Positions 1-64,000 of a DNA stretch of 64,000 nt are shown here, one piece after another. The notes under the pieces were generated by a model that searched no databases, was not told where the DNA came from, and saw only the letters and a list, made by a program, of their open reading frames with translations. Location of the stretch: the NCBI GenBank assembly GCA_031270825.1, contig JAISXH010000041.1, forward strand, positions 68,514 to 132,513, read 5' to 3'. The DNA comes from Bifidobacteriaceae bacterium (GTDB lineage: Bacteria > Actinomycetota > Actinomycetes > Actinomycetales > WQXJ01). Within the stretch, counting starts at the first letter, position 1. Each line of letters starts with the position of its first letter. The translations under genes were made by a program, and so were the position numbers.

Positions 1-132
1 GCACCCGCCGAGACTGCGGTGCCTGGCCAGCCTTTCGCCGCACCCGCCGAGACCGCGGTGCCCGGCCAGCCTTTCGCCGCACCCGCCGAGACCGCGGTGC
101 CTGGCCAGCCTTTCGCCGCACCCGCCGTGCCG
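1..132 (+). repeat. 39-nt in-frame tandem repeat (about 3.5 copies)
   Basis: Near-identical 39-nt units begin at 19, 58 and 97, preceded by a partial copy at 1-18. Each encodes the 13-residue unit VPGQPFAAPAETA. A shorter, degenerate PGQP[FL] series continues to about 480. The repeat stays in frame and belongs to the coding sequence. The array may continue left of the window. Confidence 0.85.
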
Positions 133-1128
133 GCCGAGACCGCCGTCGGCATCTCGTTTTGGGTCGACCCCGTCACCGGCGCGCCGGTCGGGGAAACAGG
201 GACGCAGCCTGGCCAGCCTTTCGCCGGTCCCGCCGGCGGCGTCCCCTTTGCGGCCTTCCCACCCGAGGCCGGCCCCATCGCCGAAGAACCGGTCGGAGAG
301 ACGGAGGTGCGACTCGGCCAGCCTTTCGCCGCCCCGCCAGCACCTGGCCAGCCGCTCGCCGCGCCGCCCGCACCTGGCCAGCACTTGGGCGCACCCGGTC
401 AGCCGCTCGCCGCCCCGCCCGCACCCGGCCAGCCTTTGGGCGCGCCCAGTCAGCCGCTCGCCGCACCTGGCCAGCCTTTGGCCGTGGCCGGCGGCGGCGG
501 CCCCTTCGGGGCCATCCCACCCGGCGCCGGTCCCATTCCCGTCGGGACCGATGGCATCCCCGCCAATCAAGCGGCGTCGACCGTTGGGCCGCCCGCGATC
601 TGGAGGCCGGGTCCGCAGCCAGCGCCCACCGGAGCGGGAGCGGGCGGCGGCCAGACGGCATCGGACACGGCAACCCACCCTGCGACCCAGGAATTCACGG
701 CCCTCAGCGCGAGCGGGACAACCGGACCATTCCTGGTCACCGACGTCCTGAAGGAGGCGTTGGCGCAAGTGTCGCGGCCCCACCAGGTGCGCTGGGCCAT
801 CCAGACCATGGCCACGGTGCCGGAAGCCCTGGTGCCGCGCTTGGCCCATGTCGTGGCCGAGTTGGTCGACGCGGCCGCGGCCAAATCGCCGTCCTTGGCG
901 GTGCGGGTGGCCGCGCGCTCCACCGCGACGCGGCTAATCGTCACTGTGTCCGACCGCGCTCCCGCCGAACCGCCCGGGCATCTGGCCCTGGGACCGAAAC
1001 CAGGCGCAGTGTTCTCCCTGATCCGCCGCCTAAATGGTTCGCTGACCGGATCGCCGGCGGCGGCTGGCGGGGGCACCGACACCATCCTGACCGTGCCGAT
1101 CCCGACTGATGGCCGGGGGATCGGCTAA
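1..1128 (+). CDS. Conservon-type sensor-kinase-like protein with decayed ATP-binding domain (5' end outside window)
   Basis: The reading frame is open from base 1, so the true start lies to the left. The visible N-terminal 170 residues are Pro/Ala/Gly repeats (13-residue units built on PGQPFAAPAETAV, then shorter PGQPLAAPPA units). The last 140 residues resemble the C-terminal half of actinobacterial CvnA-type histidine kinases: a VLKEALAQV helix, then LAHVVAELVDAAAAKSP where kinases have LLAELLENATxFSP, then a C-terminal GGGTDTILTVPIP resembling the GG(T) and strand region. The N-box Asn is replaced by Ala, and no DxGxG motif is visible (SDRAPAEP instead), so ATP binding or phosphotransfer looks unlikely. 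I infer a pseudokinase or scaffold role. It is followed closely by a PAS protein on the same strand. The family assignment rests on motif resemblance only. Confidence 0.6.
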   Translation, partial: APAETAVPGQPFAAPAETAVPGQPFAAPAETAVPGQPFAAPAVPAETAVGISFWVDPVTGAPVGETGTQPGQPFAGPAGGVPFAAFPPEAGPIAEEPVGETEVRLGQPFAAPPAPGQPLAAPPAPGQHLGAPGQPLAAPPAPGQPLGAPSQPLAAPGQPLAVAGGGGPFGAIPPGAGPIPVGTDGIPANQAASTVGPPAIWRPGPQPAPTGAGAGGGQTASDTATHPATQEFTALSASGTTGPFLVTDVLKEALAQVSRPHQVRWAIQTMATVPEALVPRLAHVVAELVDAAAAKSPSLAVRVAARSTATRLIVTVSDRAPAEPPGHLALGPKPGAVFSLIRRLNGSLTGSPAAAGGGTDTILTVPIPTDGRGIG

Positions 1129-1131
1129 GTT
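1126..1131 (+). promoter_or_regulatory. Possible -10 element (TAAGTT) of a leaderless transcript
   Basis: TAAGTT fits the actinobacterial TANNNT -10 consensus and lies 6 nt before the GTG at 1138, the usual layout of a leaderless start. It overlaps the stop codon of the upstream gene. No Shine-Dalgarno sequence precedes 1138. This is a pattern match only. Confidence 0.3.
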
Positions 1132-1137
1132 GGGCTC

Positions 1138-2445
1138 GTGACCAGCAACGAGGACCCGGCCTTGGGCATTGTCATCTTCGTGGCCGATTCGTCGGGCGCC
1201 GTGATCGGCGTCAACAACGCACTGGCAGACGCCACCGGTCTGGGGCCCCCACAACTGTTGGGCGGCTCGGCCGGCGACCTGTTGGCCGAAGAGGTGCCCT
1301 GGGGGGTCGACTCGCTGATCACTTCCGGCCTGGACCGGAACTCGTTCACCGGCGCCTACGTCAAACTGGGCGGTCCCGCCAACCCTGATGATTGGTACTT
1401 GCTGGCCGCTGTCACAACGGCTGGGACGCGGGTCCACGTCGCGACGCCATCCTGGCAGGGACGCGCGACCGATCGCCTGACCTCGATCTACACCACGGCT
1501 GTGGCCCACGAGTCAGACGCGACGGCCCAGGGCTCTTCCCTGGACCGGGCGGCCGCCGCCGGCCGCGCAGAAATACTCTCCGGACTCAAGTCACTCGGTT
1601 TCGCCGCCTACGACGATCTCCTCCGGGCGGCTCTGCCGGCCGAGGTCGCGCCCGGCCTGACGCTCCGCGAACCACCTGACGACCCGGCCCTCGCCAGCGT
1701 CTGGGCCGCCGCTGTCGCCGCCGACCGCCAAGTCGAGCGACTCCAAATCGCCCATGCGAAACTGCTCGACGTCTCCAAACGTCTCATCGACATCGCCAAC
1801 GGGCTCCTCGAACAGGTCGAGCCGATGGCCGAAGGCGCCGCCCAGGTCATGGGCGCGGCCGGCACGTTGTCCGGTTCGGCCACCCCCCTGACCACGGCGC
1901 ACCGGATTCAGACCGCTGTGGAGCAGACCGGCATCCGGCTGCGGGCCTTGGCCTTAGGCGTGGAACGGTCTCGCGGATTGGTTTTGCATCAACGCTTGAT
2001 GCTGGCGATCGCCCGTTTGGTCGACCGCGCTCTGTTGGACACCCTGTCGCGCTCGACCCAACTCGGATCGGGAGACTTGGGACTGGTGGTGCCGCTGGTG
2101 GGCGCTTTGCACACGCTCGCCCCACCGCTGGCCATGGGCAGCGCCAGAATTGCCGCCAACCTCACTCGCCTGGCCCGTGAGGCCACCGAGGCGGCCGGCC
2201 AAGTCCGCATGCTGGACACCAGCCTGACTAGCTGGGAGCTACTGGCGCAGCGCTTCGACTTGCCGTCCTCGCTGATCCCGGACGACCTGGACGCCAAGGC
2301 CGCCGCCGCCAAGCTGGACGATCTGCGGGACTTGGCCCGCGGAGCCATGGCCCAGACCGGCGCCGGCGCCACCGGTTTCTCCGAGGCCACCACCGGCCTG
2401 GCCAGAGCCTTGCGCTACGCTCCCGGTTTCAGCTTCGCCCTGTGA
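1138..2445 (+). CDS. PAS-domain protein with long helical region
   Basis: The 435-residue protein starts with a PAS-like fold (residues about 8-100; ADSSGAVIGVNNALADATG resembles the PAS core where a sensor cofactor sits). The remainder is Ala/Leu-rich and predicted helical (about 180-400), reminiscent of Aer-type receptors. The conserved hairpin tip of methyl-accepting proteins is absent and there is no membrane segment, so it is probably a soluble sensor. The GTG start 9 nt after the previous stop is chosen because the PAS fold begins immediately. Its neighbour is a kinase-like protein with a decayed ATPase domain, and the two may form one sensory unit. Ligand and output are unknown. Confidence 0.6.
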   Translation: MTSNEDPALGIVIFVADSSGAVIGVNNALADATGLGPPQLLGGSAGDLLAEEVPWGVDSLITSGLDRNSFTGAYVKLGGPANPDDWYLLAAVTTAGTRVHVATPSWQGRATDRLTSIYTTAVAHESDATAQGSSLDRAAAAGRAEILSGLKSLGFAAYDDLLRAALPAEVAPGLTLREPPDDPALASVWAAAVAADRQVERLQIAHAKLLDVSKRLIDIANGLLEQVEPMAEGAAQVMGAAGTLSGSATPLTTAHRIQTAVEQTGIRLRALALGVERSRGLVLHQRLMLAIARLVDRALLDTLSRSTQLGSGDLGLVVPLVGALHTLAPPLAMGSARIAANLTRLAREATEAAGQVRMLDTSLTSWELLAQRFDLPSSLIPDDLDAKAAAAKLDDLRDLARGAMAQTGAGATGFSEATTGLARALRYAPGFSFAL

Positions 2446-2485
2446 CGCTGCTGCTCACTTCAGCTTCGCCCTGCGAGGCTGCCGT

Positions 2486-3571
2486 CTAGCTGTCTTCCCG
2501 GCCCAGGGCGATGAAGGCTTGGACCGGCGGGTCGCCGGTCCACATCAAGGCCGCAAGGTCTTCCTCGCGGACGGCCAGTTCGTGGGCGTCGATCCAGGTC
2601 TCCCCGTAGTCCGAATCCGTCCAGGGGTCCTCGACGAAGGCCACACCGGCCTCGAAACCGGTCACCGCCACCCAGTGCGGACAGGCCTCGCCGTGCATCT
2701 CCAATTCGTCGACCAGCAGGATCACCACTTGTCCGGCCTGGACCCGGGAAGCCACCTCGGCGACATCGAACCCGCGCACCTCGCCGGGAATCCCGGCCGC
2801 CCGCGCCTGGGCGCGATAAACCTGCTCGAAGAATTCGCCGGCGCCTCGATCCACCACCGCTAGAGGGTTGGTCCGCGCCAAGGTCGACTCGGCGCTGGCC
2901 ACCACCTCGGCCGTGGCCCCGCGCCGGACCGCCGCCAGAGCCAGCCCGTAGGGGTCGGTGGCCAGGATAGTTGTGGCCTCGCGCCAAAGCTGCAACTCCT
3001 CCGCCTGGTCCGGGGCGCCGGCCAGACCGATCCTCGCCAACCCCGTCATCAGCGCTGCCGGCCCGCAGGTGAATTCCGTGGATTGGCGATAGTAAGAGGG
3101 CGGCCGTGGTGGCAGCGCGCCTTCGAACTGGGTCTTGACGCTGACCGCCCCGCGCCGCCGGGCCTCGGCGTCAGCGAACTCGATCAGGCCGTCCCGCCAT
3201 TCGGCGCTGCCGCCGAAGGCCGTCAGCTTCTCCTGCGCGGTTCGGGGTCGGTGATACCCCAGCAAGGCAGCCTGAGGGGGGCCTTCGAGCAGATCGCTTG
3301 TCGTCGGGCCCCCCGGCGCCAATCCGTTCGCGGCCGATCCGCGCGGCGTCGGTCCCTCGATCGCCAACCCGTCCGCCGCCAACCCGTCCGCCACCAGGCC
3401 GTCCGCCACCAGGCCGTCCGCCACCAGCCCGTCCGGCGTCGCCAAGTAGAGCGTTCGGACCAGGACGCCGCCGGCCTGGGCCAAGGCCGCCGCCGTCACG
3501 GCGGGCAGGTCCAGGCCCGCGGCCAGATCCCCGGATCCGCCCAGTGGCACCGTTATCGCGCGAAACACCAT
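2486..3571 (-). CDS. Peptidase C39-like cysteine protease
   Basis: The 361-residue protein carries a papain-like/C39-like core: YYRQSTEFTCGPAALM with the nucleophile Cys169, and CPHWVAVTGFEAG with His299 followed by VEDPW, the usual Cys-His-Asp arrangement of the C39-like (DUF3335-type) family. There is no signal peptide, so it probably acts in the cytoplasm. The start codon overlaps the stop of the peptide-transporter ATPase gene by one base (TGATG), so it is the last gene of the peptide-uptake operon. I infer that it processes imported or toxic peptides. Residues 47-70 are a DGLVA pentapeptide repeat (15-nt units near 3360-3433) that does not belong to the catalytic fold. Confidence 0.75.
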   Translation of the reverse strand: MVFRAITVPLGGSGDLAAGLDLPAVTAAALAQAGGVLVRTLYLATPDGLVADGLVADGLVADGLAADGLAIEGPTPRGSAANGLAPGGPTTSDLLEGPPQAALLGYHRPRTAQEKLTAFGGSAEWRDGLIEFADAEARRRGAVSVKTQFEGALPPRPPSYYRQSTEFTCGPAALMTGLARIGLAGAPDQAEELQLWREATTILATDPYGLALAAVRRGATAEVVASAESTLARTNPLAVVDRGAGEFFEQVYRAQARAAGIPGEVRGFDVAEVASRVQAGQVVILLVDELEMHGEACPHWVAVTGFEAGVAFVEDPWTDSDYGETWIDAHELAVREEDLAALMWTGDPPVQAFIALGREDS

Positions 3572-5355
3572 CAGTTGGAACTCCCTTCGTGGCCGCCGGC
3601 GGTCATCGTCTCCACCAGCAGTCTTGTGTATGGGTGCGCCGGCGCGCGCAACACCTGCGCGGCCGCGCCTTCCTCGACGATCCGTCCGTGGTAGACCACG
3701 TAGACGCGCTCGGCCAGCCGGGCCACCGCCGCCAGATCGTGTGAGATGAACAGAATCGCCATGCCCAGTCGGTCCCGCAACTCCTCGAGCGTGTCGAGCA
3801 GCTGCGCCTGAATGGCCGCGTCCAGAGCGGAGACCGCCTCGTCGGCGATCAGCAGCCGCGGCGACGGCGCCAACGCCCGCGCGATCGCGACGCGCTGACG
3901 CTCTCCGCCGGACAATTGCCTGGGCTTGCGGTCTGCCAGCGCCGGATCGAATCCGGCCAGCCGCAGGGTTGCCTCGGCCCGCGCCGGATCATCGCCGACT
4001 GCCCGCAGCGCCTCCGCCACCGTCGCCCGCGCCGTCATGGTCGGGTTGAGCGACGCATAGGGGTTTTGGAAGACCAGTTGCGCCATCCCCGCCCGCCACC
4101 GCACCTCTTGCCCGATGCCGTCGCGATAGACCACCGTCCCCGCGTCGGCTTGTTCCAAACCCACTAGCAGCCGCGCCAGTGTGGTCTTGCCCGAACCGGA
4201 TTCGCCGACCACGCCGACGATCTCACCAGCGCCGACTCGGATCGAGGCGTCACGCAGCGCTGGCTCGCTGGCGCCGGGGTAAGTCTTGGCCAGGCCCTTG
4301 GCGCAGACCACATCGCCGAAGCTAGCTGGCCCATCGCCGCCAATGGATTGGCTGAGTTGGTCTCGCGCCTGTGGGAACTCAGTCGCTGCGAAGCGGCCGG
4401 ACGGATCGGGGGCGGTGGCGGCACCGGAGCTGTGGGGTGCGTCGCGTCCGGCGGAGGCGTCAGAGCTGTGGGGTGCCTCGCGTCCGGCGGAGGCGCCGGG
4501 GGTGGCGCTCCTGGTCGGCACGTCCCCACCGGACACCGCCGGTGGGCCGACACGGAGCTGGCGGGCGGCATCGTCCACGCCAGCGACAGCCGCCAACAAC
4601 TGGCGGGTGTGGGCGGCGCGGGGGTTGGCGACCAGCTCCTTGGTGCGGCCGAATTCGACCACCCGGCCGCGCTGGAAGACGGCCAGGTGCTCGGCGCGGC
4701 GGCGGGCCAACGCCAAGTCGTGGGTGATCAGGATGAGCGTGGTGCGGTGCTCGGCACGCAGGCGTTCAAGCAGATCGAGCACCTCGCCTTGGGTCTGGGC
4801 GTCAAGCGCCGTGGTCGGCTCGTCGGCGATCAGGACCTGGGGCCGCGGCGCCAGCGCGGCGGCGATGGCCACGCGCTGGCGCATGCCGCCGGACAGTTCG
4901 TGCGGGAACGCGCTGTACAAGTCGGCGTCGAGCCCAACGTCCTCAAGGGCGGCGCGGGCCAGCGCGCGCCGCTCACTGCGAGTGAGCCGGCCGGGCGCCG
5001 CCGCCCCGACTTGGGGCCCGCAACGGCGCAACGGATTGAGCGAGGTGAAGGGATCCTGCGGCAACCAGACCACGCGCCGGCCCCGGATCGTCCGCCAAGT
5101 CCTCTCCCCCGCCGCCAGATCGACATCTTGGCCGTCCAGGCGGTAGGCGCCGGCCACCTGCGCCCCCTGCGGCAAGAGCCCCGCCAGGGCCTTGGCCGTC
5201 ATCGACTTGCCCGAACCGGATTCCCCGACAACCGCCAAACTCGTGCGCGCCGGCGCCTCCAGGTCCACGCCGCGCAGAATTTCCTGACCGCCCAGCGTCA
5301 CACGCAGACCCCGCAGCCTGATCGCAGCTGGGGGCGCCGCCGGCGATTCGCTCAT
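3571..5355 (-). CDS. Oligopeptide/dipeptide ABC transporter ATPase, DppD-DppF fusion
   Basis: The 594-residue protein contains two complete nucleotide-binding domains. Domain 1 has Walker A GESGSGKS (44-51), signature LSGGMRQRVAIA and Walker B VLIADEPTTALD. Domain 2 has Walker A GESGSGKT (about 382-390), signature LSGGERQRVAIA and LLIADEAVSALD. This is the fused form of the DppD and DppF subunits that drive import through the two adjacent permeases. The linker holds a degenerate HSSDASAGRDAP-type repeat. A longer open frame extends upstream, but the ATG at 5355 forms an ATGA overlap with the preceding permease gene and the homologous sequence begins there. Confidence 0.9.
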   Translation of the reverse strand: MSESPAAPPAAIRLRGLRVTLGGQEILRGVDLEAPARTSLAVVGESGSGKSMTAKALAGLLPQGAQVAGAYRLDGQDVDLAAGERTWRTIRGRRVVWLPQDPFTSLNPLRRCGPQVGAAAPGRLTRSERRALARAALEDVGLDADLYSAFPHELSGGMRQRVAIAAALAPRPQVLIADEPTTALDAQTQGEVLDLLERLRAEHRTTLILITHDLALARRRAEHLAVFQRGRVVEFGRTKELVANPRAAHTRQLLAAVAGVDDAARQLRVGPPAVSGGDVPTRSATPGASAGREAPHSSDASAGRDAPHSSGAATAPDPSGRFAATEFPQARDQLSQSIGGDGPASFGDVVCAKGLAKTYPGASEPALRDASIRVGAGEIVGVVGESGSGKTTLARLLVGLEQADAGTVVYRDGIGQEVRWRAGMAQLVFQNPYASLNPTMTARATVAEALRAVGDDPARAEATLRLAGFDPALADRKPRQLSGGERQRVAIARALAPSPRLLIADEAVSALDAAIQAQLLDTLEELRDRLGMAILFISHDLAAVARLAERVYVVYHGRIVEEGAAAQVLRAPAHPYTRLLVETMTAGGHEGSSN

Positions 5356-6377
5356 TCCTCGGCCACCCCGCTGAGTTCGGCGATCCAATCCCCCACCAGG
5401 TTCAACGCCACCGCCGTGAGGATGATCGCCAAACCCGGAGCGATGGCCGCAGCCGGATTCGAGAACAGCAACGTGCGCGCGTCCGAGAGTTGACGGCCCC
5501 AGTCCGCCGCCTGCGGCGAGACGCCCAGTCCCAAGAAGGACAGCGAGGACAGCGAGACCAGCGCGTAGCCCATGTTCAGGAACAGGTTCGCCCCCACTAA
5601 GGCGCGGATAACCGGGAACAGGTGGCGTGCCAAAATGCGGCTGGGGCGCAATTCCAGCAGCCGCGCGGCCTCCAAGAACGGATCGTTGATACGCGCCAGC
5701 GCGGCCGCCCGCACCAGACGGATGTCGTAGGGCGCGTACAGCACCACGAACACCGCCACGGAGATCCAATAGCCGCCGCCGATCACGCCCGCCACCACTA
5801 TCGCCAGCAGCAGCGATGGCAGCGCCAACAGCACGTCCACCACTCGTGAGATCAGCCAGTCAACCCAACGCCGCCGATAGGCGGCCAAGAGCCCCGCCGC
5901 CAGGCCGATCAGCATTGATCCCAGAGCGATCACCACCGGCCCGGCCAGCGCTGTGCGCGCCCCCGCCAGGGTCAGCAACCAGACATCGCGGCCGAGCGCG
6001 TCCGTGCCCAGGATGTGGCCAGGGCTACCGGGGGGCAGCACTCCGGTCATGATGTCCTGGCTCAAGGCGGCCGTCTGCAACGGCTTGACCAGCGACAAAG
6101 CCACAACCACGGCCAGTATCGCCAGCGACACGCCAGCCGTGACGCCTCCCGACCGGCGCGACCGCCCCGACCCGATCTGACCGCGACGCCTCCGGCGCGA
6201 CCCGTCCTGCCGCAGCCCGGTCCGGCTGCCACGCTCCTGGCGCGATCCGTCCCGGCTGCGACTGCTCCCGCGCGGCCCGACCTGACCGCCACGTTTCTGC
6301 CGCGATCCGACCCCACCGCGAGGCTCCCGGTCCGAACCGGTCCGCCGTGGGCGGGCTGGTGGCGCTGGCGCGGTCAT
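5352..6377 (-). CDS. Peptide ABC transporter permease (DppC type)
   Basis: The protein has 341 residues. The C-terminal 260 residues are a typical DppC/OppC permease: LGTDALGRDVW near the start, an EAARLLELRPSRILARHLFP coupling (EAA) loop, and about six membrane segments. The first 75 residues are an unusual cytoplasmic extension very rich in Arg, Gly and Ser (SRRRRRGQIGSGRSRRSGG). The ATG at 6377 forms an ATGA overlap with the upstream permease gene, so I prefer it to the longer frame. It pairs with the DppB-type permease to form the import channel. Confidence 0.88.
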   Translation of the reverse strand: MTAPAPPARPRRTGSDREPRGGVGSRQKRGGQVGPRGSSRSRDGSRQERGSRTGLRQDGSRRRRRGQIGSGRSRRSGGVTAGVSLAILAVVVALSLVKPLQTAALSQDIMTGVLPPGSPGHILGTDALGRDVWLLTLAGARTALAGPVVIALGSMLIGLAAGLLAAYRRRWVDWLISRVVDVLLALPSLLLAIVVAGVIGGGYWISVAVFVVLYAPYDIRLVRAAALARINDPFLEAARLLELRPSRILARHLFPVIRALVGANLFLNMGYALVSLSSLSFLGLGVSPQAADWGRQLSDARTLLFSNPAAAIAPGLAIILTAVALNLVGDWIAELSGVAEE

Positions 6378-7345
6378 GCCGCCACCTCGAAGCGCGCCGA
6401 CCGCCGCACCCGCAGGCGCGGGTCGATCACGCCAGCCAGGGTGTCCACCAGCGCCGAAGTCACGCAAATGATGGCCCCCAACCCCAAAGTGATGGCTTGG
6501 ACCACCGGCACGTCCTTGAACGTCACCGATTCCTGCAGCAAGGTGCCGACCCCGCCGAGCGAAAACGTCGCCTCGACCAAGACGGTGCCGGAGACCAGTG
6601 AGGCCAGCAGCAGGCCGGTGGTGGTGGCGATGGGCAGAGCAGCGTTTTGCAGTTGGGCGCCGGTGACAGCCAACCGACCGAGCCCGCGCGCCCGGGCGAA
6701 GGCGGTGTAATCGGCGTTGATCTCACGCAGCAGGGCCGCGCGGGAGACCTTGACGATCGAGGCCAGCAGCCCCAAGGCCAGGGTGCCGGCGGGCAAGACC
6801 AGATGCCAAAGGCGATCGGCCACACCACCCGAACCGAGCCCGTAGACCGGGAACCACCCGGCCAGCACCGCTAACAAGTACAAGGCCAGCAGACCGACGG
6901 CAAAGCTGGGGGCGCTCAATCCCGCCACCGCCAGACCGGTGATAGTCCGGTCCAAAGCGGTGCCCTGGCGTTTGGCGGCCACGACGCCCAAAGGCAGGCC
7001 GACCACGACCGCCATCGCCAAAGCCAGGACCGACAACTCGGTGGTCACCGCCGCCCGGTCCGCGATCATCTGGCCCACCGGCAGACCGGTGCGGACCGAC
7101 TCGCCCAGGTCACCATGGAGTAGGTCCCCGATCCAGCGGCCGTATTGCTGCCAAATCGGCTCGTCGAGATGGTAGGCCTGGCGGATCGAGGCGAGCAGTT
7201 CTGGCGTCGCTTTGCGGGCCCCGACCAGGGAGCGCGCCGGGTCCCCTCCCGCCAAGTAGACCAGGCCGAAGGTGACCAGCGACAGCGTGAACAAGACCGC
7301 GATCAGTTCCGCCAGCCGCCGGCCGGCGTAGCGCAACCCGCTCAC
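6374..7345 (-). CDS. Peptide ABC transporter permease (DppB type)
   Basis: The 323-residue membrane protein is of normal length for DppB/OppB. It has an N-terminal membrane segment (RLAELIAVLFTLSLVTFGLVYL), the GDLGESVRTGLPV region, and an internal coupling loop (YTAFARARGLG). The GTG start at 7345 is preceded by GAGGAG with about 5 nt spacing. It lies 60 nt downstream of the binding-lipoprotein gene and overlaps the DppC-type gene. Confidence 0.9.
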   Translation of the reverse strand: MSGLRYAGRRLAELIAVLFTLSLVTFGLVYLAGGDPARSLVGARKATPELLASIRQAYHLDEPIWQQYGRWIGDLLHGDLGESVRTGLPVGQMIADRAAVTTELSVLALAMAVVVGLPLGVVAAKRQGTALDRTITGLAVAGLSAPSFAVGLLALYLLAVLAGWFPVYGLGSGGVADRLWHLVLPAGTLALGLLASIVKVSRAALLREINADYTAFARARGLGRLAVTGAQLQNAALPIATTTGLLLASLVSGTVLVEATFSLGGVGTLLQESVTFKDVPVVQAITLGLGAIICVTSALVDTLAGVIDPRLRVRRSARFEVAA

Positions 7346-7405
7346 CGGGCTCCTCGCTGTTCTGACGGCGCCATTCGGACAACGCCGACCTGCGTGCTGG
7401 ACCCC

Positions 7406-9016
7406 CTAGCTGACCGCAAACGCTTGTGCCCAGTTCGTGGCCAGCGTGTAGGGGCCGAAATCCTTGGCGGTGACACCCGGTCGGGTGGCGATGGCGGACT
7501 CGCCCCAGTAGACCGGCGCGTAGACCACCTGCTCTAGTGCGGCAGACGTGGTCTGGACCACCGCGGCCAACTGCGCGGCGGCATCGTCCAGCGAACCCAA
7601 GCCGGCGGTCACTGTCGCGACCTCGGGATCAGTCCAGTTGGCGGGGTTGGCGCCGGGGCCGTCCGCGGCCAGCAGCCAACTGCTGATCTCGTTGGGGATG
7701 GGAGTGGTCGGGTGGTAGATCATCCAAGCGACGCCCTGCTCACCATCGCCGACCTCGTTCAACCACTGCTCCAGCGGAATCTCCTTGACCTCCAGCTCGA
7801 TCCCGATCTCGGCCAAGGATTCGGCAATGGCCAGCGAGGCGCGGCCAACCGCCGGGTAGCCCGTGGGATAGGTCAAGGTGGTGGAAAAACCATTCGGCTG
7901 GGTGGACTGGGCCAGTTCGGCCCCGGCCTTGGTCAAATCGAATTCCAGGGTTGGCAGCGCTGTCACCGCCGCCTCGGCCGCCGCCGAGCCACCCCAGGGC
8001 GCCAATTGCACCGGGCTGTCGATGCCGGTCGCCACCTGTCCGTGGCCCGCCAGAATCCCCTGGACGATTCCCTCCTTGTCGATGGCGTGGGCGATCGCCC
8101 GGCGAACATGCAGGTCCTCGAACGGGGCCACGCCCTGGTCAAAGGTCAAACCTTGGTAAGAACGGTCCGAGACATAGGTGACGGTGGCATCGGCGGCTCC
8201 AGTCCACTGGTCGGCCTGGTCGATCGGGACCGTCAGAGCCGCATCGACCTCTCCCTCCTGGAAGGCCAGCAGGCGCGTGGCGTCATCGGTGATGAAGTCG
8301 ACCCGGACCTTGTCGGGGCCGTCGTTCGGGCCCCAATAGTCCTTGAACTTCTCGAATGAGACATGGCTGGCGGGGTCGAATTCCGTGACTCGGTATGGTC
8401 CGGTTCCAACCAGCAGATCAGTCGGCGAACCGAAATCCTGGGCTTGCTCCCAGAAAGCCTTCGGCACCACCAGCAGCGCGCCGGCCGCAGAAACCTGGGC
8501 GGCGAAGTCGGAATGCGGGCCATCCAGGACAATTGTGATTTCGTCGGCGGCGGTCGCCTCCTGGGAGACCACCACGCCCTCGGGCCAGTAGGTCGACAGG
8601 CCCGGCGCGATGGTCGGGTCGCGAGCGATCTCAAGTGAGAACAACACGTCCTCGGCGGTGACGGCGGCGCCGTCATGGAACTTGACGTCCGGACGTAGTT
8701 TGAACACCCAGGTGATCTGATCTTCGGTCTGCCAGCTCTCGGCCAAGGCGCCCTCCAATTGGCCGTCGCTGTTCAAGGCCAACAGCCCCTCCTGGGCCAG
8801 GGCCGCCAGATGGTAGTTGGCGATCCCGGCCTCCTGGAACACCGACAAGGTGCCAATCGCCGATCCCAACGCCACCCGCAATTCGGCCTGGCCGCCTTGG
8901 CCTTTGGCGCCTCCCTGGTCCTTGTCGCCGCTGGCGTCCCTGCCGGAAGAACATCCTGCCAGCGCCGCCAACGCGGTCGTCAAGACTGCTGCCAGTGCGA
9001 TCAATTTGCGTTTCAT
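7406..9016 (-). CDS. Peptide-binding lipoprotein, SBP family 5
   Basis: The 536-residue protein has a lipoprotein signal peptide (MKRKLIALAAVLTTALAALAGC, lipidated Cys22 in the LAGC lipobox) and a family 5 extracellular solute-binding domain (LAESWQ..WVFKLRPDVKFHDGAAVTAEDVLFSLE, then ..VRRAIAHAIDKEGIV). It captures peptides or related cationic ligands and delivers them to the DppB/C permeases. A strong AAAGGA ribosome site lies 7 nt before the ATG. It is the first gene of the operon SBP - DppB - DppC - fused ATPase - C39-like peptidase. The substrate cannot be read from the sequence. Confidence 0.9.
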   Translation of the reverse strand: MKRKLIALAAVLTTALAALAGCSSGRDASGDKDQGGAKGQGGQAELRVALGSAIGTLSVFQEAGIANYHLAALAQEGLLALNSDGQLEGALAESWQTEDQITWVFKLRPDVKFHDGAAVTAEDVLFSLEIARDPTIAPGLSTYWPEGVVVSQEATAADEITIVLDGPHSDFAAQVSAAGALLVVPKAFWEQAQDFGSPTDLLVGTGPYRVTEFDPASHVSFEKFKDYWGPNDGPDKVRVDFITDDATRLLAFQEGEVDAALTVPIDQADQWTGAADATVTYVSDRSYQGLTFDQGVAPFEDLHVRRAIAHAIDKEGIVQGILAGHGQVATGIDSPVQLAPWGGSAAAEAAVTALPTLEFDLTKAGAELAQSTQPNGFSTTLTYPTGYPAVGRASLAIAESLAEIGIELEVKEIPLEQWLNEVGDGEQGVAWMIYHPTTPIPNEISSWLLAADGPGANPANWTDPEVATVTAGLGSLDDAAAQLAAVVQTTSAALEQVVYAPVYWGESAIATRPGVTAKDFGPYTLATNWAQAFAVS

Positions 9017-9483
9017 CGGTCTGTCCTTTGGTCAGCTGGCGGAGCCGGGCCACCCAGCGGCCGCAGGCCGGGCTGCTGGCGACCGTGCCCACGCCGGCGG
9101 AAATGGATCCCGAGCAGGTTAATCCCAACGCGCCGATGGGGCGGACAAACGTAAAGAGGCGCAGGCTGTCGCCGCGATCGCGCTAGCTCTTCGACGCTTC
9201 CCGGCCACGACCTCTTTTGCTGGCCCCCGGGCGGCGCCGCCTCTCCGCGCCGCCAAGTCGGTTGGCGCCCGGAGGTATCCCCGAAGATTGCGGGCAAGCC
9301 GCTCTCCCATGCGATCCGGCGGGCTAAGCAAGTCCAAGCGACTAAACGGGTCGGAGCAAGCGCGACCCGGGCGGACGGCATCGTACGCAGGGTGGACCCC
9401 CAGTTGTCCTCTTGAGTAGTAGCTTGTCGGTGCAACACAGCCCACCTGGGGATCATCCCCGGGTCAGACGGAAAGGACCGCAA
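9017..9483. other. Divergent intergenic region between peptide-uptake operon and S1 protease gene
   Basis: This 467-nt stretch has no convincing gene. It must hold promoters for both directions. Two structures are visible: a long stem at 9078-9173 (listed separately) and a hairpin at 9445-9463 (stem CCTGGGGAT/ATCCCCGGG, with one G-T pair and a 1-nt centre) 20 nt before the protease GTG. I see no convincing -35/-10 pair. Confidence 0.4.
9078..9173 (-). ncRNA. Possible structured 5' leader of the peptide-uptake operon
   Basis: On the minus strand GGCGAC (5') pairs with GTCGCC (3'), and immediately inside GCCTGCGCC pairs over nine positions with GGCGTGGGC (two G-U pairs), closing a 60-nt internal region about 60 nt upstream of the lipoprotein start. 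The 3' half (ATTAACCTG..CCGCCGGCGTGGGC) superficially recalls a TPP riboswitch, but the essential CTGAGA motif is missing, so I do not assign a class. The stem could also be chance pairing in GC-rich DNA. Confidence 0.25.
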
Positions 9484-11352
9484 GTGCTGCACAATTCCCC
9501 TATTAACCGAATGTCCCCTATTAAGCGAATCTCAATTACTTGCCTGGCGCTGGCCGGGCTATTGGCGGTGATGGCCCAACCGGCCTCGGCGCAGCCCGCG
9601 CCGAGCGGGGCCCTCGCCGCCAACGCGGTGGCCGCCGCCAGCGTCGAAGCTGGTGGCAACGGCTACGTTGTGCCCGCCAACCAAGCTGATGTTGTCGAGC
9701 AGCGAGCTAAGGCGTTGGTCGGAAGCCGCTTCGGCGAACTCCGGTACGCCACGGATCAGGCCAGTCTGATCGTCACCGTCTCCAATCTGGCCGCTGGCGA
9801 GGCTGCCGCCCTGGCGGCGGAGCTGTCCCTGATCGCGCCGACGACCGTGACCGCGACAAGTCTGGCGCCGCTCGGCACCGGGGCGTCGGCCACGTCCCGG
9901 GTCGTGGAACCGTTCGAGGGAGTCGGCGACGCGCCGCTGAAACCAGGCAAGTTGCTCTACATGAATCGCAGCGGCGCGCGCTGCACGGCAGGCGCCTTGG
10001 TCAAGAAGGGCAGTGTCCAGTACGGTCTCACTGCCGGGCACTGCGGCCTCAACGGCTGGGCCGTCAGCCTGGGGTCGCCGTCGAATGTGATCTCCTCGGT
10101 GGCGACATCCACCTGGAGTTCGAGCTCTTACACCATCTCGGCCGACGCGGCCATTTTCGCGGCTCCTTCGAACGCCCAAGCGGCGGTTTACGCTGGCGGC
10201 TCGGCGTCGCTGCCGATAGTCGGCCAGGCACAGCCGCGCCAGGGCCAGTATCTTTGCGTGCGCGGTGCGGTCTCGAACCGGGAGTCCTGCGGTACCGTAA
10301 TCTCCCCGCAGGACACATCTATGACCGTGAATGGGCGCAGTCACCTCGTTACGGGAATGGCTTTCCTCGTGCTCTCCACCGGCAAAGTGTGCAAGGGCGA
10401 CTCCGGCGGCCCCATCTACCAAAAGCTGGCCAACGGCAACGTCCTCTTGGTAGGAGTCCTAAACGCCGCTACGCCCGATGCCTCAGGGACGTGCGGGGAT
10501 AGTTACGTCGGCTTCACCCCGATCAATGCCGCTTTGAGCGCCACTGGAAGCACGTTGGTCGTCAGTTCCGGAGTGGCGTTGAATCCACCGTCCCAGGCTC
10601 TGTCAACACCCTTCACACAGATAGTCGTGACACCGGACATGACCAGCGATGGCTATGACGACATCTTGGCCGTTGACCGCAATGGGATTCTCGCCCTCTA
10701 CACCGGTGGTTCGACCGGGCTCAAGGGGCCCTATCAGGTGGGGTGGGGTTGGAAGCCACTTACCGTCCTGGCCCCAGGCGACTGGAATGGTGACGGAAAA
10801 GCGGACGTGATCGCCGTCGATTCTGCCGGCAAGATGTACCTGTATCCGGGACAAGGCGGCGGAATCCTTGGCGGCAAGACGGAAATCGGCCACGGCTGGA
10901 ACCCCTTCATACCGAAAGCGGCCGGCGACCTCAACTCCGATGGAAAGAACGACCTTCTGGCCATCGAACGCTCGACCGGCTACCTCTACTTGTATCCCGG
11001 CACCGGCGGCGGCGGCTTCAAGGCTCGCTCCAAAGTGGGCCACGGCTGGTCCGCGTCCGGGCTGCAACTGTACGGCTCGCGCGACCTCAACTCCGACGGC
11101 AGAGCCGACATCCTGGCCACCAACGCCAGTGGCCAGCTGATGTTCTACAAGGGCACAGGTAGCGGCACCTTCAACACTGCCGTCCAGGTCGGCCAGGGCT
11201 GGAACACGTATACCCTCCTGGCCGGCGGTGACTTGAACGGCGACGGCCGCAAGGACATCCTAGGCGTCGACTCGAGTCGGAAGCTGTTCCTGTATCCGGG
11301 CAAGGGCAACGGGACCTTCGGCACCAAGTCGCAGATCGGCCGCGGCTGGTAG
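9484..11352 (+). CDS. Secreted S1-family serine protease with C-terminal FG-GAP repeats
   Basis: The protein has 622 residues from the GTG at 9484, which follows AAAGGA by 6 nt; a longer upstream frame lacks a ribosome site. Order: signal peptide (to about residue 36, AQPASA), propeptide-like region (about 60-140), S1 protease domain with His186 (LTAGHC), Asp221 (SADAA) and Ser307 (KGDSGGP), then five calcium-binding FG-GAP/VCBS repeats (DWNGDGKADVIAV and relatives, about 400-622). The layout resembles streptogrisin-like secreted proteases. The FG-GAP part closely resembles that of the amidase at 42885-45053, suggesting a shared wall or surface targeting module. Codons 4-15 carry an 18-nt tandem duplication (SPINRM/SPIKRI). 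Confidence 0.88.
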   Translation: MLHNSPINRMSPIKRISITCLALAGLLAVMAQPASAQPAPSGALAANAVAAASVEAGGNGYVVPANQADVVEQRAKALVGSRFGELRYATDQASLIVTVSNLAAGEAAALAAELSLIAPTTVTATSLAPLGTGASATSRVVEPFEGVGDAPLKPGKLLYMNRSGARCTAGALVKKGSVQYGLTAGHCGLNGWAVSLGSPSNVISSVATSTWSSSSYTISADAAIFAAPSNAQAAVYAGGSASLPIVGQAQPRQGQYLCVRGAVSNRESCGTVISPQDTSMTVNGRSHLVTGMAFLVLSTGKVCKGDSGGPIYQKLANGNVLLVGVLNAATPDASGTCGDSYVGFTPINAALSATGSTLVVSSGVALNPPSQALSTPFTQIVVTPDMTSDGYDDILAVDRNGILALYTGGSTGLKGPYQVGWGWKPLTVLAPGDWNGDGKADVIAVDSAGKMYLYPGQGGGILGGKTEIGHGWNPFIPKAAGDLNSDGKNDLLAIERSTGYLYLYPGTGGGGFKARSKVGHGWSASGLQLYGSRDLNSDGRADILATNASGQLMFYKGTGSGTFNTAVQVGQGWNTYTLLAGGDLNGDGRKDILGVDSSRKLFLYPGKGNGTFGTKSQIGRGW

Positions 11353-11391
11353 GCGCGGCGGCCGCCATTTGAAAGGCGACTGACCCATCCC

Positions 11392-11429
11392 AGCTCCGGG
11401 CCGGCGGGCCGCGCCCCCGGCCCGGAGCT
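11392..11429. terminator. Bidirectional terminator-like hairpin
   Basis: A perfect 13-bp stem (AGCTCCGGGCCGG at 11392-11404 with CCGGCCCGGAGCT at 11417-11429) closes a 12-nt loop between the ends of two convergent genes. There is no T tract on either side, which is common for GC-rich actinobacterial terminators. Confidence 0.6.
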
Positions 11430-11431
11430 GC

Positions 11432-13642
11432 TCAGCGACGTGTTCGCGCTGGATGTGATGCGCGGTTGTTCGGCCTGTCGGGCCGGATGTTTGGCTTGTC
11501 GGGCCGGGTTGGCGGCGTGCTTGTCCGGGCGCGCCGGATGTGATGTTTGGCCGGTGCGGCCGCGCCGGATGTGATGTCTGGCGTGTCCGGGTGTGCAAGC
11601 AGGCGCCGCGCGGCCAACGCCAATAGGGCCGCGACCCGCCCAATCGACTCGCGCGCGAGATCAACCCAGGGCCGGGCGGGATGCACTCCGGACGCCACCA
11701 GGACCGCCAGGTTGTGGGTCGTCAGTATCTGCGCCTGCTCTATGACGGCGCCATTAGCAGCGACGGACCAGCTATCCGCAGGTCTCAGCCCGGCCCGCGC
11801 CCGGCAAAGCTCCGCGAAACCCGGCCCGGCGGCTTTCCTCCCGCATCCCACGTGCCCCTCGGCCCCGGCCTCTACCTCGCCCGGACCGCCGGGCCGCGCC
11901 GGTCCGCCAGGCTCCCGCGGTCCGCCAGGTGCCGCCGGCATGGGCAGGCCCAGCAGTTGCTTGGCGTCGATGCCGTAGTAACGGGCATAGAGCGTGCCGT
12001 CGACAACTTTGGCCGCCACCTGTGCGGCCAGCCGGAATTTGTCCGAGAAATGCCCGGTGAAGATGTCAGCGGCCAATTCTTCGACCAATGGGAGAGTTTG
12101 ATCGCCCGCTTGGAACAGGTACTTGAGTTCTTGGACCAGCGGGTTCGGGATGATGGTCGCAGGGAAGTGGTCGAGCGCCAGCGCGCCGACCCGGCGAGCC
12201 GCTGCCACGGCGATGTCCCCGGCCGCCTGCCCATGCGAGTGGGGGCAAGCCGCCCGCGCCCAAGGCAGTTCCTCCCACTGCACCTGTTTGTCCAAGTCCG
12301 ACAGCAGCAGTGAACGCCGGCGCCGGAAGGCCTGGTAGTCCGCTCCGGCCAGCCTTCCCAGCGCCGGGTCGGCGAAAGCCGAACTCACCGTCGCGGCGCT
12401 GAGCCGGGGCGTCAGCTCAGCCAAGACCTCCGCCGACGGCACAGTTCCGCGATCCAACAGCGTCTCAACGTCCGCCGCGTGGGCGCGACCCAGGATCGCG
12501 GGCACGGCGAACGGCATCGGCCAACCTGCGGCGACCCCTGTGGCGGCGGCCTCTGGACCGGTGACCGCCCCACTGAAGCCCTCGGGGTTGACAATCCCTT
12601 CGTCGGGCCTGAGCGCGGCCAAGCGCGCTGCCGCAACGGCGGCTAGCTGCGGGTACGCCGGGGCTGACGCGCTCGCGTGCTGAGCCTGCCTGAGCGCGCC
12701 GTGAGCCGCCGAACCGGGCCGTCCTCGTTTCGCCACGCAGCCGGCGATGGCCACGCGCAGCTGGCCGGCCTGGCGCGGAGTCAGCTCCACGCCCGCCACC
12801 ACCGAGCGCATGCTGGCCACCAGGATGGCCAAGTTCTCCTTGCGATTGCGATGCTTTGAGCACCGCGTTTGGGCCATGCTCAGGCGGTCGTATTCATCCA
12901 CCAGCGCCTGAGCCTGCGACAGCCACCGCGGGTCCAGGTCGATTTCCCGAACCGAACCATGGTCCAACTCCAGCCATAGCGCGAGCACACGATCAAGCAG
13001 CGGATTCCACACCGACAGAGCCTCGCGTTGGGCCTCGACCTGGGGTTTTGGCTTTCGCGCCCGGAGCAGGCCAGCGGCCTCCCCGGCCGTGATCCGGTAG
13101 ACGAGTTGGTCCGGCAAGGTCGACGCCGGCGCCTCCTTGGGCATCAGGCGAAACCGACCCGCGAAGGGCGCGATCGCGTCGAGAACGTCCAGTGCCCCAT
13201 TCCGGTCCCCCGCCCGGACCAGCCACGCGACGGTCAACAGGGCCGCGTCCTCGGGGATCTCCACCCGATAGGCGCCCGAGTCCAACAACTCCCAAAGCTC
13301 GGCCAAGCCGGCGTCGGTCAGGAAATGGCCGAAAATCAGCCTTCGCGAAGGCGCCATGTCTAGCCGGTGCGCCAATGCGATCTCATCGGCCGCGAGCGGA
13401 GTCTCGGCTGCGGCCTTTCCGGTGGCGAAACCGCCCCGCAGGACATCCAAAGTGACCCACTCGGGCAGTCCGCGAACCGGGACGCGGGAACCCAGGCGGA
13501 CCCGGCCCGCGGCCATCTCCTGGATTGTCTGCGCCCACTGCTGAGCGCGGCGATCCGCCCGTGAGCGGGCTTCGGCGTCCTCATGGGTCGCGGCGGTCAG
13601 CAAGGCCTGCCCCAGTTGCCCAAGCGCGTAACCGTTTGCCAC
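11432..13642 (-). CDS. Conserved-looking protein of unknown function, directly behind a tRNA-like gene
   Basis: The 736-residue protein is not recognised. It is soluble and mostly helical, with no signal peptide or membrane segment and no ATPase or nuclease motif that I can identify. Residues 1-560 look like one ordered protein; notable stretches are LIFGHFLTDAGLAELWELLDSG, CSKHRNRKENLAILVASM and FRLAAQVAAKVVDGTLYARYYGID. Residues about 570-600 are a Pro/Gly insertion, and the last 50 residues are a basic Pro/Arg/Asn tail encoded by short DNA repeats (11440-11590). The GTG start has a strong GGAGAGG ribosome site at 7 nt, and that site begins only 15 nt after the end of the tRNA-like gene on the same strand, suggesting joint transcription. 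Confidence 0.7.
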   Translation of the reverse strand: MANGYALGQLGQALLTAATHEDAEARSRADRRAQQWAQTIQEMAAGRVRLGSRVPVRGLPEWVTLDVLRGGFATGKAAAETPLAADEIALAHRLDMAPSRRLIFGHFLTDAGLAELWELLDSGAYRVEIPEDAALLTVAWLVRAGDRNGALDVLDAIAPFAGRFRLMPKEAPASTLPDQLVYRITAGEAAGLLRARKPKPQVEAQREALSVWNPLLDRVLALWLELDHGSVREIDLDPRWLSQAQALVDEYDRLSMAQTRCSKHRNRKENLAILVASMRSVVAGVELTPRQAGQLRVAIAGCVAKRGRPGSAAHGALRQAQHASASAPAYPQLAAVAAARLAALRPDEGIVNPEGFSGAVTGPEAAATGVAAGWPMPFAVPAILGRAHAADVETLLDRGTVPSAEVLAELTPRLSAATVSSAFADPALGRLAGADYQAFRRRRSLLLSDLDKQVQWEELPWARAACPHSHGQAAGDIAVAAARRVGALALDHFPATIIPNPLVQELKYLFQAGDQTLPLVEELAADIFTGHFSDKFRLAAQVAAKVVDGTLYARYYGIDAKQLLGLPMPAAPGGPREPGGPARPGGPGEVEAGAEGHVGCGRKAAGPGFAELCRARAGLRPADSWSVAANGAVIEQAQILTTHNLAVLVASGVHPARPWVDLARESIGRVAALLALAARRLLAHPDTPDITSGAAAPAKHHIRRARTSTPPTRPDKPNIRPDRPNNRASHPARTRR

Positions 13643-13671
13643 TGCCGAGCCTCTCCGATCGCCTGGCGCCG

Positions 13672-13743
13672 CCGGCGCGGCAGGTTCTGCCCCTGCGCCC
13701 GCCGGGTCCTAAGCCCGGTGCTCTACTACTGAGCTACACGCCG
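13672..13743 (-). tRNA. Non-canonical tRNA-like gene, anticodon UAG, abnormal T loop
   Basis: The 72-nt minus-strand sequence folds as a complete cloverleaf: 7-bp acceptor (CGGCGTG/CGCGCCG, one G-U), U8 A9, 4-bp D stem (GCTC/GAGC) with loop AGTAGTA, 5-bp anticodon stem (CCGGG/CCCGG) with loop CTTAGGA, 5-nt variable loop, and 5-bp T stem (GCAGG/CCTGC). CCA is not encoded and the discriminator is G. Oddities: the T loop is GGCAGAA instead of TTCRANY, the D loop has A in place of G18, and a Leu-type UAG anticodon sits on a body with a short variable arm, whereas bacterial tRNA-Leu has a long one. All stems are intact, so it is not simply decayed. It may be a specialised tRNA-like RNA or a leader element of the downstream gene. 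Confidence 0.55.
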
Positions 13744-13879
13744 TTTGCCGCCAGCCTAACAGCCAGCGTGCCGCCCCGCGATCGCCCTGGCTCACAGGCA
13801 ACTCCCAGCCAAATCACGGCTGATGTCCAGGCAGCGCTAGTTGAATTGATCAACACCGACACCCCTGAGCCGAGGTCCC

Positions 13880-14479
13880 ATGTTCTCCTTCATTTTGGCC
13901 GGCGCCGACGCGGCGGCGATCGCCATCCTCACCCTGGCGCTCTACTACCCCAGGCACAAGCGGCGCGACCTGCTGGTGTCCTACCTGTCAGTCAATGTGG
14001 GCGTCTTGGCCGTGGCCGCGGCGTTGGCGGAGACCTCAGTCAACGTCGGGCTGGGGCTGGGCCTGTTCGGCGTGTTGGCGATCATCCGCTTGCGCAGCGC
14101 CGAATTGGGCCAACACGAGATCGCCTACTACTTCGCCTCGTTGGCGTTGGGGCTGATCGGCGGTCTGGCGGCGCCGATGGGCTGGGTGGCCGTCGCGTTG
14201 ATGGCGGCGATTGTGGCGGTCATGGCCGCTGCCGACATTGGCGGCGGCGCCCGTCGCCCCAACTCGCAGACCGTGCTGCTGGCTGGCTTGTGGCCAGCTG
14301 GGGAGCCGTTGGAAGCCCATTTGCTGGAACTGTTCGGCCAGGCGCCGGCGTCCTACGCGGTGCGTCGGCTCGATGCCGTCCGGGGGGAAACGACCGTGAC
14401 CGTCCGTCTCGGTCCACGCCCGTCCCGCGCCGGCGGGAGCCGGAGCGCCAACACTCGAGCCGCGAGGTCGTCTCCATGA
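13880..14479 (+). CDS. DUF4956 family membrane protein
   Basis: The protein has 199 residues with about five membrane segments. The core GLFGVLAIIRLRSAELGQHEIAYYFASLALGLIGGL is characteristic of DUF4956. Proteins of this family are usually encoded next to a VTC-type (polyphosphate polymerase-like) domain protein and Cthe_2159-type proteins; here only the latter follows, with an ATGA overlap. No VTC gene is present nearby. The last 25 residues are a basic Ser/Arg/Gly-rich tail that looks non-conserved. GAGG precedes the ATG by 4 nt. The biochemical role is unknown. Confidence 0.8.
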   Translation: MFSFILAGADAAAIAILTLALYYPRHKRRDLLVSYLSVNVGVLAVAAALAETSVNVGLGLGLFGVLAIIRLRSAELGQHEIAYYFASLALGLIGGLAAPMGWVAVALMAAIVAVMAAADIGGGARRPNSQTVLLAGLWPAGEPLEAHLLELFGQAPASYAVRRLDAVRGETTVTVRLGPRPSRAGGSRSANTRAARSSP

Positions 14480-16254
14480 GCGCCGATCCGCTGTGGTTGC
14501 GCCGGCGCGAGCGGGCTTCACGTTTCTTGCTGGACGCCGCGGCCGGGGCGGCGTCTGGGGCCGTGTCTGGGGCGGTGTCTGGGGCGGCGGCCGGGGCGGT
14601 GTCTGGGGCGGCGCCCACGACCCAGACCCTTGGCCGGAGCTTCCGCTGGCGGCGCCCTAAAGCTTGTCTGGCAGCGGCGAGCCTCATGATCGCCGGCGCC
14701 GGTCTGGCCGGTTGCACCCCCGGCACGCCTGACAGCGCTGGCGCGGCCTCGGCCTCAGGAGCCGTCGATCCGAGCGAACTACTGCCCGGACACTGGCAAC
14801 CGGCTGACGGTGTGACTGCCGAAGCCCAAGAGATCGACCTGGCCGACGGCTCGGTCGTGATAGACCAGCCGGGAGCTTACCGCCTCACGGGCGACCTTTT
14901 AGACGGCCAAGTCTTGGTCGAAACCGCCAAGGACGGCCTGGTCCAACTGATCCTCGACGGGGCCAACATAGCTTCCAGCTCCTCCAGCGCGATCAACATC
15001 CAGTCCGCCGACGAAGCGGTCATAATCCTGGCGCCGGATTCGCACAACAGCGTTGAGGACGCCGCCGTTTATGCCGAACCGGACCAGGAACCGGACGCGG
15101 CCATCTTCTCCAAAGCGGACCTGAGCTTCGCCGGGGACGGTGAGCTGACCGTGACCGGACGCGCCGGGGACGCCATCACATCCAAAGACGGCCTGGTCAT
15201 CGCCGGCGGCGACATCACCATTTCGGCCGCCGATGACGCGGTCAAAGGCCGCGACTACGTCCGGCTGGCGGGAGGTCGCCTGACCATCGATGCCGAGGGC
15301 GACGGCATCAAGGCCACCAACGCAGATGACCCCGGCGCCGGCTACGTCCTCCTGGAGGGCGGCGAGGTCACTGTCGAGGCCGCCACCGACTGCGTCCAGG
15401 CCGCCACCAGCGCCTTGGTCCAAGCCGGCAGAGCGGTCCTGACCTGCGGCGACGACGGCATCAAGGGTGACACCGCATTGACCGTGGCTGGCGGCGTGAT
15501 CGAGATCCTGGCCAGCTACGAGGGACTGGAGGCGCCGGTCCTGGCAATCACCGGCGGCGACCTGACCATCACCGCCTCCGACGACGGCGTCAACGCCGCC
15601 GCCAGCGGCACCGAAGACACAACCAGCGCCGACCCGGGCGGCACGCGGCCCGGGCGCGGCGGACAGGGCGGGCCTGGCGGCGCCGGCGGCGCCATGGGCG
15701 TCCAGGAGGGAGTCTCGCTGGTCATCAGCGGCGGCTCGTTGGTGGTCAAGGCTGGCTCGGACGGGATCGACGCGAATGGACCGGGAATCATCTCCGGCGG
15801 CCAGGTGGTCGTCTACACACCCGCCCGCGCGATGGAAGGGCCATTCGACATCGCCGAATCGGGCCCGACCATCGAAGGCGGTCTGATCTGGGCCTTCGGC
15901 CTGGCCACCGCTGACGGCGGCGGCATGGGCGGCGGCATGGGCGGCGGCATGGGCGGCGGCGGGATCAGCGCGCCGACCGAAGAATCGACCCAAGGCTGGC
16001 TGATGGGCCAATTCGACGCCGTCGTCAACGCCGACCAAGAGGTCGTGATTCTGGACTCGGCGGGCAACAAGATCGCGTCGCTGGCCCTGACCGAAGCCGT
16101 CTCCAGCCTGCTCTTCAGCGGCGACGCCATCCTCAACGGCGACCAGTACCAGGTGGTCGGCGGCGATCAATCCGCCACCGTCACAGCCGGCGAGTCCGCA
16201 GCCGCTGGCTGGGGCGGCGGTGGCCCGGCCGGTGGGCGGCGAGGGCGACCCTGA
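14476..16254 (+). CDS. Cthe_2159-type carbohydrate-binding beta-helix lipoprotein
   Basis: The protein has 592 residues from the ATG that overlaps the DUF4956 stop (ATGA). A lipobox (LAGC, Cys near residue 78) follows an unusually long Arg- and Ala-rich N-terminal region with a GAVSGA repeat, so a later start remains possible. The mature part is a Cthe_2159-like right-handed beta-helix with many repeats of the type GDDGIKGDTALTVAGG and SDDGVNAAASG. The founding member binds acidic polysaccharide. A GMGG repeat (about residues 475-487) lies near the C terminus. It probably acts on the cell surface with the DUF4956 protein. Confidence 0.8.
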   Translation: MSADPLWLRRRERASRFLLDAAAGAASGAVSGAVSGAAAGAVSGAAPTTQTLGRSFRWRRPKACLAAASLMIAGAGLAGCTPGTPDSAGAASASGAVDPSELLPGHWQPADGVTAEAQEIDLADGSVVIDQPGAYRLTGDLLDGQVLVETAKDGLVQLILDGANIASSSSSAINIQSADEAVIILAPDSHNSVEDAAVYAEPDQEPDAAIFSKADLSFAGDGELTVTGRAGDAITSKDGLVIAGGDITISAADDAVKGRDYVRLAGGRLTIDAEGDGIKATNADDPGAGYVLLEGGEVTVEAATDCVQAATSALVQAGRAVLTCGDDGIKGDTALTVAGGVIEILASYEGLEAPVLAITGGDLTITASDDGVNAAASGTEDTTSADPGGTRPGRGGQGGPGGAGGAMGVQEGVSLVISGGSLVVKAGSDGIDANGPGIISGGQVVVYTPARAMEGPFDIAESGPTIEGGLIWAFGLATADGGGMGGGMGGGMGGGGISAPTEESTQGWLMGQFDAVVNADQEVVILDSAGNKIASLALTEAVSSLLFSGDAILNGDQYQVVGGDQSATVTAGESAAAGWGGGGPAGGRRGRP

Positions 16255-16313
16255 CCGGGCGGGCGCGGGTTGCCTTGGGGACGCAGGCAGAGCGGCCTTG
16301 ATGCCGGAGGGTC

Positions 16314-16386
16314 TCAACCCCCGGCCGGCGGCAGTTATTCGATGCCGCCTGCCCCGGCCAGTTCTGAGGCTCGCGCCGGGGGTTGA
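16314..16386. repeat. Nested perfect inverted repeat (terminator or structured element)
   Basis: A 12-bp perfect inverted repeat (TCAACCCCCGGC at 16314-16325, GCCGGGGGTTGA at 16375-16386) encloses a second perfect 7-bp stem (GGCGGCA at 16327-16333, TGCCGCC at 16343-16349). It begins 60 nt after the stop of the beta-helix gene. Termination is the simplest role, but the nested layout is more elaborate than needed. Confidence 0.5.
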
Positions 16387-16469
16387 CCCCCAATCGCGGC
16401 CACGACATCCTTGTCGCTGGCCGCGTCGTGGCTGCGGCCGTCTCAGTCAGGGACTCCCCGACTTCTTGG

Positions 16470-16990
16470 TTTCGGCGTCAGGACCGCTGTTCGGTTTTGC
16501 GTTGTTCGATGCCGCTTGGCCCTGCCGGAGCGCCGATGTCTCGGTGGGGCGGCCCTCGGCTTGGCGTGGGGCCGGCGTCTCGGCGCGGGGACCCGCGTCT
16601 GGCTGCGGGAGGGTCGCCTTGGCGTGGTGGGCGTCGGTTCGGCGATTCGTTTCGAGGCCGGGCTTCTTTGGCCGGCCGGCTGAAGCGGCGCCTCCCCCGC
16701 CCTGTGGTCTCGGTGTCAGACCCTCCGTTTAGTTTGGTCTTGTGTCGTTCGATGCCGCTGGGTCCGCTCGGGGCGCCGATGTCTCGGCGCTGTCGGCGGC
16801 GTGGGCGCCGGGTCGGCGCGGAGGCCGCCGTCTCGGTGCTGTCGGCGGGGTGGTCGCCGGCCTGGCGCGGGGCCGGCGGTTTGGCGCGGCGGCCGATGTC
16901 TCGGTGTGGAGGGCGCTGGTTTGGCGTGGTGGGCGTCGGCTCAGCAATTCGTTTCTAGACCGGGTTTCTTTGCCGGACCGGTTGATTCAG
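16470..16990. repeat. Diverged tandem duplication (about 240-290 nt units)
   Basis: Two related units lie head to tail before the HNH gene. Anchors shared in the same order are GTTCGATGCCGCT (16504 and 16747), GCGCCGATGTCTCGG, and GGCGTGGTGGGCGTCGG (16621 and 16923) followed by a similar TTCGTTTC..GGGTTTCTTTGCCGG stretch. The second unit carries about 59 extra nt. TTCGATGCCGC also occurs at about 16339. Open frames across this area are composition artefacts; I see no gene in 16255-17016. Confidence 0.7.
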
Positions 16991-17004
16991 CAGCCTTTAG
17001 ACAG

Positions 17005-17010
17005 TAGCAT
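17005..17010 (+). promoter_or_regulatory. Possible -10 element (TAGCAT) of a leaderless transcript
   Basis: TAGCAT fits TANNNT and ends 6 nt before the ATG at 17017, which has no ribosome site. This favours a leaderless start there over the internal ATG at 17065. Confidence 0.35.
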
Positions 17011-17016
17011 AGTTGT

Positions 17017-18699
17017 ATGAGCCTACAGTCAGTTGTCAGGTCGCCGAATGTACTTGAAGGGTCGATGGTCGACCCGGATCTGGCGGTCTGCCTGGCGGCG
17101 TTGGGCAGGTTCGCGCTCAAAGACCGTGCGGGTTTGCCGGCGGAGCGCTTGCTGGGTTGTCTGGACGCTTTGGCGCGGGCGGGCAACCAGGTCGAGTCGT
17201 TGACTGCGGCGGTCGCCGAAGAAGCCAGACGCCGCGGGTCGGCCACGAAAGCCACAGGCGTGGACGTGGAGTCGCATTTGCGGGCCGCCCAGAACCTGCC
17301 CGCCGGCCAAGCCCGCCGGCTGGTCGAGCAAGGCAAAGCGTTGAAACCGTTCGAGGTGATGGGCCGGGCCGCCCAACTGGGGGAGGTCGCGCCCGCCCAG
17401 GCGGCGGCGTGCGCCAAAGAGCTGGGGGGGTTCCCGGCCGACGTGTTGGGCGACCAGGCGTTGCGGGCCGCCGAGGCCCAGCTAGTCGACCAGGCGGGCC
17501 GTCTGGGCGCCAGGGCATTGGGCGCCAAAGCCCGCGAGCTGGTCGACCAAGCCCGCCTGAAAGCCGGTGTGGGGACAGGGCGGGCGGACCGATTGGACCG
17601 GGAACGCGAACAGGCCCACCGGGAGCGTTTCTTGTCGTTCCGCCCGGACGGCCAGGCGATGGCGATCTCGGGACGCTGCCCGATCGAGGTGGGCGCCAAG
17701 ATCAGCAAACGCCTGGCTGCGGCCGCGATGGCGGCCAGCCGCGAACGGACCGACCCGGATAACGGCGGCGGCCCGCTTAAAGACCAGGAGGGCCGGGTCT
17801 GGCAACCGGCCCAAACCGGCGGCGGCGAGCCGTTCGCCGCCTCGATGATGGACGCCCTAGAAGCGATGGCGGACGCCTACCCACCCGGCGGCGCGCCGCT
17901 GCAAGCCGGCCGGCCCGCCCGGATCGTGGTCACCATCACCAAAGACCAACTCGACGCCCTCACCCGCCCGGCCACACAGGCCGGGAACACCACGACAACC
18001 GGCGACACCACAAGAACCGGTGACGGCAGGACAAGCCGCGCCGACCGGAGGACAGGCCGCGCCGCCCGAGAATCCCACGCGGACACCCTCGAGCCCGACA
18101 CAGTGCAAGCGCCCGGCGGCGGGGAAGGCCTCGGAGGCGGGGATGCGTTCGGAGGCGGGGATGCGTTCGGAGGCGGGGTTCTGGGTCAGACCGGCGAGGA
18201 ACTGGCCCCGGAAGCGGTCAAACTGGCGGCCTGCGGCGCCGAATGGGTGGCCGTCCTGGTCGGCTCGTTCGGCCAGCCGCTGGACGTGGGCAGGACCACA
18301 CGGACGGTCCCCCCGGCGATCCGCACCGCTTTGGAGGAACGCGACCGGGGTTGTTGTTTCCCGAGCTGCGGGATCGGCCCGGACGGATGCGAAGCCCACC
18401 ACACCGACAAATGGGCGCTTGGCTGCCCCACCAGCCTCGACAAACTGGTCTTGGCCTGCCACCAACACCACCGCATCTTAGAACCCGCCATGAAACTGGC
18501 CGACGGAACACCCTGGAAACCCGGTATGGACGACCCGTCGAGATGGCGAGCCGAAATCGACCCCGTCCACAAACACCCCGTCGTGATCCCACCAGCCAGA
18601 GTCGACCCGGAACGAAAACCCAGACTCAACGACCGCATCAGACTCAAACTCGAAACCGCCCACCCCGCACCCGGAAAAGACGGGGTCCGGCGGCTCTGA
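17017..18699 (+). CDS. DUF222 / HNH endonuclease domain protein (13E12 repeat family)
   Basis: The 560-residue protein has a DUF222 helical domain (about 20-320) and a C-terminal HNH domain: CCFPSCGIGPDGCEAHHTDKW..CHQHHRILE, with the zinc-binding Cys pair and the catalytic HH. The family is multicopy in many actinobacteria (13E12 elements) and behaves like mobile or selfish DNA, although no mechanism is firmly established. Between the domains is an acquired low-complexity stretch including GGGDAFGGGDAFGGG (18-nt repeats near 18135-18180). It is flanked by repeats on both sides: the tandem duplication upstream and REP-like copies downstream. Confidence 0.85.
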   Translation: MSLQSVVRSPNVLEGSMVDPDLAVCLAALGRFALKDRAGLPAERLLGCLDALARAGNQVESLTAAVAEEARRRGSATKATGVDVESHLRAAQNLPAGQARRLVEQGKALKPFEVMGRAAQLGEVAPAQAAACAKELGGFPADVLGDQALRAAEAQLVDQAGRLGARALGAKARELVDQARLKAGVGTGRADRLDREREQAHRERFLSFRPDGQAMAISGRCPIEVGAKISKRLAAAAMAASRERTDPDNGGGPLKDQEGRVWQPAQTGGGEPFAASMMDALEAMADAYPPGGAPLQAGRPARIVVTITKDQLDALTRPATQAGNTTTTGDTTRTGDGRTSRADRRTGRAARESHADTLEPDTVQAPGGGEGLGGGDAFGGGDAFGGGVLGQTGEELAPEAVKLAACGAEWVAVLVGSFGQPLDVGRTTRTVPPAIRTALEERDRGCCFPSCGIGPDGCEAHHTDKWALGCPTSLDKLVLACHQHHRILEPAMKLADGTPWKPGMDDPSRWRAEIDPVHKHPVVIPPARVDPERKPRLNDRIRLKLETAHPAPGKDGVRRL

Positions 18700-18719
18700 A
18701 CCGCCCGGGGCTGGGGTAC

Positions 18720-18970
18720 GGCATCGGCGAATGTGATGTCACCACGCATGGGGACGGTGATCGTGTTGACTGGCCCCATCGCTCCCGCACCGAGGCTGTT
18801 GGCACGCATGGGGACGGTGATCGTGTTGACTGGCCCCAGCACCGCCCGCACGGGGGCCGGGGAGCCTTCGTCATAGGAGGCGGAATTGTTCCCTGCTCAG
18901 CACCGCCCGCACGGGGGCCGGGGGGCACGGGGGCACGGGGGCACGGCATCGGCGAATGTGATGTCGGAGC
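18720..18970. repeat. Decayed 60-nt tandem repeats containing two REP-like copies
   Basis: Sequence recurs at a 60-nt period. CACGCATGGGGACGGTGATC and its continuation to GGCCCC occur at 18743-18777 and 18803-18837. CACCGCCCGCACGGGGG occurs at about 18840 and 18900. GGCATCGGCGAATGTGATGT occurs at both outer edges (18720 and 18945). The first element matches the cluster at 34263-34573. No gene is seen in 18700-19020. Confidence 0.75.
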
Positions 18971-18977
18971 GCCCCGG

Positions 18978-19014
18978 TAGGGTGGTGACCGAAATCCGAA
19001 AGTCGACAGGAAGG
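18978..19014 (+). promoter_or_regulatory. Candidate promoter -10 and ribosome site for the yeh-like module
   Basis: TAGGGT (18978-18983) fits the TANNNT -10 consensus. AGGAAGG (19008-19014) is a strong ribosome site 6 nt before the GTG at 19021. Together they indicate the module is transcribed from the edge of the repeat block. No clear -35 is visible. Confidence 0.4.
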
Positions 19015-19020
19015 CCCCCC

Positions 19021-22000
19021 GTGTTCGGCAAAGCCAAAGGTGAACCGCGACCCGGCAAGCTGCCCAAGATTCTGCGGAATTGGGTCAACCGCGTTGCCAA
19101 GAAGGACCCGGCGCTGGCGGAGAAGCTGGCCGATCATTTGACCTCTGGCCGATCACCAGGGTGGCCGCCGCCACCGATGAGCCCTGCGGAGTCCGGGCTG
19201 CTGTTTGAAACCTGTTACGCACGGCGGGGAGCCCTAATGACCGAACTCGAGAATGATCCGGACGCGCTGACGCCCGGGCAGTGGGTGGCGGTGTTCCAGC
19301 TGCTGACGACGGTGCGCCCGGCCCAAGAGCTGGTGGCAACCGCCCCTGGCTGGGTGCCCTCCTGGCTCCTGGCCATCAACGCGCTGACCACCGGTTACGA
19401 GCTCGGGCGAACCTGGGAGCCAGCTTTCGCTGACAAGCTGTTGACCGCAGTGGAGATGCCGCCGGACCGTAAGCCGATCGTCATCGCCTACGCGTTGATG
19501 CGCGGCGTCACGGCCACCTCTTGGCGGGTCACTCCGTCCGCCTGGACCGATCCTGATGGGGCTGGGCCCAGCCTGTCTCGGTACTTGGCCGACAACGCCG
19601 CTGCCGCCTCGACCGCCCTGACCCAGTTGGACCCCGAGAACAGGACCACGGCCACTCGCCTGCTGCGCCACCACCCTGAGACATGCCGGCGCCTGGCCGT
19701 GCTGTTCATCGCCTGGGCGGTTGACGGCCCCAAGGCCTTGCGTCAGGCCGCAGCCTTGGTGATCAGCGATTTCCCTCCCGAACTGCGTCGTCAGGCGATC
19801 GCCAGCGCCTTGAAAGCCGACCGGGCGACCAGCCACGAGCAGATCATCGACTTGGCGGTGACCTTGGGCGATGACGGGCGGGACGTCCTGCGTCAAGCCC
19901 TCGGCGACGCTCCGCCCAAGCTGGCGGCCCAGCTGACCGACGCGCTGGAGCGCGGCGCCGCGCTCAGTCAGATAGGCAGCCCCGAACTTGCCATCCCGCC
20001 CGCGCCGCCGCTCGGCGCCACCGGCCTTGAGGAGCCAGATGTCCTCGCCAAACGGTTGCGCGCCGGAGTCGATGCTTTGGCCGAGCGCCGGCGGGCCAAG
20101 GTCGCTGCCGGGGCCAGTGAGTGGTACGTCAAATCGGTCAAGCACGAACTGCGCCGCTGGAGCCAGATCGACTTTGGCGAAGTGGCCGCCTGGCTGGCCG
20201 GGCGGCCGGGGGTGGCGCGGCCGGATGACGTCGAGATCATCCCGGTCGAGATCACGGCCAAACTATCCGACCTGCCGCTAGTCGTCAGGGTCAAAGCGTC
20301 CACCGTGGGCTGGTCGGGCGAAACCGGGCTGTACGATTCCCGCTTCCGAGACGTTGTCGGGACGGGCCCAGATCTGCGCAACGTGGCCCAGGCGGCCGAG
20401 CTGGCGGGCGTGGCCCGCCCAGTTACGCAGGTGGCTGATCTGGTGCTCGGCTGGGCAGGCCTGCGCGGCTGGGACCTGGATGCCGTGTGGCCGTTCTTCG
20501 CCGAGCATCCGGAGGTCCTTGAGCCAATTCTGGAATCGTCCCAGACCGGTCACCCCAGCGGCAAACTCAAGCCCGCGTTTCAGGTACTGGCCGCTTTCCC
20601 CGTCCTGCCTGAGGGACTTGTGGCCCGGCTGGCTCAGCTGGCCACTGGGGCGGGCAAGACCTACCGCCGCGAGGCCCAAGACTTGCTGGCCAAACAGCCG
20701 GGCTGTCTGGCTGTGGCCGAACGGGGGCTGGGGTCCGGCAACGGCCAAATCAGAGCCACCAGCGCGCAATGGATCGGGCGCCTGGGCCGCCCGGAGGCAG
20801 TGGGGCCCCTGGCCCAGGCGCTGGCAAGAGAGCGCTCCGAGACAGTGCAGGCGGCCCTCTTGGCCGCCTTGAAGGCACTCGGCCAGGACATCTCCGGATA
20901 CCTCAGTCCGGCGGCGCTGGCCCAGGCGGCCAACAAGGGCCTGGCCAAGAAGCTGCCGGCGGGCATGGAGTGGTTCCCCCTGGCGGCGTTGCCGGAATGC
21001 CGTTGGGCGAACGGCGATCCAGTCGACCCGAGCATCATCCGGTGGTGGGCGGTGCTGGCGGTCAAGCTCAAGGATCCGGCCGGCGCCGGTTTGATCCCGT
21101 TGTACCTGGAGCTGCTCGATCAAGCCAGCGCCGAGAGGCTGGGCCAATTCGCGCTCGACGCCTGGATTGCCCAGGACACACAGCATCCCAGCGACGCCGA
21201 ATGCCGCCTGGCGGCAGCGGCCGAGGTCGACTTCTACTACGACTACTACCAGCGCATGGCCAAGGATTGGCCCGACATCCCGGACTACGCGCTCACGGGA
21301 CAGTTGACGAAGGACGAGGTCTTCGAGCGGCTGCGCCGGGAGAAAGGCCAAACATACATTGGATCGGCGATCGGTCAAAAGGGCCTGCTGGCGCTGGCGG
21401 CCGGCGCTCCCGGCCACTACTTCTTGGCTGCCGCCCAGCGCTACGCCAAAGACCACTACGGGCGTCGAGCCCAGATTGAAGCGCTGGTCATTGCCGCATC
21501 GGCGAATCCGGATCCGGCCACCATCCAGTTTGTCCTGGCCGCCGCCCGGAGCTTCAAACAGGTCACCGTCCGCGCCAAGGCTGCCGAACTGGCGGACCTG
21601 ATCGCCGCCCGCCACGGCTGGACGCGAGACGAGTTGGCGGACCGCACGGTCCAGACCGCCGGCTTCGAAGACAGCGGCGAGCTGGTCCTTGACTTCGGCC
21701 CGCGTGCCTTCACGGGACGGATAGCCCGCTCCAGCAAGACCGGCGCCTTCACCATCCAGTTATTCAATCCCGATGGCAAACCGATCAAAGCCCTGCCGAA
21801 ACCCTCCCAGGCCGACAACCCCGACTTGGCCAAGGAGGCCCGGGCGCTCTTCACCACCGCCAAGAAGGAACTGACCCAGGTGGCGAAGCTCCAGACCAGC
21901 CGCCTGTTCGAGGCGATGTGCGTCGAACGCGACTGGGCCGCCCCGGTCTGGCAGGACTTCCTGGCCGGCCACCCCATCATGCGCCCGCTCATCGCCACCT

Positions 22001-22599
22001 TGGTCTGGAAGGCGCAGACCCCGGACGGCGGCCACAGTTTGTTCCGCCCGACCGAGGACGGCGAACTCTTGGACGCGCACGATGACGAGCACACGCTCCC
22101 AGCCGATGCCCAGATCCGTTTGGCCCACTTGGCAACCGTCAGCGCCGAAGAGGCCGAGCAGTGGCGCGCGCACCTGGCCGACTACAAGGTCAACCCGCTG
22201 TTCAGACAATTCGACGCGGCGACGCCGACCTTTGGACCGGAAGCTGTCGATATCAAGGACCATCTGGGCTGGCTCTCGGATTCTTTGAAGCTCCGCAGCC
22301 GGGCGGCTTCCCGCGGCTACTCGGTTGGCCAGGCCGAAGACGGCGGCTGGGTTTCTTCCTTCACCAAGGAGCTTCCGGCCAGCGGCCTCCAGATCGCAAT
22401 CAACTGCACCGGCATGCCCGTCGAGGCCGAGCTGATCGCGGTGGCGGTGACCACTTTGAAGTTCTGGGATCAGGCCGGACGCGCGCTGCCCCTCAGCCAG
22501 GTGCCGCCCATCCTGCTGGCCGAGTCCTACGCGGATTACGTCCACCTTGCCGAAGCCGGCGTGTTCGACCCGGAATGGGAGAAGAAGAGTGAGTACTGA
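19021..22599 (+). CDS. DUF4132 protein (YehI/MolR-like)
   Basis: The protein has 1192 residues from the GTG preceded by AGGAAGG; the frame is open further left but lies in repeat DNA. The C-terminal part (about residues 900-1090: KLQTSRLFEAMCVERDWAAPVWQDFLAGHPIMRPL..DDEHTLPADAQIRLAHL) is the DUF4132 domain. The preceding 700 residues look like helical HEAT-like repeats (LAKQPGCLAVAERGLGSG.., RPEAVGPLAQALARE). The length matches E. coli YehI. There is no signal peptide, so it acts in the cytoplasm. It overlaps the MoxR ATPase gene by 11 nt and is the first gene of the module. The function is unknown; a large scaffold or target-recognition role is an inference. Confidence 0.8.
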   Translation: MFGKAKGEPRPGKLPKILRNWVNRVAKKDPALAEKLADHLTSGRSPGWPPPPMSPAESGLLFETCYARRGALMTELENDPDALTPGQWVAVFQLLTTVRPAQELVATAPGWVPSWLLAINALTTGYELGRTWEPAFADKLLTAVEMPPDRKPIVIAYALMRGVTATSWRVTPSAWTDPDGAGPSLSRYLADNAAAASTALTQLDPENRTTATRLLRHHPETCRRLAVLFIAWAVDGPKALRQAAALVISDFPPELRRQAIASALKADRATSHEQIIDLAVTLGDDGRDVLRQALGDAPPKLAAQLTDALERGAALSQIGSPELAIPPAPPLGATGLEEPDVLAKRLRAGVDALAERRRAKVAAGASEWYVKSVKHELRRWSQIDFGEVAAWLAGRPGVARPDDVEIIPVEITAKLSDLPLVVRVKASTVGWSGETGLYDSRFRDVVGTGPDLRNVAQAAELAGVARPVTQVADLVLGWAGLRGWDLDAVWPFFAEHPEVLEPILESSQTGHPSGKLKPAFQVLAAFPVLPEGLVARLAQLATGAGKTYRREAQDLLAKQPGCLAVAERGLGSGNGQIRATSAQWIGRLGRPEAVGPLAQALARERSETVQAALLAALKALGQDISGYLSPAALAQAANKGLAKKLPAGMEWFPLAALPECRWANGDPVDPSIIRWWAVLAVKLKDPAGAGLIPLYLELLDQASAERLGQFALDAWIAQDTQHPSDAECRLAAAAEVDFYYDYYQRMAKDWPDIPDYALTGQLTKDEVFERLRREKGQTYIGSAIGQKGLLALAAGAPGHYFLAAAQRYAKDHYGRRAQIEALVIAASANPDPATIQFVLAAARSFKQVTVRAKAAELADLIAARHGWTRDELADRTVQTAGFEDSGELVLDFGPRAFTGRIARSSKTGAFTIQLFNPDGKPIKALPKPSQADNPDLAKEARALFTTAKKELTQVAKLQTSRLFEAMCVERDWAAPVWQDFLAGHPIMRPLIATLVWKAQTPDGGHSLFRPTEDGELLDAHDDEHTLPADAQIRLAHLATVSAEEAEQWRAHLADYKVNPLFRQFDAATPTFGPEAVDIKDHLGWLSDSLKLRSRAASRGYSVGQAEDGGWVSSFTKELPASGLQIAINCTGMPVEAELIAVAVTTLKFWDQAGRALPLSQVPPILLAESYADYVHLAEAGVFDPEWEKKSEY

Positions 22600-23683
22600 G
22601 GCGGTTCGCCAACCGGCGGAGTTGAAATTCGCCGACGAGTTGGCCCGGCTGGCCCAAGACGACCAGGAGCAAGGCGGCGCCAAACCGCCGGGCTGGAAAC
22701 TGACGGCGCGAGCGGTCCGGTCCTTCGTCATCGGCGACGAACCGCTGGGCGTGGAGCGCAAGTTCTACGGCGACGATCCGCTGGTCGACCGCGCCATCGT
22801 CACCCTGATGGGCCGCCAGGGATTGATGCTGGTGGGAGAGCCGGGAACGGCCAAGTCTATGCTGTCCGAACTGCTGGCGGCGGCGATCAGCGGTAACTCC
22901 AACCTGACCATTCAGGGCACTGCGGCCACCACCGAGGATCACGTCCGCTACTCGTGGAACTACGCCCTGCTGCTGGCCGAGGGGCCCACCGAACGGTCCA
23001 TCGTGCCCTCGCCCATCTACCAGGCGATGGTGTCCGGCCGGATCGCCCGTTTCGAGGAGATCACCCGCGCCGCGCCCGAGATCCAGGACACCATGGTCTC
23101 GCTGCTCTCAGAGAAGCACCTGATGGTGCCAGAATTCGGGGCGGATGCCAGGATCGCGGCCCGGTCTGGCTTCAACGTCATAGCGACCGCGAACTTGCGG
23201 GATCGCGGCGTCAACGAGATGTCGGCCGCCCTCAAGCGGCGCTTCAACTTCGAGACCGTCCACCCGCTGGCGGACCCGCAGTTCGAGGTCGAGCTGGTGG
23301 CCCGCCAATTGGAGGCCGAGCTCGGCCCCGATCTCCGCTCGGTCAAGTTCGACCGGGAAGTGCTGGACCTGCTCGTCACCGTGTTCCGGGACCTGCGCAC
23401 CGGCACAACCAAGGAGGGCACGGTCATCAAACGCCCGGAAGCGGTGATGTCCACGGCTGAGGCGGTCGGGGTCGCCGTCTCGGCCGCGCTGGAGGCCCGC
23501 TACCTGGGCGACGCGGTGGTCACCCCGGGCCGGATCGCCGACCGAATGCTCGGTGTGGCGCTGAAAGACAACCAGGAGGACGCCGCCCGCCTGCGCTTCT
23601 ACGCCGACACCGTGATCCGCGAGCGCGCTCGTCACGACCGCCGCTGGAAGGCCTTCCTGACCGCCACGCGGACCTGGCGCTAA
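22589..23683 (+). CDS. MoxR-type AAA+ ATPase (YehL-like)
   Basis: The protein has 364 residues from the GTG at 22589, inside the end of the DUF4132 gene and preceded by GGGAGAAGAA. Walker A is GEPGTAKS (83-90). The Walker B region reads RIARFEEI (151-158), with Glu replacing the usual Asp. Sensor 1 is ATAN (199-202) and an arginine-finger candidate lies in ALKRRFNFE (214-222). MoxR ATPases remodel partner proteins, typically together with a VWA-domain protein, and one is encoded two genes downstream. The length is close to E. coli YehL. Confidence 0.9.
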   Translation: MSTEAVRQPAELKFADELARLAQDDQEQGGAKPPGWKLTARAVRSFVIGDEPLGVERKFYGDDPLVDRAIVTLMGRQGLMLVGEPGTAKSMLSELLAAAISGNSNLTIQGTAATTEDHVRYSWNYALLLAEGPTERSIVPSPIYQAMVSGRIARFEEITRAAPEIQDTMVSLLSEKHLMVPEFGADARIAARSGFNVIATANLRDRGVNEMSAALKRRFNFETVHPLADPQFEVELVARQLEAELGPDLRSVKFDREVLDLLVTVFRDLRTGTTKEGTVIKRPEAVMSTAEAVGVAVSAALEARYLGDAVVTPGRIADRMLGVALKDNQEDAARLRFYADTVIRERARHDRRWKAFLTATRTWR

Positions 23684-23705
23684 CCCACATCAAGGGTTCC
23701 AAGTC

Positions 23706-26666
23706 TTGACCAATGCACCGAGTCTGGCTGGGCGCGCCGGGGCGGGCCGCCCTTTCCCTGGGCGATTGGCCCGGGCGTTCGACCTGGTGGATGGCCTGTC
23801 TGAGGTCGGCGTCTGGTTCGCCCCGGTCCGCCACCACAGCCCAGCCTGCGCCCGCGCGGTCGGCGCCGCGATCGACGAGCTGGCGCCGGCGGCGGTTCTG
23901 ATCGAAGGTCCCGCCGAATACGATCACCTGATTCCGGCGCTCCTGGACCAGGGCACGGTTCCGCCGGTCGCCATTCTCAGTCAGCACCCCTCGGCCGAAG
24001 GGACCACCTCCAGCTTGTATCCGCTGGCCGATTTCAGCCCGGAGTGGATGGCGTTGCGCCGGGGGGCGGCGGCGGGCTCGCGCCTGGCCTTCATAGACCG
24101 CGACTGGGACAGGTCCGAATTCGCGTCCGATGCCGCCGTGCGCCTTTCCGGTGAACGTCACTACCACGTCTCGGCCGCGTTGACCGCCTTGGCGGCTCGC
24201 GAGCATTGCCGCGACGCCGATGAGTTATGGGAGCATCTCTTCGAGTTGCGGCCGCCCGGCGGCCCATGGGCCGATCTCTTCCGCGACGCTCTGGCCTGGG
24301 GCGCGCTGCCGCGCCTGGAGCAGCCGGTGGAGGCCCTGATCGCCGAGGGCTCGATCGACCGCGAGGCCGCCATGGCTCGCCACATCGCGGCTTGGCGCCA
24401 GCGCACCGAGGGGGCTCTGGTGGTGGTGACCGGGGCTTTCCACACCATCGCCCTGGTTGAAGTGCTCGCCACCGAGTTAGGCGTGGGCTGGGACCGACCG
24501 GTCCACCTCGACGCGCTGCCTGCCACGCCCCGCGCGGGCGCACCAGCGCGCCGGCCCGGGCCTCCCGAACCGGGCGCGATCCCCGAGGCGCCCACACCGG
24601 GCGCAACGTCCAAGATTGTTTGTCTCGGGCCCGGCGCGGTGCCCGGGCCGCCCGAGCCCAGCCCAACTTCCGACACGGGGCCGCGCGGGCCGGGCGCAAC
24701 ACATCAGGCGGATCCTTCCGGGCCAGGCGCGATGCCCGAGGCGCCTGCGACGGGCGCATCGCTCATGATTGGTCCTTCCGGGCCAGGCGCGATGCCCGAG
24801 GCCGGGTCGCCCAGGCCCGGCCCGGCGCTCGAAGCGGCGGCGGCGGAGGTCGCGGCTATCCAGGAGCGGCTCAGGCAGCGCTCCCCGGCGCCCGCAGAGC
24901 GTCCCTCCTGGTTGATCCGCTACGACCTGACGGCCCTCAATTCGCTCAGCGGCTACGGCGCCGGCATCCGGTCGCCCGGCTACCACCAGCGACTTTGGGA
25001 TAGCCAGGCCCGGGGCGAACAAGACCCGGCGGCGGCCGGGCGCCAGAACGCCATCGACTGCCTGATCGCCGTGGCGCACCAGACCCAAGATTCGAACCAC
25101 CAGATTTCGATCGCAGAAGTCAGCGCGGCCGCAGTGCACTGCGCGCGCCTGGCCGAACTACGCGGGCATCCCTATCCCAGCCGGCTCGACTTACTCGACG
25201 CCGCCTTGGCCTGTTTCGCCAAAGGCGACTTCGACGCGGTCTTGCGAGACGGCATCGGACAGGTGTTCGGCGGCAACAAACTAGGCCAACTGCCGCCCGG
25301 CACAGCGGCGCCGCCGATCGTGGCCGAGGCCCGCGAGCGGGCCCGCGGGCTCAAACTGAACATCGTCGACTCCACGTCCCGGACAGTCGATCTGGACTTG
25401 CGGCGGTCGGCGTCGGCGCGGCGACGCAGCCGCTTCTTCTGGTTGATGTCCTATTTGGACACCGGGTTCGCCACGCGGCTGGTTGGGCCCGACTTCTTGA
25501 CCGGCCGGGCTTTGGGTCGCCTGCGTGAAAGGTGGCGCTACGCCTGGACCCCGCTGGTCGAGGCGTCTCTGATCGGCCTGCTTGAGGAGGGCAGCTCCCT
25601 GGAAGAGGCGGGGCGGCGGCGCCTGGCCCGGAGCTTGGAGGAAAACGAAGCGGCTGCCGGCGGGGGCAGCGCGGCAGCCGTCGCGCAGGCTGTGGCCCAG
25701 GCGGCTTTGATCGGTCTGCATGACGAGGTGTGGCGTTACGGGGCGGTCCTCGAGAGCGTCATAGACGCCGATTCCGACGTGACGTCGGTCCTGAGCGCGG
25801 CCTGGCGGCTGCTTGGTCTGATGCGTGCGCGCGAAGTCCTGGACCTGACCGGGATCGATCGCCTGGCCGACCTGATCACGCGGCTGGCGCCCCAGCTCGT
25901 CTACCTGTTGGGCGGTTTGCACGCGGTAGATGCGAGCGGCGAGGAAGCTGTCGTCCAGGCCCTGATCGGCATGGTCGAACTGACGGGACGCCTAGGCGAT
26001 CCGGGCGTGACCGCCTTGGTCGACCAGGCCCTGGCCGGACTGCGCTCGGACCCGGACGCCTCGGCCGGCCCGCTCGGCGCCGCCGTGGCCTTAGGTGTTG
26101 TCCAAGGGTCGGTCCCGCAGGACCTGTTGGCGACACGTTTCGCCGTTGCCTTCGCTCCCGGGGCCGCTTTGGATTTCGGGCCGCGGTTCTTGAACGGGGT
26201 CCTCCAAGCGGCGCCCGATCTGCTGTTCCACACGGCGGAACTGTTCGATGCCGTCGACGCGGCGGTGCGCCGCCTGGAGCCCGACGATTTCCTAGCGGTT
26301 CTGCCCCAGCTACGCCGGGGCTTCGGACGTTTGCGTCCCTTCGAGACCGCGCGCCTGGCCGAGCGCGTGGCGCGCGACTCGGGACTGCCGGCCGCTTCCC
26401 TGACTCCGGTCTGGACCCGGCTGACCAGCGCCGACCTTGCCTTTGGGCAGGAGGTGGAGGTCGAGCTGCGGGCCTCGCTGTCCCGCGATTGCCTGGCCGG
26501 TTGGCTCGACCAGGCTGCTAGTGGGAACGCAGGTCTGGACCGGGGGCGCGCTCCTGGCAATGAGGGCGGCGTTGATGAATATCCGGGCTTGGGCGAGGAT
26601 GCCGAGCCTCGCGGAAATTGCAAGCCAGGGGAAGACAGCGCGCGCGGCCGAGGGGAAACGCCATGA
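23706..26666 (+). CDS. DUF5682 family protein (YehM-like)
   Basis: The protein has 986 residues from a TTG start 22 nt after the ATPase gene (AAGGG 9 nt upstream). The N-terminal part carries VRHHSPACA, LIEGPAEYDHL and later VVVTGAFHT, motifs that recall the TraB/ChaN/erythromycin-esterase-like fold with conserved His and Glu; a hydrolase activity is therefore conceivable but unproven. Residues about 275-375 are a Pro/Gly repeat insertion (units like SGPGAMPEA, two identical copies near 24720 and 24780). The helical second half (about 400-940) matches no fold I recognise. ATGA overlap with the VWA gene. Confidence 0.75.
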   Translation: MTNAPSLAGRAGAGRPFPGRLARAFDLVDGLSEVGVWFAPVRHHSPACARAVGAAIDELAPAAVLIEGPAEYDHLIPALLDQGTVPPVAILSQHPSAEGTTSSLYPLADFSPEWMALRRGAAAGSRLAFIDRDWDRSEFASDAAVRLSGERHYHVSAALTALAAREHCRDADELWEHLFELRPPGGPWADLFRDALAWGALPRLEQPVEALIAEGSIDREAAMARHIAAWRQRTEGALVVVTGAFHTIALVEVLATELGVGWDRPVHLDALPATPRAGAPARRPGPPEPGAIPEAPTPGATSKIVCLGPGAVPGPPEPSPTSDTGPRGPGATHQADPSGPGAMPEAPATGASLMIGPSGPGAMPEAGSPRPGPALEAAAAEVAAIQERLRQRSPAPAERPSWLIRYDLTALNSLSGYGAGIRSPGYHQRLWDSQARGEQDPAAAGRQNAIDCLIAVAHQTQDSNHQISIAEVSAAAVHCARLAELRGHPYPSRLDLLDAALACFAKGDFDAVLRDGIGQVFGGNKLGQLPPGTAAPPIVAEARERARGLKLNIVDSTSRTVDLDLRRSASARRRSRFFWLMSYLDTGFATRLVGPDFLTGRALGRLRERWRYAWTPLVEASLIGLLEEGSSLEEAGRRRLARSLEENEAAAGGGSAAAVAQAVAQAALIGLHDEVWRYGAVLESVIDADSDVTSVLSAAWRLLGLMRAREVLDLTGIDRLADLITRLAPQLVYLLGGLHAVDASGEEAVVQALIGMVELTGRLGDPGVTALVDQALAGLRSDPDASAGPLGAAVALGVVQGSVPQDLLATRFAVAFAPGAALDFGPRFLNGVLQAAPDLLFHTAELFDAVDAAVRRLEPDDFLAVLPQLRRGFGRLRPFETARLAERVARDSGLPAASLTPVWTRLTSADLAFGQEVEVELRASLSRDCLAGWLDQAASGNAGLDRGRAPGNEGGVDEYPGLGEDAEPRGNCKPGEDSARGRGETP

Positions 26667-27784
26667 TGCCGGCGACCGAACAGGCCCGGCGCTGGCGGCT
26701 GATCCTGGGTCGATATGCCGACACCGTTCTGCCGGCCGGCCAGGTCCTGGGCCGGCGCGACTGCGACATCGACCTGGCGCTGGGATTCTTGGCCGACCGA
26801 GCCTACGCCGAACGAGGACACCGCCATGGCGCCGGCCTGGGCGGTTCGGCGCTGACGGCGGTGACCTGGTTGGAGCAGGCTCGGCGCCTGTTCCCCAAGT
26901 CGACCTTCGAACGCCTGCAAACCACCGCCATTCTGGACTACGGCTTGAACGAATTGCTGGCCGATCCAGCCGTCGCCGATTCGATCGATCCCAGCCCCGA
27001 GTTGGCGGCAGCGCTGCTGGCCCTGCGGGGAAAGTTGGACCCAGGGTTGGAGACTGGACTAAGAATCATCATCGCGAAAGTGGTCCAGCAGATCGTCGAA
27101 CGGGTCAGGCCCAAGTTCACGGCCGCGCTGTCCGGCCGGCGCGACCGCCACAGGCGTTCTTTTCAGCCCCGCGCCCAGAACCTCGACTGGCGAGCCACCA
27201 TCCGCGCGAACCTGCGCAACTGGGACCCCGAGCGCCGCCAGCTCGTAATCGCCCAAGCCCGCTTCATCCAGCGCGCCAAACGCCACCTCCCCTGGGAGGT
27301 CATCTTGTGTGTGGACCAGAGTGCCTCCATGGCCGAATGCGTGCTCAATTCGGCGGTTTGCGCGTCGATCCTGGCGGCGCTGCCATCGGTGGGCGTGAGC
27401 CTGGTCTTGTTCGACACCTCGGTGGCGGACCTGACCGACCAGGCCGCCGACCCGCTGGAGGTCTTGATGACGGCGCAGCTGGGCGGTGGCACCAACATCG
27501 GTGGGGCCCTGGCCTATTGCGAGACCTTGGTGCGACGACCGGCGACCACCGCATTGGTGCTGGTCAGCGATTTCGAAGAGGGCGGCTCGGTGGCGGCGCT
27601 GGTGGCTAGCGCCAAGCGCTTACGCGAGGCCGGCGTGACCTTGCTCGGGATGGCGCCATGCGACCAGGCCGGCAGGCCCAGCTTCGATCGACATGTGGGC
27701 GGCCGGCTGGCCGAGGCCGGCTTCGAAATCGCCGCTTTCACTCCTGACGCGATGGCTGATTGGCTGGCGGAGGTCCTCAGTTGA
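26663..27784 (+). CDS. VWA domain protein (CoxE-like, YehP-like)
   Basis: The protein has 373 residues from the ATG that overlaps the previous stop (ATGA). The helical N-terminal half is followed by a von Willebrand A domain with a complete metal-binding MIDAS site: DQSAS (218-222), the Thr in GGGTNIG, and the Asp in SDFEEGG. In MoxR-VWA pairs the VWA protein is the partner or adaptor of the ATPase. It is translationally coupled to genes on both sides. Confidence 0.88.
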   Translation: MMPATEQARRWRLILGRYADTVLPAGQVLGRRDCDIDLALGFLADRAYAERGHRHGAGLGGSALTAVTWLEQARRLFPKSTFERLQTTAILDYGLNELLADPAVADSIDPSPELAAALLALRGKLDPGLETGLRIIIAKVVQQIVERVRPKFTAALSGRRDRHRRSFQPRAQNLDWRATIRANLRNWDPERRQLVIAQARFIQRAKRHLPWEVILCVDQSASMAECVLNSAVCASILAALPSVGVSLVLFDTSVADLTDQAADPLEVLMTAQLGGGTNIGGALAYCETLVRRPATTALVLVSDFEEGGSVAALVASAKRLREAGVTLLGMAPCDQAGRPSFDRHVGGRLAEAGFEIAAFTPDAMADWLAEVLS

Positions 27785-29823
27785 GCCACTGGACCGATGC
27801 TTACGCTGAGCACGATCAATCCCGCCTGGCCGAATGGGCCGGCCCTGGCAAGGTCCGCCGAGCCCTCAAATTGGCCGCCGGAGACGCCGCGCCTGCGACT
27901 TTTTCGGAGAGCGCGGATGGTTCAGGGGCGTTGATCCAGGTGGCCGGCTTCGCCGTGCGTCTGGACGGCGGCGGCCCCTCCCGGGCCCGTTGCCCCTGCC
28001 CCGCCGGCGGCGTCTGTGTCCACGTCGTGGCGGCCTGCCTGGCGGCCCACCAACGCGCCCAAACGGCGCCGGGCGCCCCTGATCGCGGCGCTCCCGGCGG
28101 CATTCCCCCGGCGGGCGCCGGACCTTCCGGCCCCTCCCGGTCCCCGACTAGTGCTCACAGCCCGGATGTATCCACGGGGACCACGCCGAGCGCCCAGCCG
28201 GCCGCCAATGCCCCGGCGGACACCAGCGCTCCCGCGCAGGCAGGACCCGGCGCCACCGCGCCCGGCGGCCAGCCCAGCAGCGGTCCGCCCGGCGGCCAGC
28301 CCAGCAGCGGTCCGGACACCGGCCGGCCCAGCAGCGGTCCGGACACCGGCGGCGCGGCGGCCTCCGGCGCTGTCGACCGGGCCAGCGCCGTGAGTTCCGC
28401 GCCCGGCCAAGGCGCTGCCGACACCGCGGACCAGAGTAGTAACCGGGCCGCGGAATGGGCCGCCTTGCCGCCGCGCGCGCACGCCGCGATCGAGGACCTC
28501 CGGGCGGAGATCGAGGACCTGGTCGCCGTCGGCCTGGGCCGCCTGAGCACTGGCGCCGCCGAAAGCTTGGCCGACCTGGCGACCAGCGCTCGCGCCGCCG
28601 GTCTGCCTTTGCTGGCCCGCCACGTCGCCAGAGCCGCCGGTCAGGCGCGCAAACTGGCTCAACGCCGAGAGGATGCCGCGCAAGCGCAGATGACATCGGC
28701 GCTAGCGCGAATCTGGGCTCTCGGCGAGGCCCTGACCATGGCGACGGGCTCCGACCTGGCACGGCTGCGGGGCGCGCAGCGGCGTCAGTTCCAACAACTG
28801 TCGGGCGCCCTGAACCTCCATCCGCTGGGAGCCTGGCAATGGCATTCGGATTCAGGCGCCCGGGGTATCACCCTGGTCGCTTGGGACACCGAGCGCCGCC
28901 AGCCCTGGACGACAACCCTCGCCCGGCCCTCCGGCGCCGACCTGCGCTTCCTTGCCGCCGGCCCCGAGACCATGTTCTGGGGAGTGACGCTCAGCCGGCT
29001 CCTGACCGGCCCCTTCGAGCTGACCGCGCCCCGTGCGGACGCCGACGGTTCGCTCTCCCCAACTGGAGGACAGGCCAAGATGGTGGGGCACGGCATCGGA
29101 CAAGAAGTGTTGCAAGAGGCGACGGCCGCCCTCCAACTGGCCCGCCCCTCCCCCGACCTGGCAGCCGGCGGTTGGCCGGTGGCGATGCTGGCGACCAGCG
29201 GCAGGGGGAAGGTCAGCGTCGACGAACCCGAGCAGCGGCTGGTCTGGCGTCTGGCGACAGTCGCGGGCGATCAGGCGCGCCTCGACCAGGACATCACGCC
29301 CTTGACGGGCCGCCGAGTCGAGGCGGTCCTGGCCCTGGAAGAATCTGGAGCGGCGGTGGCCTATGTGCTAGCCGCGCGCGGCGACTCACGCGGCCGCGAG
29401 ACCTGGTCGCCGGTCACGGTAGCCGTCCGCGAGGGCCGGGCGCTGAAACTGACTGCGCTCGACTGGCCGCCCCAGCGGCGGCGCCAATCGCTGGCCGGGC
29501 GGGCCGTCGACCTGATGCTGCGGCGCTGGGCGGCTGACCCTCCCCGAGCGCCGGCCTCCCGCCCGGCCGCGGCCGTCCTGGCCGATGACGTGCGCGACCT
29601 CGTGGTCCAATTCGCGGCAGCGGGCCGGCTCCGGACCTCTCCCGGCCAACTCGCGCGCGTGGGCGAACTGGCCCGGCGGGCCGACGATCTCGCCTTGGCC
29701 ACCCTGGCTCAACTGCTCCGCCGGCTCGGCGACCAGGCCGATGCGCCGGTGCTATTGCAGATCCACCACATCGCCGACCGCATAGCCGTTCTGGCTGGAG
29801 GCGCATCCCCGGCAATCCAATGA
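27781..29823 (+). CDS. SWIM zinc-finger protein (YehQ-like)
   Basis: The protein has 680 residues from a TTG start overlapping the VWA stop (TTGA), with GGAGG 7 nt upstream. The SWIM motif CxCx5CxH is present as CPCPAGGVCVH (Cys71, Cys73, Cys79, His81); such fingers bind DNA or protein. Residues about 97-225 are a long Pro/Gly/Ser/Ala repeat insertion (GQPSSGP and DTGRPSSGP units). The rest is helical with no enzyme motif seen. It is the last gene of the module; a GTCCGGCCGGAC palindrome (29870-29881) lies between it and the convergent ApbE gene. Confidence 0.82.
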   Translation: MSHWTDAYAEHDQSRLAEWAGPGKVRRALKLAAGDAAPATFSESADGSGALIQVAGFAVRLDGGGPSRARCPCPAGGVCVHVVAACLAAHQRAQTAPGAPDRGAPGGIPPAGAGPSGPSRSPTSAHSPDVSTGTTPSAQPAANAPADTSAPAQAGPGATAPGGQPSSGPPGGQPSSGPDTGRPSSGPDTGGAAASGAVDRASAVSSAPGQGAADTADQSSNRAAEWAALPPRAHAAIEDLRAEIEDLVAVGLGRLSTGAAESLADLATSARAAGLPLLARHVARAAGQARKLAQRREDAAQAQMTSALARIWALGEALTMATGSDLARLRGAQRRQFQQLSGALNLHPLGAWQWHSDSGARGITLVAWDTERRQPWTTTLARPSGADLRFLAAGPETMFWGVTLSRLLTGPFELTAPRADADGSLSPTGGQAKMVGHGIGQEVLQEATAALQLARPSPDLAAGGWPVAMLATSGRGKVSVDEPEQRLVWRLATVAGDQARLDQDITPLTGRRVEAVLALEESGAAVAYVLAARGDSRGRETWSPVTVAVREGRALKLTALDWPPQRRRQSLAGRAVDLMLRRWAADPPRAPASRPAAAVLADDVRDLVVQFAAAGRLRTSPGQLARVGELARRADDLALATLAQLLRRLGDQADAPVLLQIHHIADRIAVLAGGASPAIQ

Positions 29824-29940
29824 ACTAGCCGGATTCGCCGATGCGGGTTCCCCGGTCAAGACTCCGTCCGTCCGGCCGGACCGACCCGGCCGGCGGGGAC
29901 TGCCCTGCCTAGCTCGCTGCTCCCGCCGGCATCGCCGGCC

Positions 29941-30882
29941 TCATTGATGGAGCCGGGGCCGAAAACTGGCCCGGGCGCCGGCGCTGACCAGGACCGCCTC
30001 CGCCGTGACCGTGACCGAATCCACCGGCCAGCGGGCCGCGCAAGACGTTCCCCCGACCAACAGCGCCGTTGAGTACGCTTCCGCCACCATGCCGCTGTCC
30101 GCCAGAACGGTGGCCTGCAGGATGTCCGAGTCGCACGGTCGGCCCGTCCTCGGGTCGATTATGTGCGCCGCCTGTTCGTCCAGACTCGAAGTCGCCAAAG
30201 CGCCATCCGCCAGGTCGATCACGCCGAGGACCTGATCGCGTCCCGCCCCCGGCGCGCGGATCCCCACGCGCCACGGACCACCGCCAGGCCGCTCGCCCAT
30301 AACCGCCAGCGAGGAGACCCCGACCGCCACCAACGCCGAGGCCGCGCTGAATTGGCGGCACAGTGCCAGGCAGGCGTCCGCCGCATAGCCTTTGCCGATG
30401 CCGCCCAGGTCGATCCCGCGCCGGCGGTCCCGACTATCGCCGCCGGCGGCCAGGCGAGCCTCGGCAACCATCACCGCAGTCCCCGCCGACCCCTCGGCCG
30501 CGCGGCGCCTGACCCCGATGCCGCGGCCCGGCAGGGCCGGGTCGAACAGGCCCTGGGTCTGTGCGCGCAACCGCGCTGCCTCGGCCAACACGGCCGCCGT
30601 GTGCGGTCCGACTGCCAACCATTCACCAGGGCGCCGGTTCAGCCGCGAGATGTCTGATTCGGGCCGGAAGCGCGACAACTCGTCCTCGATTTCGACAACC
30701 AGTTGCCGCACCGCGGCCACCAGCGCCGCATGCCCGGCCGGCTCATCCGCGATCGCCCCGGTGAAGCTCAGGGTCACCATCGTTCCCATGGCCGGGAACT
30801 GAGCCCGCGTCAAAGCACCCGCACCCGCACCCGCCCCCGCAGGCACGCCAACAGTGGACATTCCCGGAGCCAGCACGGCCAT
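29941..30882 (-). CDS. apbE: FAD:protein FMN transferase (ApbE)
   Basis: The 313-residue protein is of the ApbE family: AMGTMVTLSF at the N-terminal strand, ELSRFRPESDISRLNR, GIDLGGIGKGYAADAC (flavin and metal site) and the C-terminal THIIDPRTGRP-like HIIDPRTGRP with SGMVAEAYSTAL. It transfers FMN from FAD to a Thr in partner proteins. The partner is probably the FMN-binding lipoprotein encoded immediately upstream. Starts at TTG 30912 or ATG 30861 are also possible. No signal peptide or lipobox is obvious near the start, which is unusual for an extracytoplasmic enzyme, although the hydrophobic APGMSTVGVPAGAGAGAGAL stretch is weakly signal-like. Confidence 0.88.
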   Translation of the reverse strand: MAVLAPGMSTVGVPAGAGAGAGALTRAQFPAMGTMVTLSFTGAIADEPAGHAALVAAVRQLVVEIEDELSRFRPESDISRLNRRPGEWLAVGPHTAAVLAEAARLRAQTQGLFDPALPGRGIGVRRRAAEGSAGTAVMVAEARLAAGGDSRDRRRGIDLGGIGKGYAADACLALCRQFSAASALVAVGVSSLAVMGERPGGGPWRVGIRAPGAGRDQVLGVIDLADGALATSSLDEQAAHIIDPRTGRPCDSDILQATVLADSGMVAEAYSTALLVGGTSCAARWPVDSVTVTAEAVLVSAGARASFRPRLHQ

Positions 30883-31012
30883 CAGGCGGCGATCCCCGCT
30901 CCCGGGCCGCAACCCGGCCTAAGACGCAGCACACCGCTTTGTGCCCTCATGGCGATGACCTCCGCGCCGAGGTGGCCACCCGGCCACTCAGCCAACGCGG
31001 CGGACCTCGCCA

Positions 31013-31714
31013 TCATGAGGCGACCTCCCCGCCGAGCCCGGCTCCGCGCTCGCCGGCGCCACTGTTCTTGGTCGTGCTGGACACGCCCTCCTGGGCTTGG
31101 ACTAACGCCTCGGTCGCCGCCTCCAGGAACTGGCCATAGGCGATCGTGGCGCCGGAGACGGCATCGACCTCGGCCGGTTCTCCGGTCTCGATCAGCTCAC
31201 GCGCGTACACGTCGAAGGCCGCCACCGCTTTCTGGGCGGCGCGGTAGGCGGACCGGTTGGCGATTTCCCCGGACGAGTCCTTGCCGTAGTCTTCGGCTTT
31301 GATCGACCCGTTGGCTTGGACTGTCACGTACTCAGATGCGGCTATCCTGCCGTCCTCGATCATGACGGTTGATCGCCCGTAGGCCCCATCCTCATCTGGT
31401 TTGCTCTCGCCCACCCAGACGCCGTCCGCCAGCGGCAAGGAAGCGTCGAACGCGGGCGCGGAGGGCCCGCAAGCGGCCAGTCCGAAGACAGCCAAACCCG
31501 CCCCGCCAGCCAACCCGGCCAATCCGGACAGGCCGGTCAAGGCGCCCCTCCCGCTGGCGGGCCTAGAGCCGGCAGGCCCAACGCCGCCACGCCCGATTCC
31601 CCCAGGCGCAAAGCCCCCAAACCCAAAGCCCCCAGACCTAAAGCCGCCAAACCCAAAGCCCCCAGACCTCAAGCCGCCAGGCCCAGGACCGGCGGCCCTA
31701 CTCTCCTCGCTCAT
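31013..31714 (-). CDS. FMN-binding domain lipoprotein
   Basis: The protein has 233 residues from the ATG that overlaps the ABC ATPase gene by 17 nt. The C-terminal FMN_bind domain contains DAVSGATIAYGQF; the Thr of SGAT is the expected site of covalent FMN attachment by ApbE. A hydrophobic stretch ending in the lipobox LAAC (Cys near residue 82) anchors it outside the membrane. The segment before it is a Gly-Phe repeat (GGFGFGGF, GGFRSGGF) that makes the signal region unusually long. Role by context: extracytoplasmic electron transfer, plausibly for iron reduction. Confidence 0.85.
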   Translation of the reverse strand: MSEESRAAGPGPGGLRSGGFGFGGFRSGGFGFGGFAPGGIGRGGVGPAGSRPASGRGALTGLSGLAGLAGGAGLAVFGLAACGPSAPAFDASLPLADGVWVGESKPDEDGAYGRSTVMIEDGRIAASEYVTVQANGSIKAEDYGKDSSGEIANRSAYRAAQKAVAAFDVYARELIETGEPAEVDAVSGATIAYGQFLEAATEALVQAQEGVSSTTKNSGAGERGAGLGGEVAS

Positions 31715-32372
31715 GGAACACCTCCCGGACCACCCGGCCGTGGTCGAGCGCGATCTCACGCTGCCCCTGGGCCGCCACCTCAGGATCGTGCGTGACAACC
31801 ACCAGGGTGGTGCCTTCGGCGTGCAGCGAGCGGAAGATCTCGAGGACGGTTTCCTCGTTGGCGGCGTCCAGGTTGCCGGTCGGCTCGTCGGCCAAGATCA
31901 ACGCCGGGTAGTTGATCAGCGCGCGGGCGATGCAAACCCGCTGTTGCTCGCCTCCCGACAACTGCGACGGCAAGTGCGCGGCGCGCTCCTTCAGGCCCAC
32001 CCGGTCGAGAGCCGCCAACGCCTCGGCCTCATCCGGCATCGAGTGGTAGTACTGAGCCACCATCACGTTCTCCACTGCGGTCAGATGCCCAATGAGATGG
32101 AATTTCTGGAAGATCAACCCGACCGTGTTGCGCCGGATCTGGGCCAGTTCCTTCGCTTCCAGTTCGCTCAGCTCAACCCCGTCCAGCAGCACCGAGCCGG
32201 CGCTGGCTCGGTCCATCGCGCCCACGATGTTCATCAAAGTGGTCTTGCCTGACCCTGATGGCCCCACAATCGAGAGCCACTGACCCCGTGGCACGGTCAG
32301 CGACACGTCGTCTAGCGCCCGCAGCTCCCCATACACCTTGGAGACCGATTCCAGTTCCAACAACTCACTCAT
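31698..32372 (-). CDS. ABC transporter ATPase (MacB/LolD type) of the iron operon
   Basis: The protein has 224 residues from the ATG at 32372. Walker A is GPSGSGKTT, signature LSGGEQQRVCIARAL and Walker B ALILADEPTGNLD. It is of the class that energises FtsX/MacB-type permeases rather than importers. Two such permeases are encoded upstream. The start codon overlaps the stop of a small upstream frame (ATGA). It is the equivalent of the ATPase in Campylobacter-type P19/FTR1 loci. Confidence 0.9.
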   Translation of the reverse strand: MSELLELESVSKVYGELRALDDVSLTVPRGQWLSIVGPSGSGKTTLMNIVGAMDRASAGSVLLDGVELSELEAKELAQIRRNTVGLIFQKFHLIGHLTAVENVMVAQYYHSMPDEAEALAALDRVGLKERAAHLPSQLSGGEQQRVCIARALINYPALILADEPTGNLDAANEETVLEIFRSLHAEGTTLVVVTHDPEVAAQGQREIALDHGRVVREVFHERGE

Positions 32373-32476
32373 AAGCCGCCCTCGCTGTTGGCCGCCGCCG
32401 CTTCGGTATGTCCCCAAAGCACGGCCGCGCCGATTGCCCCACCGGCCGTGATGAGACCCGTCCCCACCACAGCCAC
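32369..32476 (-). CDS. Possible small membrane protein, or C-terminal part of a larger repeat ORF
   Basis: A minus-strand frame open from 32746 to the stop at 32369-32371 ends in a clear hydrophobic helix (GVAVVGTGLITAGGAIGAAVLWG) and a short polar tail, with an ATGA overlap onto the ATPase gene. The first conventional start in frame is the GTG at 32476 (35 residues). Upstream the same frame encodes about 85 residues of Asp/Gly/Asn/Gln repeats (GDQNGGQDG type) without any ATG, GTG or TTG. It could begin at a rare start or arise by +1 frameshifting past the permease stop at 32730. The position and membrane helix make it credible, but it is unproven. The 32477-32729 stretch holds only these repeats. 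Confidence 0.4.
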   Translation of the reverse strand: MAVVGTGLITAGGAIGAAVLWGHTEAAAANSEGGL

Positions 32477-32729
32477 CCCGTTTCGGGCGCCATCTTGGCC
32501 CCCATTCTGGTCGCCATCGCGCCAGACCCCGTTCTTGCCCCCACGCTGGTCCTCATTTTGGTCGCCGCGCCGGCCCCCAATGGGGTCGCTGTCTTGGCCC
32601 CCATTTGGGTCCCCGCTCTGGTCACCTTCCAGCTCCTCATCTTGGTCGCCATTCCGGTCGCCGCGCCCGCCCCCACTCGGGCCGCAGTGCTGGTCCCCAT
32701 CTTGTTCATCGCCTTGGTCGCCATGGTGG

Positions 32730-34235
32730 TCATTCTCCCCGCAGCACTACCGCTGGATCGACTTCGGCCGCGCGGCGGACCGGCACCAGCGCCGCCGCCC
32801 AGGCCACCAGCGTCGACAGGCCGACTGCCGCCACCGCCAGCCACCACGTCATGGCCACTGGCCGGTGGAACACGTTCAGGCTGATCACCTGCGCCAACAG
32901 GTATCCCAGAGCCGTCCCGACGATTCCCCCGACCGCTCCCAAAGCCAAGCTTTCGCTCAAGAACTCGCGCTCCACCTCGCGGTTGGAGGCCCCCAAGGCC
33001 TTCCGCAGCGCGATCTCGGCTTGCCGTTCCGCCACCACGGCCATCATGGTGGTCGACACGCCGATCATGGTCAAGGCCAACACGATCACAGCGATCAGCG
33101 CCAGCAGCGACCGCAGCATCGAGAGCACATAGGTGTCGGATTCGGTCAGCCGTTTGACCGGCGCCGCCGCCACCTGGCCTACTTCTGCGGCAATTTGGTC
33201 CGCGAGGGCCTCGATCCTGGCCGCGTCCGCCGCCACCGAGTATTCGACCACGTCGTACTGGCCCGTCCCACCGGCCAGCGCTTCGAGGTCGCCCAGGGCC
33301 ATCAAGATCAACTCGTCTTCCGAGCCGCCCGTCGACAGCACGCCCGCCACGGTGAACGTCCCCGCTCGTTCTTCTTCCAGGACCGCCTGCCCCGTGCCGC
33401 CGCCCCCGGCCTCATCCCCAGCGTCGGGCCCAGCACCATCCCCAGCGTCGGGCCCCTCGCCTTCGCCACCCGACTCGCCCGATGCCGTGGCGCCGCCCCC
33501 GGCCCCAATCCCGGCGCCCGACCCCTCGCCTGCGCCCGCTGGGTCGCTCTGGTCCCCGACGTCGCCAACCACGGCATCGCCCACCGCCGCCGCGCTTTGG
33601 CCACCCGACTCGCCCGATGCCGTGGCGCCGCCCCCAGCCCCAACCCCGGCGCCCGACCCCTCGCCTGCGCCCGCTGGGTCGCTCTGGTCCCCGACGTCGC
33701 CAACCACGGCATCGCCCACCGCCGCCGCGCCTTCGCCGGCCTGCCCTCCATCGGCATCAGCCGACTCGAGGGCCGCGACCAACTCGATTTCGTCGCCCGC
33801 CTCCAGGCCGGCCCATTCGGCTATGTCCTGGCCGATCAGAACCTCTCCCGGGGTGGCCGGCCATTCGCCCTCCACGTACCAGTACGGGCTCACCTGGCGT
33901 ACCGCGTCCAAGTCGGTGCCCCCGGTCAAGAAGGGCTGTTCGTTGAGGCGCAGCGTCTCATAGCGGTACGGCGCCGAGCCGATCACATCGGCCGATTCGA
34001 GCACCCCCGCGATCGGCGCCAGCGCCGCCGCCGGCACCCTGTCCGCTCCATCAGCGGGCATGACCAGCAGATTCGCCCCATAGGCCCGCATCTCGCGGGT
34101 CATTTGGCGCGGAATATCGGTCGCGATGGAGGCCAAAGCGAACAACGTGGTGGCCCCGATGCCGACGGCCAGCACCGCGATCAGCACCCGCGACCGCCGC
34201 CGCGTCACCGACCTCAGCGACATCCGCCAAAACAT
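32730..34235 (-). CDS. FtsX/MacB-type ABC permease, second copy of iron operon
   Basis: The protein has 501 residues from ATG 34235 (MFWRMSLRSVTRRRSRVLIAVLAVGIGATTLFAL). It has an N-terminal membrane helix, a large extracytoplasmic MacB_PCD-like domain and a three-helix FtsX core (LLALIAVIVLALTMIGVSTTMMAV..EIALRKALGASNREV). An insertion in the periplasmic domain (about residues 160-270) contains a 135-nt tandem duplication (45 residues, GDAVVGDVGDQSDPAGAG) at about 33466-33735. The start matches that of the partner permease (MFWRM). The frame is open far upstream through the REP-like repeats, which I exclude. No ribosome site is visible; a 20-nt palindrome abuts the start. Confidence 0.85.
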   Translation of the reverse strand: MFWRMSLRSVTRRRSRVLIAVLAVGIGATTLFALASIATDIPRQMTREMRAYGANLLVMPADGADRVPAAALAPIAGVLESADVIGSAPYRYETLRLNEQPFLTGGTDLDAVRQVSPYWYVEGEWPATPGEVLIGQDIAEWAGLEAGDEIELVAALESADADGGQAGEGAAAVGDAVVGDVGDQSDPAGAGEGSGAGVGAGGGATASGESGGQSAAAVGDAVVGDVGDQSDPAGAGEGSGAGIGAGGGATASGESGGEGEGPDAGDGAGPDAGDEAGGGGTGQAVLEEERAGTFTVAGVLSTGGSEDELILMALGDLEALAGGTGQYDVVEYSVAADAARIEALADQIAAEVGQVAAAPVKRLTESDTYVLSMLRSLLALIAVIVLALTMIGVSTTMMAVVAERQAEIALRKALGASNREVEREFLSESLALGAVGGIVGTALGYLLAQVISLNVFHRPVAMTWWLAVAAVGLSTLVAWAAALVPVRRAAEVDPAVVLRGE

Positions 34236-34236
34236 G

Positions 34237-34256
34237 TTGCGGCGCGCGCGCCGCAA
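34237..34256. promoter_or_regulatory. Perfect 20-nt palindrome abutting the permease start codon
   Basis: TTGCGGCG CGCG CGCCGCAA is perfectly self-complementary and ends one base before the ATG at 34235 on the minus strand. In RNA it would form an 8-bp stem with a 4-nt loop exactly where a ribosome site would lie. It may be a terminator or attenuator limiting distal genes of the operon, or part of the neighbouring repeat cluster. Confidence 0.45.
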
Positions 34257-34262
34257 TTCAGC

Positions 34263-34573
34263 AAGGGGACGGTGATTGTGCTTATTCGGCCCCGCATCCG
34301 AACGGTTATCAGCAGGGGGACGGTGATTGTGCTTACTCGCTCCCGGAACGTCCACTCTTAGAGCGGCCACGGACCGGCCCGGCGCAGCGGAATCAACACA
34401 ATCACCGTCCCCTTGCGTGGTATCGGCGTCCGCGGAGTCAGTAGAATCGCCGGCCCCTTGCGGAAAATCAACACAATCACCGTCCCCTTGCGTGGTGGGA
34501 GCGTCCACTTCTAGAGGGGGCGCAGGCCGGCCCGGCGCAGCGGAATCAACACAATCACCGTCCCTTTGCGTGG
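34263..34573. repeat. Cluster of five REP-like repeats in both orientations
   Basis: The core GGGGACGGTGATTGTG appears on the plus strand at 34263-34293 and 34311-34344, and as its complement CAATCACCGTCCC at 34381-34420, 34461-34495 and 34534-34573. The minus copies share flanks (CCGGCGCAGCGGAATCAACA before, TTGCGTGG after). An 80-nt unit is duplicated (about 34346-34424 and 34497-34577). The 353-nt gap between the two permease genes holds nothing else apart from the palindrome. Confidence 0.8.
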
Positions 34574-34588
34574 TTTTGGGCATTGGGA

Positions 34589-35899
34589 TCACCGGCCGTG
34601 GAGGACGTCGGCTGGGCGCAGGCGCAGCAGGAGGCGGATGGAGGGCAGCGAGCCGCCCAGGATCACTAGGAAGACCAGGCCTGCGACCAGCGGCACCACG
34701 ACCGGGCGGGCGGCGATGGCGGAGCCGAAGACCGCGTGGCCGATCAGTTGGGCGAACCCCAGTCCGGCGGCGTAGCCGACGCCGGCCCCGACCAGGCCGA
34801 GGACCGCCATTTCGGCCAGAATCAGCCGGACCACGGCGCCATCGGATGCGCCGACCGCCTTCAAGAGACCGATTTGGGGCGCGCGTTCGATCACCGAGGC
34901 GGTCACCAGGTTGGCGATCGCCAACGCGGAGGCTATCAGCGACAGCACGGTCACCAACAGCATCAGCAGCCGGGTCTTGGCCAGGATCGACCCGGAAGAC
35001 TCGGTCACCTGGCGAACCGGTTTGGCGACCGCGTCCGGAATCACCTCTTCGATTTGATACGCGATCGCCGAGGCATATGCGGTGCAGTACCAGGTCTCCC
35101 ATTCGGAGATGGTCAGCGACTGGGGGTCGCGCGCGGCTCGGCGAGCCAAATCATTGTCCGGCGTGGTCAGAGCGCTGACCTCGACCGAGTCGACCTCGCC
35201 CGGTCGCCCGGCCAGCCTCTGGGCCGTGGCCAGCGGCACAATCACTTGATTCGACTCCTCCCCGGAAGTCGACACGATCCCCGCCACCCGGACCGCGATC
35301 GGGCCGCCGGCGCCCGACAGGGTGATGGTGTCGGCCAATTCCAATCCCTGACTGATCGCCAATTCACTGCCCACCAGGGCCAAGCCCACGTCGCCGTCCG
35401 CGATCCAACCGCCCTCGACATCCCACCAGGAACGCAGGTTCAAGATGCCGGCCACGGCGTGCTCGCCGGTGGGCAGATCGAGGGAGCGGGCGAACCAAGT
35501 GCCGACCACTGTGACCTGTTCGCCGGGAGGCGACCCGGCGGCATCGGCCAAATCGCCGTGCGCCAAACCGGCCTCGGCGGACAAGAACGGCGCGAAATCC
35601 AAGACGTTGAAAGCCCAGAAGATGGTCTTGATCTTGGGCAGGTCAGCCTCTTTGAGGGCGGCGCGCGCGGATGCGGCGCCCTCGACCTGGTAAAGCTCGT
35701 CCAAAACGGCCGCGCCCTTGGCTTGAACCCTGATGTTGGCGCCGTAGGTCTTCAATTCCTGGTTGACCTTGTCGCCGACGTCGAACATGACCCCAAGCAT
35801 GGCCGTGGCCACAGAGGCCCCCAAGGCGGTGGTGGCGGCGATCATGATCCGCTTCGAGCGGTCGCGCATCAGCGCGCCGCGCACCATCCTCCAGAACAT
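34589..35899 (-). CDS. FtsX/MacB-type ABC permease, first copy of iron operon
   Basis: The 436-residue protein has an N-terminal membrane helix (RIMIAATTALGASVATAMLGVMF), an extracytoplasmic domain, and three C-terminal helices with the FtsX signature (LLMLLVTVLSLIASALAIANLVTASVIERAPQIGLLKAVGASDGAVVRL). It starts MFWRMVRG, like its partner. It lies 12 nt after the DUF2318 gene and should pair with the second permease and the ATPase. In homologous P19/FTR1 loci these permeases are thought to move a substrate connected with iron uptake or reduction; the substrate is not known. Confidence 0.88.
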   Translation of the reverse strand: MFWRMVRGALMRDRSKRIMIAATTALGASVATAMLGVMFDVGDKVNQELKTYGANIRVQAKGAAVLDELYQVEGAASARAALKEADLPKIKTIFWAFNVLDFAPFLSAEAGLAHGDLADAAGSPPGEQVTVVGTWFARSLDLPTGEHAVAGILNLRSWWDVEGGWIADGDVGLALVGSELAISQGLELADTITLSGAGGPIAVRVAGIVSTSGEESNQVIVPLATAQRLAGRPGEVDSVEVSALTTPDNDLARRAARDPQSLTISEWETWYCTAYASAIAYQIEEVIPDAVAKPVRQVTESSGSILAKTRLLMLLVTVLSLIASALAIANLVTASVIERAPQIGLLKAVGASDGAVVRLILAEMAVLGLVGAGVGYAAGLGFAQLIGHAVFGSAIAARPVVVPLVAGLVFLVILGGSLPSIRLLLRLRPADVLHGR

Positions 35900-35911
35900 G
35901 TCGGCCGGCCC

Positions 35912-37402
35912 CTAAGCGAAAATGCCTGAGTTGGCTTCGAGTTGCGCCAAGGTGACCGTCAACTGGCCGCCGTCCAACTCGTACTCCAGCGGGATCGGGT
36001 TGCACCCGCCCTTGAAGCCGATCGTGGCCACGTTCATGATGACGTCGCAAAGGCGGCAAATGATCTTGCCATCCTTCTCGTAGTAGCCGGTGGGTCCGCA
36101 GACCTCGCAGGCGTCCAGTCCCACCCCGTAGGCGACGCCGTTCTTCTTGATGACGATGAAGCGGACCTCGACTCCGCTGGATGTGGTGTAAGCGAAGCGG
36201 TGCAAATGCCCGTCGTCGATCGCGTCCAAGTCGATCACAGCCAGTTCCCCGACGATGTCGAACTGTTCCGGCGGCGACAGCTGCGGTTCGCGCGACTCGA
36301 TCGCCACCCCCACGGTCACAGCCAAAGCCGCCGCGGCGTAGCCGGTCATGACCACACCCGAGTAGCGCCGCCGGCGCCGCGCCTGGGCCTTGAGCAGTCT
36401 GGATGCCGCCGGGGTACGGCAATCGGCGGCGGCCGCGGCCGCTGCTCCCCGACGATTCGCGATCCAGATCGACAGCGGCACGGCCAAGCTGACCACGATC
36501 AGCGCCGCGCTTTCCACCCGCTCGTGGTTGATCAGCCAGGCCATCGACCGGAAAAGCCAGGACGGGAAGGTCATGTACCACTGCGCCCGGATCGCCCGGG
36601 CGACCAACACCAGCTGGAACACGATCACGATGCCGAAGCCCGCGCTGGCACACACCAACGTGGCCACTCTGGGGGCGGCTTTGGCGCAAACATACAAGGC
36701 CGCCGCCGTCAGCAGCACCAAGGTCGCGCCGGCCGCGAATCCGAGCACCCTCAACAGCATTTCGGTCGAAGCCGGACTCTCGCCCGGCACCACGAAACTG
36801 GTCAATTGGAGCGCGACCGCAGGCACCGCCCGCAGCGCCAACAACCCGGCCGCCAGACCCAGGGCCCCGGCGCCGACAAAACCGCCCAGGCGGCGCAGTC
36901 TGGTAGACCGCCGCAGCCGGGTGGCCAGGAGAAATCGGTTAGGCCGGAGAAGTCGGGTGGGCCGCCGCAGGCCGCCGACGCCGTCTGCGGCCACCCGCTC
37001 CCCCGGGCGCCCCGGTAACGCCTCGCCCGTCCCTGAGCTCGCGGCCGCTACCGCTCCGGCCGCGACTCCCAGCTCCGCCTGACTCTTGGCCAGACGCCGG
37101 CTCGCAGCCCTGCTGTCTGCGGAGCCGGGCCGGGACAGCCACAGCCAAACCACCAGGCCAAGCTCCAGGACCACCGCCGGAGTGACGATCCACAAGTTGA
37201 CCGTCTCGCGGTTGACCAGTGTGGTCGTCTCGCGCAGGACTGTCAGAGCCACTCCCCCGACGGCCCCGGCGACCGCGCCCCACTTGAGCGCGCCAGCCCA
37301 GAACTTGCCGCGCTCAAGGGGCCGGACCAGGGCGAAGCTCAGGCTCAACACCACCGCCAATGGCATGGCGCCGACAATCACCTGGATGAATTGCCCTAAC
37401 AC
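35912..37402 (-). CDS. DUF2318 membrane protein with C-terminal Cys cluster
   Basis: The 496-residue protein has about eight to nine membrane segments and an extracytoplasmic C-terminal domain (DUF2318, about 380-490) with CEVCGPTGYYEKDGKIICRLC and a further Cys in FKGGCNPI, a likely metal or Fe-S/haem-linked redox site. The GTG start lies 46 nt after the P19 stop. Family members are encoded with FTR1 and P19 proteins and are thought to take part in extracytoplasmic iron redox chemistry. An Arg-rich low-complexity stretch (LRRPTRLLRPNRFLLATRLRR) sits in a loop near residue 150. Confidence 0.88.
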   Translation of the reverse strand: MLGQFIQVIVGAMPLAVVLSLSFALVRPLERGKFWAGALKWGAVAGAVGGVALTVLRETTTLVNRETVNLWIVTPAVVLELGLVVWLWLSRPGSADSRAASRRLAKSQAELGVAAGAVAAASSGTGEALPGRPGERVAADGVGGLRRPTRLLRPNRFLLATRLRRSTRLRRLGGFVGAGALGLAAGLLALRAVPAVALQLTSFVVPGESPASTEMLLRVLGFAAGATLVLLTAAALYVCAKAAPRVATLVCASAGFGIVIVFQLVLVARAIRAQWYMTFPSWLFRSMAWLINHERVESAALIVVSLAVPLSIWIANRRGAAAAAAADCRTPAASRLLKAQARRRRRYSGVVMTGYAAAALAVTVGVAIESREPQLSPPEQFDIVGELAVIDLDAIDDGHLHRFAYTTSSGVEVRFIVIKKNGVAYGVGLDACEVCGPTGYYEKDGKIICRLCDVIMNVATIGFKGGCNPIPLEYELDGGQLTVTLAQLEANSGIFA

Positions 37403-37448
37403 CTACGCTCGCCCCCGATCACGCTTGGCAGGACTCATTCAGCCATTC

Positions 37449-38081
37449 TTACCACTCGCGGCCATCCCACTGCCAGTTCTCCCACTCGGCCACCAGCGGA
37501 TTGGTCCAGAACTGTCCGGTCACGCCGGTCTCCTTGTCGACATGCAGAACGTGATCGTTCTCAGCCGGGGAATGGATGATGAACCGAACCGTGTATTCAC
37601 CGGCCGGCAGGGCGATGTTGGCGCCGTAGTGCGGACCGTCAGAGGCGTTCATCTGCATGAACGTGCCGGCCTGCTGCTCCGAGCCGTCCGGGTTCAGGAT
37701 TTCGTAGTCAACGGTCAGATTGGGCACGAAATCCCCGACGCCGTAGCCGAGGTCGTTTTCCTGCGCCGAGATGTCGGCCTCGATGTGGAAGTTGGATTCC
37801 GCCGCGGCCAGACCCAGACCGGCCGGCTCCATGTCGACCGGCTGGAAGTACACCCCCGCCACATTCAGAGGCGGCAGCGAGATGTCGGCGCCGATGGGGA
37901 CCTCGGTGAAGCCGGCGGCGCCTTCCTCATCTGGCCCGGGCGCCTGAGACTCTTCGCCTGTCTGGGCGGCTGGCGTGGTGGACGGAGGCGAGTCGCCGTC
38001 CGAATCATTGGCACACGCGCTCAGCCCGAAGGCGGCGATCAGGCTGAGGCCGCCGACGAAGGCGACAGTTCGGTTTTTCAT
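37449..38081 (-). CDS. P19/Tpd-type iron-uptake lipoprotein
   Basis: The protein has 210 residues. The signal peptide ends in lipobox LSAC (Cys23). The P19 fold carries the expected metal ligands: His99 and Glu101 (FHIEAD), Met144, Asp148 and His151 (MNASDGPH, same spacing as in Campylobacter P19), and His177/His180 (DHVLH). P19 proteins bind copper and iron at the cell surface and work with the FTR1 permease. GGAGAA precedes the ATG by 6 nt. It is 17 nt downstream of the FTR1 gene. Confidence 0.92.
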   Translation of the reverse strand: MKNRTVAFVGGLSLIAAFGLSACANDSDGDSPPSTTPAAQTGEESQAPGPDEEGAAGFTEVPIGADISLPPLNVAGVYFQPVDMEPAGLGLAAAESNFHIEADISAQENDLGYGVGDFVPNLTVDYEILNPDGSEQQAGTFMQMNASDGPHYGANIALPAGEYTVRFIIHSPAENDHVLHVDKETGVTGQFWTNPLVAEWENWQWDGREW

Positions 38082-38098
38082 CAGTTGTTCTCCAATTG

Positions 38099-39775
38099 CT
38101 ACTCGGTTGCGTTACTGGCTGATTGAACTGCGGTCAAGGCGGGCTCAGCCGCCGAGCTTTGGTCCGGACCGGCCGCGGCGTCATCGTTTGGGGCCGCGGC
38201 GTCATCGTTTGGGGCCGATGCCGGGTCACCGTTATTCGCCGATGCCGTGGCCGATGCCGTCGTCGATGCCGGGTCGCCGTTTTTCGCCGATGCCGTGGCC
38301 GATGCCGTGTCACCGTTTGGCGCCGGGACGGTCACGCCGGCGGGCGTCCGGCCTTGGGTCTCGCCCCGCCGCGCCAACCCAGTCCCGGCGTGAGCCCCAG
38401 TTTGAGCCTCGGCGTCCAAGACGGCATCGTCCTGGCCTTGTTGGCCGGCCGCCGCGCGACGTCCCTTTCGAACCGCCCACAGGCCCAACACGATCATCAC
38501 GACCAGGACGAAGGCCTGGGCGACAAGTGGCTCTGCCGACGGGTAGACGCCTAGCAGGTCGATGGTCGGGACGCCGTTCAGCGGTGTGATGCCCACAACC
38601 CCGGCCTCTTGGAGTTCCTTGACGCCCGCGCCGGCGAAGCTGAGGGCCAGCAGGGCCAGCAGTCCGGATGTGGCCAGGAAGAACGGGCGTAGCGGCAGGC
38701 GGATCGACAGGTAGCGGATGGCCAGGTAAACACCAACCAGCAGGACCAGGCCGATGCCCAAGCCGTACCAGATCATGGCGGCGTTGTCGCCAGCCTGGTT
38801 GGCCAGCGGCTGGAACATCAGGATGATCTCCGCGCCTTCGCGGAAAACGGCCAGGAAGGCGACGAACGCCAGCGAGAAGACCGAGCCACGGCCCAAGGAG
38901 GAGTCCATCTTCGACTTGATGTAGCTGGACCAGGCCGACGATTCGGACTTGGACAGAACCCAGTTGGACACCCACACCAGCATCGCGACCGCCAGCAGGG
39001 CGGTGACGCCTTCGGTCAACTCTTGGTTGGCGCCGGACAGGACCTGTAGCTGGTTGATGGCCACCGCCAGCAGGCCGGAGGCCAGCACCGCCAAGGCGGC
39101 GCCGGTGTAGACGGTGCCCAGCTTGTCCCGGTTGCCTGATTTGACCAGGTAAGCGATGATCGCGCCCAGCACCAATATGGCTTCGAAGCCCTCGCGCAGA
39201 ATGACCAGCAGCGATTGGACGAACAGGACCCAGGCGCTTTGGCCCTTGCCGGTTCCGTCTTCGCCCTCGCCGCCGGTGCCGTCCAGCGACGCCGCCTGGT
39301 CCGTCAGCATGCCCTCGAGCGCGTCGATGTGGCTGCGCACCTCTTCAGACGGGCCTCCGGCCTTGATCGCCTTCTTGATCAGCCCGAATTCGTACTCGGC
39401 GTCTGTGGCGGCCTGACCGGAGACAAAGCTCATCACGATCTTCTCGAAGCCTTTGGCCTCGTAGTAGCCGTAGTAGGCGTCATCGACCCGAGCGTGGGCC
39501 GCATCCAGTTCGCCGTTCTGGTAGAGCGTCCAGGCGTCTTCGAGGATGACCTCCATCTCGCTCGCGATGCCGCCCCAGGTCGGGTCCTCAGTTTCGTCCT
39601 CAGTTTGGGCGGCGGCCAGGTTGGCGGTTCGATCGGCGGTCGGGTTCTCGGTCAGGTTGACGGTTCGGTTGGCGGTCGGGTTCGCGGCCAACGCGGGCAC
39701 AGCCAAGGCCGGGGCCGCCAGGCCGACCAAGCCGAATAGGGCGACCACCAGTGCCATCCAGAGCTTGCGAGCCAC
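38099..39775 (-). CDS. FTR1-family iron permease
   Basis: The protein has 558 residues from the GTG at 39775, chosen because GGGAGG lies 5 nt upstream and a signal peptide (ARKLWMALVVALFGLVGLAAPALA) begins there. An extracytoplasmic helical domain (about 60-180) is followed by seven membrane segments with the two iron-transport motifs REGFE (194-198) and REGAE (312-316). A long C-terminal tail (about 440-558) is low-complexity (NGDPAS, NDDAAA repeats). It is the first gene of an eight-gene iron operon, directly behind a DtxR-type box. Confidence 0.92.
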   Translation of the reverse strand: MARKLWMALVVALFGLVGLAAPALAVPALAANPTANRTVNLTENPTADRTANLAAAQTEDETEDPTWGGIASEMEVILEDAWTLYQNGELDAAHARVDDAYYGYYEAKGFEKIVMSFVSGQAATDAEYEFGLIKKAIKAGGPSEEVRSHIDALEGMLTDQAASLDGTGGEGEDGTGKGQSAWVLFVQSLLVILREGFEAILVLGAIIAYLVKSGNRDKLGTVYTGAALAVLASGLLAVAINQLQVLSGANQELTEGVTALLAVAMLVWVSNWVLSKSESSAWSSYIKSKMDSSLGRGSVFSLAFVAFLAVFREGAEIILMFQPLANQAGDNAAMIWYGLGIGLVLLVGVYLAIRYLSIRLPLRPFFLATSGLLALLALSFAGAGVKELQEAGVVGITPLNGVPTIDLLGVYPSAEPLVAQAFVLVVMIVLGLWAVRKGRRAAAGQQGQDDAVLDAEAQTGAHAGTGLARRGETQGRTPAGVTVPAPNGDTASATASAKNGDPASTTASATASANNGDPASAPNDDAAAPNDDAAAGPDQSSAAEPALTAVQSASNATE

Positions 39776-39821
39776 GCATGCCTCCCATGTCGCTATGCCG
39801 AACCCCACCTTCGGCAGGGCG

Positions 39822-39839
39822 AAGGCAAGCCTAACCTAA
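39822..39839 (-). promoter_or_regulatory. DtxR/IdeR-type iron box before the FTR1 gene
   Basis: On the minus strand the sequence reads TTAGGTTAGGCTTGCCTT; the first twelve bases match the DtxR/IdeR consensus TTAGGTTAGGCTAACCTAA exactly and the second half partly. It lies 47-64 nt before the GTG start, where a -10 region would be covered. Expected effect: repression of the operon when iron is plentiful. Confidence 0.85.
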
Positions 39840-40021
39840 AGCGAAAGGGTCCAGCAATCGAATTCAGGGCCTGGCCACAAAATCGCAACGCTTTTGTGAT
39901 CTTTTTCGCTGGCCCGCCGCGCGCACCGCGCGCGACCGCCCAAGCGGCCGCCGCCGGGCCGCGCCGACGCGGCGCCTTCGGGTTGACCTGGGTTGACTCG
40001 GGCCGACTCGAGTTGGATCGG

Positions 40022-41341
40022 CTAGACGATCAGCGTGTGGGCCAGGACCTTGTCGTCGTCGTAGAGGACCGCCGATTGGCCGGCGGCCAGACCGCGCAAC
40101 GGCTCCTTCAGCCTGACGTCGAGGATCGCTCCGGCGCCCGTCCAGGGGCCGAACTGCTCCCGTCTGCCGTCGGCGGCGTCACCGGGAACACCGCCGAGGC
40201 CTCCGGCAGCATCGCCGAGCCCGTCGGCAACGCCTTCGAGGTCGCCGGGAATCTCGCCGAGTCGGCCGGGAACACCGCCGAACTGGCTCGGAATCTCGCT
40301 GAGTCCGCCGGGGACCTCGCCGAGTCGGCCGGAAGCCGTCCGGTCACCGCCCCTCGAGGTTTCGTCCGCCACCGCCACAATGGCCGGCAGACTCCGGCCA
40401 TGGGCGCGAACCTGCACTTCACACGCCAGTTCGCCAGCTAAGGCCAATGTCCGCGCGCCAGCGTCAAGCCAGACTGGTTGGCCAACCTGGAACCGTTCGA
40501 CCCACAGCGCCTCAGCCGGCCCGACTTCGACCACACCCCTAGCGGTGTCCACTGCGGTGACATAGCGCGGCCGCCCATCTGCCGCCGGCCGGCCCAACCG
40601 CAGTCCCCGCCGCTGACCCACCGTGAAGCCGAAAGCGCCGCGATGCCGGCCGACCTCGACACCGGCCTGGTCCACGATGGGGCCGGGCCGGTCTCCCAAG
40701 CGGGCGCGCAAGAATCCCATGGTGTCGCCATCGGCCACAAAGCAAATGTCAAAAGAGTCCGGTTTGGCGGACACCGGCAGACCCAAGTCCTCTGCCTCGG
40801 CCCTGACCACGGCCTTCGAGCGCACTTGGCCTAAGGGGAAGAGACAACGCGCCAAAGCCTCGGGGCCCGCCGCCGCCAGGACATAGGACTGGTCTTTGGC
40901 CCGGTCGGCGGCCCGGCGCAGCACCACGCCGCCCTCCGGGGACGCCACTTGGACCTGGGCATAGTGCCCGGTGACCACCGCGTCGAAGCCAAGCGCGCGG
41001 GCTCTGTCGGCCAGCACCTGGAACTTGATGAACTGGTTGCAGCGGACGCAGGGATTGGGGGTGCGTCCGGCCGCGTAGGTGTCCAAGAAATCGCGCACCA
41101 CCAGATCCTCGAATTCTTCCGACAAGTCCCAGACATAGAAGTCGAGCCCGAGTTTCGCCGCTGACCGGCGCGCATCCGACGCGTCCTCGATCGAGCAACA
41201 ACCCCGCGCGCCTAGGCGCGTCTGGGAGGGGTCGCGCATCAGCGCCATGTGCACGGCGGTGACTTCGTGCCCAGCCGCAGCCGCTCTGGCGGCGGCGACC
41301 GCCGAATCGACCCCTCCGGACAGGGCCGCCAACAGTCTCAC
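40022..41341 (-). CDS. mnmA: tRNA-specific 2-thiouridylase MnmA, with repeat insertion
   Basis: The protein has 439 residues. PP-loop SGGVDS (8-13), catalytic Cys98 ([14 protein letters not shown]) and Cys200 ([10 protein letters not shown]), and [13 protein letters not shown] of the central domain are all present. It thiolates U34 of Lys/Glu/Gln tRNAs using sulfur from a cysteine desulfurase, whose gene lies directly upstream with an ATGA overlap. The C-terminal beta-barrel domain is interrupted by about 70 residues (327-396) of degenerate repeats ([22 protein letters not shown]), absent from typical MnmA of about 360 residues. The barrel resumes afterwards ([26 protein letters not shown]). 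Confidence 0.92.
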
Positions 41342-42846
41342 CGCCCGACCACCCGCCCAGGTCCCTGCCCCGCCGCCGGACCCGTCCCGCTGGCCGCCAC
41401 TCGCCCGACCGCCGATGTCGACCCGCTGGCCGCCACTCGCCCGGTCGCCGGACCCGTCCCGGCGCCTGCCGGCCGCCCAGCCGCCGATCCCAACCCATCG
41501 GCCGTTACCCGCCCAACCGCCGATCCCGACCCGCTGACCGTTACCCGCCCAGCCGCCTGCGCTCGCTCGATCACTTCGGGCAACGCTCTGACCAGCGCCT
41601 CAATGTGGCCTGCAGTCGATAAGTGGCCCACTGAGACGCGCACAGCCGATGAAGCCTCGGCCTCGTCCAGCCCCATCGCCGCCAACACATGGGATGGCCG
41701 GGCCACTCCGGCGGTGCAGGCCGAACCGGTGGAGCAGGCGAACCCGGCCTGGTCCAGCAAGTAGACCAAAGTCTCGCCGCGAGCCCCTGCGACTGTGAAA
41801 TTGCGCAATCCCGGCAGATGCCGGCCGGCCGGCGTCAAGGCCGTCAGAGCCGAATGCGCCTGGATGAAAGCGTCGAGAGGCGATAAGAGCGCTTCGAGCC
41901 TGCCTGGGTCCTCCCGCCCCGCCTCGGCCAGCGCCGCCGCGAAAGCGGCCGCTCCCCGCACGTCGACCGTGCCGGACCGGATTCCCCGTTCTTGTCCCCC
42001 GCCGCCCACCAGCGGCTTCACGGCAACGTGCCTGGCCACCAGCAACGCGCCCATTCCCACCGGACCGCCCAGCTTGTGGGCCGAGAGGCTGGCCGCCGCC
42101 AACCCGGAGCCGCCGAAATCGAGGCCCGTCTTGCCGGCCGCCTGAACCCAGTCGGAGTGGACCGGCACGCCATACTCGGCCGCCAGTTCGACCAGTTCAG
42201 CCACAGGCTGGATGGCGCCCGTCTCATTGTTGGCCGCCATCAGCGAGATCAAGGCCGTCTGCGACCCATGCTGGCGCAGGTGTTGGGCCACGAAGTCGAG
42301 GTCTGCCCGGCCCGAGCGATCCACCGGGATCGCCACCACTCGCGCGACCGCCATGCTGGCACCGTCGCCAGCGTCTATCCGCCCAGTGGCACCCGCATCC
42401 CCGCCAGCCGCCCCGCCGGTGGCGGCAGAAATCTGGTCGGCCGGTCGGCCAGCCGGCCAGCCGGTGGTGCGGGTATCCCCGCTGGTAGCGCCCATGTCCC
42501 CGCCGGCCGTCCCGCCAAGCAACCGGGCGTTGTCTAACACCGCGTGATGCTCTGTCGCCCCGACCAGCAGATAGGGGCGAGCCGGTTCCTGACGGGCCAC
42601 GTAGACTCCGCGCACCGCCAGCGCATCCGCCTCTGTGCCGCCGGATGTGAACACGACCTCGGCGCTGACAGCACCGACCTCGCGTGCTATCAGGTCGCGC
42701 GCCTCGTCGAGGACTTGCCGCGCCCGCCGGGCCGGGCGGTGCAGCGCGTGCGGATTTCCGGGCACGTCCGCCTCCAGGTACGCGGCCATCGCGGCCTGGC
42801 GCATCGGGGCCCCGGCCGCATAATCAAGGTAGACGTCCGCTTTCAC
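41338..42846 (-). CDS. Cysteine desulfurase (IscS/NifS class), with insertion and repeat tail
   Basis: The 502-residue protein is longer than the usual 390. Pyridoxal phosphate Lys258 (SAHKLGGP), His101 (TEHHAVL) and the catalytic Cys377 in STGSACTAG identify the enzyme, which releases sulfur from cysteine for MnmA. Two additions are atypical: a Gly/Ala/Thr-rich insertion (about 112-165) and a C-terminal tail (about 431-502) of repeats such as [13 protein letters not shown]. The start is GTG at 42846; no clear ribosome site is seen. ATGA overlap with mnmA ensures coupled expression of the sulfur relay pair. Confidence 0.9.
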
Positions 42847-42884
42847 CGCCAGCCATCATGCCACGCCGCCGTGGCCTGGCCGGG

Positions 42885-45053
42885 CTACCAGGCCGCCGCT
42901 AGCGTTGTCGGGACGTTGAACTGGCCAGGCCCCCGGCCGGGATACATCAGGACCCGTCGGGTCTCCTTGTGCAAGGCGACGATGTCGCTGAGCCGGTCTC
43001 CGGTCAGATCCGCTCCCGCGATCAGCTGCCAAGGCTGCCAGCCCGCGCCGACCTGTGTTTGCCCGGTCAGGCCGCCGCCGGCCTTCCCCTGGTGGTAATA
43101 CAGGCCGCCGTCTGGCGCCAGGCCCAAGACATCGCCGATCTTGTCGCCGTCCATGTCGCCGAGGGGGTGTAGAGACCAGCCTTCCCAATTGCCTTCGAGG
43201 GCGATCCGGCCCTTGAGGAACTGGCCCCGGCTGTTAGTCAGATAAAGGTACGCGCTGCCGGTGGCGCGGTCGACCGCTAACACGTCGCGATTGCCGTCGC
43301 CGTCCAGGTCCACCGTGGGATGCGCCTCCAGGGCGCCCCAACCCCCGCCGATCTGGCGCGCCCGGAAGCGGGCCAGGCCGTCATTGGCGTAGAGAGTGAG
43401 GTCGCCATTCGAATTGATCGACATCAGGTCGACGTGGCCGTCGCGGTCCCAGTCGCCTGGGGCCAGCAGCGTCAAGTTGGTCCAGCCGCCACCGATCTTC
43501 CTAGGCGTGCCCGGCTTCGAGGAACTCGCCATCGGAATTATGAACAGGTCGCCCACATTGTCCACGACCACCAGCTCGCCGCGCCCGTCCTTGTCCAGGT
43601 CCTCGCTCAGCACCACCTGTTGGAAGGGAGTCTTCGGCGGCACGTCTGGGACCACCGGCGAATAGGACCGGATGACGTCGAGTTTGGCATAGAGGTGCCT
43701 TCCTGGGCAGTCGGTCGAGTTGACGTCGCGGTGCCCGGCCACCACCGGTTTGGTCGGGCTGCCCGGAGCCGCCGAGTAGACCGTGTTGCCCCGCAATGAG
43801 GTCAGACCGGCCACACCCAACCGCCACGCCACCAGGCGCCCGGCCGCGTCCAAGGCGGCAACGCTGGGCTCAGCGGTGTCCATCGAACCCAAGAAGCAGA
43901 CTCCGGTGGAACCCTTGTTGAAATTGGTGGCGTGCGCCCCGACCACGTTCCGTTCGGTCCCGCCCTGACGTCCCTCCCAGATGCCGCCGTACTTGTCCAC
44001 CACGAAGTTGTAGCCGATGTCGTCCCAGCCGTTGTTGCCCATGTGCCAGACTTGCACCGACCGGATGATGCCGGGAACCTGGGCCTGGCTGTAGTTGTTA
44101 GTGCCCGCTTGGTGGTGGATGATCGCGCCGACCAGCCTGGGCGCCAGCTCCGGTTGGCCCTTGGGCGTGTTGCCGGAGAAATTGGCCGGCGCCGCGTTCC
44201 ACTGCGAACGCGGGTTGATGGTCGGCTTGGGGGCCAATGCCGTCAGCGCGCCTCCCAGCTTGGCGCCAGTGACAGCGGCTGTCGCTCGGGCGCCCCCCGG
44301 AACCGAAGTTCCGGGCGAGGCGGCGTTCTTGGCGGCATCGGTCTGGCCGGCGGCCGCCGGGTCGGGATCTTGTTCGTCCGCGCTCAGCGGCACCACCGCC
44401 GGCACCAGCCCGGCCGGCAGATCGGCGTCCGGTTCGGACAGGACCTGGATCTGGATCGCCGTGGCTCCCGCCACGACCAAAGGCTCGCTGCCGGCTCTTG
44501 CCCGCCGCCCCTCGGCGCTGTCTGGATCGGGGCCGTCGACCGCCTCAAGGTCGAACCATTCGGTCCACTCGTCATTTTGGTAGGCGCGGGCCAGCACCCG
44601 GCCGGGTTCCTCATCGCCTTCCCAGGTCACGCCGGCGACAGAGAACTCAGGCGTCGCCAGCGCGTCGGTGACCAGCACTGTCACTTCGCCGCCGGCCTGG
44701 TCCAGGCTCACTTCGGCCTCTCCGACCGGCGCGGCGTCCAATTCGGCCACGCCCTGGTGCTCGGAGAGGATCGCGGCCTCGCCGACTGGCGCCGCCGTCT
44801 CGGAAGGTTTGACCGCGATTGGCTCATCCGCCGCCGCGTCTAAGGCCTCGCTGACAGCCTCGGCCACAGCCTCCGGATCAACCGGGTCAGCCGCCGCCAC
44901 AGCCGTCGGGACGTAGGCAACGGCACTGGCCGAGACGGCATCGGCGGCGCAGACGGGACCAGCCACCGCAGAACCGAGGGCAATTGCGAGGGCCGGGACG
45001 CCTTTCCAATACCGGACCGCGAAACCGCCGAGATTGTTCATTTGGACCACCAA
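42885..45053 (-). CDS. Secreted PGRP/amidase_2 domain protein with FG-GAP repeats
   Basis: The protein has 722 residues from GTG 45053 (ATG 45041 is also possible). A signal peptide is followed by a long Ala/Glu-rich region (about 40-280), then a peptidoglycan-recognition amidase domain (about 285-460) with zinc ligands in IIHHQAG, GAHATNFNKG and GHRDVNSTDCPG (His and Cys). The last 240 residues are FG-GAP repeats (DWDRDGHVDLMSI, DLDGDGNRDVLAV). It probably cleaves N-acetylmuramoyl-L-alanine bonds of peptidoglycan outside the cell. The FG-GAP part is like that of the S1 protease at 9484-11352, including GGGW/GAGW repeat ends. Confidence 0.9.
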   Translation of the reverse strand: MVVQMNNLGGFAVRYWKGVPALAIALGSAVAGPVCAADAVSASAVAYVPTAVAAADPVDPEAVAEAVSEALDAAADEPIAVKPSETAAPVGEAAILSEHQGVAELDAAPVGEAEVSLDQAGGEVTVLVTDALATPEFSVAGVTWEGDEEPGRVLARAYQNDEWTEWFDLEAVDGPDPDSAEGRRARAGSEPLVVAGATAIQIQVLSEPDADLPAGLVPAVVPLSADEQDPDPAAAGQTDAAKNAASPGTSVPGGARATAAVTGAKLGGALTALAPKPTINPRSQWNAAPANFSGNTPKGQPELAPRLVGAIIHHQAGTNNYSQAQVPGIIRSVQVWHMGNNGWDDIGYNFVVDKYGGIWEGRQGGTERNVVGAHATNFNKGSTGVCFLGSMDTAEPSVAALDAAGRLVAWRLGVAGLTSLRGNTVYSAAPGSPTKPVVAGHRDVNSTDCPGRHLYAKLDVIRSYSPVVPDVPPKTPFQQVVLSEDLDKDGRGELVVVDNVGDLFIIPMASSSKPGTPRKIGGGWTNLTLLAPGDWDRDGHVDLMSINSNGDLTLYANDGLARFRARQIGGGWGALEAHPTVDLDGDGNRDVLAVDRATGSAYLYLTNSRGQFLKGRIALEGNWEGWSLHPLGDMDGDKIGDVLGLAPDGGLYYHQGKAGGGLTGQTQVGAGWQPWQLIAGADLTGDRLSDIVALHKETRRVLMYPGRGPGQFNVPTTLAAAW

Positions 45054-45095
45054 ATCCTTCGGTTGCAGGGAAGAGAGTAGGTGCGCAACCGCTGT

Positions 45096-45125
45096 CTATT
45101 AGACCACGAAGCCCACCGAGCACAA
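45096..45125 (-). promoter_or_regulatory. Candidate promoter of the amidase gene
   Basis: On the minus strand TTGTGC (-35, 45120-45125) and TAATAG (-10, 45096-45101) are separated by 18 nt and lie about 45 nt before the start, a good housekeeping sigma-type pair for a GC-rich genome. The surrounding 143 nt separate the amidase gene from divergent glgX. Confidence 0.5.
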
Positions 45126-45196
45126 GGTTCCTGCCTGCGGATGTCGCCAGGCGGCGGCGGTTTGGCCTGCCGGGCTGGCTGGGGCAAGCTTGTCTT

Positions 45197-47449
45197 GTGA
45201 CCTTTGCCAGCGCCGCCAGAGCCGAGCCGCTGCGTTTCCCCCGCGACCAGGTTCCCGGCGTCCGCTTGGCCGGCGACGGGATCGATGTCGCCGTGTTCGC
45301 GGCTCACGCGACTGGAGTCGAGCTGTGTTTGATCGACGCCCCGCACACCCTCCAACAGACTGAACGGCGGTTCGCTCTGGCCGGGCCGAGCAACGGTTTG
45401 TTTCACGGGCACATCCCCGGGGTCGGCGTCGGCCAGCGTTACGGCTTCAGGGCCGATGGGCCGTGGGATCCGTCGGCTGGCCATCTTTACAATCCGAACA
45501 AGCTGTTGCTCGACCCGTATGGGCGCGGTCTGGACGGACAACCGGTGCTGTCGCCGGCCCTGCATGCCCACCAGACCGGCCCGAATCTCGGTCCGTCAGT
45601 CACCCCGTGGCAGCCAGATCAGCGCGATTCGGCGCCCTACATGGCCTATTCGGTCGTGGCCGAAGGGGCTTTCGACTGGGGCGGGGTGGCCAGGCCGAAC
45701 ACTCCCTGGCGCCAGACCGTGATCATGGAGGGCCACGTGCGCGGCATGACCATGCTGCGTGAGGATATCCCCGCCGATTTACGCGGCACTTACGCCGGAT
45801 TGGCCCACCCGGCTTCGATTCGCCATCTCAAGTCGCTTGGCATAACCGCCGTCGAACTCTTGCCGATTCACGCCTGCATGACCGAGCCGCACCTGGCCGA
45901 ACAGGGGATGTCGAACTACTGGGGGTATTCGACGCTGTCGTTTTTCACGCCCAACCCGGCTTACGCCACCGCCGCCTCGCGGCGCCAGGGAACGGAAGCC
46001 ATCAGCCGCGAATTGAAAGGCATGGTGTCGCTGTTGCACCAGGCCGGCATCGAGGTGTTCCTCGACGTGGTCTACAACCACACCTGCGAAGTCGGCATGG
46101 GCGGACCGACCGTCTGCTGGCGCGGCCTCGACAACCTGGCTTGGTATCTGCACGACGGGTCGGTCCCGGCCCGCTACGCCGATGTCACCGGCACCGGCAA
46201 CACTCTCGATTTCAGGCGTGCCAACACCGTCGGGATGGCTCTCGACTCATTGCGGTATTGGGCGGCCGATTATCAAATCGACGGCTTCCGCTACGACCTG
46301 GCCGTGACGCTGGCCCGCGGCTACTCCGGATTCGACTCCGACCATCCTTTCTTGGTGGGCTTGCGCACCGACCCGGTGTTGCGGCAGGTCAAACACATCG
46401 CGGAGCCGTGGGATCTTGGGCCCGGCGGCTGGCAGACCGGCTCGTTCCCAGTGCCGATCACGGCCTGGAACGACGCCTTCAGAGGGGACGTGCGCTCATT
46501 CTGGCTGTCCGGTCCCAAGGAGATGTCCGCCGGCCGCATCCCGCCGTCCCCGCGCGATCTGGCCACGCGCCTGTCCGGCAGCGCCGATCTGTTCTCGCGT
46601 TCCGACCCGATGGGCGATCACGGCCCGGTCGGGTCGATCAACTTCGTCACCGCCCATGACGGTTTCACCATGCGCGATCTGGTCTGCTTCGACCACAAAC
46701 ACAACCAGGCCAACGGCGAGAACAATCAGGACGGCACCGACGACAACCGCTCCTGGAACCACGGCACCGAGGGTCTGATAGTGGACTCGGGCGTCGGCGG
46801 AGTGGCCGGCTCAGAACTGGGCTTGGACGCCATCGCCTCCCTGCGCCAGCGTTCGATCCGAAACCTGTTCGCGGTCCTGGCTTTCTCCGCCGGAGTGCCC
46901 ATGTACTGCGCCGGCGACGAGTTCGGCCGCACCCAATGGGGCAATAACAACGCCTACTGCCAGGACGGTCCGATCTCCTGGTTGGATTGGGAATTGGGGC
47001 CCTGGCAGCGTGATCTGTTGGCCACCGTGGGCTTCCTGTTCGCTTTGCGCCGGAGCCACACCTCGCTTCGGCCGCCGGTCTACCGGAACGGCGCGGTCAC
47101 CGCCGACGGTCTGCCGGACCTGGGTTGGTTCTCCTTCGATGGCGTCCCGGTCAGCGCCGCCCAATGGCATGACTCCTCATTTCGCAAGGTCCAGATGCTG
47201 CGCCACAACCCGTCGCCCGCCGCCCACGACGCCTTGCTCTTGATCAACGGTGATCTCGACGGGAGCGATTGCCTCTTGGCGCCCGCCAAGCCCGGCGCCA
47301 GCTGGGAGCTGATTTGGGACTCGATCTGGGATGTGCCGGATGATCGGGCTCTTTCGGACGGTCTCGAGGGCCCGCTGGAGGCCGAGGGCGGCGAATCGGT
47401 GCCGGTCCACTTGCTATCAACCCGCCTGTATCTCTCCAAGCCCGTCTGA
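45197..47449 (+). CDS. glgX: Glycogen debranching enzyme GlgX
   Basis: The protein has 750 residues from GTG 45197, where homology to GlgX begins (VRLAGDGIDVAVFAAHATGVELCLID); the longer frame upstream is not homologous. It has an N-terminal CBM48-like domain and a GH13 catalytic domain with regions VFLDVVYNHT, DGFRYDLAV (nucleophile Asp), KHIAEPWDLG (acid Glu) and FVTAHDGFTMRD (transition-state Asp). It removes alpha-1,6 branches from limit dextrins left by the phosphorylase, whose gene converges on it from the right. No strong ribosome site is visible. Confidence 0.92.
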   Translation: MTFASAARAEPLRFPRDQVPGVRLAGDGIDVAVFAAHATGVELCLIDAPHTLQQTERRFALAGPSNGLFHGHIPGVGVGQRYGFRADGPWDPSAGHLYNPNKLLLDPYGRGLDGQPVLSPALHAHQTGPNLGPSVTPWQPDQRDSAPYMAYSVVAEGAFDWGGVARPNTPWRQTVIMEGHVRGMTMLREDIPADLRGTYAGLAHPASIRHLKSLGITAVELLPIHACMTEPHLAEQGMSNYWGYSTLSFFTPNPAYATAASRRQGTEAISRELKGMVSLLHQAGIEVFLDVVYNHTCEVGMGGPTVCWRGLDNLAWYLHDGSVPARYADVTGTGNTLDFRRANTVGMALDSLRYWAADYQIDGFRYDLAVTLARGYSGFDSDHPFLVGLRTDPVLRQVKHIAEPWDLGPGGWQTGSFPVPITAWNDAFRGDVRSFWLSGPKEMSAGRIPPSPRDLATRLSGSADLFSRSDPMGDHGPVGSINFVTAHDGFTMRDLVCFDHKHNQANGENNQDGTDDNRSWNHGTEGLIVDSGVGGVAGSELGLDAIASLRQRSIRNLFAVLAFSAGVPMYCAGDEFGRTQWGNNNAYCQDGPISWLDWELGPWQRDLLATVGFLFALRRSHTSLRPPVYRNGAVTADGLPDLGWFSFDGVPVSAAQWHDSSFRKVQMLRHNPSPAAHDALLLINGDLDGSDCLLAPAKPGASWELIWDSIWDVPDDRALSDGLEGPLEAEGGESVPVHLLSTRLYLSKPV

Positions 47450-47592
47450 TGCCGGTATCCGGTGCAACCCAACCGGATTGCCCAGACCCGGATGGACTTG
47501 ATCCCCCTGTGACCAGCGCCGGGTCTGCTCTGGCCGCCGCCTCGACCGCCGCCCCGGCCAGCTAGACCGGCCAGCTGGACCGGCCGCCCCGA

Positions 47593-50163
47593 TCAGGCCG
47601 ACGCGATCAAGCCCAAGTCGGCTGAAGTGACCAGCAGGGGATTCTTGGGCACGGCCCTGACCGTGTAACCGAACGGTCCAGACCGCCCTAGCGACACGCT
47701 GCCGGTGAAGACCGCCCGGCCATGGCTGTCGGTCTCAAGCTGCCTCAAGGATTCGATCTTGTAGCCGGTCTTGAGGTTGTCCGCCTCGGTGGCATGGCCG
47801 TAGACGACTTGGACGTCGACATCGGCGGAAGTCAAGCCGGCCAACGAGAGGTGGGCGGTGATCGCGATGACGTCCCCCACGTAGGCGACATCCGCCACCC
47901 CGCCGGAATCCACGTGCTCCACGCGCAGGGACGGCCAAGCCGCCCGCACCTTCGCCTTCCAGGCCGCCAGGTCCTTCGCGCCGGCCAACGAATCCGCCGC
48001 CAGCCGGCGGCCCAGTGCCGCCGCCGGCGCGTAGAGCCGTTCGACGTATTCCGCCACCATGCGTGTGGCCTGCACTTTTGGACCCAAAGTGGCCAGCGTG
48101 TGGCGGACCATCTCCAGCCAGGTGACCGGCAGGCCGCGATTGTCTTTAGCGTAGAAGCGGGGGGCCACCTGCTTTTCGATCAGGTCGTAGAGGGCGGCGG
48201 CCTCCAAATCGTCCCGGCGTGACGGGTCTTGGACGCCGTCGGCGGTGGGGATGGCCCAGCCGTTCTGGGCGTCATACCATTCGTCCCACCAGCCGTCCAG
48301 GATCGACAGGTTGAGGGCGCCGTTGATGGCCGCCTTCATCCCGGAAGTGCCGCAAGCCTCCAGCGGCCGCAGCGGATTGTTCAGCCAAACATCGCAACCC
48401 GGGAACAGGCTCTCCGCCAGATCCATGTCGTAGTTGGGCAGGAACACGATCCGACCGCGCACGTCCGGATCGTCGGTGAAACGCACCAGTTCTTGGATGA
48501 GCGACTTGCCCTGCTCGTCGGCCGGATGCGACTTGCCCGCGATCACCAACTGGATGGGTCGGTCCGGATCGGTCAGCAACGCCTTCAGCCGGACGGGGTC
48601 CCGCAGCATCAGAGTCAAGCGCTTGTAGGTGGGAACCCGTCGGGCGAAGCCGATGGTCAGGACATCGGCCGAGAGAGCCGAGTCGATCCAACCCAACTCC
48701 GCCGGCGAGGCGCCCCGTTTCTTGTAGGAGGCGCGCAAACGTCGGCGGGCCTCATCGACCAATCGCGCCCGCGAGGCCCGGCGCAGGTCCCACAGAGTCT
48801 GGTCGGAAACCAGATCCGGGTCCTCCCAACCTTCTGAGCCCTGCGCGTCCGGCCCTTCGCCGATGCGCAGCGTCTCCAGGCCGCCGTAGGTCCGGTCCAG
48901 CCAGGTCGGCGAATGGACGCCATTGGTGACCGAGGTGATGGGAACCTCGTCGTGGTCGAAGCCCGGCCACAGGCCGGCGAACATCGCCCGTGAGACCTTC
49001 CCGTGCAGCACCGACACGCCGTTGGCCCGCCCGCCCAGTCTCAGGCCCATCACCGCCATGTTGAAGACGGCCGGGTCGCCGCCTTGGTAGTCCTCCCGGC
49101 CCAGCGCCAGGATCTTATCGACCTCCACTCCCGGGGTGGCCAGATCGCCGCTGAAGTACTTCGCCACCAGGCCGGCGTCGAAGCGGTCGATCCCGGCCGG
49201 CACAGGCGTGTGGGTGGTGAAGACGGTCGAGCCGCGCGCCGCCTCCAGGCCCGCGTCGAAGGTCAGGCCGTCCGCCACATACTCCTTGATCCGCTCAATG
49301 CCGAGGAACCCGGCGTGGCCTTCGTTGGTGTGGAACACCTCTGGGGCGGGCGTGCCAGTCAGGCGGGAATAGGCCCGCAGGGCTTTGACGCCGCCCATGC
49401 CCAGCAGCAACTCTTGCAGCAACCGATGCTCGCCGGTCCCGCCGTACAGGCGGTCGGTGACCGTCCGGGCGGCCTGGTCGTTGGCCGGGATGTTGGAATC
49501 CAGCAAGAGCAAGGGCACGCGCCCCACTTGGGCTCTGAGCACATGAGCGCCCAGCGACCGCCCGCCCGGCAGCGGCAACGAGATGACCACCGGCCGGCCG
49601 TCGCTTTCGCGCAGCAGGGACAGCGGCAGTCCGTCTGGATCCAACACCGGATAGGTCTCCGATTGCCACCCGTCCCTGGTCAGCGACTGTTTGAAGTAGC
49701 CGGATTGGTAGAACAGACCCACTCCCACTATCGGCACGCCCAGGTCCGAGGCGGCCTTCAGGTGGTCTCCGGCCAGGATGCCCAGACCGCCGGAGTACTG
49801 CGGCAGCACCGCGGTGATGCCGAATTCGGGCGAGAAATACGCGATCGACTGCGGCGCGTCCGGACCCAGGCCCTGGTACCAGCGCGGCTCTTCGGTGTAG
49901 CGGGCCAGGTCGGCGGCGGCGGCTTGGACTTGGTCGACAAACGAGGCCTGCCCGGCCAATTCAGCCAAGCGGTCCGGCTCCAGGGCGCCCAACAATTGCA
50001 CCGGGTCGCCGTGGACGGAGCGCCAGATCTCGGGCGCGATTGATTCGAATAGGTCGCGGGTGGGCCCGTGCCAGGACCAGCGCAGGTTGTTGGCCAAGCC
50101 ATCCAGGGCGGCGATTGATTCAGGTAGGACGGTCCGGACGGTGAATCGACGTATCACTCTCAC
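47593..50163 (-). CDS. glgP: Alpha-glucan phosphorylase GlgP (actinobacterial DUF3417 type)
   Basis: The protein has 856 residues from GTG 50163. The N-terminal DUF3417 region (ALDGLANNLRWSWHGPTRDLF) precedes a phosphorylase domain with PLP Lys610 in CGTSGMKAAINGALNLSILDGWWDEWY. It phosphorolyses alpha-1,4 glucan to glucose-1-phosphate; in GlgE-pathway organisms this class also handles maltosaccharides. The start is supported by TAGGCT exactly 7 nt before the GTG, a leaderless arrangement, and by absence of a ribosome site. It is divergent from glgE and convergent with glgX. Confidence 0.92.
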   Translation of the reverse strand: MRVIRRFTVRTVLPESIAALDGLANNLRWSWHGPTRDLFESIAPEIWRSVHGDPVQLLGALEPDRLAELAGQASFVDQVQAAAADLARYTEEPRWYQGLGPDAPQSIAYFSPEFGITAVLPQYSGGLGILAGDHLKAASDLGVPIVGVGLFYQSGYFKQSLTRDGWQSETYPVLDPDGLPLSLLRESDGRPVVISLPLPGGRSLGAHVLRAQVGRVPLLLLDSNIPANDQAARTVTDRLYGGTGEHRLLQELLLGMGGVKALRAYSRLTGTPAPEVFHTNEGHAGFLGIERIKEYVADGLTFDAGLEAARGSTVFTTHTPVPAGIDRFDAGLVAKYFSGDLATPGVEVDKILALGREDYQGGDPAVFNMAVMGLRLGGRANGVSVLHGKVSRAMFAGLWPGFDHDEVPITSVTNGVHSPTWLDRTYGGLETLRIGEGPDAQGSEGWEDPDLVSDQTLWDLRRASRARLVDEARRRLRASYKKRGASPAELGWIDSALSADVLTIGFARRVPTYKRLTLMLRDPVRLKALLTDPDRPIQLVIAGKSHPADEQGKSLIQELVRFTDDPDVRGRIVFLPNYDMDLAESLFPGCDVWLNNPLRPLEACGTSGMKAAINGALNLSILDGWWDEWYDAQNGWAIPTADGVQDPSRRDDLEAAALYDLIEKQVAPRFYAKDNRGLPVTWLEMVRHTLATLGPKVQATRMVAEYVERLYAPAAALGRRLAADSLAGAKDLAAWKAKVRAAWPSLRVEHVDSGGVADVAYVGDVIAITAHLSLAGLTSADVDVQVVYGHATEADNLKTGYKIESLRQLETDSHGRAVFTGSVSLGRSGPFGYTVRAVPKNPLLVTSADLGLIASA

Positions 50164-50170
50164 CCGCGTG

Positions 50171-50176
50171 AGCCTA
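50171..50176 (-). promoter_or_regulatory. Leaderless-type -10 (TAGGCT) of glgP
   Basis: TAGGCT lies 7 nt before the GTG at 50163 on the minus strand, so transcription would begin at the start codon. A CTCAC/GTGAG inverted repeat (50158-50171) overlaps the start and the edge of this element. Confidence 0.4.
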
Positions 50177-50350
50177 CCGTGATTTCCGCAAGGGACGTAG
50201 GTCTCACTTCCCCATTGGTCCCGGCCCCGCCGGTTTACTATCCCGCGGCCTGTCCGATGCCGACCGCCCAGCCACGCTCCCTCCTCGCGAACCGCCGGGC
50301 GCATCGGCGAACCTCGGCCATGGGTGGAACACGCCGGTGCTGGTCTGCCT

Positions 50351-50356
50351 TACGGT
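50351..50356 (+). promoter_or_regulatory. Leaderless-type -10 (TACGGT) of glgE
   Basis: TACGGT lies 7 nt before the GTG at 50364, mirroring the glgP arrangement. The surrounding TTACGGTAG is the inverted counterpart of CTACCGTGA at 50174-50182 near glgP, so the 200-nt divergent region has matching ends. Confidence 0.4.
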
Positions 50357-50363
50357 AGATCGG

Positions 50364-52730
50364 GTGAACCCAAGCCAGGCCAAGCCGCCATCACGTTCCC
50401 CCAAGCCCAACCCCGACCCCAACCCCGCCCCAGCGCCCGTCCGAGCGTCCGTCCCCGTCCCAGCGCCCAGCCCCGACCCAGCGCCCGCCCGAGCGTCCGT
50501 CCCCGTCCCAGCGCCCAGCCCCGACCCCAACCCGGTCCCCGTCCCGGAGCCCGTCCCCGTTCCAGCGGCCGCCCCCGCCAAGGAGACCCGCAGCCGGGTC
50601 CCCCAGGCCACCGCCTTCGCGGGGATCGGCCGTGTCGCCGTCCTCGATGTCGGTCCGGTGGCCGAAGGCGGCCGTTGGTCTGCCCGAGCGGTGCCGGGTG
50701 AAGCCGTGCCGATCACGGCCACAGTCTTCAAAGACGGACACGGCGCCGTCGGGGCCACCGCCGTGTTGGTCGGCCCGGACGGCGCCGATCATTCGCGGGC
50801 CCCCATGCGCCTGGCCAACCAAGGCCTGGCCCGCTTCGAGGGTCGCCTGGCGCCCGATGCCGAGGGCGAATGGTCGTTCAGAGTCGAAGGCTGGTCTGAC
50901 CCGTTCGCCACCTGGCGCCATGACGCCGAGATCAAGATCCCCGCCGGCCAGGACGTCGAGACGGTTCTCGAAGAGGGCGCCCTGATCATGGACCGGGCCG
51001 CCCTTCGCCCGACCGCCGCCAGCCCCGCCGAGCCGACCAGCCCCGCTGAGCCGACCAGCCCCGCCGGGCCGACCAGCTCCGCCGAGCCGACCAGTTCCGC
51101 CGAGCCGACCAGCCCCGCCGGCGCCACCGACCAGGGGCTTTTCGCCCAGGCCGCCGCCCGCCTGCGCGACCAATCACGCCCTCCGGCCGAACGCCTGGCC
51201 GCAGCCGCCGAGGGAACCATCCCCGCCCTGTTGGCGGCCAATCCGCTCCGCGACCAAGTGACCAAATCAGCGGCCTATCGCCTGTCAGTTGGGCGCGAAC
51301 GCGCCTTGGTCGGCAACTGGTACGAGATTTTCCCCAGGTCGATTGGGGCCTATTTCTCGGCCCAGCGGGGCTGGGTCTCAGGCACTCTACGGACCTGCGC
51401 GGACGGCATCGGGCGAATCGCGGCCATGGGCTTCGACGTGCTCTACCTGACGCCTGTGCATCCGATCGGCCACACCTTCCGCAAGGGTCGCAACAACGCC
51501 CTCAAAGCCCAGCCAGGGGACCCCGGCTCGCCTTACGCCATCGGCTCCGAGGCGGGCGGCCACGACTCGATCCACCCCGACCTGGGCGATTTCGACGATT
51601 TCGACCACCTCGTGGCCACGGCCCGCGATCTGGGCATGGAGGTGGCGATGGACTTGGCGCTGCAATGCTCGCCGGACCATCCCTGGGTCAAAGAGCACCC
51701 GGAGTGGTTCACCCATCGCCCCGACGGGACCATCGCCTACGCCGAGAACCCGCCCAAGAAATACCAGGACATCTATCCACTCAACTTCGACCATGACCCG
51801 GAGGGCATCTACCAGGAGATCCTCAGGATCGTGCGGCTGTGGATCGCCCATGGGGTGACGATCTTCCGGGTCGACAATCCACACACCAAGCCGCTGCCTT
51901 TCTGGGAGCGGCTGATCGCGCAGATCGCCCAGGAGGCGCCCGACGTGGTCTTCCTGGCTGAAGCCTTCACCCGGCCGCCGATGATGCGCGCCCTGGCCCT
52001 GATCGGCTTCCACCAGTCCTACACCTACTTCGCCTGGCGCAACTCCAAAGAAGAGGTGCTCGATTACCTGCGCGAACTGGCTGGGCCGGAGGGCTCCTTC
52101 CTGCGACCGGCGATTTGGCCGACAACCCACGACATCTTGACGCCGTACATGCAGCACGGCGGCGTCAACGCCTTCAAAATCCGCGCCATCTTAGCCGCCA
52201 CCTACGCCCCCACCTGGGGCATCTATTCGGGCTACGAGTTGGCGGAGCATGTCGCCAGGCCGGGCAGCGAAGAGCAGTTGGACAATGAGAAATACGAATA
52301 CAAGGTCCGCGACTACGCCTCGCCCCGGGCGGTGTTCATGGCTGGGCTGCTCGGCCAGCTGAACGCCATTCGAGCCAGCCACCTGGCCTTGCGCCGCCTG
52401 CACAACGTCACCGTCCACCCCACCTCGGACGATTCGGTGGTCGCCTATTCCCGCCGCGTCGACCCGGAGCACGCCCCCGACGGGCGCCCCGACACCGTCC
52501 TGGTGGTCCTCAACTTGGACCCTTTCAACGTCCGCGAGTCTTTCATCCAGTTGGATTTGGCGGCGTTGGGTTTGCAAGACCAGGCCGCCGATGCCGCCGG
52601 GCCGGTTTTCCAAGCCCACGACCTGTTGTCGGGCCAGATCTACCAGTGGGGCGCCCGGCCTTTCGTGCGGCTCGACCCGCACGCGCTGCCGGGCCACGTC
52701 ATCCACGTCCAGCCGCTCGATCCGGCCTGA
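50364..52730 (+). CDS. glgE: Alpha-1,4-glucan:maltose-1-phosphate maltosyltransferase GlgE
   Basis: The 788-residue protein is longer than the usual 660-700. The GH13_3 catalytic domain has FRVDNPHTKPLPFWE with nucleophile Asp504 and VFLAEAFTRP with acid Glu533; VHPIGHTFRKGRNN is also typical. It extends alpha-glucan with maltose units from maltose-1-phosphate. Two low-complexity additions are present: an N-terminal Pro-rich repeat (residues about 5-70; a 48-nt duplication, PAPxRASVPVPAPSPD) and an interdomain SPAEPT pentapeptide repeat (51018-51120). The genes that make maltose-1-phosphate (treS/pep2 or glgM) are not in this window. Confidence 0.92.
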   Translation: MNPSQAKPPSRSPKPNPDPNPAPAPVRASVPVPAPSPDPAPARASVPVPAPSPDPNPVPVPEPVPVPAAAPAKETRSRVPQATAFAGIGRVAVLDVGPVAEGGRWSARAVPGEAVPITATVFKDGHGAVGATAVLVGPDGADHSRAPMRLANQGLARFEGRLAPDAEGEWSFRVEGWSDPFATWRHDAEIKIPAGQDVETVLEEGALIMDRAALRPTAASPAEPTSPAEPTSPAGPTSSAEPTSSAEPTSPAGATDQGLFAQAAARLRDQSRPPAERLAAAAEGTIPALLAANPLRDQVTKSAAYRLSVGRERALVGNWYEIFPRSIGAYFSAQRGWVSGTLRTCADGIGRIAAMGFDVLYLTPVHPIGHTFRKGRNNALKAQPGDPGSPYAIGSEAGGHDSIHPDLGDFDDFDHLVATARDLGMEVAMDLALQCSPDHPWVKEHPEWFTHRPDGTIAYAENPPKKYQDIYPLNFDHDPEGIYQEILRIVRLWIAHGVTIFRVDNPHTKPLPFWERLIAQIAQEAPDVVFLAEAFTRPPMMRALALIGFHQSYTYFAWRNSKEEVLDYLRELAGPEGSFLRPAIWPTTHDILTPYMQHGGVNAFKIRAILAATYAPTWGIYSGYELAEHVARPGSEEQLDNEKYEYKVRDYASPRAVFMAGLLGQLNAIRASHLALRRLHNVTVHPTSDDSVVAYSRRVDPEHAPDGRPDTVLVVLNLDPFNVRESFIQLDLAALGLQDQAADAAGPVFQAHDLLSGQIYQWGARPFVRLDPHALPGHVIHVQPLDPA

Positions 52731-52747
52731 TCACGTTGGTCTGACGA

Positions 52748-52781
52748 CCTAAGAAACCGGTGAGCAAACCGGTTTCCTAGG
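52748..52781. terminator. Bidirectional terminator between glgE and glgB
   Basis: The stem CCTAaGAAACCGG (52748-52760) pairs with CCGGTTTCcTAGG (52769-52781), twelve pairs with one mismatch and an 8-nt loop, between two convergent genes. It is a strong hairpin, without a long T tract. Confidence 0.75.
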
Positions 52782-52877
52782 CCGAAGCGGCCTTGGCCTT
52801 CCGCGTTTTAGCTGGTCAGCGTTCCGCTGCCCTGCGTCAACACGGTCGGAGCGTGGTTGCTCATCACGCTCCTAGGG

Positions 52878-55055
52878 TCAGCCAGCGGGTTCGAACCAGA
52901 CCGAGCCCAGCGGGGGCACCCGAATCGAGGCCGAATAGGGACGGCCGTGCCATTCCAGTTCCTCAGCCTCGACCGCTCCCAGGTTGCCCACGCCGGAGCC
53001 GCCAAAGGCAGTCGAGTCGGTGTTGAGGATCTCCTTCCAGGCGCCGCCCTGCGGCAGCGCCAACCGGTAGCCCTCATGGGGCACCCCGGCGAAGTTGACC
53101 ACGGCCGCCAAGAGGCGCCCACCGGTCGACCGGCGTAGATAGGCCAAGACGTTGTGGTCGGCATCGTCCGAATCGATCCACTCGAAAGTGGCCGGATCGG
53201 AGTCTTGGTCCCACAGGGCCGGGTGCTCGCGGTAGAGCGAGTTGAGGTTCTTGACCAGGGCCGCCAAACCGGCGTGGTCGGGCTGGTCCAGCAGCCACCA
53301 GTCCAGCGACCAGCGCTCCGACCACTCGCCCTCCTGACCCAACTCGCTGCCCATGAACAGCAGCTGCTTGCCGGGATGCGACCACATATAGGCGTAAAGC
53401 GCGCGCAGGTTGGCCAGTTTCTGCCAGCGGTCGCCCGGCATCTTGGCCAGCAGCGAGCCTTTGCCGTGGACCACCTCGTCGTGGCTGAGCGGCAGGCAGT
53501 AGTTCTCGGAGAAGGCGTAGACCATCGAGAAGGTGATTTCGCCGTGGTGGTACTTGCGGTTGACCGGGTCTTCGCGCAGGTAACGCAGGGTGTCGTTCAT
53601 CCAGCCCATGTTCCATTTGAGGCCGAAGCCGAGCCCGCCGCCGGAAGTCGGGGCGGTCACGCCCGGCCAGGCGGTTGACTCCTCGGCCACCATGACGATC
53701 CCGGGATAGCGCTTGTAAGCCGTCGCCGTGGTTTCCTGGAGGAAAGAGATGGCCTCCAGGTTCTCGCGGCCGCCGTAGGCGTTCGGCGTCCATTGACCCG
53801 GTTCACGCGAATAATCCAGGTACAGCATCGAGGCGACCGCGTCCACCCTGAGGCCGTCGGCGTGGAACTCCTCCATCCAGTAGCAGGCGTTCGCGACCAA
53901 GAAGTTGCGCACTTCGGTGCGCCCGAAGTTGAACACCAAGGTCCCCCAGTCGGGGTGCTCGCCGCGCTGCGAATCGGGGTATTCATACAGCGCCGAACCG
54001 TCGAAGCGGGCCAGGGCGAACGAATCCTTGGGGAAGTGGGCCGGCACCCAGTCCAAGATGACGCCGATGTCCGCCTGGTGGAGCTTGTCGACCAGCAAGC
54101 GGAAATCGTCCGGCGAACCCCAACGCGAGGTCGGGGCATAGTAGCCGGTCACCTGGTAGCCCCAGGACGGGGTGTAGGGGTGCTCCGCCACGGGCATGAA
54201 TTCGACGTGGGTGAAGCCCATTTCTTTGACGTATTCGACCAGTTCGTCGGCCAGCTCGCGGTAGCCCAGGCCCTCATGCCAAGAGCCGATGTGGACCTCG
54301 TAGACCGACATCGGCCCGTTGTGGGGGTTGGTCTGAGCCCGCCGTTCCATCCAGTCGCCGTCTTGCCACTGGTAGTCGGAATCATCCACCACCGAGGCCG
54401 TGGCCGGCGGTGTCTCCGCCCGCCGCGCCATCGGGTCGGCCTTTTGAATCCAATTGCCTTCGCGCGTCTGCAGCTCGTACTTGTACTTGGCGCCGGCCTG
54501 GACCGCCGGTATGAACACTTCCCAGACGCCGGCGTCCCCGAGCGAGCGCATGGCCGTGGCCCCAGAGGTCCAAGAATTGAAGTCGCCGATGACGCGCACC
54601 GCCTGGGCGTCCGGGGCCCAGACCGCGAACGACGTGCCCACGACCTCTCCCATGACCGAGGGATAGGTCCGCACCCGGGCGCCCAGAGCCCGCCACAACT
54701 CCTCGTGGCGGCCTTCCCGGATCAGCTGCAAGTCCAGTTCGCCGAGGGTCGGCAGGAACCGGTAAGGGTCGTCGTTCAAAGTGGTCGAGTCGCCGTAGGT
54801 GACTTCGACCCGGTAGTCGGGAACGGATTCGCCCTCCAGCACCGCCACCCAGATGCCGTCCTGTTCGTGGATGGCCTCGATCTTGGCGTCCGGGGTGACG
54901 AAGACCACCGCGTCGGCCAGGGGGCGCAGGGTCCTGATCGTCACGCCCCCGTCATACCGGTGCGGTCCCAAGACCGAATGGGGGTCGTAGTACATCCCGT
55001 GGGCCACAGCCCAGAGCACTGACGAATCGACTGGCAGGGGTTCAGGGCTACTCAT
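52878..55055 (-). CDS. glgB: 1,4-alpha-glucan branching enzyme GlgB
   Basis: The 725-residue protein has normal GlgB length. Order: N-terminal domain, CBM48, then GH13_9 catalytic domain with [28 protein letters not shown] (nucleophile Asp), [12 protein letters not shown] (acid Glu) and [15 protein letters not shown], and a C-terminal beta domain. It introduces alpha-1,6 branches into glucan made by GlgE. The ATG at 55055 has only a weak ribosome site. The protein has no low-complexity insertion, unlike its neighbours. Confidence 0.94.
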
Positions 55056-55121
55056 ATGGTTAACTCTCGCATGAATCGACGTGGGATGGGCAGACCAACC
55101 GGTCCCACCTCCAGGCCGGGC

Positions 55122-55137
55122 CGGCCGGCGCCGGCCG
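55122..55137. other. Perfect 16-nt palindrome between cnoX-like gene and glgB
   Basis: CGGCCGGCGCCGGCCG lies in the 171-nt gap behind the thioredoxin-like gene and before glgB, both on the minus strand. It could act as a terminator for the upstream genes or as an operator; no other signal is visible in the gap. Confidence 0.3.
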
Positions 55138-55226
55138 CTGGGCCGTTTAGGACCATCGAAGTCTGCTTGGCCGGACGTGACAGTTGAAACCGGGCCCGTG
55201 GCCGGCGCGGAATGCTCACTTTCGGA

Positions 55227-56102
55227 TCAGAACAGCAGGGACGCCAGGCGACGGCGCGCTTGCGCCACCGCCGGGTCGTCGGGTCCCGCCACATCGAACA
55301 ACGACAACAGCCGGCGACGGAGCGTCTCCTTGTCCTCCGGGTCCGCCTGGACCATGGCGCTGAGCAGGCGGTTGAAACCCTGCGCGGTGTCGCCGGCGGC
55401 GACTTCCGCGTCGGCCGCCGTCATGGTTTCCTCGAGGGCCGACCCGGACCCGTCCGCGCTGGCGGCGGCGTCTGCGGCGTCGAGGCGCTCAAGCAGTTCC
55501 ACCTGCGCCAACGCCGCCTTGGCCGATCCGTCCGCCGGCGCTTCGGCCAGCGCCTTGGCAAAGGCCGCCTTGGCGGCGGCCAGGTCGCCGCGTTCCAAGG
55601 CGTCATAGCCTTCTTGATGGAGCGGCGGGACGGGCGGGGCGGTCGGGGCGGCCGCGTCGATCTGGCCGGTCACCCCGACGGTGGCGGCGGCCTTGAGCAA
55701 CTCGTCGAAATACTGCCTGACGTTCGCGGCCGGAATGGCGCCATTGAACAACGGCACCGGCTGGCCCTGGACCAGCGCCACCACGCTCGGCACCGATTGG
55801 ACCTGAAAGGCCGCCGCGATTTGGGGGTTCTTGTCGACGTCCACCTTCGCCACCAACAGGCGGCCGCCGTATTCGGCCGCCAACTCCGCCAAGACCGGGC
55901 TGAGCTGCTTGCACGGCTCGCACCAGGTGGCCCACAGGTCGATCACCACCGGCACCGAGGCCGACTGGTTGACCACCGCCTTGAAGGCTTCCTCGCCGTC
56001 GACGTCCACCACGTAAGGTGTCCCGGCGGGCGCCCCGGCGGCATCGGCGGCGTGTTGCTTGGCCAGATCAGGCACGCTGGAATCAGCAAAACGTTCGGTC
56101 AT
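55227..56102 (-). CDS. CnoX/YbbN-like thioredoxin-TPR co-chaperone
   Basis: The protein has 291 residues. A thioredoxin domain (about 30-140) with the redox motif WATWCEPCK is followed by helical tetratricopeptide-like repeats (about 160-291; GYDALERGDLAAAKAAFAKAL). This is the CnoX/YbbN architecture, a chaperone-linked protein that protects clients from oxidation. The CEPC active site suggests true redox activity, unlike E. coli CnoX. It is last in a run of three minus-strand genes, 14 nt after the lipoprotein gene. Confidence 0.85.
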   Translation of the reverse strand: MTERFADSSVPDLAKQHAADAAGAPAGTPYVVDVDGEEAFKAVVNQSASVPVVIDLWATWCEPCKQLSPVLAELAAEYGGRLLVAKVDVDKNPQIAAAFQVQSVPSVVALVQGQPVPLFNGAIPAANVRQYFDELLKAAATVGVTGQIDAAAPTAPPVPPLHQEGYDALERGDLAAAKAAFAKALAEAPADGSAKAALAQVELLERLDAADAAASADGSGSALEETMTAADAEVAAGDTAQGFNRLLSAMVQADPEDKETLRRRLLSLFDVAGPDDPAVAQARRRLASLLF

Positions 56103-56116
56103 AGTGTTTGCCCCGC

Positions 56117-57160
56117 TTACTCCACTTGTACGGCCGTGGGCAGATCAGCCACGGCGATGACTTTGATCGGCTGGTCGGCGCCCTTGGGCGGCACCGCCAA
56201 CACCACCGACTGGAGGTGCTCGATGTGGGCCGACTTGTGGGCCTGCAAAGTCGAAGCGCCCAGACCAAGATAACCTTGGGAGCCGACCAGATTGACGTAG
56301 GCGCCCTCGACCGGCGTGAACGAGAAGTCCAACACCGACTTGACCTGGGCGAACACCAGCGCCCCGGAATCGGCGGTGGCCAGCGCCGAAACGGAACCCT
56401 CGACCAGGGCGGAAGCGGCGCTCACGGAGCTGCCCGCCAAGGTGGCGGCGTTGTCCCGCCAGCCCTTGACCCAAGCGGACCAGCGCTCACGCGCCGGGTC
56501 GGGGTCGCGGCCGTCCTGGACCGTGGTGTCGAGCAGAGCCGCCGCCTCGCCCGAGGGATCGTCTTTGGCGGCCACGTAGGCCTGGACCGCGGCGATGGGG
56601 GAAAACTCCGTGCGATCGTCCGAACCCGGCTCGACCACGTCCGAGCCGACCCCGGCGGCGGCCGCCGGCGGAACTGTCGCGCCGGCCAGCATCTTGGCCC
56701 ACAACACCATCTTGTAGGGGCTGCGAGCGTCAGCCTGCCCGATCTGATAGATATACGGCGCCTCGGTCGGCTCCGAATCCGTCACCACCACGAATGAGCG
56801 CGGCCACAACGCCGAACGGGCCACGATCTGGCCGTCGGCGAAACCGGTCCCCAGGTCCAGCGGTTGTTCTTCGGGGTTGGCGGCTTTGGCCGCGTAGTGC
56901 GCCTGGATCATGGTCAAGGCGGCGCCGCCGACCCGCCCGGTCAACGCCGCCGGATCGGATTCGGACTGGGCCTGCTCCAGTTCGGCCGAGAGCTCCTTCA
57001 AAATGCGCTCGATCTGAACGTTTTGGACCACCGGCGGCGGCTCGGCCGGTTTCGGCGGCGGTTGGACCTGCGGCGCCGCCTGGGAGCAGGCCGTCAGAAC
57101 CGCCGCCAACAGGCCGGTCGCCGCGATCGCGGCGACCCTCGTGTGCGGCCGCCGCCTCAT
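56117..57160 (-). CDS. Lipoprotein of unknown function
   Basis: The 347-residue protein has a lipoprotein signal peptide (AAIAATGLLAAVLTAC, Cys25) and a Pro-rich spacer, then a globular domain without motifs I recognise (WPRSFVVVTD, DLGTGFADGQIVAR, QSVVLAVPPKGADQPIKVIAVADLP). Its start overlaps the stop of the two-TM protein gene (ATGA). The pairing of a surface lipoprotein with a membrane protein suggests one cell-envelope complex. No function is proposed. Confidence 0.75.
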   Translation of the reverse strand: MRRRPHTRVAAIAATGLLAAVLTACSQAAPQVQPPPKPAEPPPVVQNVQIERILKELSAELEQAQSESDPAALTGRVGGAALTMIQAHYAAKAANPEEQPLDLGTGFADGQIVARSALWPRSFVVVTDSEPTEAPYIYQIGQADARSPYKMVLWAKMLAGATVPPAAAAGVGSDVVEPGSDDRTEFSPIAAVQAYVAAKDDPSGEAAALLDTTVQDGRDPDPARERWSAWVKGWRDNAATLAGSSVSAASALVEGSVSALATADSGALVFAQVKSVLDFSFTPVEGAYVNLVGSQGYLGLGASTLQAHKSAHIEHLQSVVLAVPPKGADQPIKVIAVADLPTAVQVE

Positions 57161-59013
57161 TGGCCGCTCCCTTCGCTGGACTGCATCTGGACTTGGCTGC
57201 GGGCCGATTCTTGTCTGACCGGGATCTCGCCGGTTGAACGCGCGGTCACGTGCAAGGCCTCGGCGGCCGCCCGCTCGGCTTCGCGGATCTGGCGCCGCGT
57301 CAGCCCAGCCGCTGATCCGGACCCGGTCGCGGCCGCCATGGCGGCGGCAATGGTCTCGGCCGCCTCGTCGGCGACGGAGGTGTGGGACCGCCTCAAGGCG
57401 GCGATCTTCTGGTCCGCCGTGATCGCCGGACCGGCCCCGGCTTGGCGCTGGGGCAAACCGAAGCGGCTCGGGGCCGCGGTGGGTTGATAGCTCTCAGCCG
57501 TCTCCGGCAGATCGATCAGGCCGGGCCCGGTCTGGCCGTCGGTGGCGGCGCCGATCGGCCCCACCGGGCGCCCGAACCGCGCCGGCGCGCCCGCCACCCC
57601 TCCGGATGGCGCTCCTGGGGCCTGCGGCGCGGTGGTTTCACCGCCGCCGTGTCGGTCCCAGAGCGACCCTTGGGGCCGCGACCCGGGCTGTGTTGGCTGG
57701 TCAGAGGCCCATTCGCGGTCGGCGCCAGGCGCCCCTGGCCGCATTTGGGTGGAATCGGCGGCCGGGCCGCTCGAAAGTGGCCGGCCGTCCCTGGCGGCGA
57801 TCTCGGCTTCGGCTAGCTCCGCATAGCGCGGGTCTGGGGACGCCAGGCGTTCCCAGTTCCGGTTCGGGGTGGCCAGCCCGAGATCGAGTTTGGGCTCCGG
57901 CGAGGGGGCCGGGGGCGGCTCGGGCGGCTGCTCGACGGCGGCTGGCTCAGTCCGGCGGCGGAACCAGCGGCGCTTCGGCTTGGCCGGCCTTTGGTCTGGC
58001 CCGCTCTGGTCTGGCCCGCTCTGGTCTGGCCCGGTCTGGCCCGGTTCCCCGGGAGCGCCCCGAGCGCCTGTGGCGCCTGTGCCGGCGGCCGGTTCCAGCG
58101 CCGCCGCCGTTCCAGATTCGCCCGATGCCGTCTGGTCAGACCCAGCCTCGGCGCCGGCCACGGCGGGCGCCATGGCCACCGGCACGGACAGGCCGCCCTC
58201 CGGTTCGGCTTCGGCCGCCGCCAGTTCGACCACGGCTGAGGCCACGCCGACCACCACAGGCTCGCCCGTGGTCAGCGGGAGGGCGGCGTCCGGCTCTGCT
58301 CCGTCCGGCTCTGCTCCGGGCGGCGTCTCCCGATCGGCAGTGGCCCCTTGGACGGCCGCCTCGGCGGCCGCCTGGTCCGGGCGCTCGGCCTCAGACCGTC
58401 TGCGGGCCGCCACCAGGCCGACCGCGCCCAGAGCCAACAGGATCACGCCTACCGTCACCCCGGGCCACAGGAAAGGCGTGCTGACGACCTGCGGCCACGT
58501 CATCGTGACCTGGAGGTCTCCGAGCGCGACGGCGCCGTCCTCGCCACCCGACGCGACCGGCGCGACCACCAGGGACCAACGCCCCTCGTCGGCTTTCTGC
58601 CACTTGACCCGGCCGCCGCTGGAGTACTCACGCTCAACCACCCACAAGTCCGATCCGGCGGCGGCGGCCAAAGGCTCGTCAGAGCCGGATTCGCGGACTT
58701 TGAAAGTGTGGCGGCCAGCGAACCCCGTCAGGTGCTCGGCCGGCGAATCGGCCAGCCAGGCGGTCACATCGGTGTCGCGGCCCACGGCCACGATCACCGG
58801 ACGATCAGCCTTGACGGAGATTTCGACGGTGTCGGCTTGGGCCTCCATCACGCCCGGTTCGGCGACCACCGCTTGGATGGCCGAACCGACCCGATGGGTG
58901 GCGCTGACGTGGTCGGGCGGACGCCAAACTGTCGCCGAGGCCACGGCTAGGCCGGCTGTCACCAGCCCTAGTCCGGCGGCTGCTCCGGACAGCCAAGGTC
59001 GCACCAAACTCAT
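57157..59013 (-). CDS. Two-TM membrane protein with low-complexity cytoplasmic tail
   Basis: The protein has 618 residues. An N-terminal membrane helix (about 7-28) is followed by an extracytoplasmic beta-rich domain (about 30-180; SVKADRPVIVAVGRDTDVTAWL), a second membrane helix (PFLWPGVTVGVILLALGAVGLVAA) and a 400-residue cytoplasmic tail rich in Ala, Pro, Gly and Glu with a GPDQS repeat. The C-terminal 70 residues are helical (LTRRQIREAERAAAEALH). I do not recognise a family. It is coupled to the downstream lipoprotein gene and divergent from the coiled-coil genes. Confidence 0.75.
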   Translation of the reverse strand: MSLVRPWLSGAAAGLGLVTAGLAVASATVWRPPDHVSATHRVGSAIQAVVAEPGVMEAQADTVEISVKADRPVIVAVGRDTDVTAWLADSPAEHLTGFAGRHTFKVRESGSDEPLAAAAGSDLWVVEREYSSGGRVKWQKADEGRWSLVVAPVASGGEDGAVALGDLQVTMTWPQVVSTPFLWPGVTVGVILLALGAVGLVAARRRSEAERPDQAAAEAAVQGATADRETPPGAEPDGAEPDAALPLTTGEPVVVGVASAVVELAAAEAEPEGGLSVPVAMAPAVAGAEAGSDQTASGESGTAAALEPAAGTGATGARGAPGEPGQTGPDQSGPDQSGPDQRPAKPKRRWFRRRTEPAAVEQPPEPPPAPSPEPKLDLGLATPNRNWERLASPDPRYAELAEAEIAARDGRPLSSGPAADSTQMRPGAPGADREWASDQPTQPGSRPQGSLWDRHGGGETTAPQAPGAPSGGVAGAPARFGRPVGPIGAATDGQTGPGLIDLPETAESYQPTAAPSRFGLPQRQAGAGPAITADQKIAALRRSHTSVADEAAETIAAAMAAATGSGSAAGLTRRQIREAERAAAEALHVTARSTGEIPVRQESARSQVQMQSSEGSGQ

Positions 59014-59178
59014 CCTCTTTGCTCAAGTATCGGCCAAAGTTCAGTTCATTACCCTAACGGTTGGACTCCCGAGGCTCCCAACCGGCTGCCAAACCGGCCC
59101 AAAAGACGCGATCGAATAAGCGGCTATAGGTAGAGGTTCCCATGTTCCCCTGGTTACCAGTAGGCTAGGGTCGCTGCG

Positions 59179-59184
59179 TATAAA
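59179..59184 (+). promoter_or_regulatory. Candidate -10 (TATAAA) of the coiled-coil gene pair
   Basis: TATAAA lies 43 nt before the GTG at 59227. A CTGGT-T-ACCAG inverted repeat (about 59152-59162) covers the -35 position and could be an operator. GGGAGCTCCC, a perfect 10-nt palindrome, lies in the leader. Confidence 0.45.
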
Positions 59185-59226
59185 ATGCCGGGAGCTCCCT
59201 GGCGCCCCATCCATGGAGGTTTTTCA

Positions 59227-61206
59227 GTGTCTAACTATGGGTTCCCCACCGCAGTGCGTGGGTACGAACGCCAAGCCGTTGACAAACAAGTCGGGACCCT
59301 GGAGGAGAACCTAACCTCCGCCCAAGGCCAAGTCGACGAACTCGAATCGCGAATCGCGGCTCTGGGCGCCGAGCTGAATGAGGCCCACCGACAACTCCGG
59401 GAAGCCGAACGGCCCAGCTATTCGGGCCTGGGCGCGCGCATCGAGCAGTTGATGCGGTCGGCCGAGGAACAGTCCATGGACGTGCTGAACCAGGCCCGGT
59501 CGCAATCTTCGGCGCTACTGGCCAGGACCAAGCTTGAAACCGACCAGCTCAAGGCCCAGGCCGAGAACGAGGTCGCGGAAATGCTGGCCACAGCCCGTCG
59601 CGAGGCCGAGGCCACCCAGGCGGCCGCCCAGGCGGAGGCGGAGGCGGAACTGACCAACGCTTCCCGACGGGCCGAGGAGATGGTCGGTTCGGCCGAACGC
59701 GAGGCCGCCCGTGTGATGGGCAACATCGCCTCTGAAGAGGCCGAACGCCGGGCCGCCTTGGAGCGCGAAATCGCCGCCTTGACCGCCTCGGTGGAACGAG
59801 AGACCACCGAACTGCGGGTCAACGCGGAACGCGAAGCCGCCGAATTGCGCTCGTCGGTCGCCGTCGAAGTCGCCTCCGGGCGAGAAGACGCGGAGCGCTA
59901 TTCCACCCAATTGCGTTCCGCCGCCGAACAAGAGACCGCAGCCCTGCGTCTGGCCACCGACCAAGAGACATCGCAGCTACGGGCGGACGCCGAAGAGTAC
60001 GCCACCCAGACCCGGACAGCGGTCCAGCGCGAAGCCCAAGACCTCAAGGCGACGGCTGAGAACGAGGCCTCCGAACGCCGCTCGGCGGCCGATCAGTACG
60101 CTCAGCAAGTCCGCTCCAACGCCGACCAGTACGCCCAGCAGTTGCGATCTGACGCTGAGCAGTACGCCCTCCAGATTCGTTCCGAAGCCGAACACTACGC
60201 CCAGCAGACCCGGGCCGACGCCGAGCAATTCGAGCAGGCCACCCGGTCCGCGGCCGAGTTGGCCGCCCATGAGATGCGCAACTCCGCCGAGCGCGAGGCC
60301 ACCGACCTGTTGTCTTCGACCAGCCGCGAGGCGATCGAGTTGAAGGAATCAGCCGACCGCTACGCCTCCCAGACCCGCACCGAATCGGAGCGCGCCGCCG
60401 CCGAACTCTACGAGGACGCCCGTGCCCGCGCCGAAGAATTGACCACCCGCTCCGAGCGCGAGGCCTCGACACTGTTGGCCGAAGCCAAGAAGCAGGCCGC
60501 CGCCCTGACTGAACGAGCCGAGGAATGGCGGGCCGAGTCGGAGATCGAAATCGCGCAGCGGATCGAGGCCGCCGAGGCCGCCAACGCCGAGCGCTTCGAG
60601 TCTTCCAAGGCCAAGGCCGACCGTCTCATCGCCGAAGCCAACGCTCGCGCCGAAGAGGCTGAAGAGCGGGTCGCCCAGGCTTTGGCCCGGGCGGAAAAGC
60701 TCCGGCACGATGCCGACCAGCAGGCTTCCGATCTCTTGGCCAACGCCCGGCGCAACGCCGACCGGGTGGTCCAAGACGCTCGTTCCTTCGCCGACCGCAC
60801 GGTCTCCGAGGCGGTCGAGGAAGCCGAAAGGGAGCGGATTTCGGTCCAGCGCCAGGTCGACGATCTCAACCGCCAGCGCGAGTCCATCACCGGCTATCTC
60901 GAGGAACTGCGCGGCCTGCTCGGCGCCACTCCGTTGCCGAACATCGACGCCGTGCTGGACTCGGCGCCGGCGCCGTCCGCCCTGCCGCCGGGGGGCCTGA
61001 CCGACGCCGCCGGATACGAACCGGCGCCGACCTTCGAGCCCGTCTATGAGCCCGGCGTTTATGACGCCGAGGTCTACGACGCGGAGGTGGCCGGACAAGA
61101 CTATGAGCCAGCCGGCGAAGAGATTGTCGAGCAGGTCACCCAAACTGAGTTGTTCACCGAAGCCGAGGTCCCGGACCCGGATGCGGACCAGGAACAGACT
61201 GTCTAG
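59227..61206 (+). CDS. Hendecad coiled-coil protein (DivIVA/Scy/FilP-like)
   Basis: The protein has 659 residues from GTG 59227, chosen for GGAGG at 7 nt spacing. The N terminus (SNYGFPTAVRGYERQAVDKQVGTLEENL) resembles the DivIVA membrane-targeting segment. Residues about 25-570 form one continuous coiled coil with 11-residue periodicity, most regular at 60079-60300 (RSxADQYAQQV, six to seven copies). The C-terminal 90 residues are acidic and disordered (YEPGVYDAEVYDAEV). Hendecad coiled coils of this sort form polar cytoskeletal assemblies in Streptomyces (Scy, FilP). An apical growth or division role is inferred. Confidence 0.8.
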   Translation: MSNYGFPTAVRGYERQAVDKQVGTLEENLTSAQGQVDELESRIAALGAELNEAHRQLREAERPSYSGLGARIEQLMRSAEEQSMDVLNQARSQSSALLARTKLETDQLKAQAENEVAEMLATARREAEATQAAAQAEAEAELTNASRRAEEMVGSAEREAARVMGNIASEEAERRAALEREIAALTASVERETTELRVNAEREAAELRSSVAVEVASGREDAERYSTQLRSAAEQETAALRLATDQETSQLRADAEEYATQTRTAVQREAQDLKATAENEASERRSAADQYAQQVRSNADQYAQQLRSDAEQYALQIRSEAEHYAQQTRADAEQFEQATRSAAELAAHEMRNSAEREATDLLSSTSREAIELKESADRYASQTRTESERAAAELYEDARARAEELTTRSEREASTLLAEAKKQAAALTERAEEWRAESEIEIAQRIEAAEAANAERFESSKAKADRLIAEANARAEEAEERVAQALARAEKLRHDADQQASDLLANARRNADRVVQDARSFADRTVSEAVEEAERERISVQRQVDDLNRQRESITGYLEELRGLLGATPLPNIDAVLDSAPAPSALPPGGLTDAAGYEPAPTFEPVYEPGVYDAEVYDAEVAGQDYEPAGEEIVEQVTQTELFTEAEVPDPDADQEQTV

Positions 61207-61218
61207 AGCAGCACTCCA

Positions 61219-62901
61219 ATGGTCAGCGAGGAACCGCGCGCCGCTGAGCTAGAAGCAGCACTCGCCCAAACGCGGGAACGCGCCTTAGCCCTGGTCCGCC
61301 AGGGAGCGACCCTGGCGGCCGAACTCGATCAGGTGCGCTCGCAGTTGGCCGACCAGGCCTGGCGCCAGCCCGGGCGTCGACATGGCCAGGTCGCCGAGTT
61401 CGCGGGTCTGCTCGAAGCGGAGGTGGCGACCCGGATCAAAGCGGTCCAGGAGCGCGCCGCCGAGATCGGCCGCCAGGCCGAAGCCACCGCCCGGCGCGAA
61501 CTGCAACAGGCCGAGCACTCGCATCAGACCCTGGTCGGTTTGGCGCATCGCGAGCTGGATGATCTCAAAGCCTCGACCGAACGGCGCGCCAAGACCGCCC
61601 GTGACGACGGCCGACGCCGCGCCCGCGAGGTCATTGCCGAAGCCGGACGTCGCGCCGCCGAACTGAGGGACTCCGCCAACAAGGCCGCTCTCGAGCGGCG
61701 CCAAATGATGGTTCGAGAGTCGACCGCGCTGTCGCAGAGCGCCGAACGCGAAACCCAGACCATGCGGGCCGTCGCCGAACGCGAGGCCGAAGAGTTGATC
61801 GGCGCGGCCAAACGGGAAACCTCCGAGCTGCTGACCATCAACGCCGCCGAACTCGAGGAGCTGGTCTCGACCGCGGCGGCCGGGGCGGCCGCCCTGCAGG
61901 GACGGGTTCAAGCCGAGTTGGACCTGGTCAAAGCGGGCGCCCAAGCCGAGTCCGATCAGATCCGAGCCACCGTTGATGATGAGGCCGAGCAACTGCTGGC
62001 GGCTCTGCGAGCGGAGGTCGACCGCGATTTGACCGCCGCCGATCGCTACGCCATGTCGCGGCGCAGCCGCGCGGCCGAGGAAGCCGGGCAGGTCCGCTCG
62101 GCCGCCCAGGGCGAGACCAGAATTCTGCGGGCGGAAGCGGAGGTCTATTCGCGCGCGATCCGCGAGGAAGCCGATTCGGATGCCTCGGTCAAGCGCTCCG
62201 AGGCCATGGTCTACGCCTCGAAGACCAGGGAGGACGCCGAACGCGATGCCGCCACGCTGACCAGCCACGCCCGCATCGAGGCCGGCCAGATCAAGACCGA
62301 GGCCCATCAGCACGCCACCTCCGAGCGACTGGCCGCCGACGATTTCGCCAAGGCGCGCATAGCCGAGGCCCGCGCCGAGGCCGAACAAATCACCACCTCC
62401 GCCCGCGAGGAATCAGCCGTCACTTTGGCTGAGGCCCGCGCCGAGGCCGACCGCCTGGTCGATCACGCCCGCGAGGAAGTCGCCCGGGCCGAACGCGCCA
62501 TCGCCAGGAGCACCGAGACCAATCTGGCCCGCCTGGCCGAAGACCGCGACCGTTCGATCAAGGAGGCCGAGCGGGTCCTGGCCGGTCCGGCCGAGCAGCG
62601 CGCCATCTCCACCCAGCAACTCCTGGAGGCCCAAGAGCAGGCGTCCCAGATCATGGCCCACGCGGACGAGTACGTCGAGGTGCTCTCAGCCGGCGCCAAG
62701 GAGGAGGCCGACCAAATTCTGGCCGCCGCCCACGCCGAGGCCAAAGCGACCATGGACCAAGCCGTCTCCTGGGCCGAAGCCCATCGCCGGGACGCCCAGC
62801 TGGCGATCGACAAGCTCGAGGTGCAGCGCCAGGCTCTGGACAATTACCTGTCCCGTCTGCGCCGCCTGGTAACGCGCAATCTGGCCAGTCCCGCCGTCTA
62901 G
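61219..62901 (+). CDS. Second hendecad coiled-coil protein, paralogue of upstream gene
   Basis: The protein has 560 residues and starts 12 nt after the upstream paralogue. It is almost entirely coiled coil rich in Ala, Glu and Arg (READSDASVKRSEAMVYASKTREDAERDA) with the same C-terminal helix as its partner (KLEVQRQALDNYLSRLRRLV versus QRQVDDLNRQRESITGYLEELRGLL). It lacks the DivIVA-like N terminus and the acidic tail. The two probably co-assemble, the first supplying membrane or pole targeting. The ribosome site is weak. Confidence 0.78.
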   Translation: MVSEEPRAAELEAALAQTRERALALVRQGATLAAELDQVRSQLADQAWRQPGRRHGQVAEFAGLLEAEVATRIKAVQERAAEIGRQAEATARRELQQAEHSHQTLVGLAHRELDDLKASTERRAKTARDDGRRRAREVIAEAGRRAAELRDSANKAALERRQMMVRESTALSQSAERETQTMRAVAEREAEELIGAAKRETSELLTINAAELEELVSTAAAGAAALQGRVQAELDLVKAGAQAESDQIRATVDDEAEQLLAALRAEVDRDLTAADRYAMSRRSRAAEEAGQVRSAAQGETRILRAEAEVYSRAIREEADSDASVKRSEAMVYASKTREDAERDAATLTSHARIEAGQIKTEAHQHATSERLAADDFAKARIAEARAEAEQITTSAREESAVTLAEARAEADRLVDHAREEVARAERAIARSTETNLARLAEDRDRSIKEAERVLAGPAEQRAISTQQLLEAQEQASQIMAHADEYVEVLSAGAKEEADQILAAAHAEAKATMDQAVSWAEAHRRDAQLAIDKLEVQRQALDNYLSRLRRLVTRNLASPAV

Positions 62902-62923
62902 CCCGCGCCCTGTTTACCTCGTT

Positions 62924-62941
62924 TGGCGCGGCGCCGCGCCA
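62924..62941. promoter_or_regulatory. Perfect 18-nt palindrome before the YbaK-type gene
   Basis: TGGCGCGGC/GCCGCGCCA lies between the coiled-coil gene and the next start; its last base overlaps the AGGGG ribosome site at 62941-62945. It may terminate the coiled-coil transcript and modulate access to the ribosome site. Confidence 0.45.
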
Positions 62942-62950
62942 GGGGCCACA

Positions 62951-63532
62951 ATGGCAGCCATGGCTCCTGGTCCCCCACTCTTCCCGCAGTTAGTTCCCCA
63001 GGCCCCCTTGGAGCATCCCGAGTTGTTGGCCCCAGCCGTTTTCGGGGCCCTGAAGCGTTGGTTCGCCGCCGTGCCCGATGCCGCCGAGGCAGTCGCCGTC
63101 GCAGCCATCGACCCAGCTTTCTCTGACACAGCCGCTTTGACCGAGCATCTGGGGCTGGCGCCCGAGGCGTCGGCCAACTGCGTGGTGGTGGCCGGACGCC
63201 GGGCCGGCGTCGACAAGGCGGCCGGGGTCGCTGTGCGCGCCACCACCAGGGCAGATGTCAACAACACGGTGCGGCGGCTGCTTGACGTCCGCAAGGCCTC
63301 ATTCATGTCTGTCGACGGTGTTGTGGCGGCGACCGGGATGGAGTACGGCGGCATCACGCCGATCGGCCTGCCCGGCGAATGGCGGGTGTTGATCGACCGC
63401 CAGGTCGTGGACGCGGGCCCGGTGATCGTCGGCGCGGGCGTCCGCCAAGCCAAACTGATCCTGCCCGGCTCAATCCTGGCCACGCTGCCAGGGGCGGAAG
63501 TGATCGACGGTCTGGCCTTCTCCGTCAGCTAG
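62951..63532 (+). CDS. YbaK/EbsC-type aminoacyl-tRNA deacylase
   Basis: The 193-residue protein is of the YbaK/ProX editing-domain family: ANCVVVAGRRAG, the invariant-Lys region DVRKASFMS, and GGITPIGLPGEWRVLIDRQV are diagnostic. Such proteins hydrolyse mischarged tRNAs (for example Cys- or Ala-tRNA-Pro) in trans. AGGGG precedes ATG 62951 by 5 nt. Its end overlaps the convergent hydrolase gene by 4 nt. Confidence 0.85.
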   Translation: MAAMAPGPPLFPQLVPQAPLEHPELLAPAVFGALKRWFAAVPDAAEAVAVAAIDPAFSDTAALTEHLGLAPEASANCVVVAGRRAGVDKAAGVAVRATTRADVNNTVRRLLDVRKASFMSVDGVVAATGMEYGGITPIGLPGEWRVLIDRQVVDAGPVIVGAGVRQAKLILPGSILATLPGAEVIDGLAFSVS

Positions 63533-64000
63533 TCGACCATGCGCCGGTAGGACTCGCGGACGATCCGCGAGGTCATATTGGGCGCCTCCAGCGGGCTGAG
63601 GTGGGCTATCTCGGACAGAACGGCCAGGTTGGCGCTGTGGCCCACGGCATCCGCCATCTCCTCGGCTTGGCGGACCGTCGCGAACGGGTCGGCGGCGCCG
63701 GCCATGATCGTGACCGGCAGCCCGCAGGCCCGCAGCGTCCCCATCGCATCGTCCCGACCGGCCATGGCCTCTTCGGCCCAGGCCATACCGCCGGGGGTGG
63801 CTTGGTCAATCCAGTGTTCGATGGTTTCGACCAAACCTGGGTGGATGATCTGACTGGCCGCCGAGACCATCTTCGAGGCCATCGGCGCCAGCAGCTCTGT
63901 CGATCCGGCATGCAGCACCTGGCGGGCCGTCTCAAGGCGGCCCGCCCGCGTGGCCGGATCGTCCGCGACCGCCTTGGTGTGCATCAAGATCGCCCCGGCC
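63529..64000 (-). CDS. Alpha/beta hydrolase, C-terminal part (5' end outside window)
   Basis: The frame is open to the right edge, so the start lies beyond 64000. The visible 156 residues include GAILMHTKAVADDPATRAGR, VTIMAGAADPFATVRQAEEMA (acid-residue strand) and EIAHLSPLEAPN with the catalytic His, typical of small esterase/lactonase-like hydrolases (3-oxoadipate enol-lactonase relatives). The nucleophile region is not in the window. The substrate is unknown. Confidence 0.8.
   Translation of the reverse strand, partial: AGAILMHTKAVADDPATRAGRLETARQVLHAGSTELLAPMASKMVSAASQIIHPGLVETIEHWIDQATPGGMAWAEEAMAGRDDAMGTLRACGLPVTIMAGAADPFATVRQAEEMADAVGHSANLAVLSEIAHLSPLEAPNMTSRIVRESYRRMVD

Follow-up and report, generated by a model that had tools for sequence, protein, structure and literature searches.

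Between positions 19021 and 29823 of the window (the whole 64,000-nucleotide stretch of Bifidobacteriaceae bacterium DNA that was analysed) lie five co-directional genes, overlapping or nearly touching, on the forward strand. The first (19021..22599; Pfam DUF4132, 7.6e-32) encodes a DUF4132 protein of 1192 amino acids from a GTG at 19021 that has AGGAAGG immediately 5′ of it, an in-frame ATG at 18961 being a possible alternative start. Its end overlaps by 11 nts the gene for a MoxR AAA+ ATPase of the YehL type (22589..23683; Pfam AAA_5, 6.1e-36), and after a gap of 22 nts there follows that for a 986-residue DUF5682 protein (23706..26666; Pfam DUF5682, 1.3e-95). An ATGA overlap leads to the gene for a CoxE-like VWA protein (26663..27784; 373 residues; Pfam VWA_CoxE, 4.3e-49), and a TTGA overlap to that for a SWIM zinc-finger protein, 680 residues long when read from the TTG at 27781 (27781..29823). 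The families and junctions that an earlier note had read from this DNA are all borne out, by the open reading frames, by Pfam and, for the SWIM protein, by an HMM of our own. The five families stand adjacent, co-directional and in the order of the E. coli yehI/L/M/P/Q genes.

In an AF2 model of the DUF4132 protein (pLDDT 83), the N-terminal ~870 residues form a HEAT/ARM-like solenoid, followed by a C-terminal alpha+beta DUF4132 domain; the best Foldseek matches are karyopherin-beta2, SF3b, CAND1 and condensin. The MoxR protein has Walker A GEPGTAKS, the sensor-1 asparagine and an RR arginine finger, so that its AAA+ motifs are intact, though its Walker B is an unusual EE rather than DE; all of these are invariant (82/82). 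Its VWA partner retains a complete MIDAS (DxSxS, T, D), the residues of which are invariant in 75–76 of 76. The Pfam SWIM score of the last protein, 0.023, is below the Pfam cut-off, and its identification comes from the match to our own HMM and from the CxC...CxH ligands C71, C73, C79 and H81 (27991..28023), invariant in 40/40 relatives.

The DUF5682 protein (AF2 model, pLDDT 80) consists of an N-terminal TraB/ChaN/EreA-like domain, a low-complexity insert and a C-terminal helical part. The evidence for a putative hydrolase domain, residues 34–260 (23805..24485), comes from conserved residues, hhalign and Foldseek. The conserved set within it is R42 H43 (H44) P46, E67, P69, E113, D131, R219 E220 M223 and G243-x-x-H246, invariant in 51/51 relatives except for H44 (50/51). 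With the TraB/PrgY/GumN, ChaN and erythromycin-esterase superfamily it shares the RExxM...GxxH motif, the early H and E motifs and the beta-alpha order; it differs in being much larger, with a helical C-terminus of ~500 residues, and in its link, by fusion or coupling, to a VWA protein. The similarity is a remote one, to which hhalign gives a probability of 55% over 32 columns. At RExxM...GxxH the profile aligns with ChaN at 1.2e-4, TraB at 0.005 and EreA at 0.009, values to be read from short alignments against 0.0019 for TraB and ChaN themselves and 0.002 reached by a VWA negative control. Foldseek finds a viral TraB-family protein with probability 0.99 but an E-value of 0.063. Among the 50 PDB matches listed from a fold search with the full-length protein there are helical-repeat proteins but none of TraB type, and comparison of the profile with PDB sequences gave no informative match. 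The model, the invariant residues, hhalign and Foldseek together support the TraB/ChaN-like N-domain that the earlier note had anticipated, with a putative common fold, and DUF5682 is probably a metal-dependent hydrolase.

The REP-like repeats that had been reported upstream are real: two identical copies of 36 nts, at 18743–18778 and 18803–18838, with ~35 similar sites elsewhere in the genome. The upstream neighbour is, by Pfam, a DUF222 (‘13E12’) protein, again as proposed. The idea of a variable locus holds within the window's genus, where the module is accessory and non-syntenic: it is present in 5/10 genomes. A search for a clean empty site in relatives gave none, the two flanks of the window locus being on separate contigs there.

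E. coli holds the matching uncharacterised set, yehI-(K)-L-M-P-Q, in identical order, with a homolog of every gene: MoxR (49% identity to YehL, E=2e-110), VWA (43%, 3e-99), DUF4132 (4e-30), DUF5682 (2e-20) and SWIM (2e-4). The E. coli operon differs in that two further WGR/DUF4132 genes, yehF and yehH, precede it, and YehL is on another branch of the MoxR tree; the window MoxR groups with those of Promicromonosporaceae, Proteus, Providencia and Gilliamella and is not closest to that of E. coli. While accessory in the window's genus, the module is core in E. coli (5,181 of 5,426 complete genomes, ~95%). Core syntenic conservation, which the earlier note had named as a refuting outcome, is found in E. 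coli and one actinobacterial genus of large genomes, and neither across bacteria nor in the genus of the window.

Nor are the five families usually scattered, the other refuting outcome set beforehand. MoxR, DUF5682 and VWA occur together in 35/35 DUF5682 neighbourhoods of the window's phylum, and in all 80 named loci, which span at least 9 phyla, the DUF5682 gene comes after that for MoxR (a sample gathered by MoxR alignment, and so biased towards window-like MoxR). VWA is present in 66/67 named loci, and SWIM in 53/55 unfused ones, with a CxC...CxH reading frame behind those fused loci that have enough sequence. The genes evolve together (distance correlations 0.86–0.97, against at most 0.19 when shuffled). 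Fixed order, co-occurrence and co-inheritance make the five products one conserved unit, as had been claimed, though genes can travel together without their products assembling into a complex. Between the window and locus L075, identity falls from 69% for MoxR through 53% for VWA and 45% for DUF5682 to 37% for DUF4132 and 30% for SWIM, scaffold and SWIM protein being the fastest-evolving parts.

In 12/67 loci, and also in L056 and L064–L068, DUF5682 and VWA are a single reading frame, and in L055 SWIM and DUF5691 are. These fusions suggest two physical sub-assemblies, DUF5682–VWA and SWIM–DUF5691. The helical-scaffold slot is exchangeable, being filled by DUF4132, by DUF5691 or by an unnamed protein of 1,600–1,960 residues. 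A common origin of the three was considered and rejected, as hhalign detects no similarity among them. The SWIM-DUF5691-MoxR-DUF5682-VWA operon (found as a three-gene-core form in actinobacteria, and on a Deinococcus plasmid) shares MoxR, DUF5682, VWA and SWIM with the window; it differs in having DUF5691 in place of DUF4132, with SWIM upstream. Annotated plasmid records carry both forms, SWIM-DUF5691-AAA-DUF5682-VWA and DUF4132-AAA-DUF5682-VWA-SWIM.

An AAA+ MoxR paired with a MIDAS-bearing VWA protein is also what NorQ/NorD, CoxD/CoxE and RavA/ViaA have, and the window VWA is of the CoxE family. Those systems are without a TraB-like partner, a SWIM protein or a HEAT scaffold, and the Walker B EE (82/82) sets the window-type MoxR apart from theirs. 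In NorQD the MoxR ring twists its VWA partner, by which a metalloenzyme is opened, and MoxR/VWA_CoxE pairs work in metal-enzyme maturation (PMC13036017). Given that precedent, the conserved H, E and D residues of DUF5682 that could bind metal, and its fusion to VWA in some lineages, the module might be a metal-cofactor insertion pair of the CoxD/CoxE or NorQ/NorD kind with DUF5682 as sole client, or have the molybdenum function implied by the old name MolR. This is unlikely. Pure insertion does not account for the scaffold and the SWIM protein, and of 25 genomes with the module 7 have no MoaA above the cut-off, among them the window's own and that of Acetatifactor muris, so molybdopterin synthesis is not needed and a molybdate role is rejected as a general one.

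Several predicted conflict systems are headed by MoxR-vWA pairs (PMC7159879), and the window module resembles these ternary systems (Kaur 2020/2021) in its MoxR-vWA core, dedicated third protein and swappable parts. Their third component is VMAP, iSTAND, iSTAND2, TERNS3, FtsH or a beta-propeller; that of the window, DUF5682, is by Pfam without such a domain, and Pfam and PADLOC reveal no fusion to an effector or effector-associated domain in the window proteins. An anti-phage system of this type, with the scaffold sensing the invader and DUF5682 as effector, would accord with the patchy presence in the genus, the rapid divergence of scaffold and SWIM, and one mobilizable plasmid on which the module adjoins type I restriction genes. 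It is nevertheless quite improbable, and the defence role that the earlier note had thought plausible is not sustained: PADLOC gives only chance-level matches and no system for the five window proteins, and no recurrent defence family among 78 flanking proteins (a tally without a background rate). Prevalence in E. coli argues in the same direction, and relatives occur in one phage record as against 31 plasmid records (several of these really chromosomes), with no confirmed relative in the viral contigs searched.

Another reading is a DNA-damage response, with WGR and SWIM domains binding damaged nucleic acid while MoxR, VWA and DUF5682 clear stalled protein. A LexA-type site, CTGGATAAAATTACAG, closely precedes yehF, which carries a WGR domain and heads the E. 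coli cluster; molR is among the known LexA-regulated genes (PMC11039860); a Deinococcus DUF4132 operon is up-regulated on DdrO depletion (PMC8533742); and WGR domains are attached to DUF4132 proteins in several modules. The window DUF4132 protein, however, has no WGR domain, yehF is ~8 kb ahead of yehL, and the DdrO response is known for the DUF4132 operon and not for MoxR. There is no SOS-type box before the window module and no enrichment of LexA-type boxes upstream of other modules, by which SOS control is rejected as a general rule; the SOS link is limited to the E. coli gene yehF. A damage-response machine of this kind seems improbable.

The reading preferred here, to which we would give an even chance, is of one machine, driven by ATP and built from all five gene products, in which MoxR and VWA act on DUF5682, and scaffold and SWIM choose the target. 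On the pattern of NorQ/NorD or CoxD/CoxE, a MoxR hexamer would serve as motor, with the CoxE-like VWA as adaptor; the VWA would hold the putative hydrolase, and ATP hydrolysis would remodel it, load it with metal or gate it. Recognition of the target and its delivery to the enzyme would fall to the SWIM protein and the long HEAT-repeat scaffold, which is DUF4132 in the window and DUF5691 or the giant protein in other loci, though these two might instead have a part in assembly. An accessory role in stress or quality control is more likely for the machine than classical phage defence. What the sequence shows is the components, their order, their co-inheritance and fusions, and the intact ATPase, MIDAS, zinc-ligand and putative catalytic residues; from these we infer a physical complex in the Bifidobacteriaceae bacterium, that DUF5682 acts as a hydrolase, which way the action runs, and the target.

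No paper describing the module as a system, or giving it a function, was found in the literature searched; it thus seems undescribed as such, despite occurring in most genomes of E. coli and across many phyla. More tentatively, it may represent a widespread, unnamed class of AAA+ machine, with a MoxR-VWA motor, a TraB-fold hydrolase, interchangeable HEAT-solenoid receptors and SWIM: an ATP-gated hydrolase with targets set by its receptor, which would differ both from the AAA+ proteases and from the MoxR systems that are known. The survey yields a rule, that the core of motor, enzyme and zinc finger is fixed and the scaffold exchangeable, and it names catalytic candidates. Together these make the function of the whole E. 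coli y-gene block directly testable.

All five genes of the module (DUF4132, MoxR, DUF5682, a CoxE-like VWA protein and a SWIM protein; 19021-29823) lie on the + strand as the earlier note had it, and the junctions it described, an 11-nt overlap, a 22-nt gap, ATGA and TTGA, are borne out. Four of the five proteins are named by Pfam with strong E-values. The same families do stand together in E. coli, every window protein matching its own yeh counterpart, and the K-12 gene order, yehI, yehK, yehL, yehM, yehP, yehQ, is that of the window. The yehL-yehQ block is core in E. coli (at least 80% of it is present in 5,181 of 5,426 genomes) and can be dispensed with in the genome-reduced strain DGF-298 (PMC10652928). 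[yehH is a pseudogene in K-12.]

The five-part unit, a predicted machine, is real, complete and widespread. A DUF5682 model searched against 297 genomes of the phylum found 21 carriers, and 6 of 29 relatives are carriers; MoxR and VWA adjoin DUF5682 in all 35 neighbourhoods fetched. A pattern scan of genome contigs, with a MoxR alignment as query, gave a sample of 80 named loci, which represent at least nine phyla. MoxR is followed by DUF5682 in all 80, VWA was found in 66 of the 67 having enough contig, and SWIM by HMM in 53 of 55 unfused loci; in fused loci with enough sequence, a CxC...CxH ORF comes next. Between the five proteins, pairwise distances show correlations of 0.86-0.97 (at most 0.19 with shuffled labels), to which common ancestry contributes. 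Annotated records agree, with DUF4132-DUF4132-AAA-DUF5682-VWA-SWIM on an Iodobacter plasmid and AAA-DUF5682-DUF4132-VWA-SWIM in Agrobacterium, while Deinococcus and Rhizobium plasmid records have DUF5691 where DUF4132 otherwise stands. [Several genomes (G129, G162, G023, G194, G108, G183, G205, G236, G305) hold two or three different DUF5682 modules, in DUF4132, DUF5691, giant or VWA-first forms. At locus L265, on the mobilizable 77-kb plasmid pl1 of Iodobacter fluviatilis, the module is complete and has two DUF4132 genes, with IS elements on both sides and type I restriction-modification genes adjoining.]

Walker A, sensor 1 and the arginine finger of MoxR are invariant in 82 of 82 sequences, in all of which the YehL-type Walker B is Glu-Glu, not Asp-Glu (residues 156-157 of the window MoxR, 22589-23683). 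The VWA MIDAS (DxSxS, T, D) is intact in 75-76 of 76. The nearest mechanistic model for the pair is NorQ/NorD, where cryo-EM shows that the MoxR ring twists the VWA protein and so opens a metalloenzyme (PMC13036017). A role for the module in molybdenum metabolism was weighed on a MoaA survey of 25 module genomes; in 7 of them, among these the genome of the window, no MoaA exceeds the cut-off, which argues against a general role of this kind. In the MoxR tree the window protein falls in a fully supported clade with Promicromonosporaceae, Proteus, Providencia, Acinetobacter, Gilliamella and Sphingomonas, with E. coli YehL on another branch, so either the block has passed between phyla or old paralogues have persisted.

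R42, H43, P46, E67, P69, E113, D131, R219, E220, M223, G243 and H246 of DUF5682 are invariant in 51 of 51 sequences. Its N-domain profile matches ChaN (E 1.2e-4, probability 55%), TraB (0.005) and EreA (0.009), all at one place, RExxM...GxxH; for comparison, the accepted kin TraB-ChaN gave 0.0019 and unrelated controls 0.38 and 0.002. Foldseek of the model (pLDDT 80) against viral structures listed a TraB-family protein with probability 0.99 but E 0.063. Kinship with TraB/ChaN is probable, not proven. A Pro/Gly/Ala-rich low-complexity insert (24504-24820; residues about 267-371, pLDDT below 50), missing in most relatives, resembles the linker of the SWIM protein. The SWIM finger itself is a weak Pfam match in the window (0.023), and its ligands C71, C73, C79 and H81 are invariant in 40 of 40 aligned relatives. 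In 12 of 67 loci, and also in loci L056 and L064-L068, DUF5682 and VWA are fused into one ORF, as are SWIM and DUF5691 in locus L055; by the usual fusion argument VWA would therefore contact DUF5682, and SWIM the scaffold.

Among 62 loci with long flanks, the scaffold is DUF4132 in 44 (one to three or more ORF matches) and an unnamed giant protein of about 1,600-1,960 aa in 12, and was undetected in 6. One large-genome actinobacterial genus has DUF5691 in this place, together with a SWIM protein that is itself divergent. Profile comparison found no similarity among the three scaffold families. In its model (pLDDT 83) the DUF4132 protein of the window folds as a solenoid like importin-beta, CAND1 and condensin HEAT proteins, with a C-terminal alpha+beta domain. 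Some DUF4132 proteins, not that of the window, have an N-terminal WGR domain, and a link to retron-type XIII WGR/HEAT proteins is possible. [A WGR-domain protein adjoins the DUF4132 gene and MoxR at locus L116 (1982-3514). One of 78 scanned flanking proteins, the only one with a detected WGR domain, matches PADLOC WGR_XIII (4.3e-116).]

The defence role called plausible in the earlier note found no support: PADLOC matched none of the module proteins, no defence neighbour recurs among the 78 flanking proteins, and one phage record has a relative. A role in the DNA-damage response is unlikely. The LexA-type site directly upstream of yehF, the WGR gene that opens the yeh cluster in E. coli (L001, 4450-4465), is real, and molR is among LexA-listed genes (PMC11039860); however, a search for SOS-type sites found none upstream of the window module and no enrichment upstream of other modules.

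Within its family the window module is a horizontally scattered member. Its locus is variable within the genus, which agrees with the variable locus suggested in the earlier note, with DUF5682 in only 5 of 10 genomes, and window-type modules in two of these (L062, L063) share no flanking genes with it. It is flanked upstream by a Cthe_2159-type gene and downstream by an ApbE/FMN-binding/ABC/FTR1 iron cluster, both of which are present, apart from each other, in relatives that lack the module. Base composition bears no mark of recent foreign DNA. For the DUF5691 form, a succinyl-CoA-synthetase-like gene lies within 5 kb in 8 of 8 genomes of one actinobacterial genus. [The iron-uptake-like cluster (29941-39808: ApbE, FMN-binding, ABC ATPase, FtsX permease, FtrD-like, FTR1) is conserved, its order retained in relatives without the module. 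A DUF222 (‘13E12’-type) gene (17017-18699) is directly upstream of repeats and module. The short REP-like repeats, CACGCATGGGGACGGTGATCGTGTTGACTGGCCCCA and relatives, stand on both sides (18743-18838 and 34312-34584) and at dozens of genome sites, and are not module-specific.]

The best reading of these sequences is a MoxR-VWA motor that would work on, or through, a putative TraB-like hydrolase, with exchangeable scaffolds that would act as receptors. The value of the finding is in description at the level of the family, rather than in the window copy itself.
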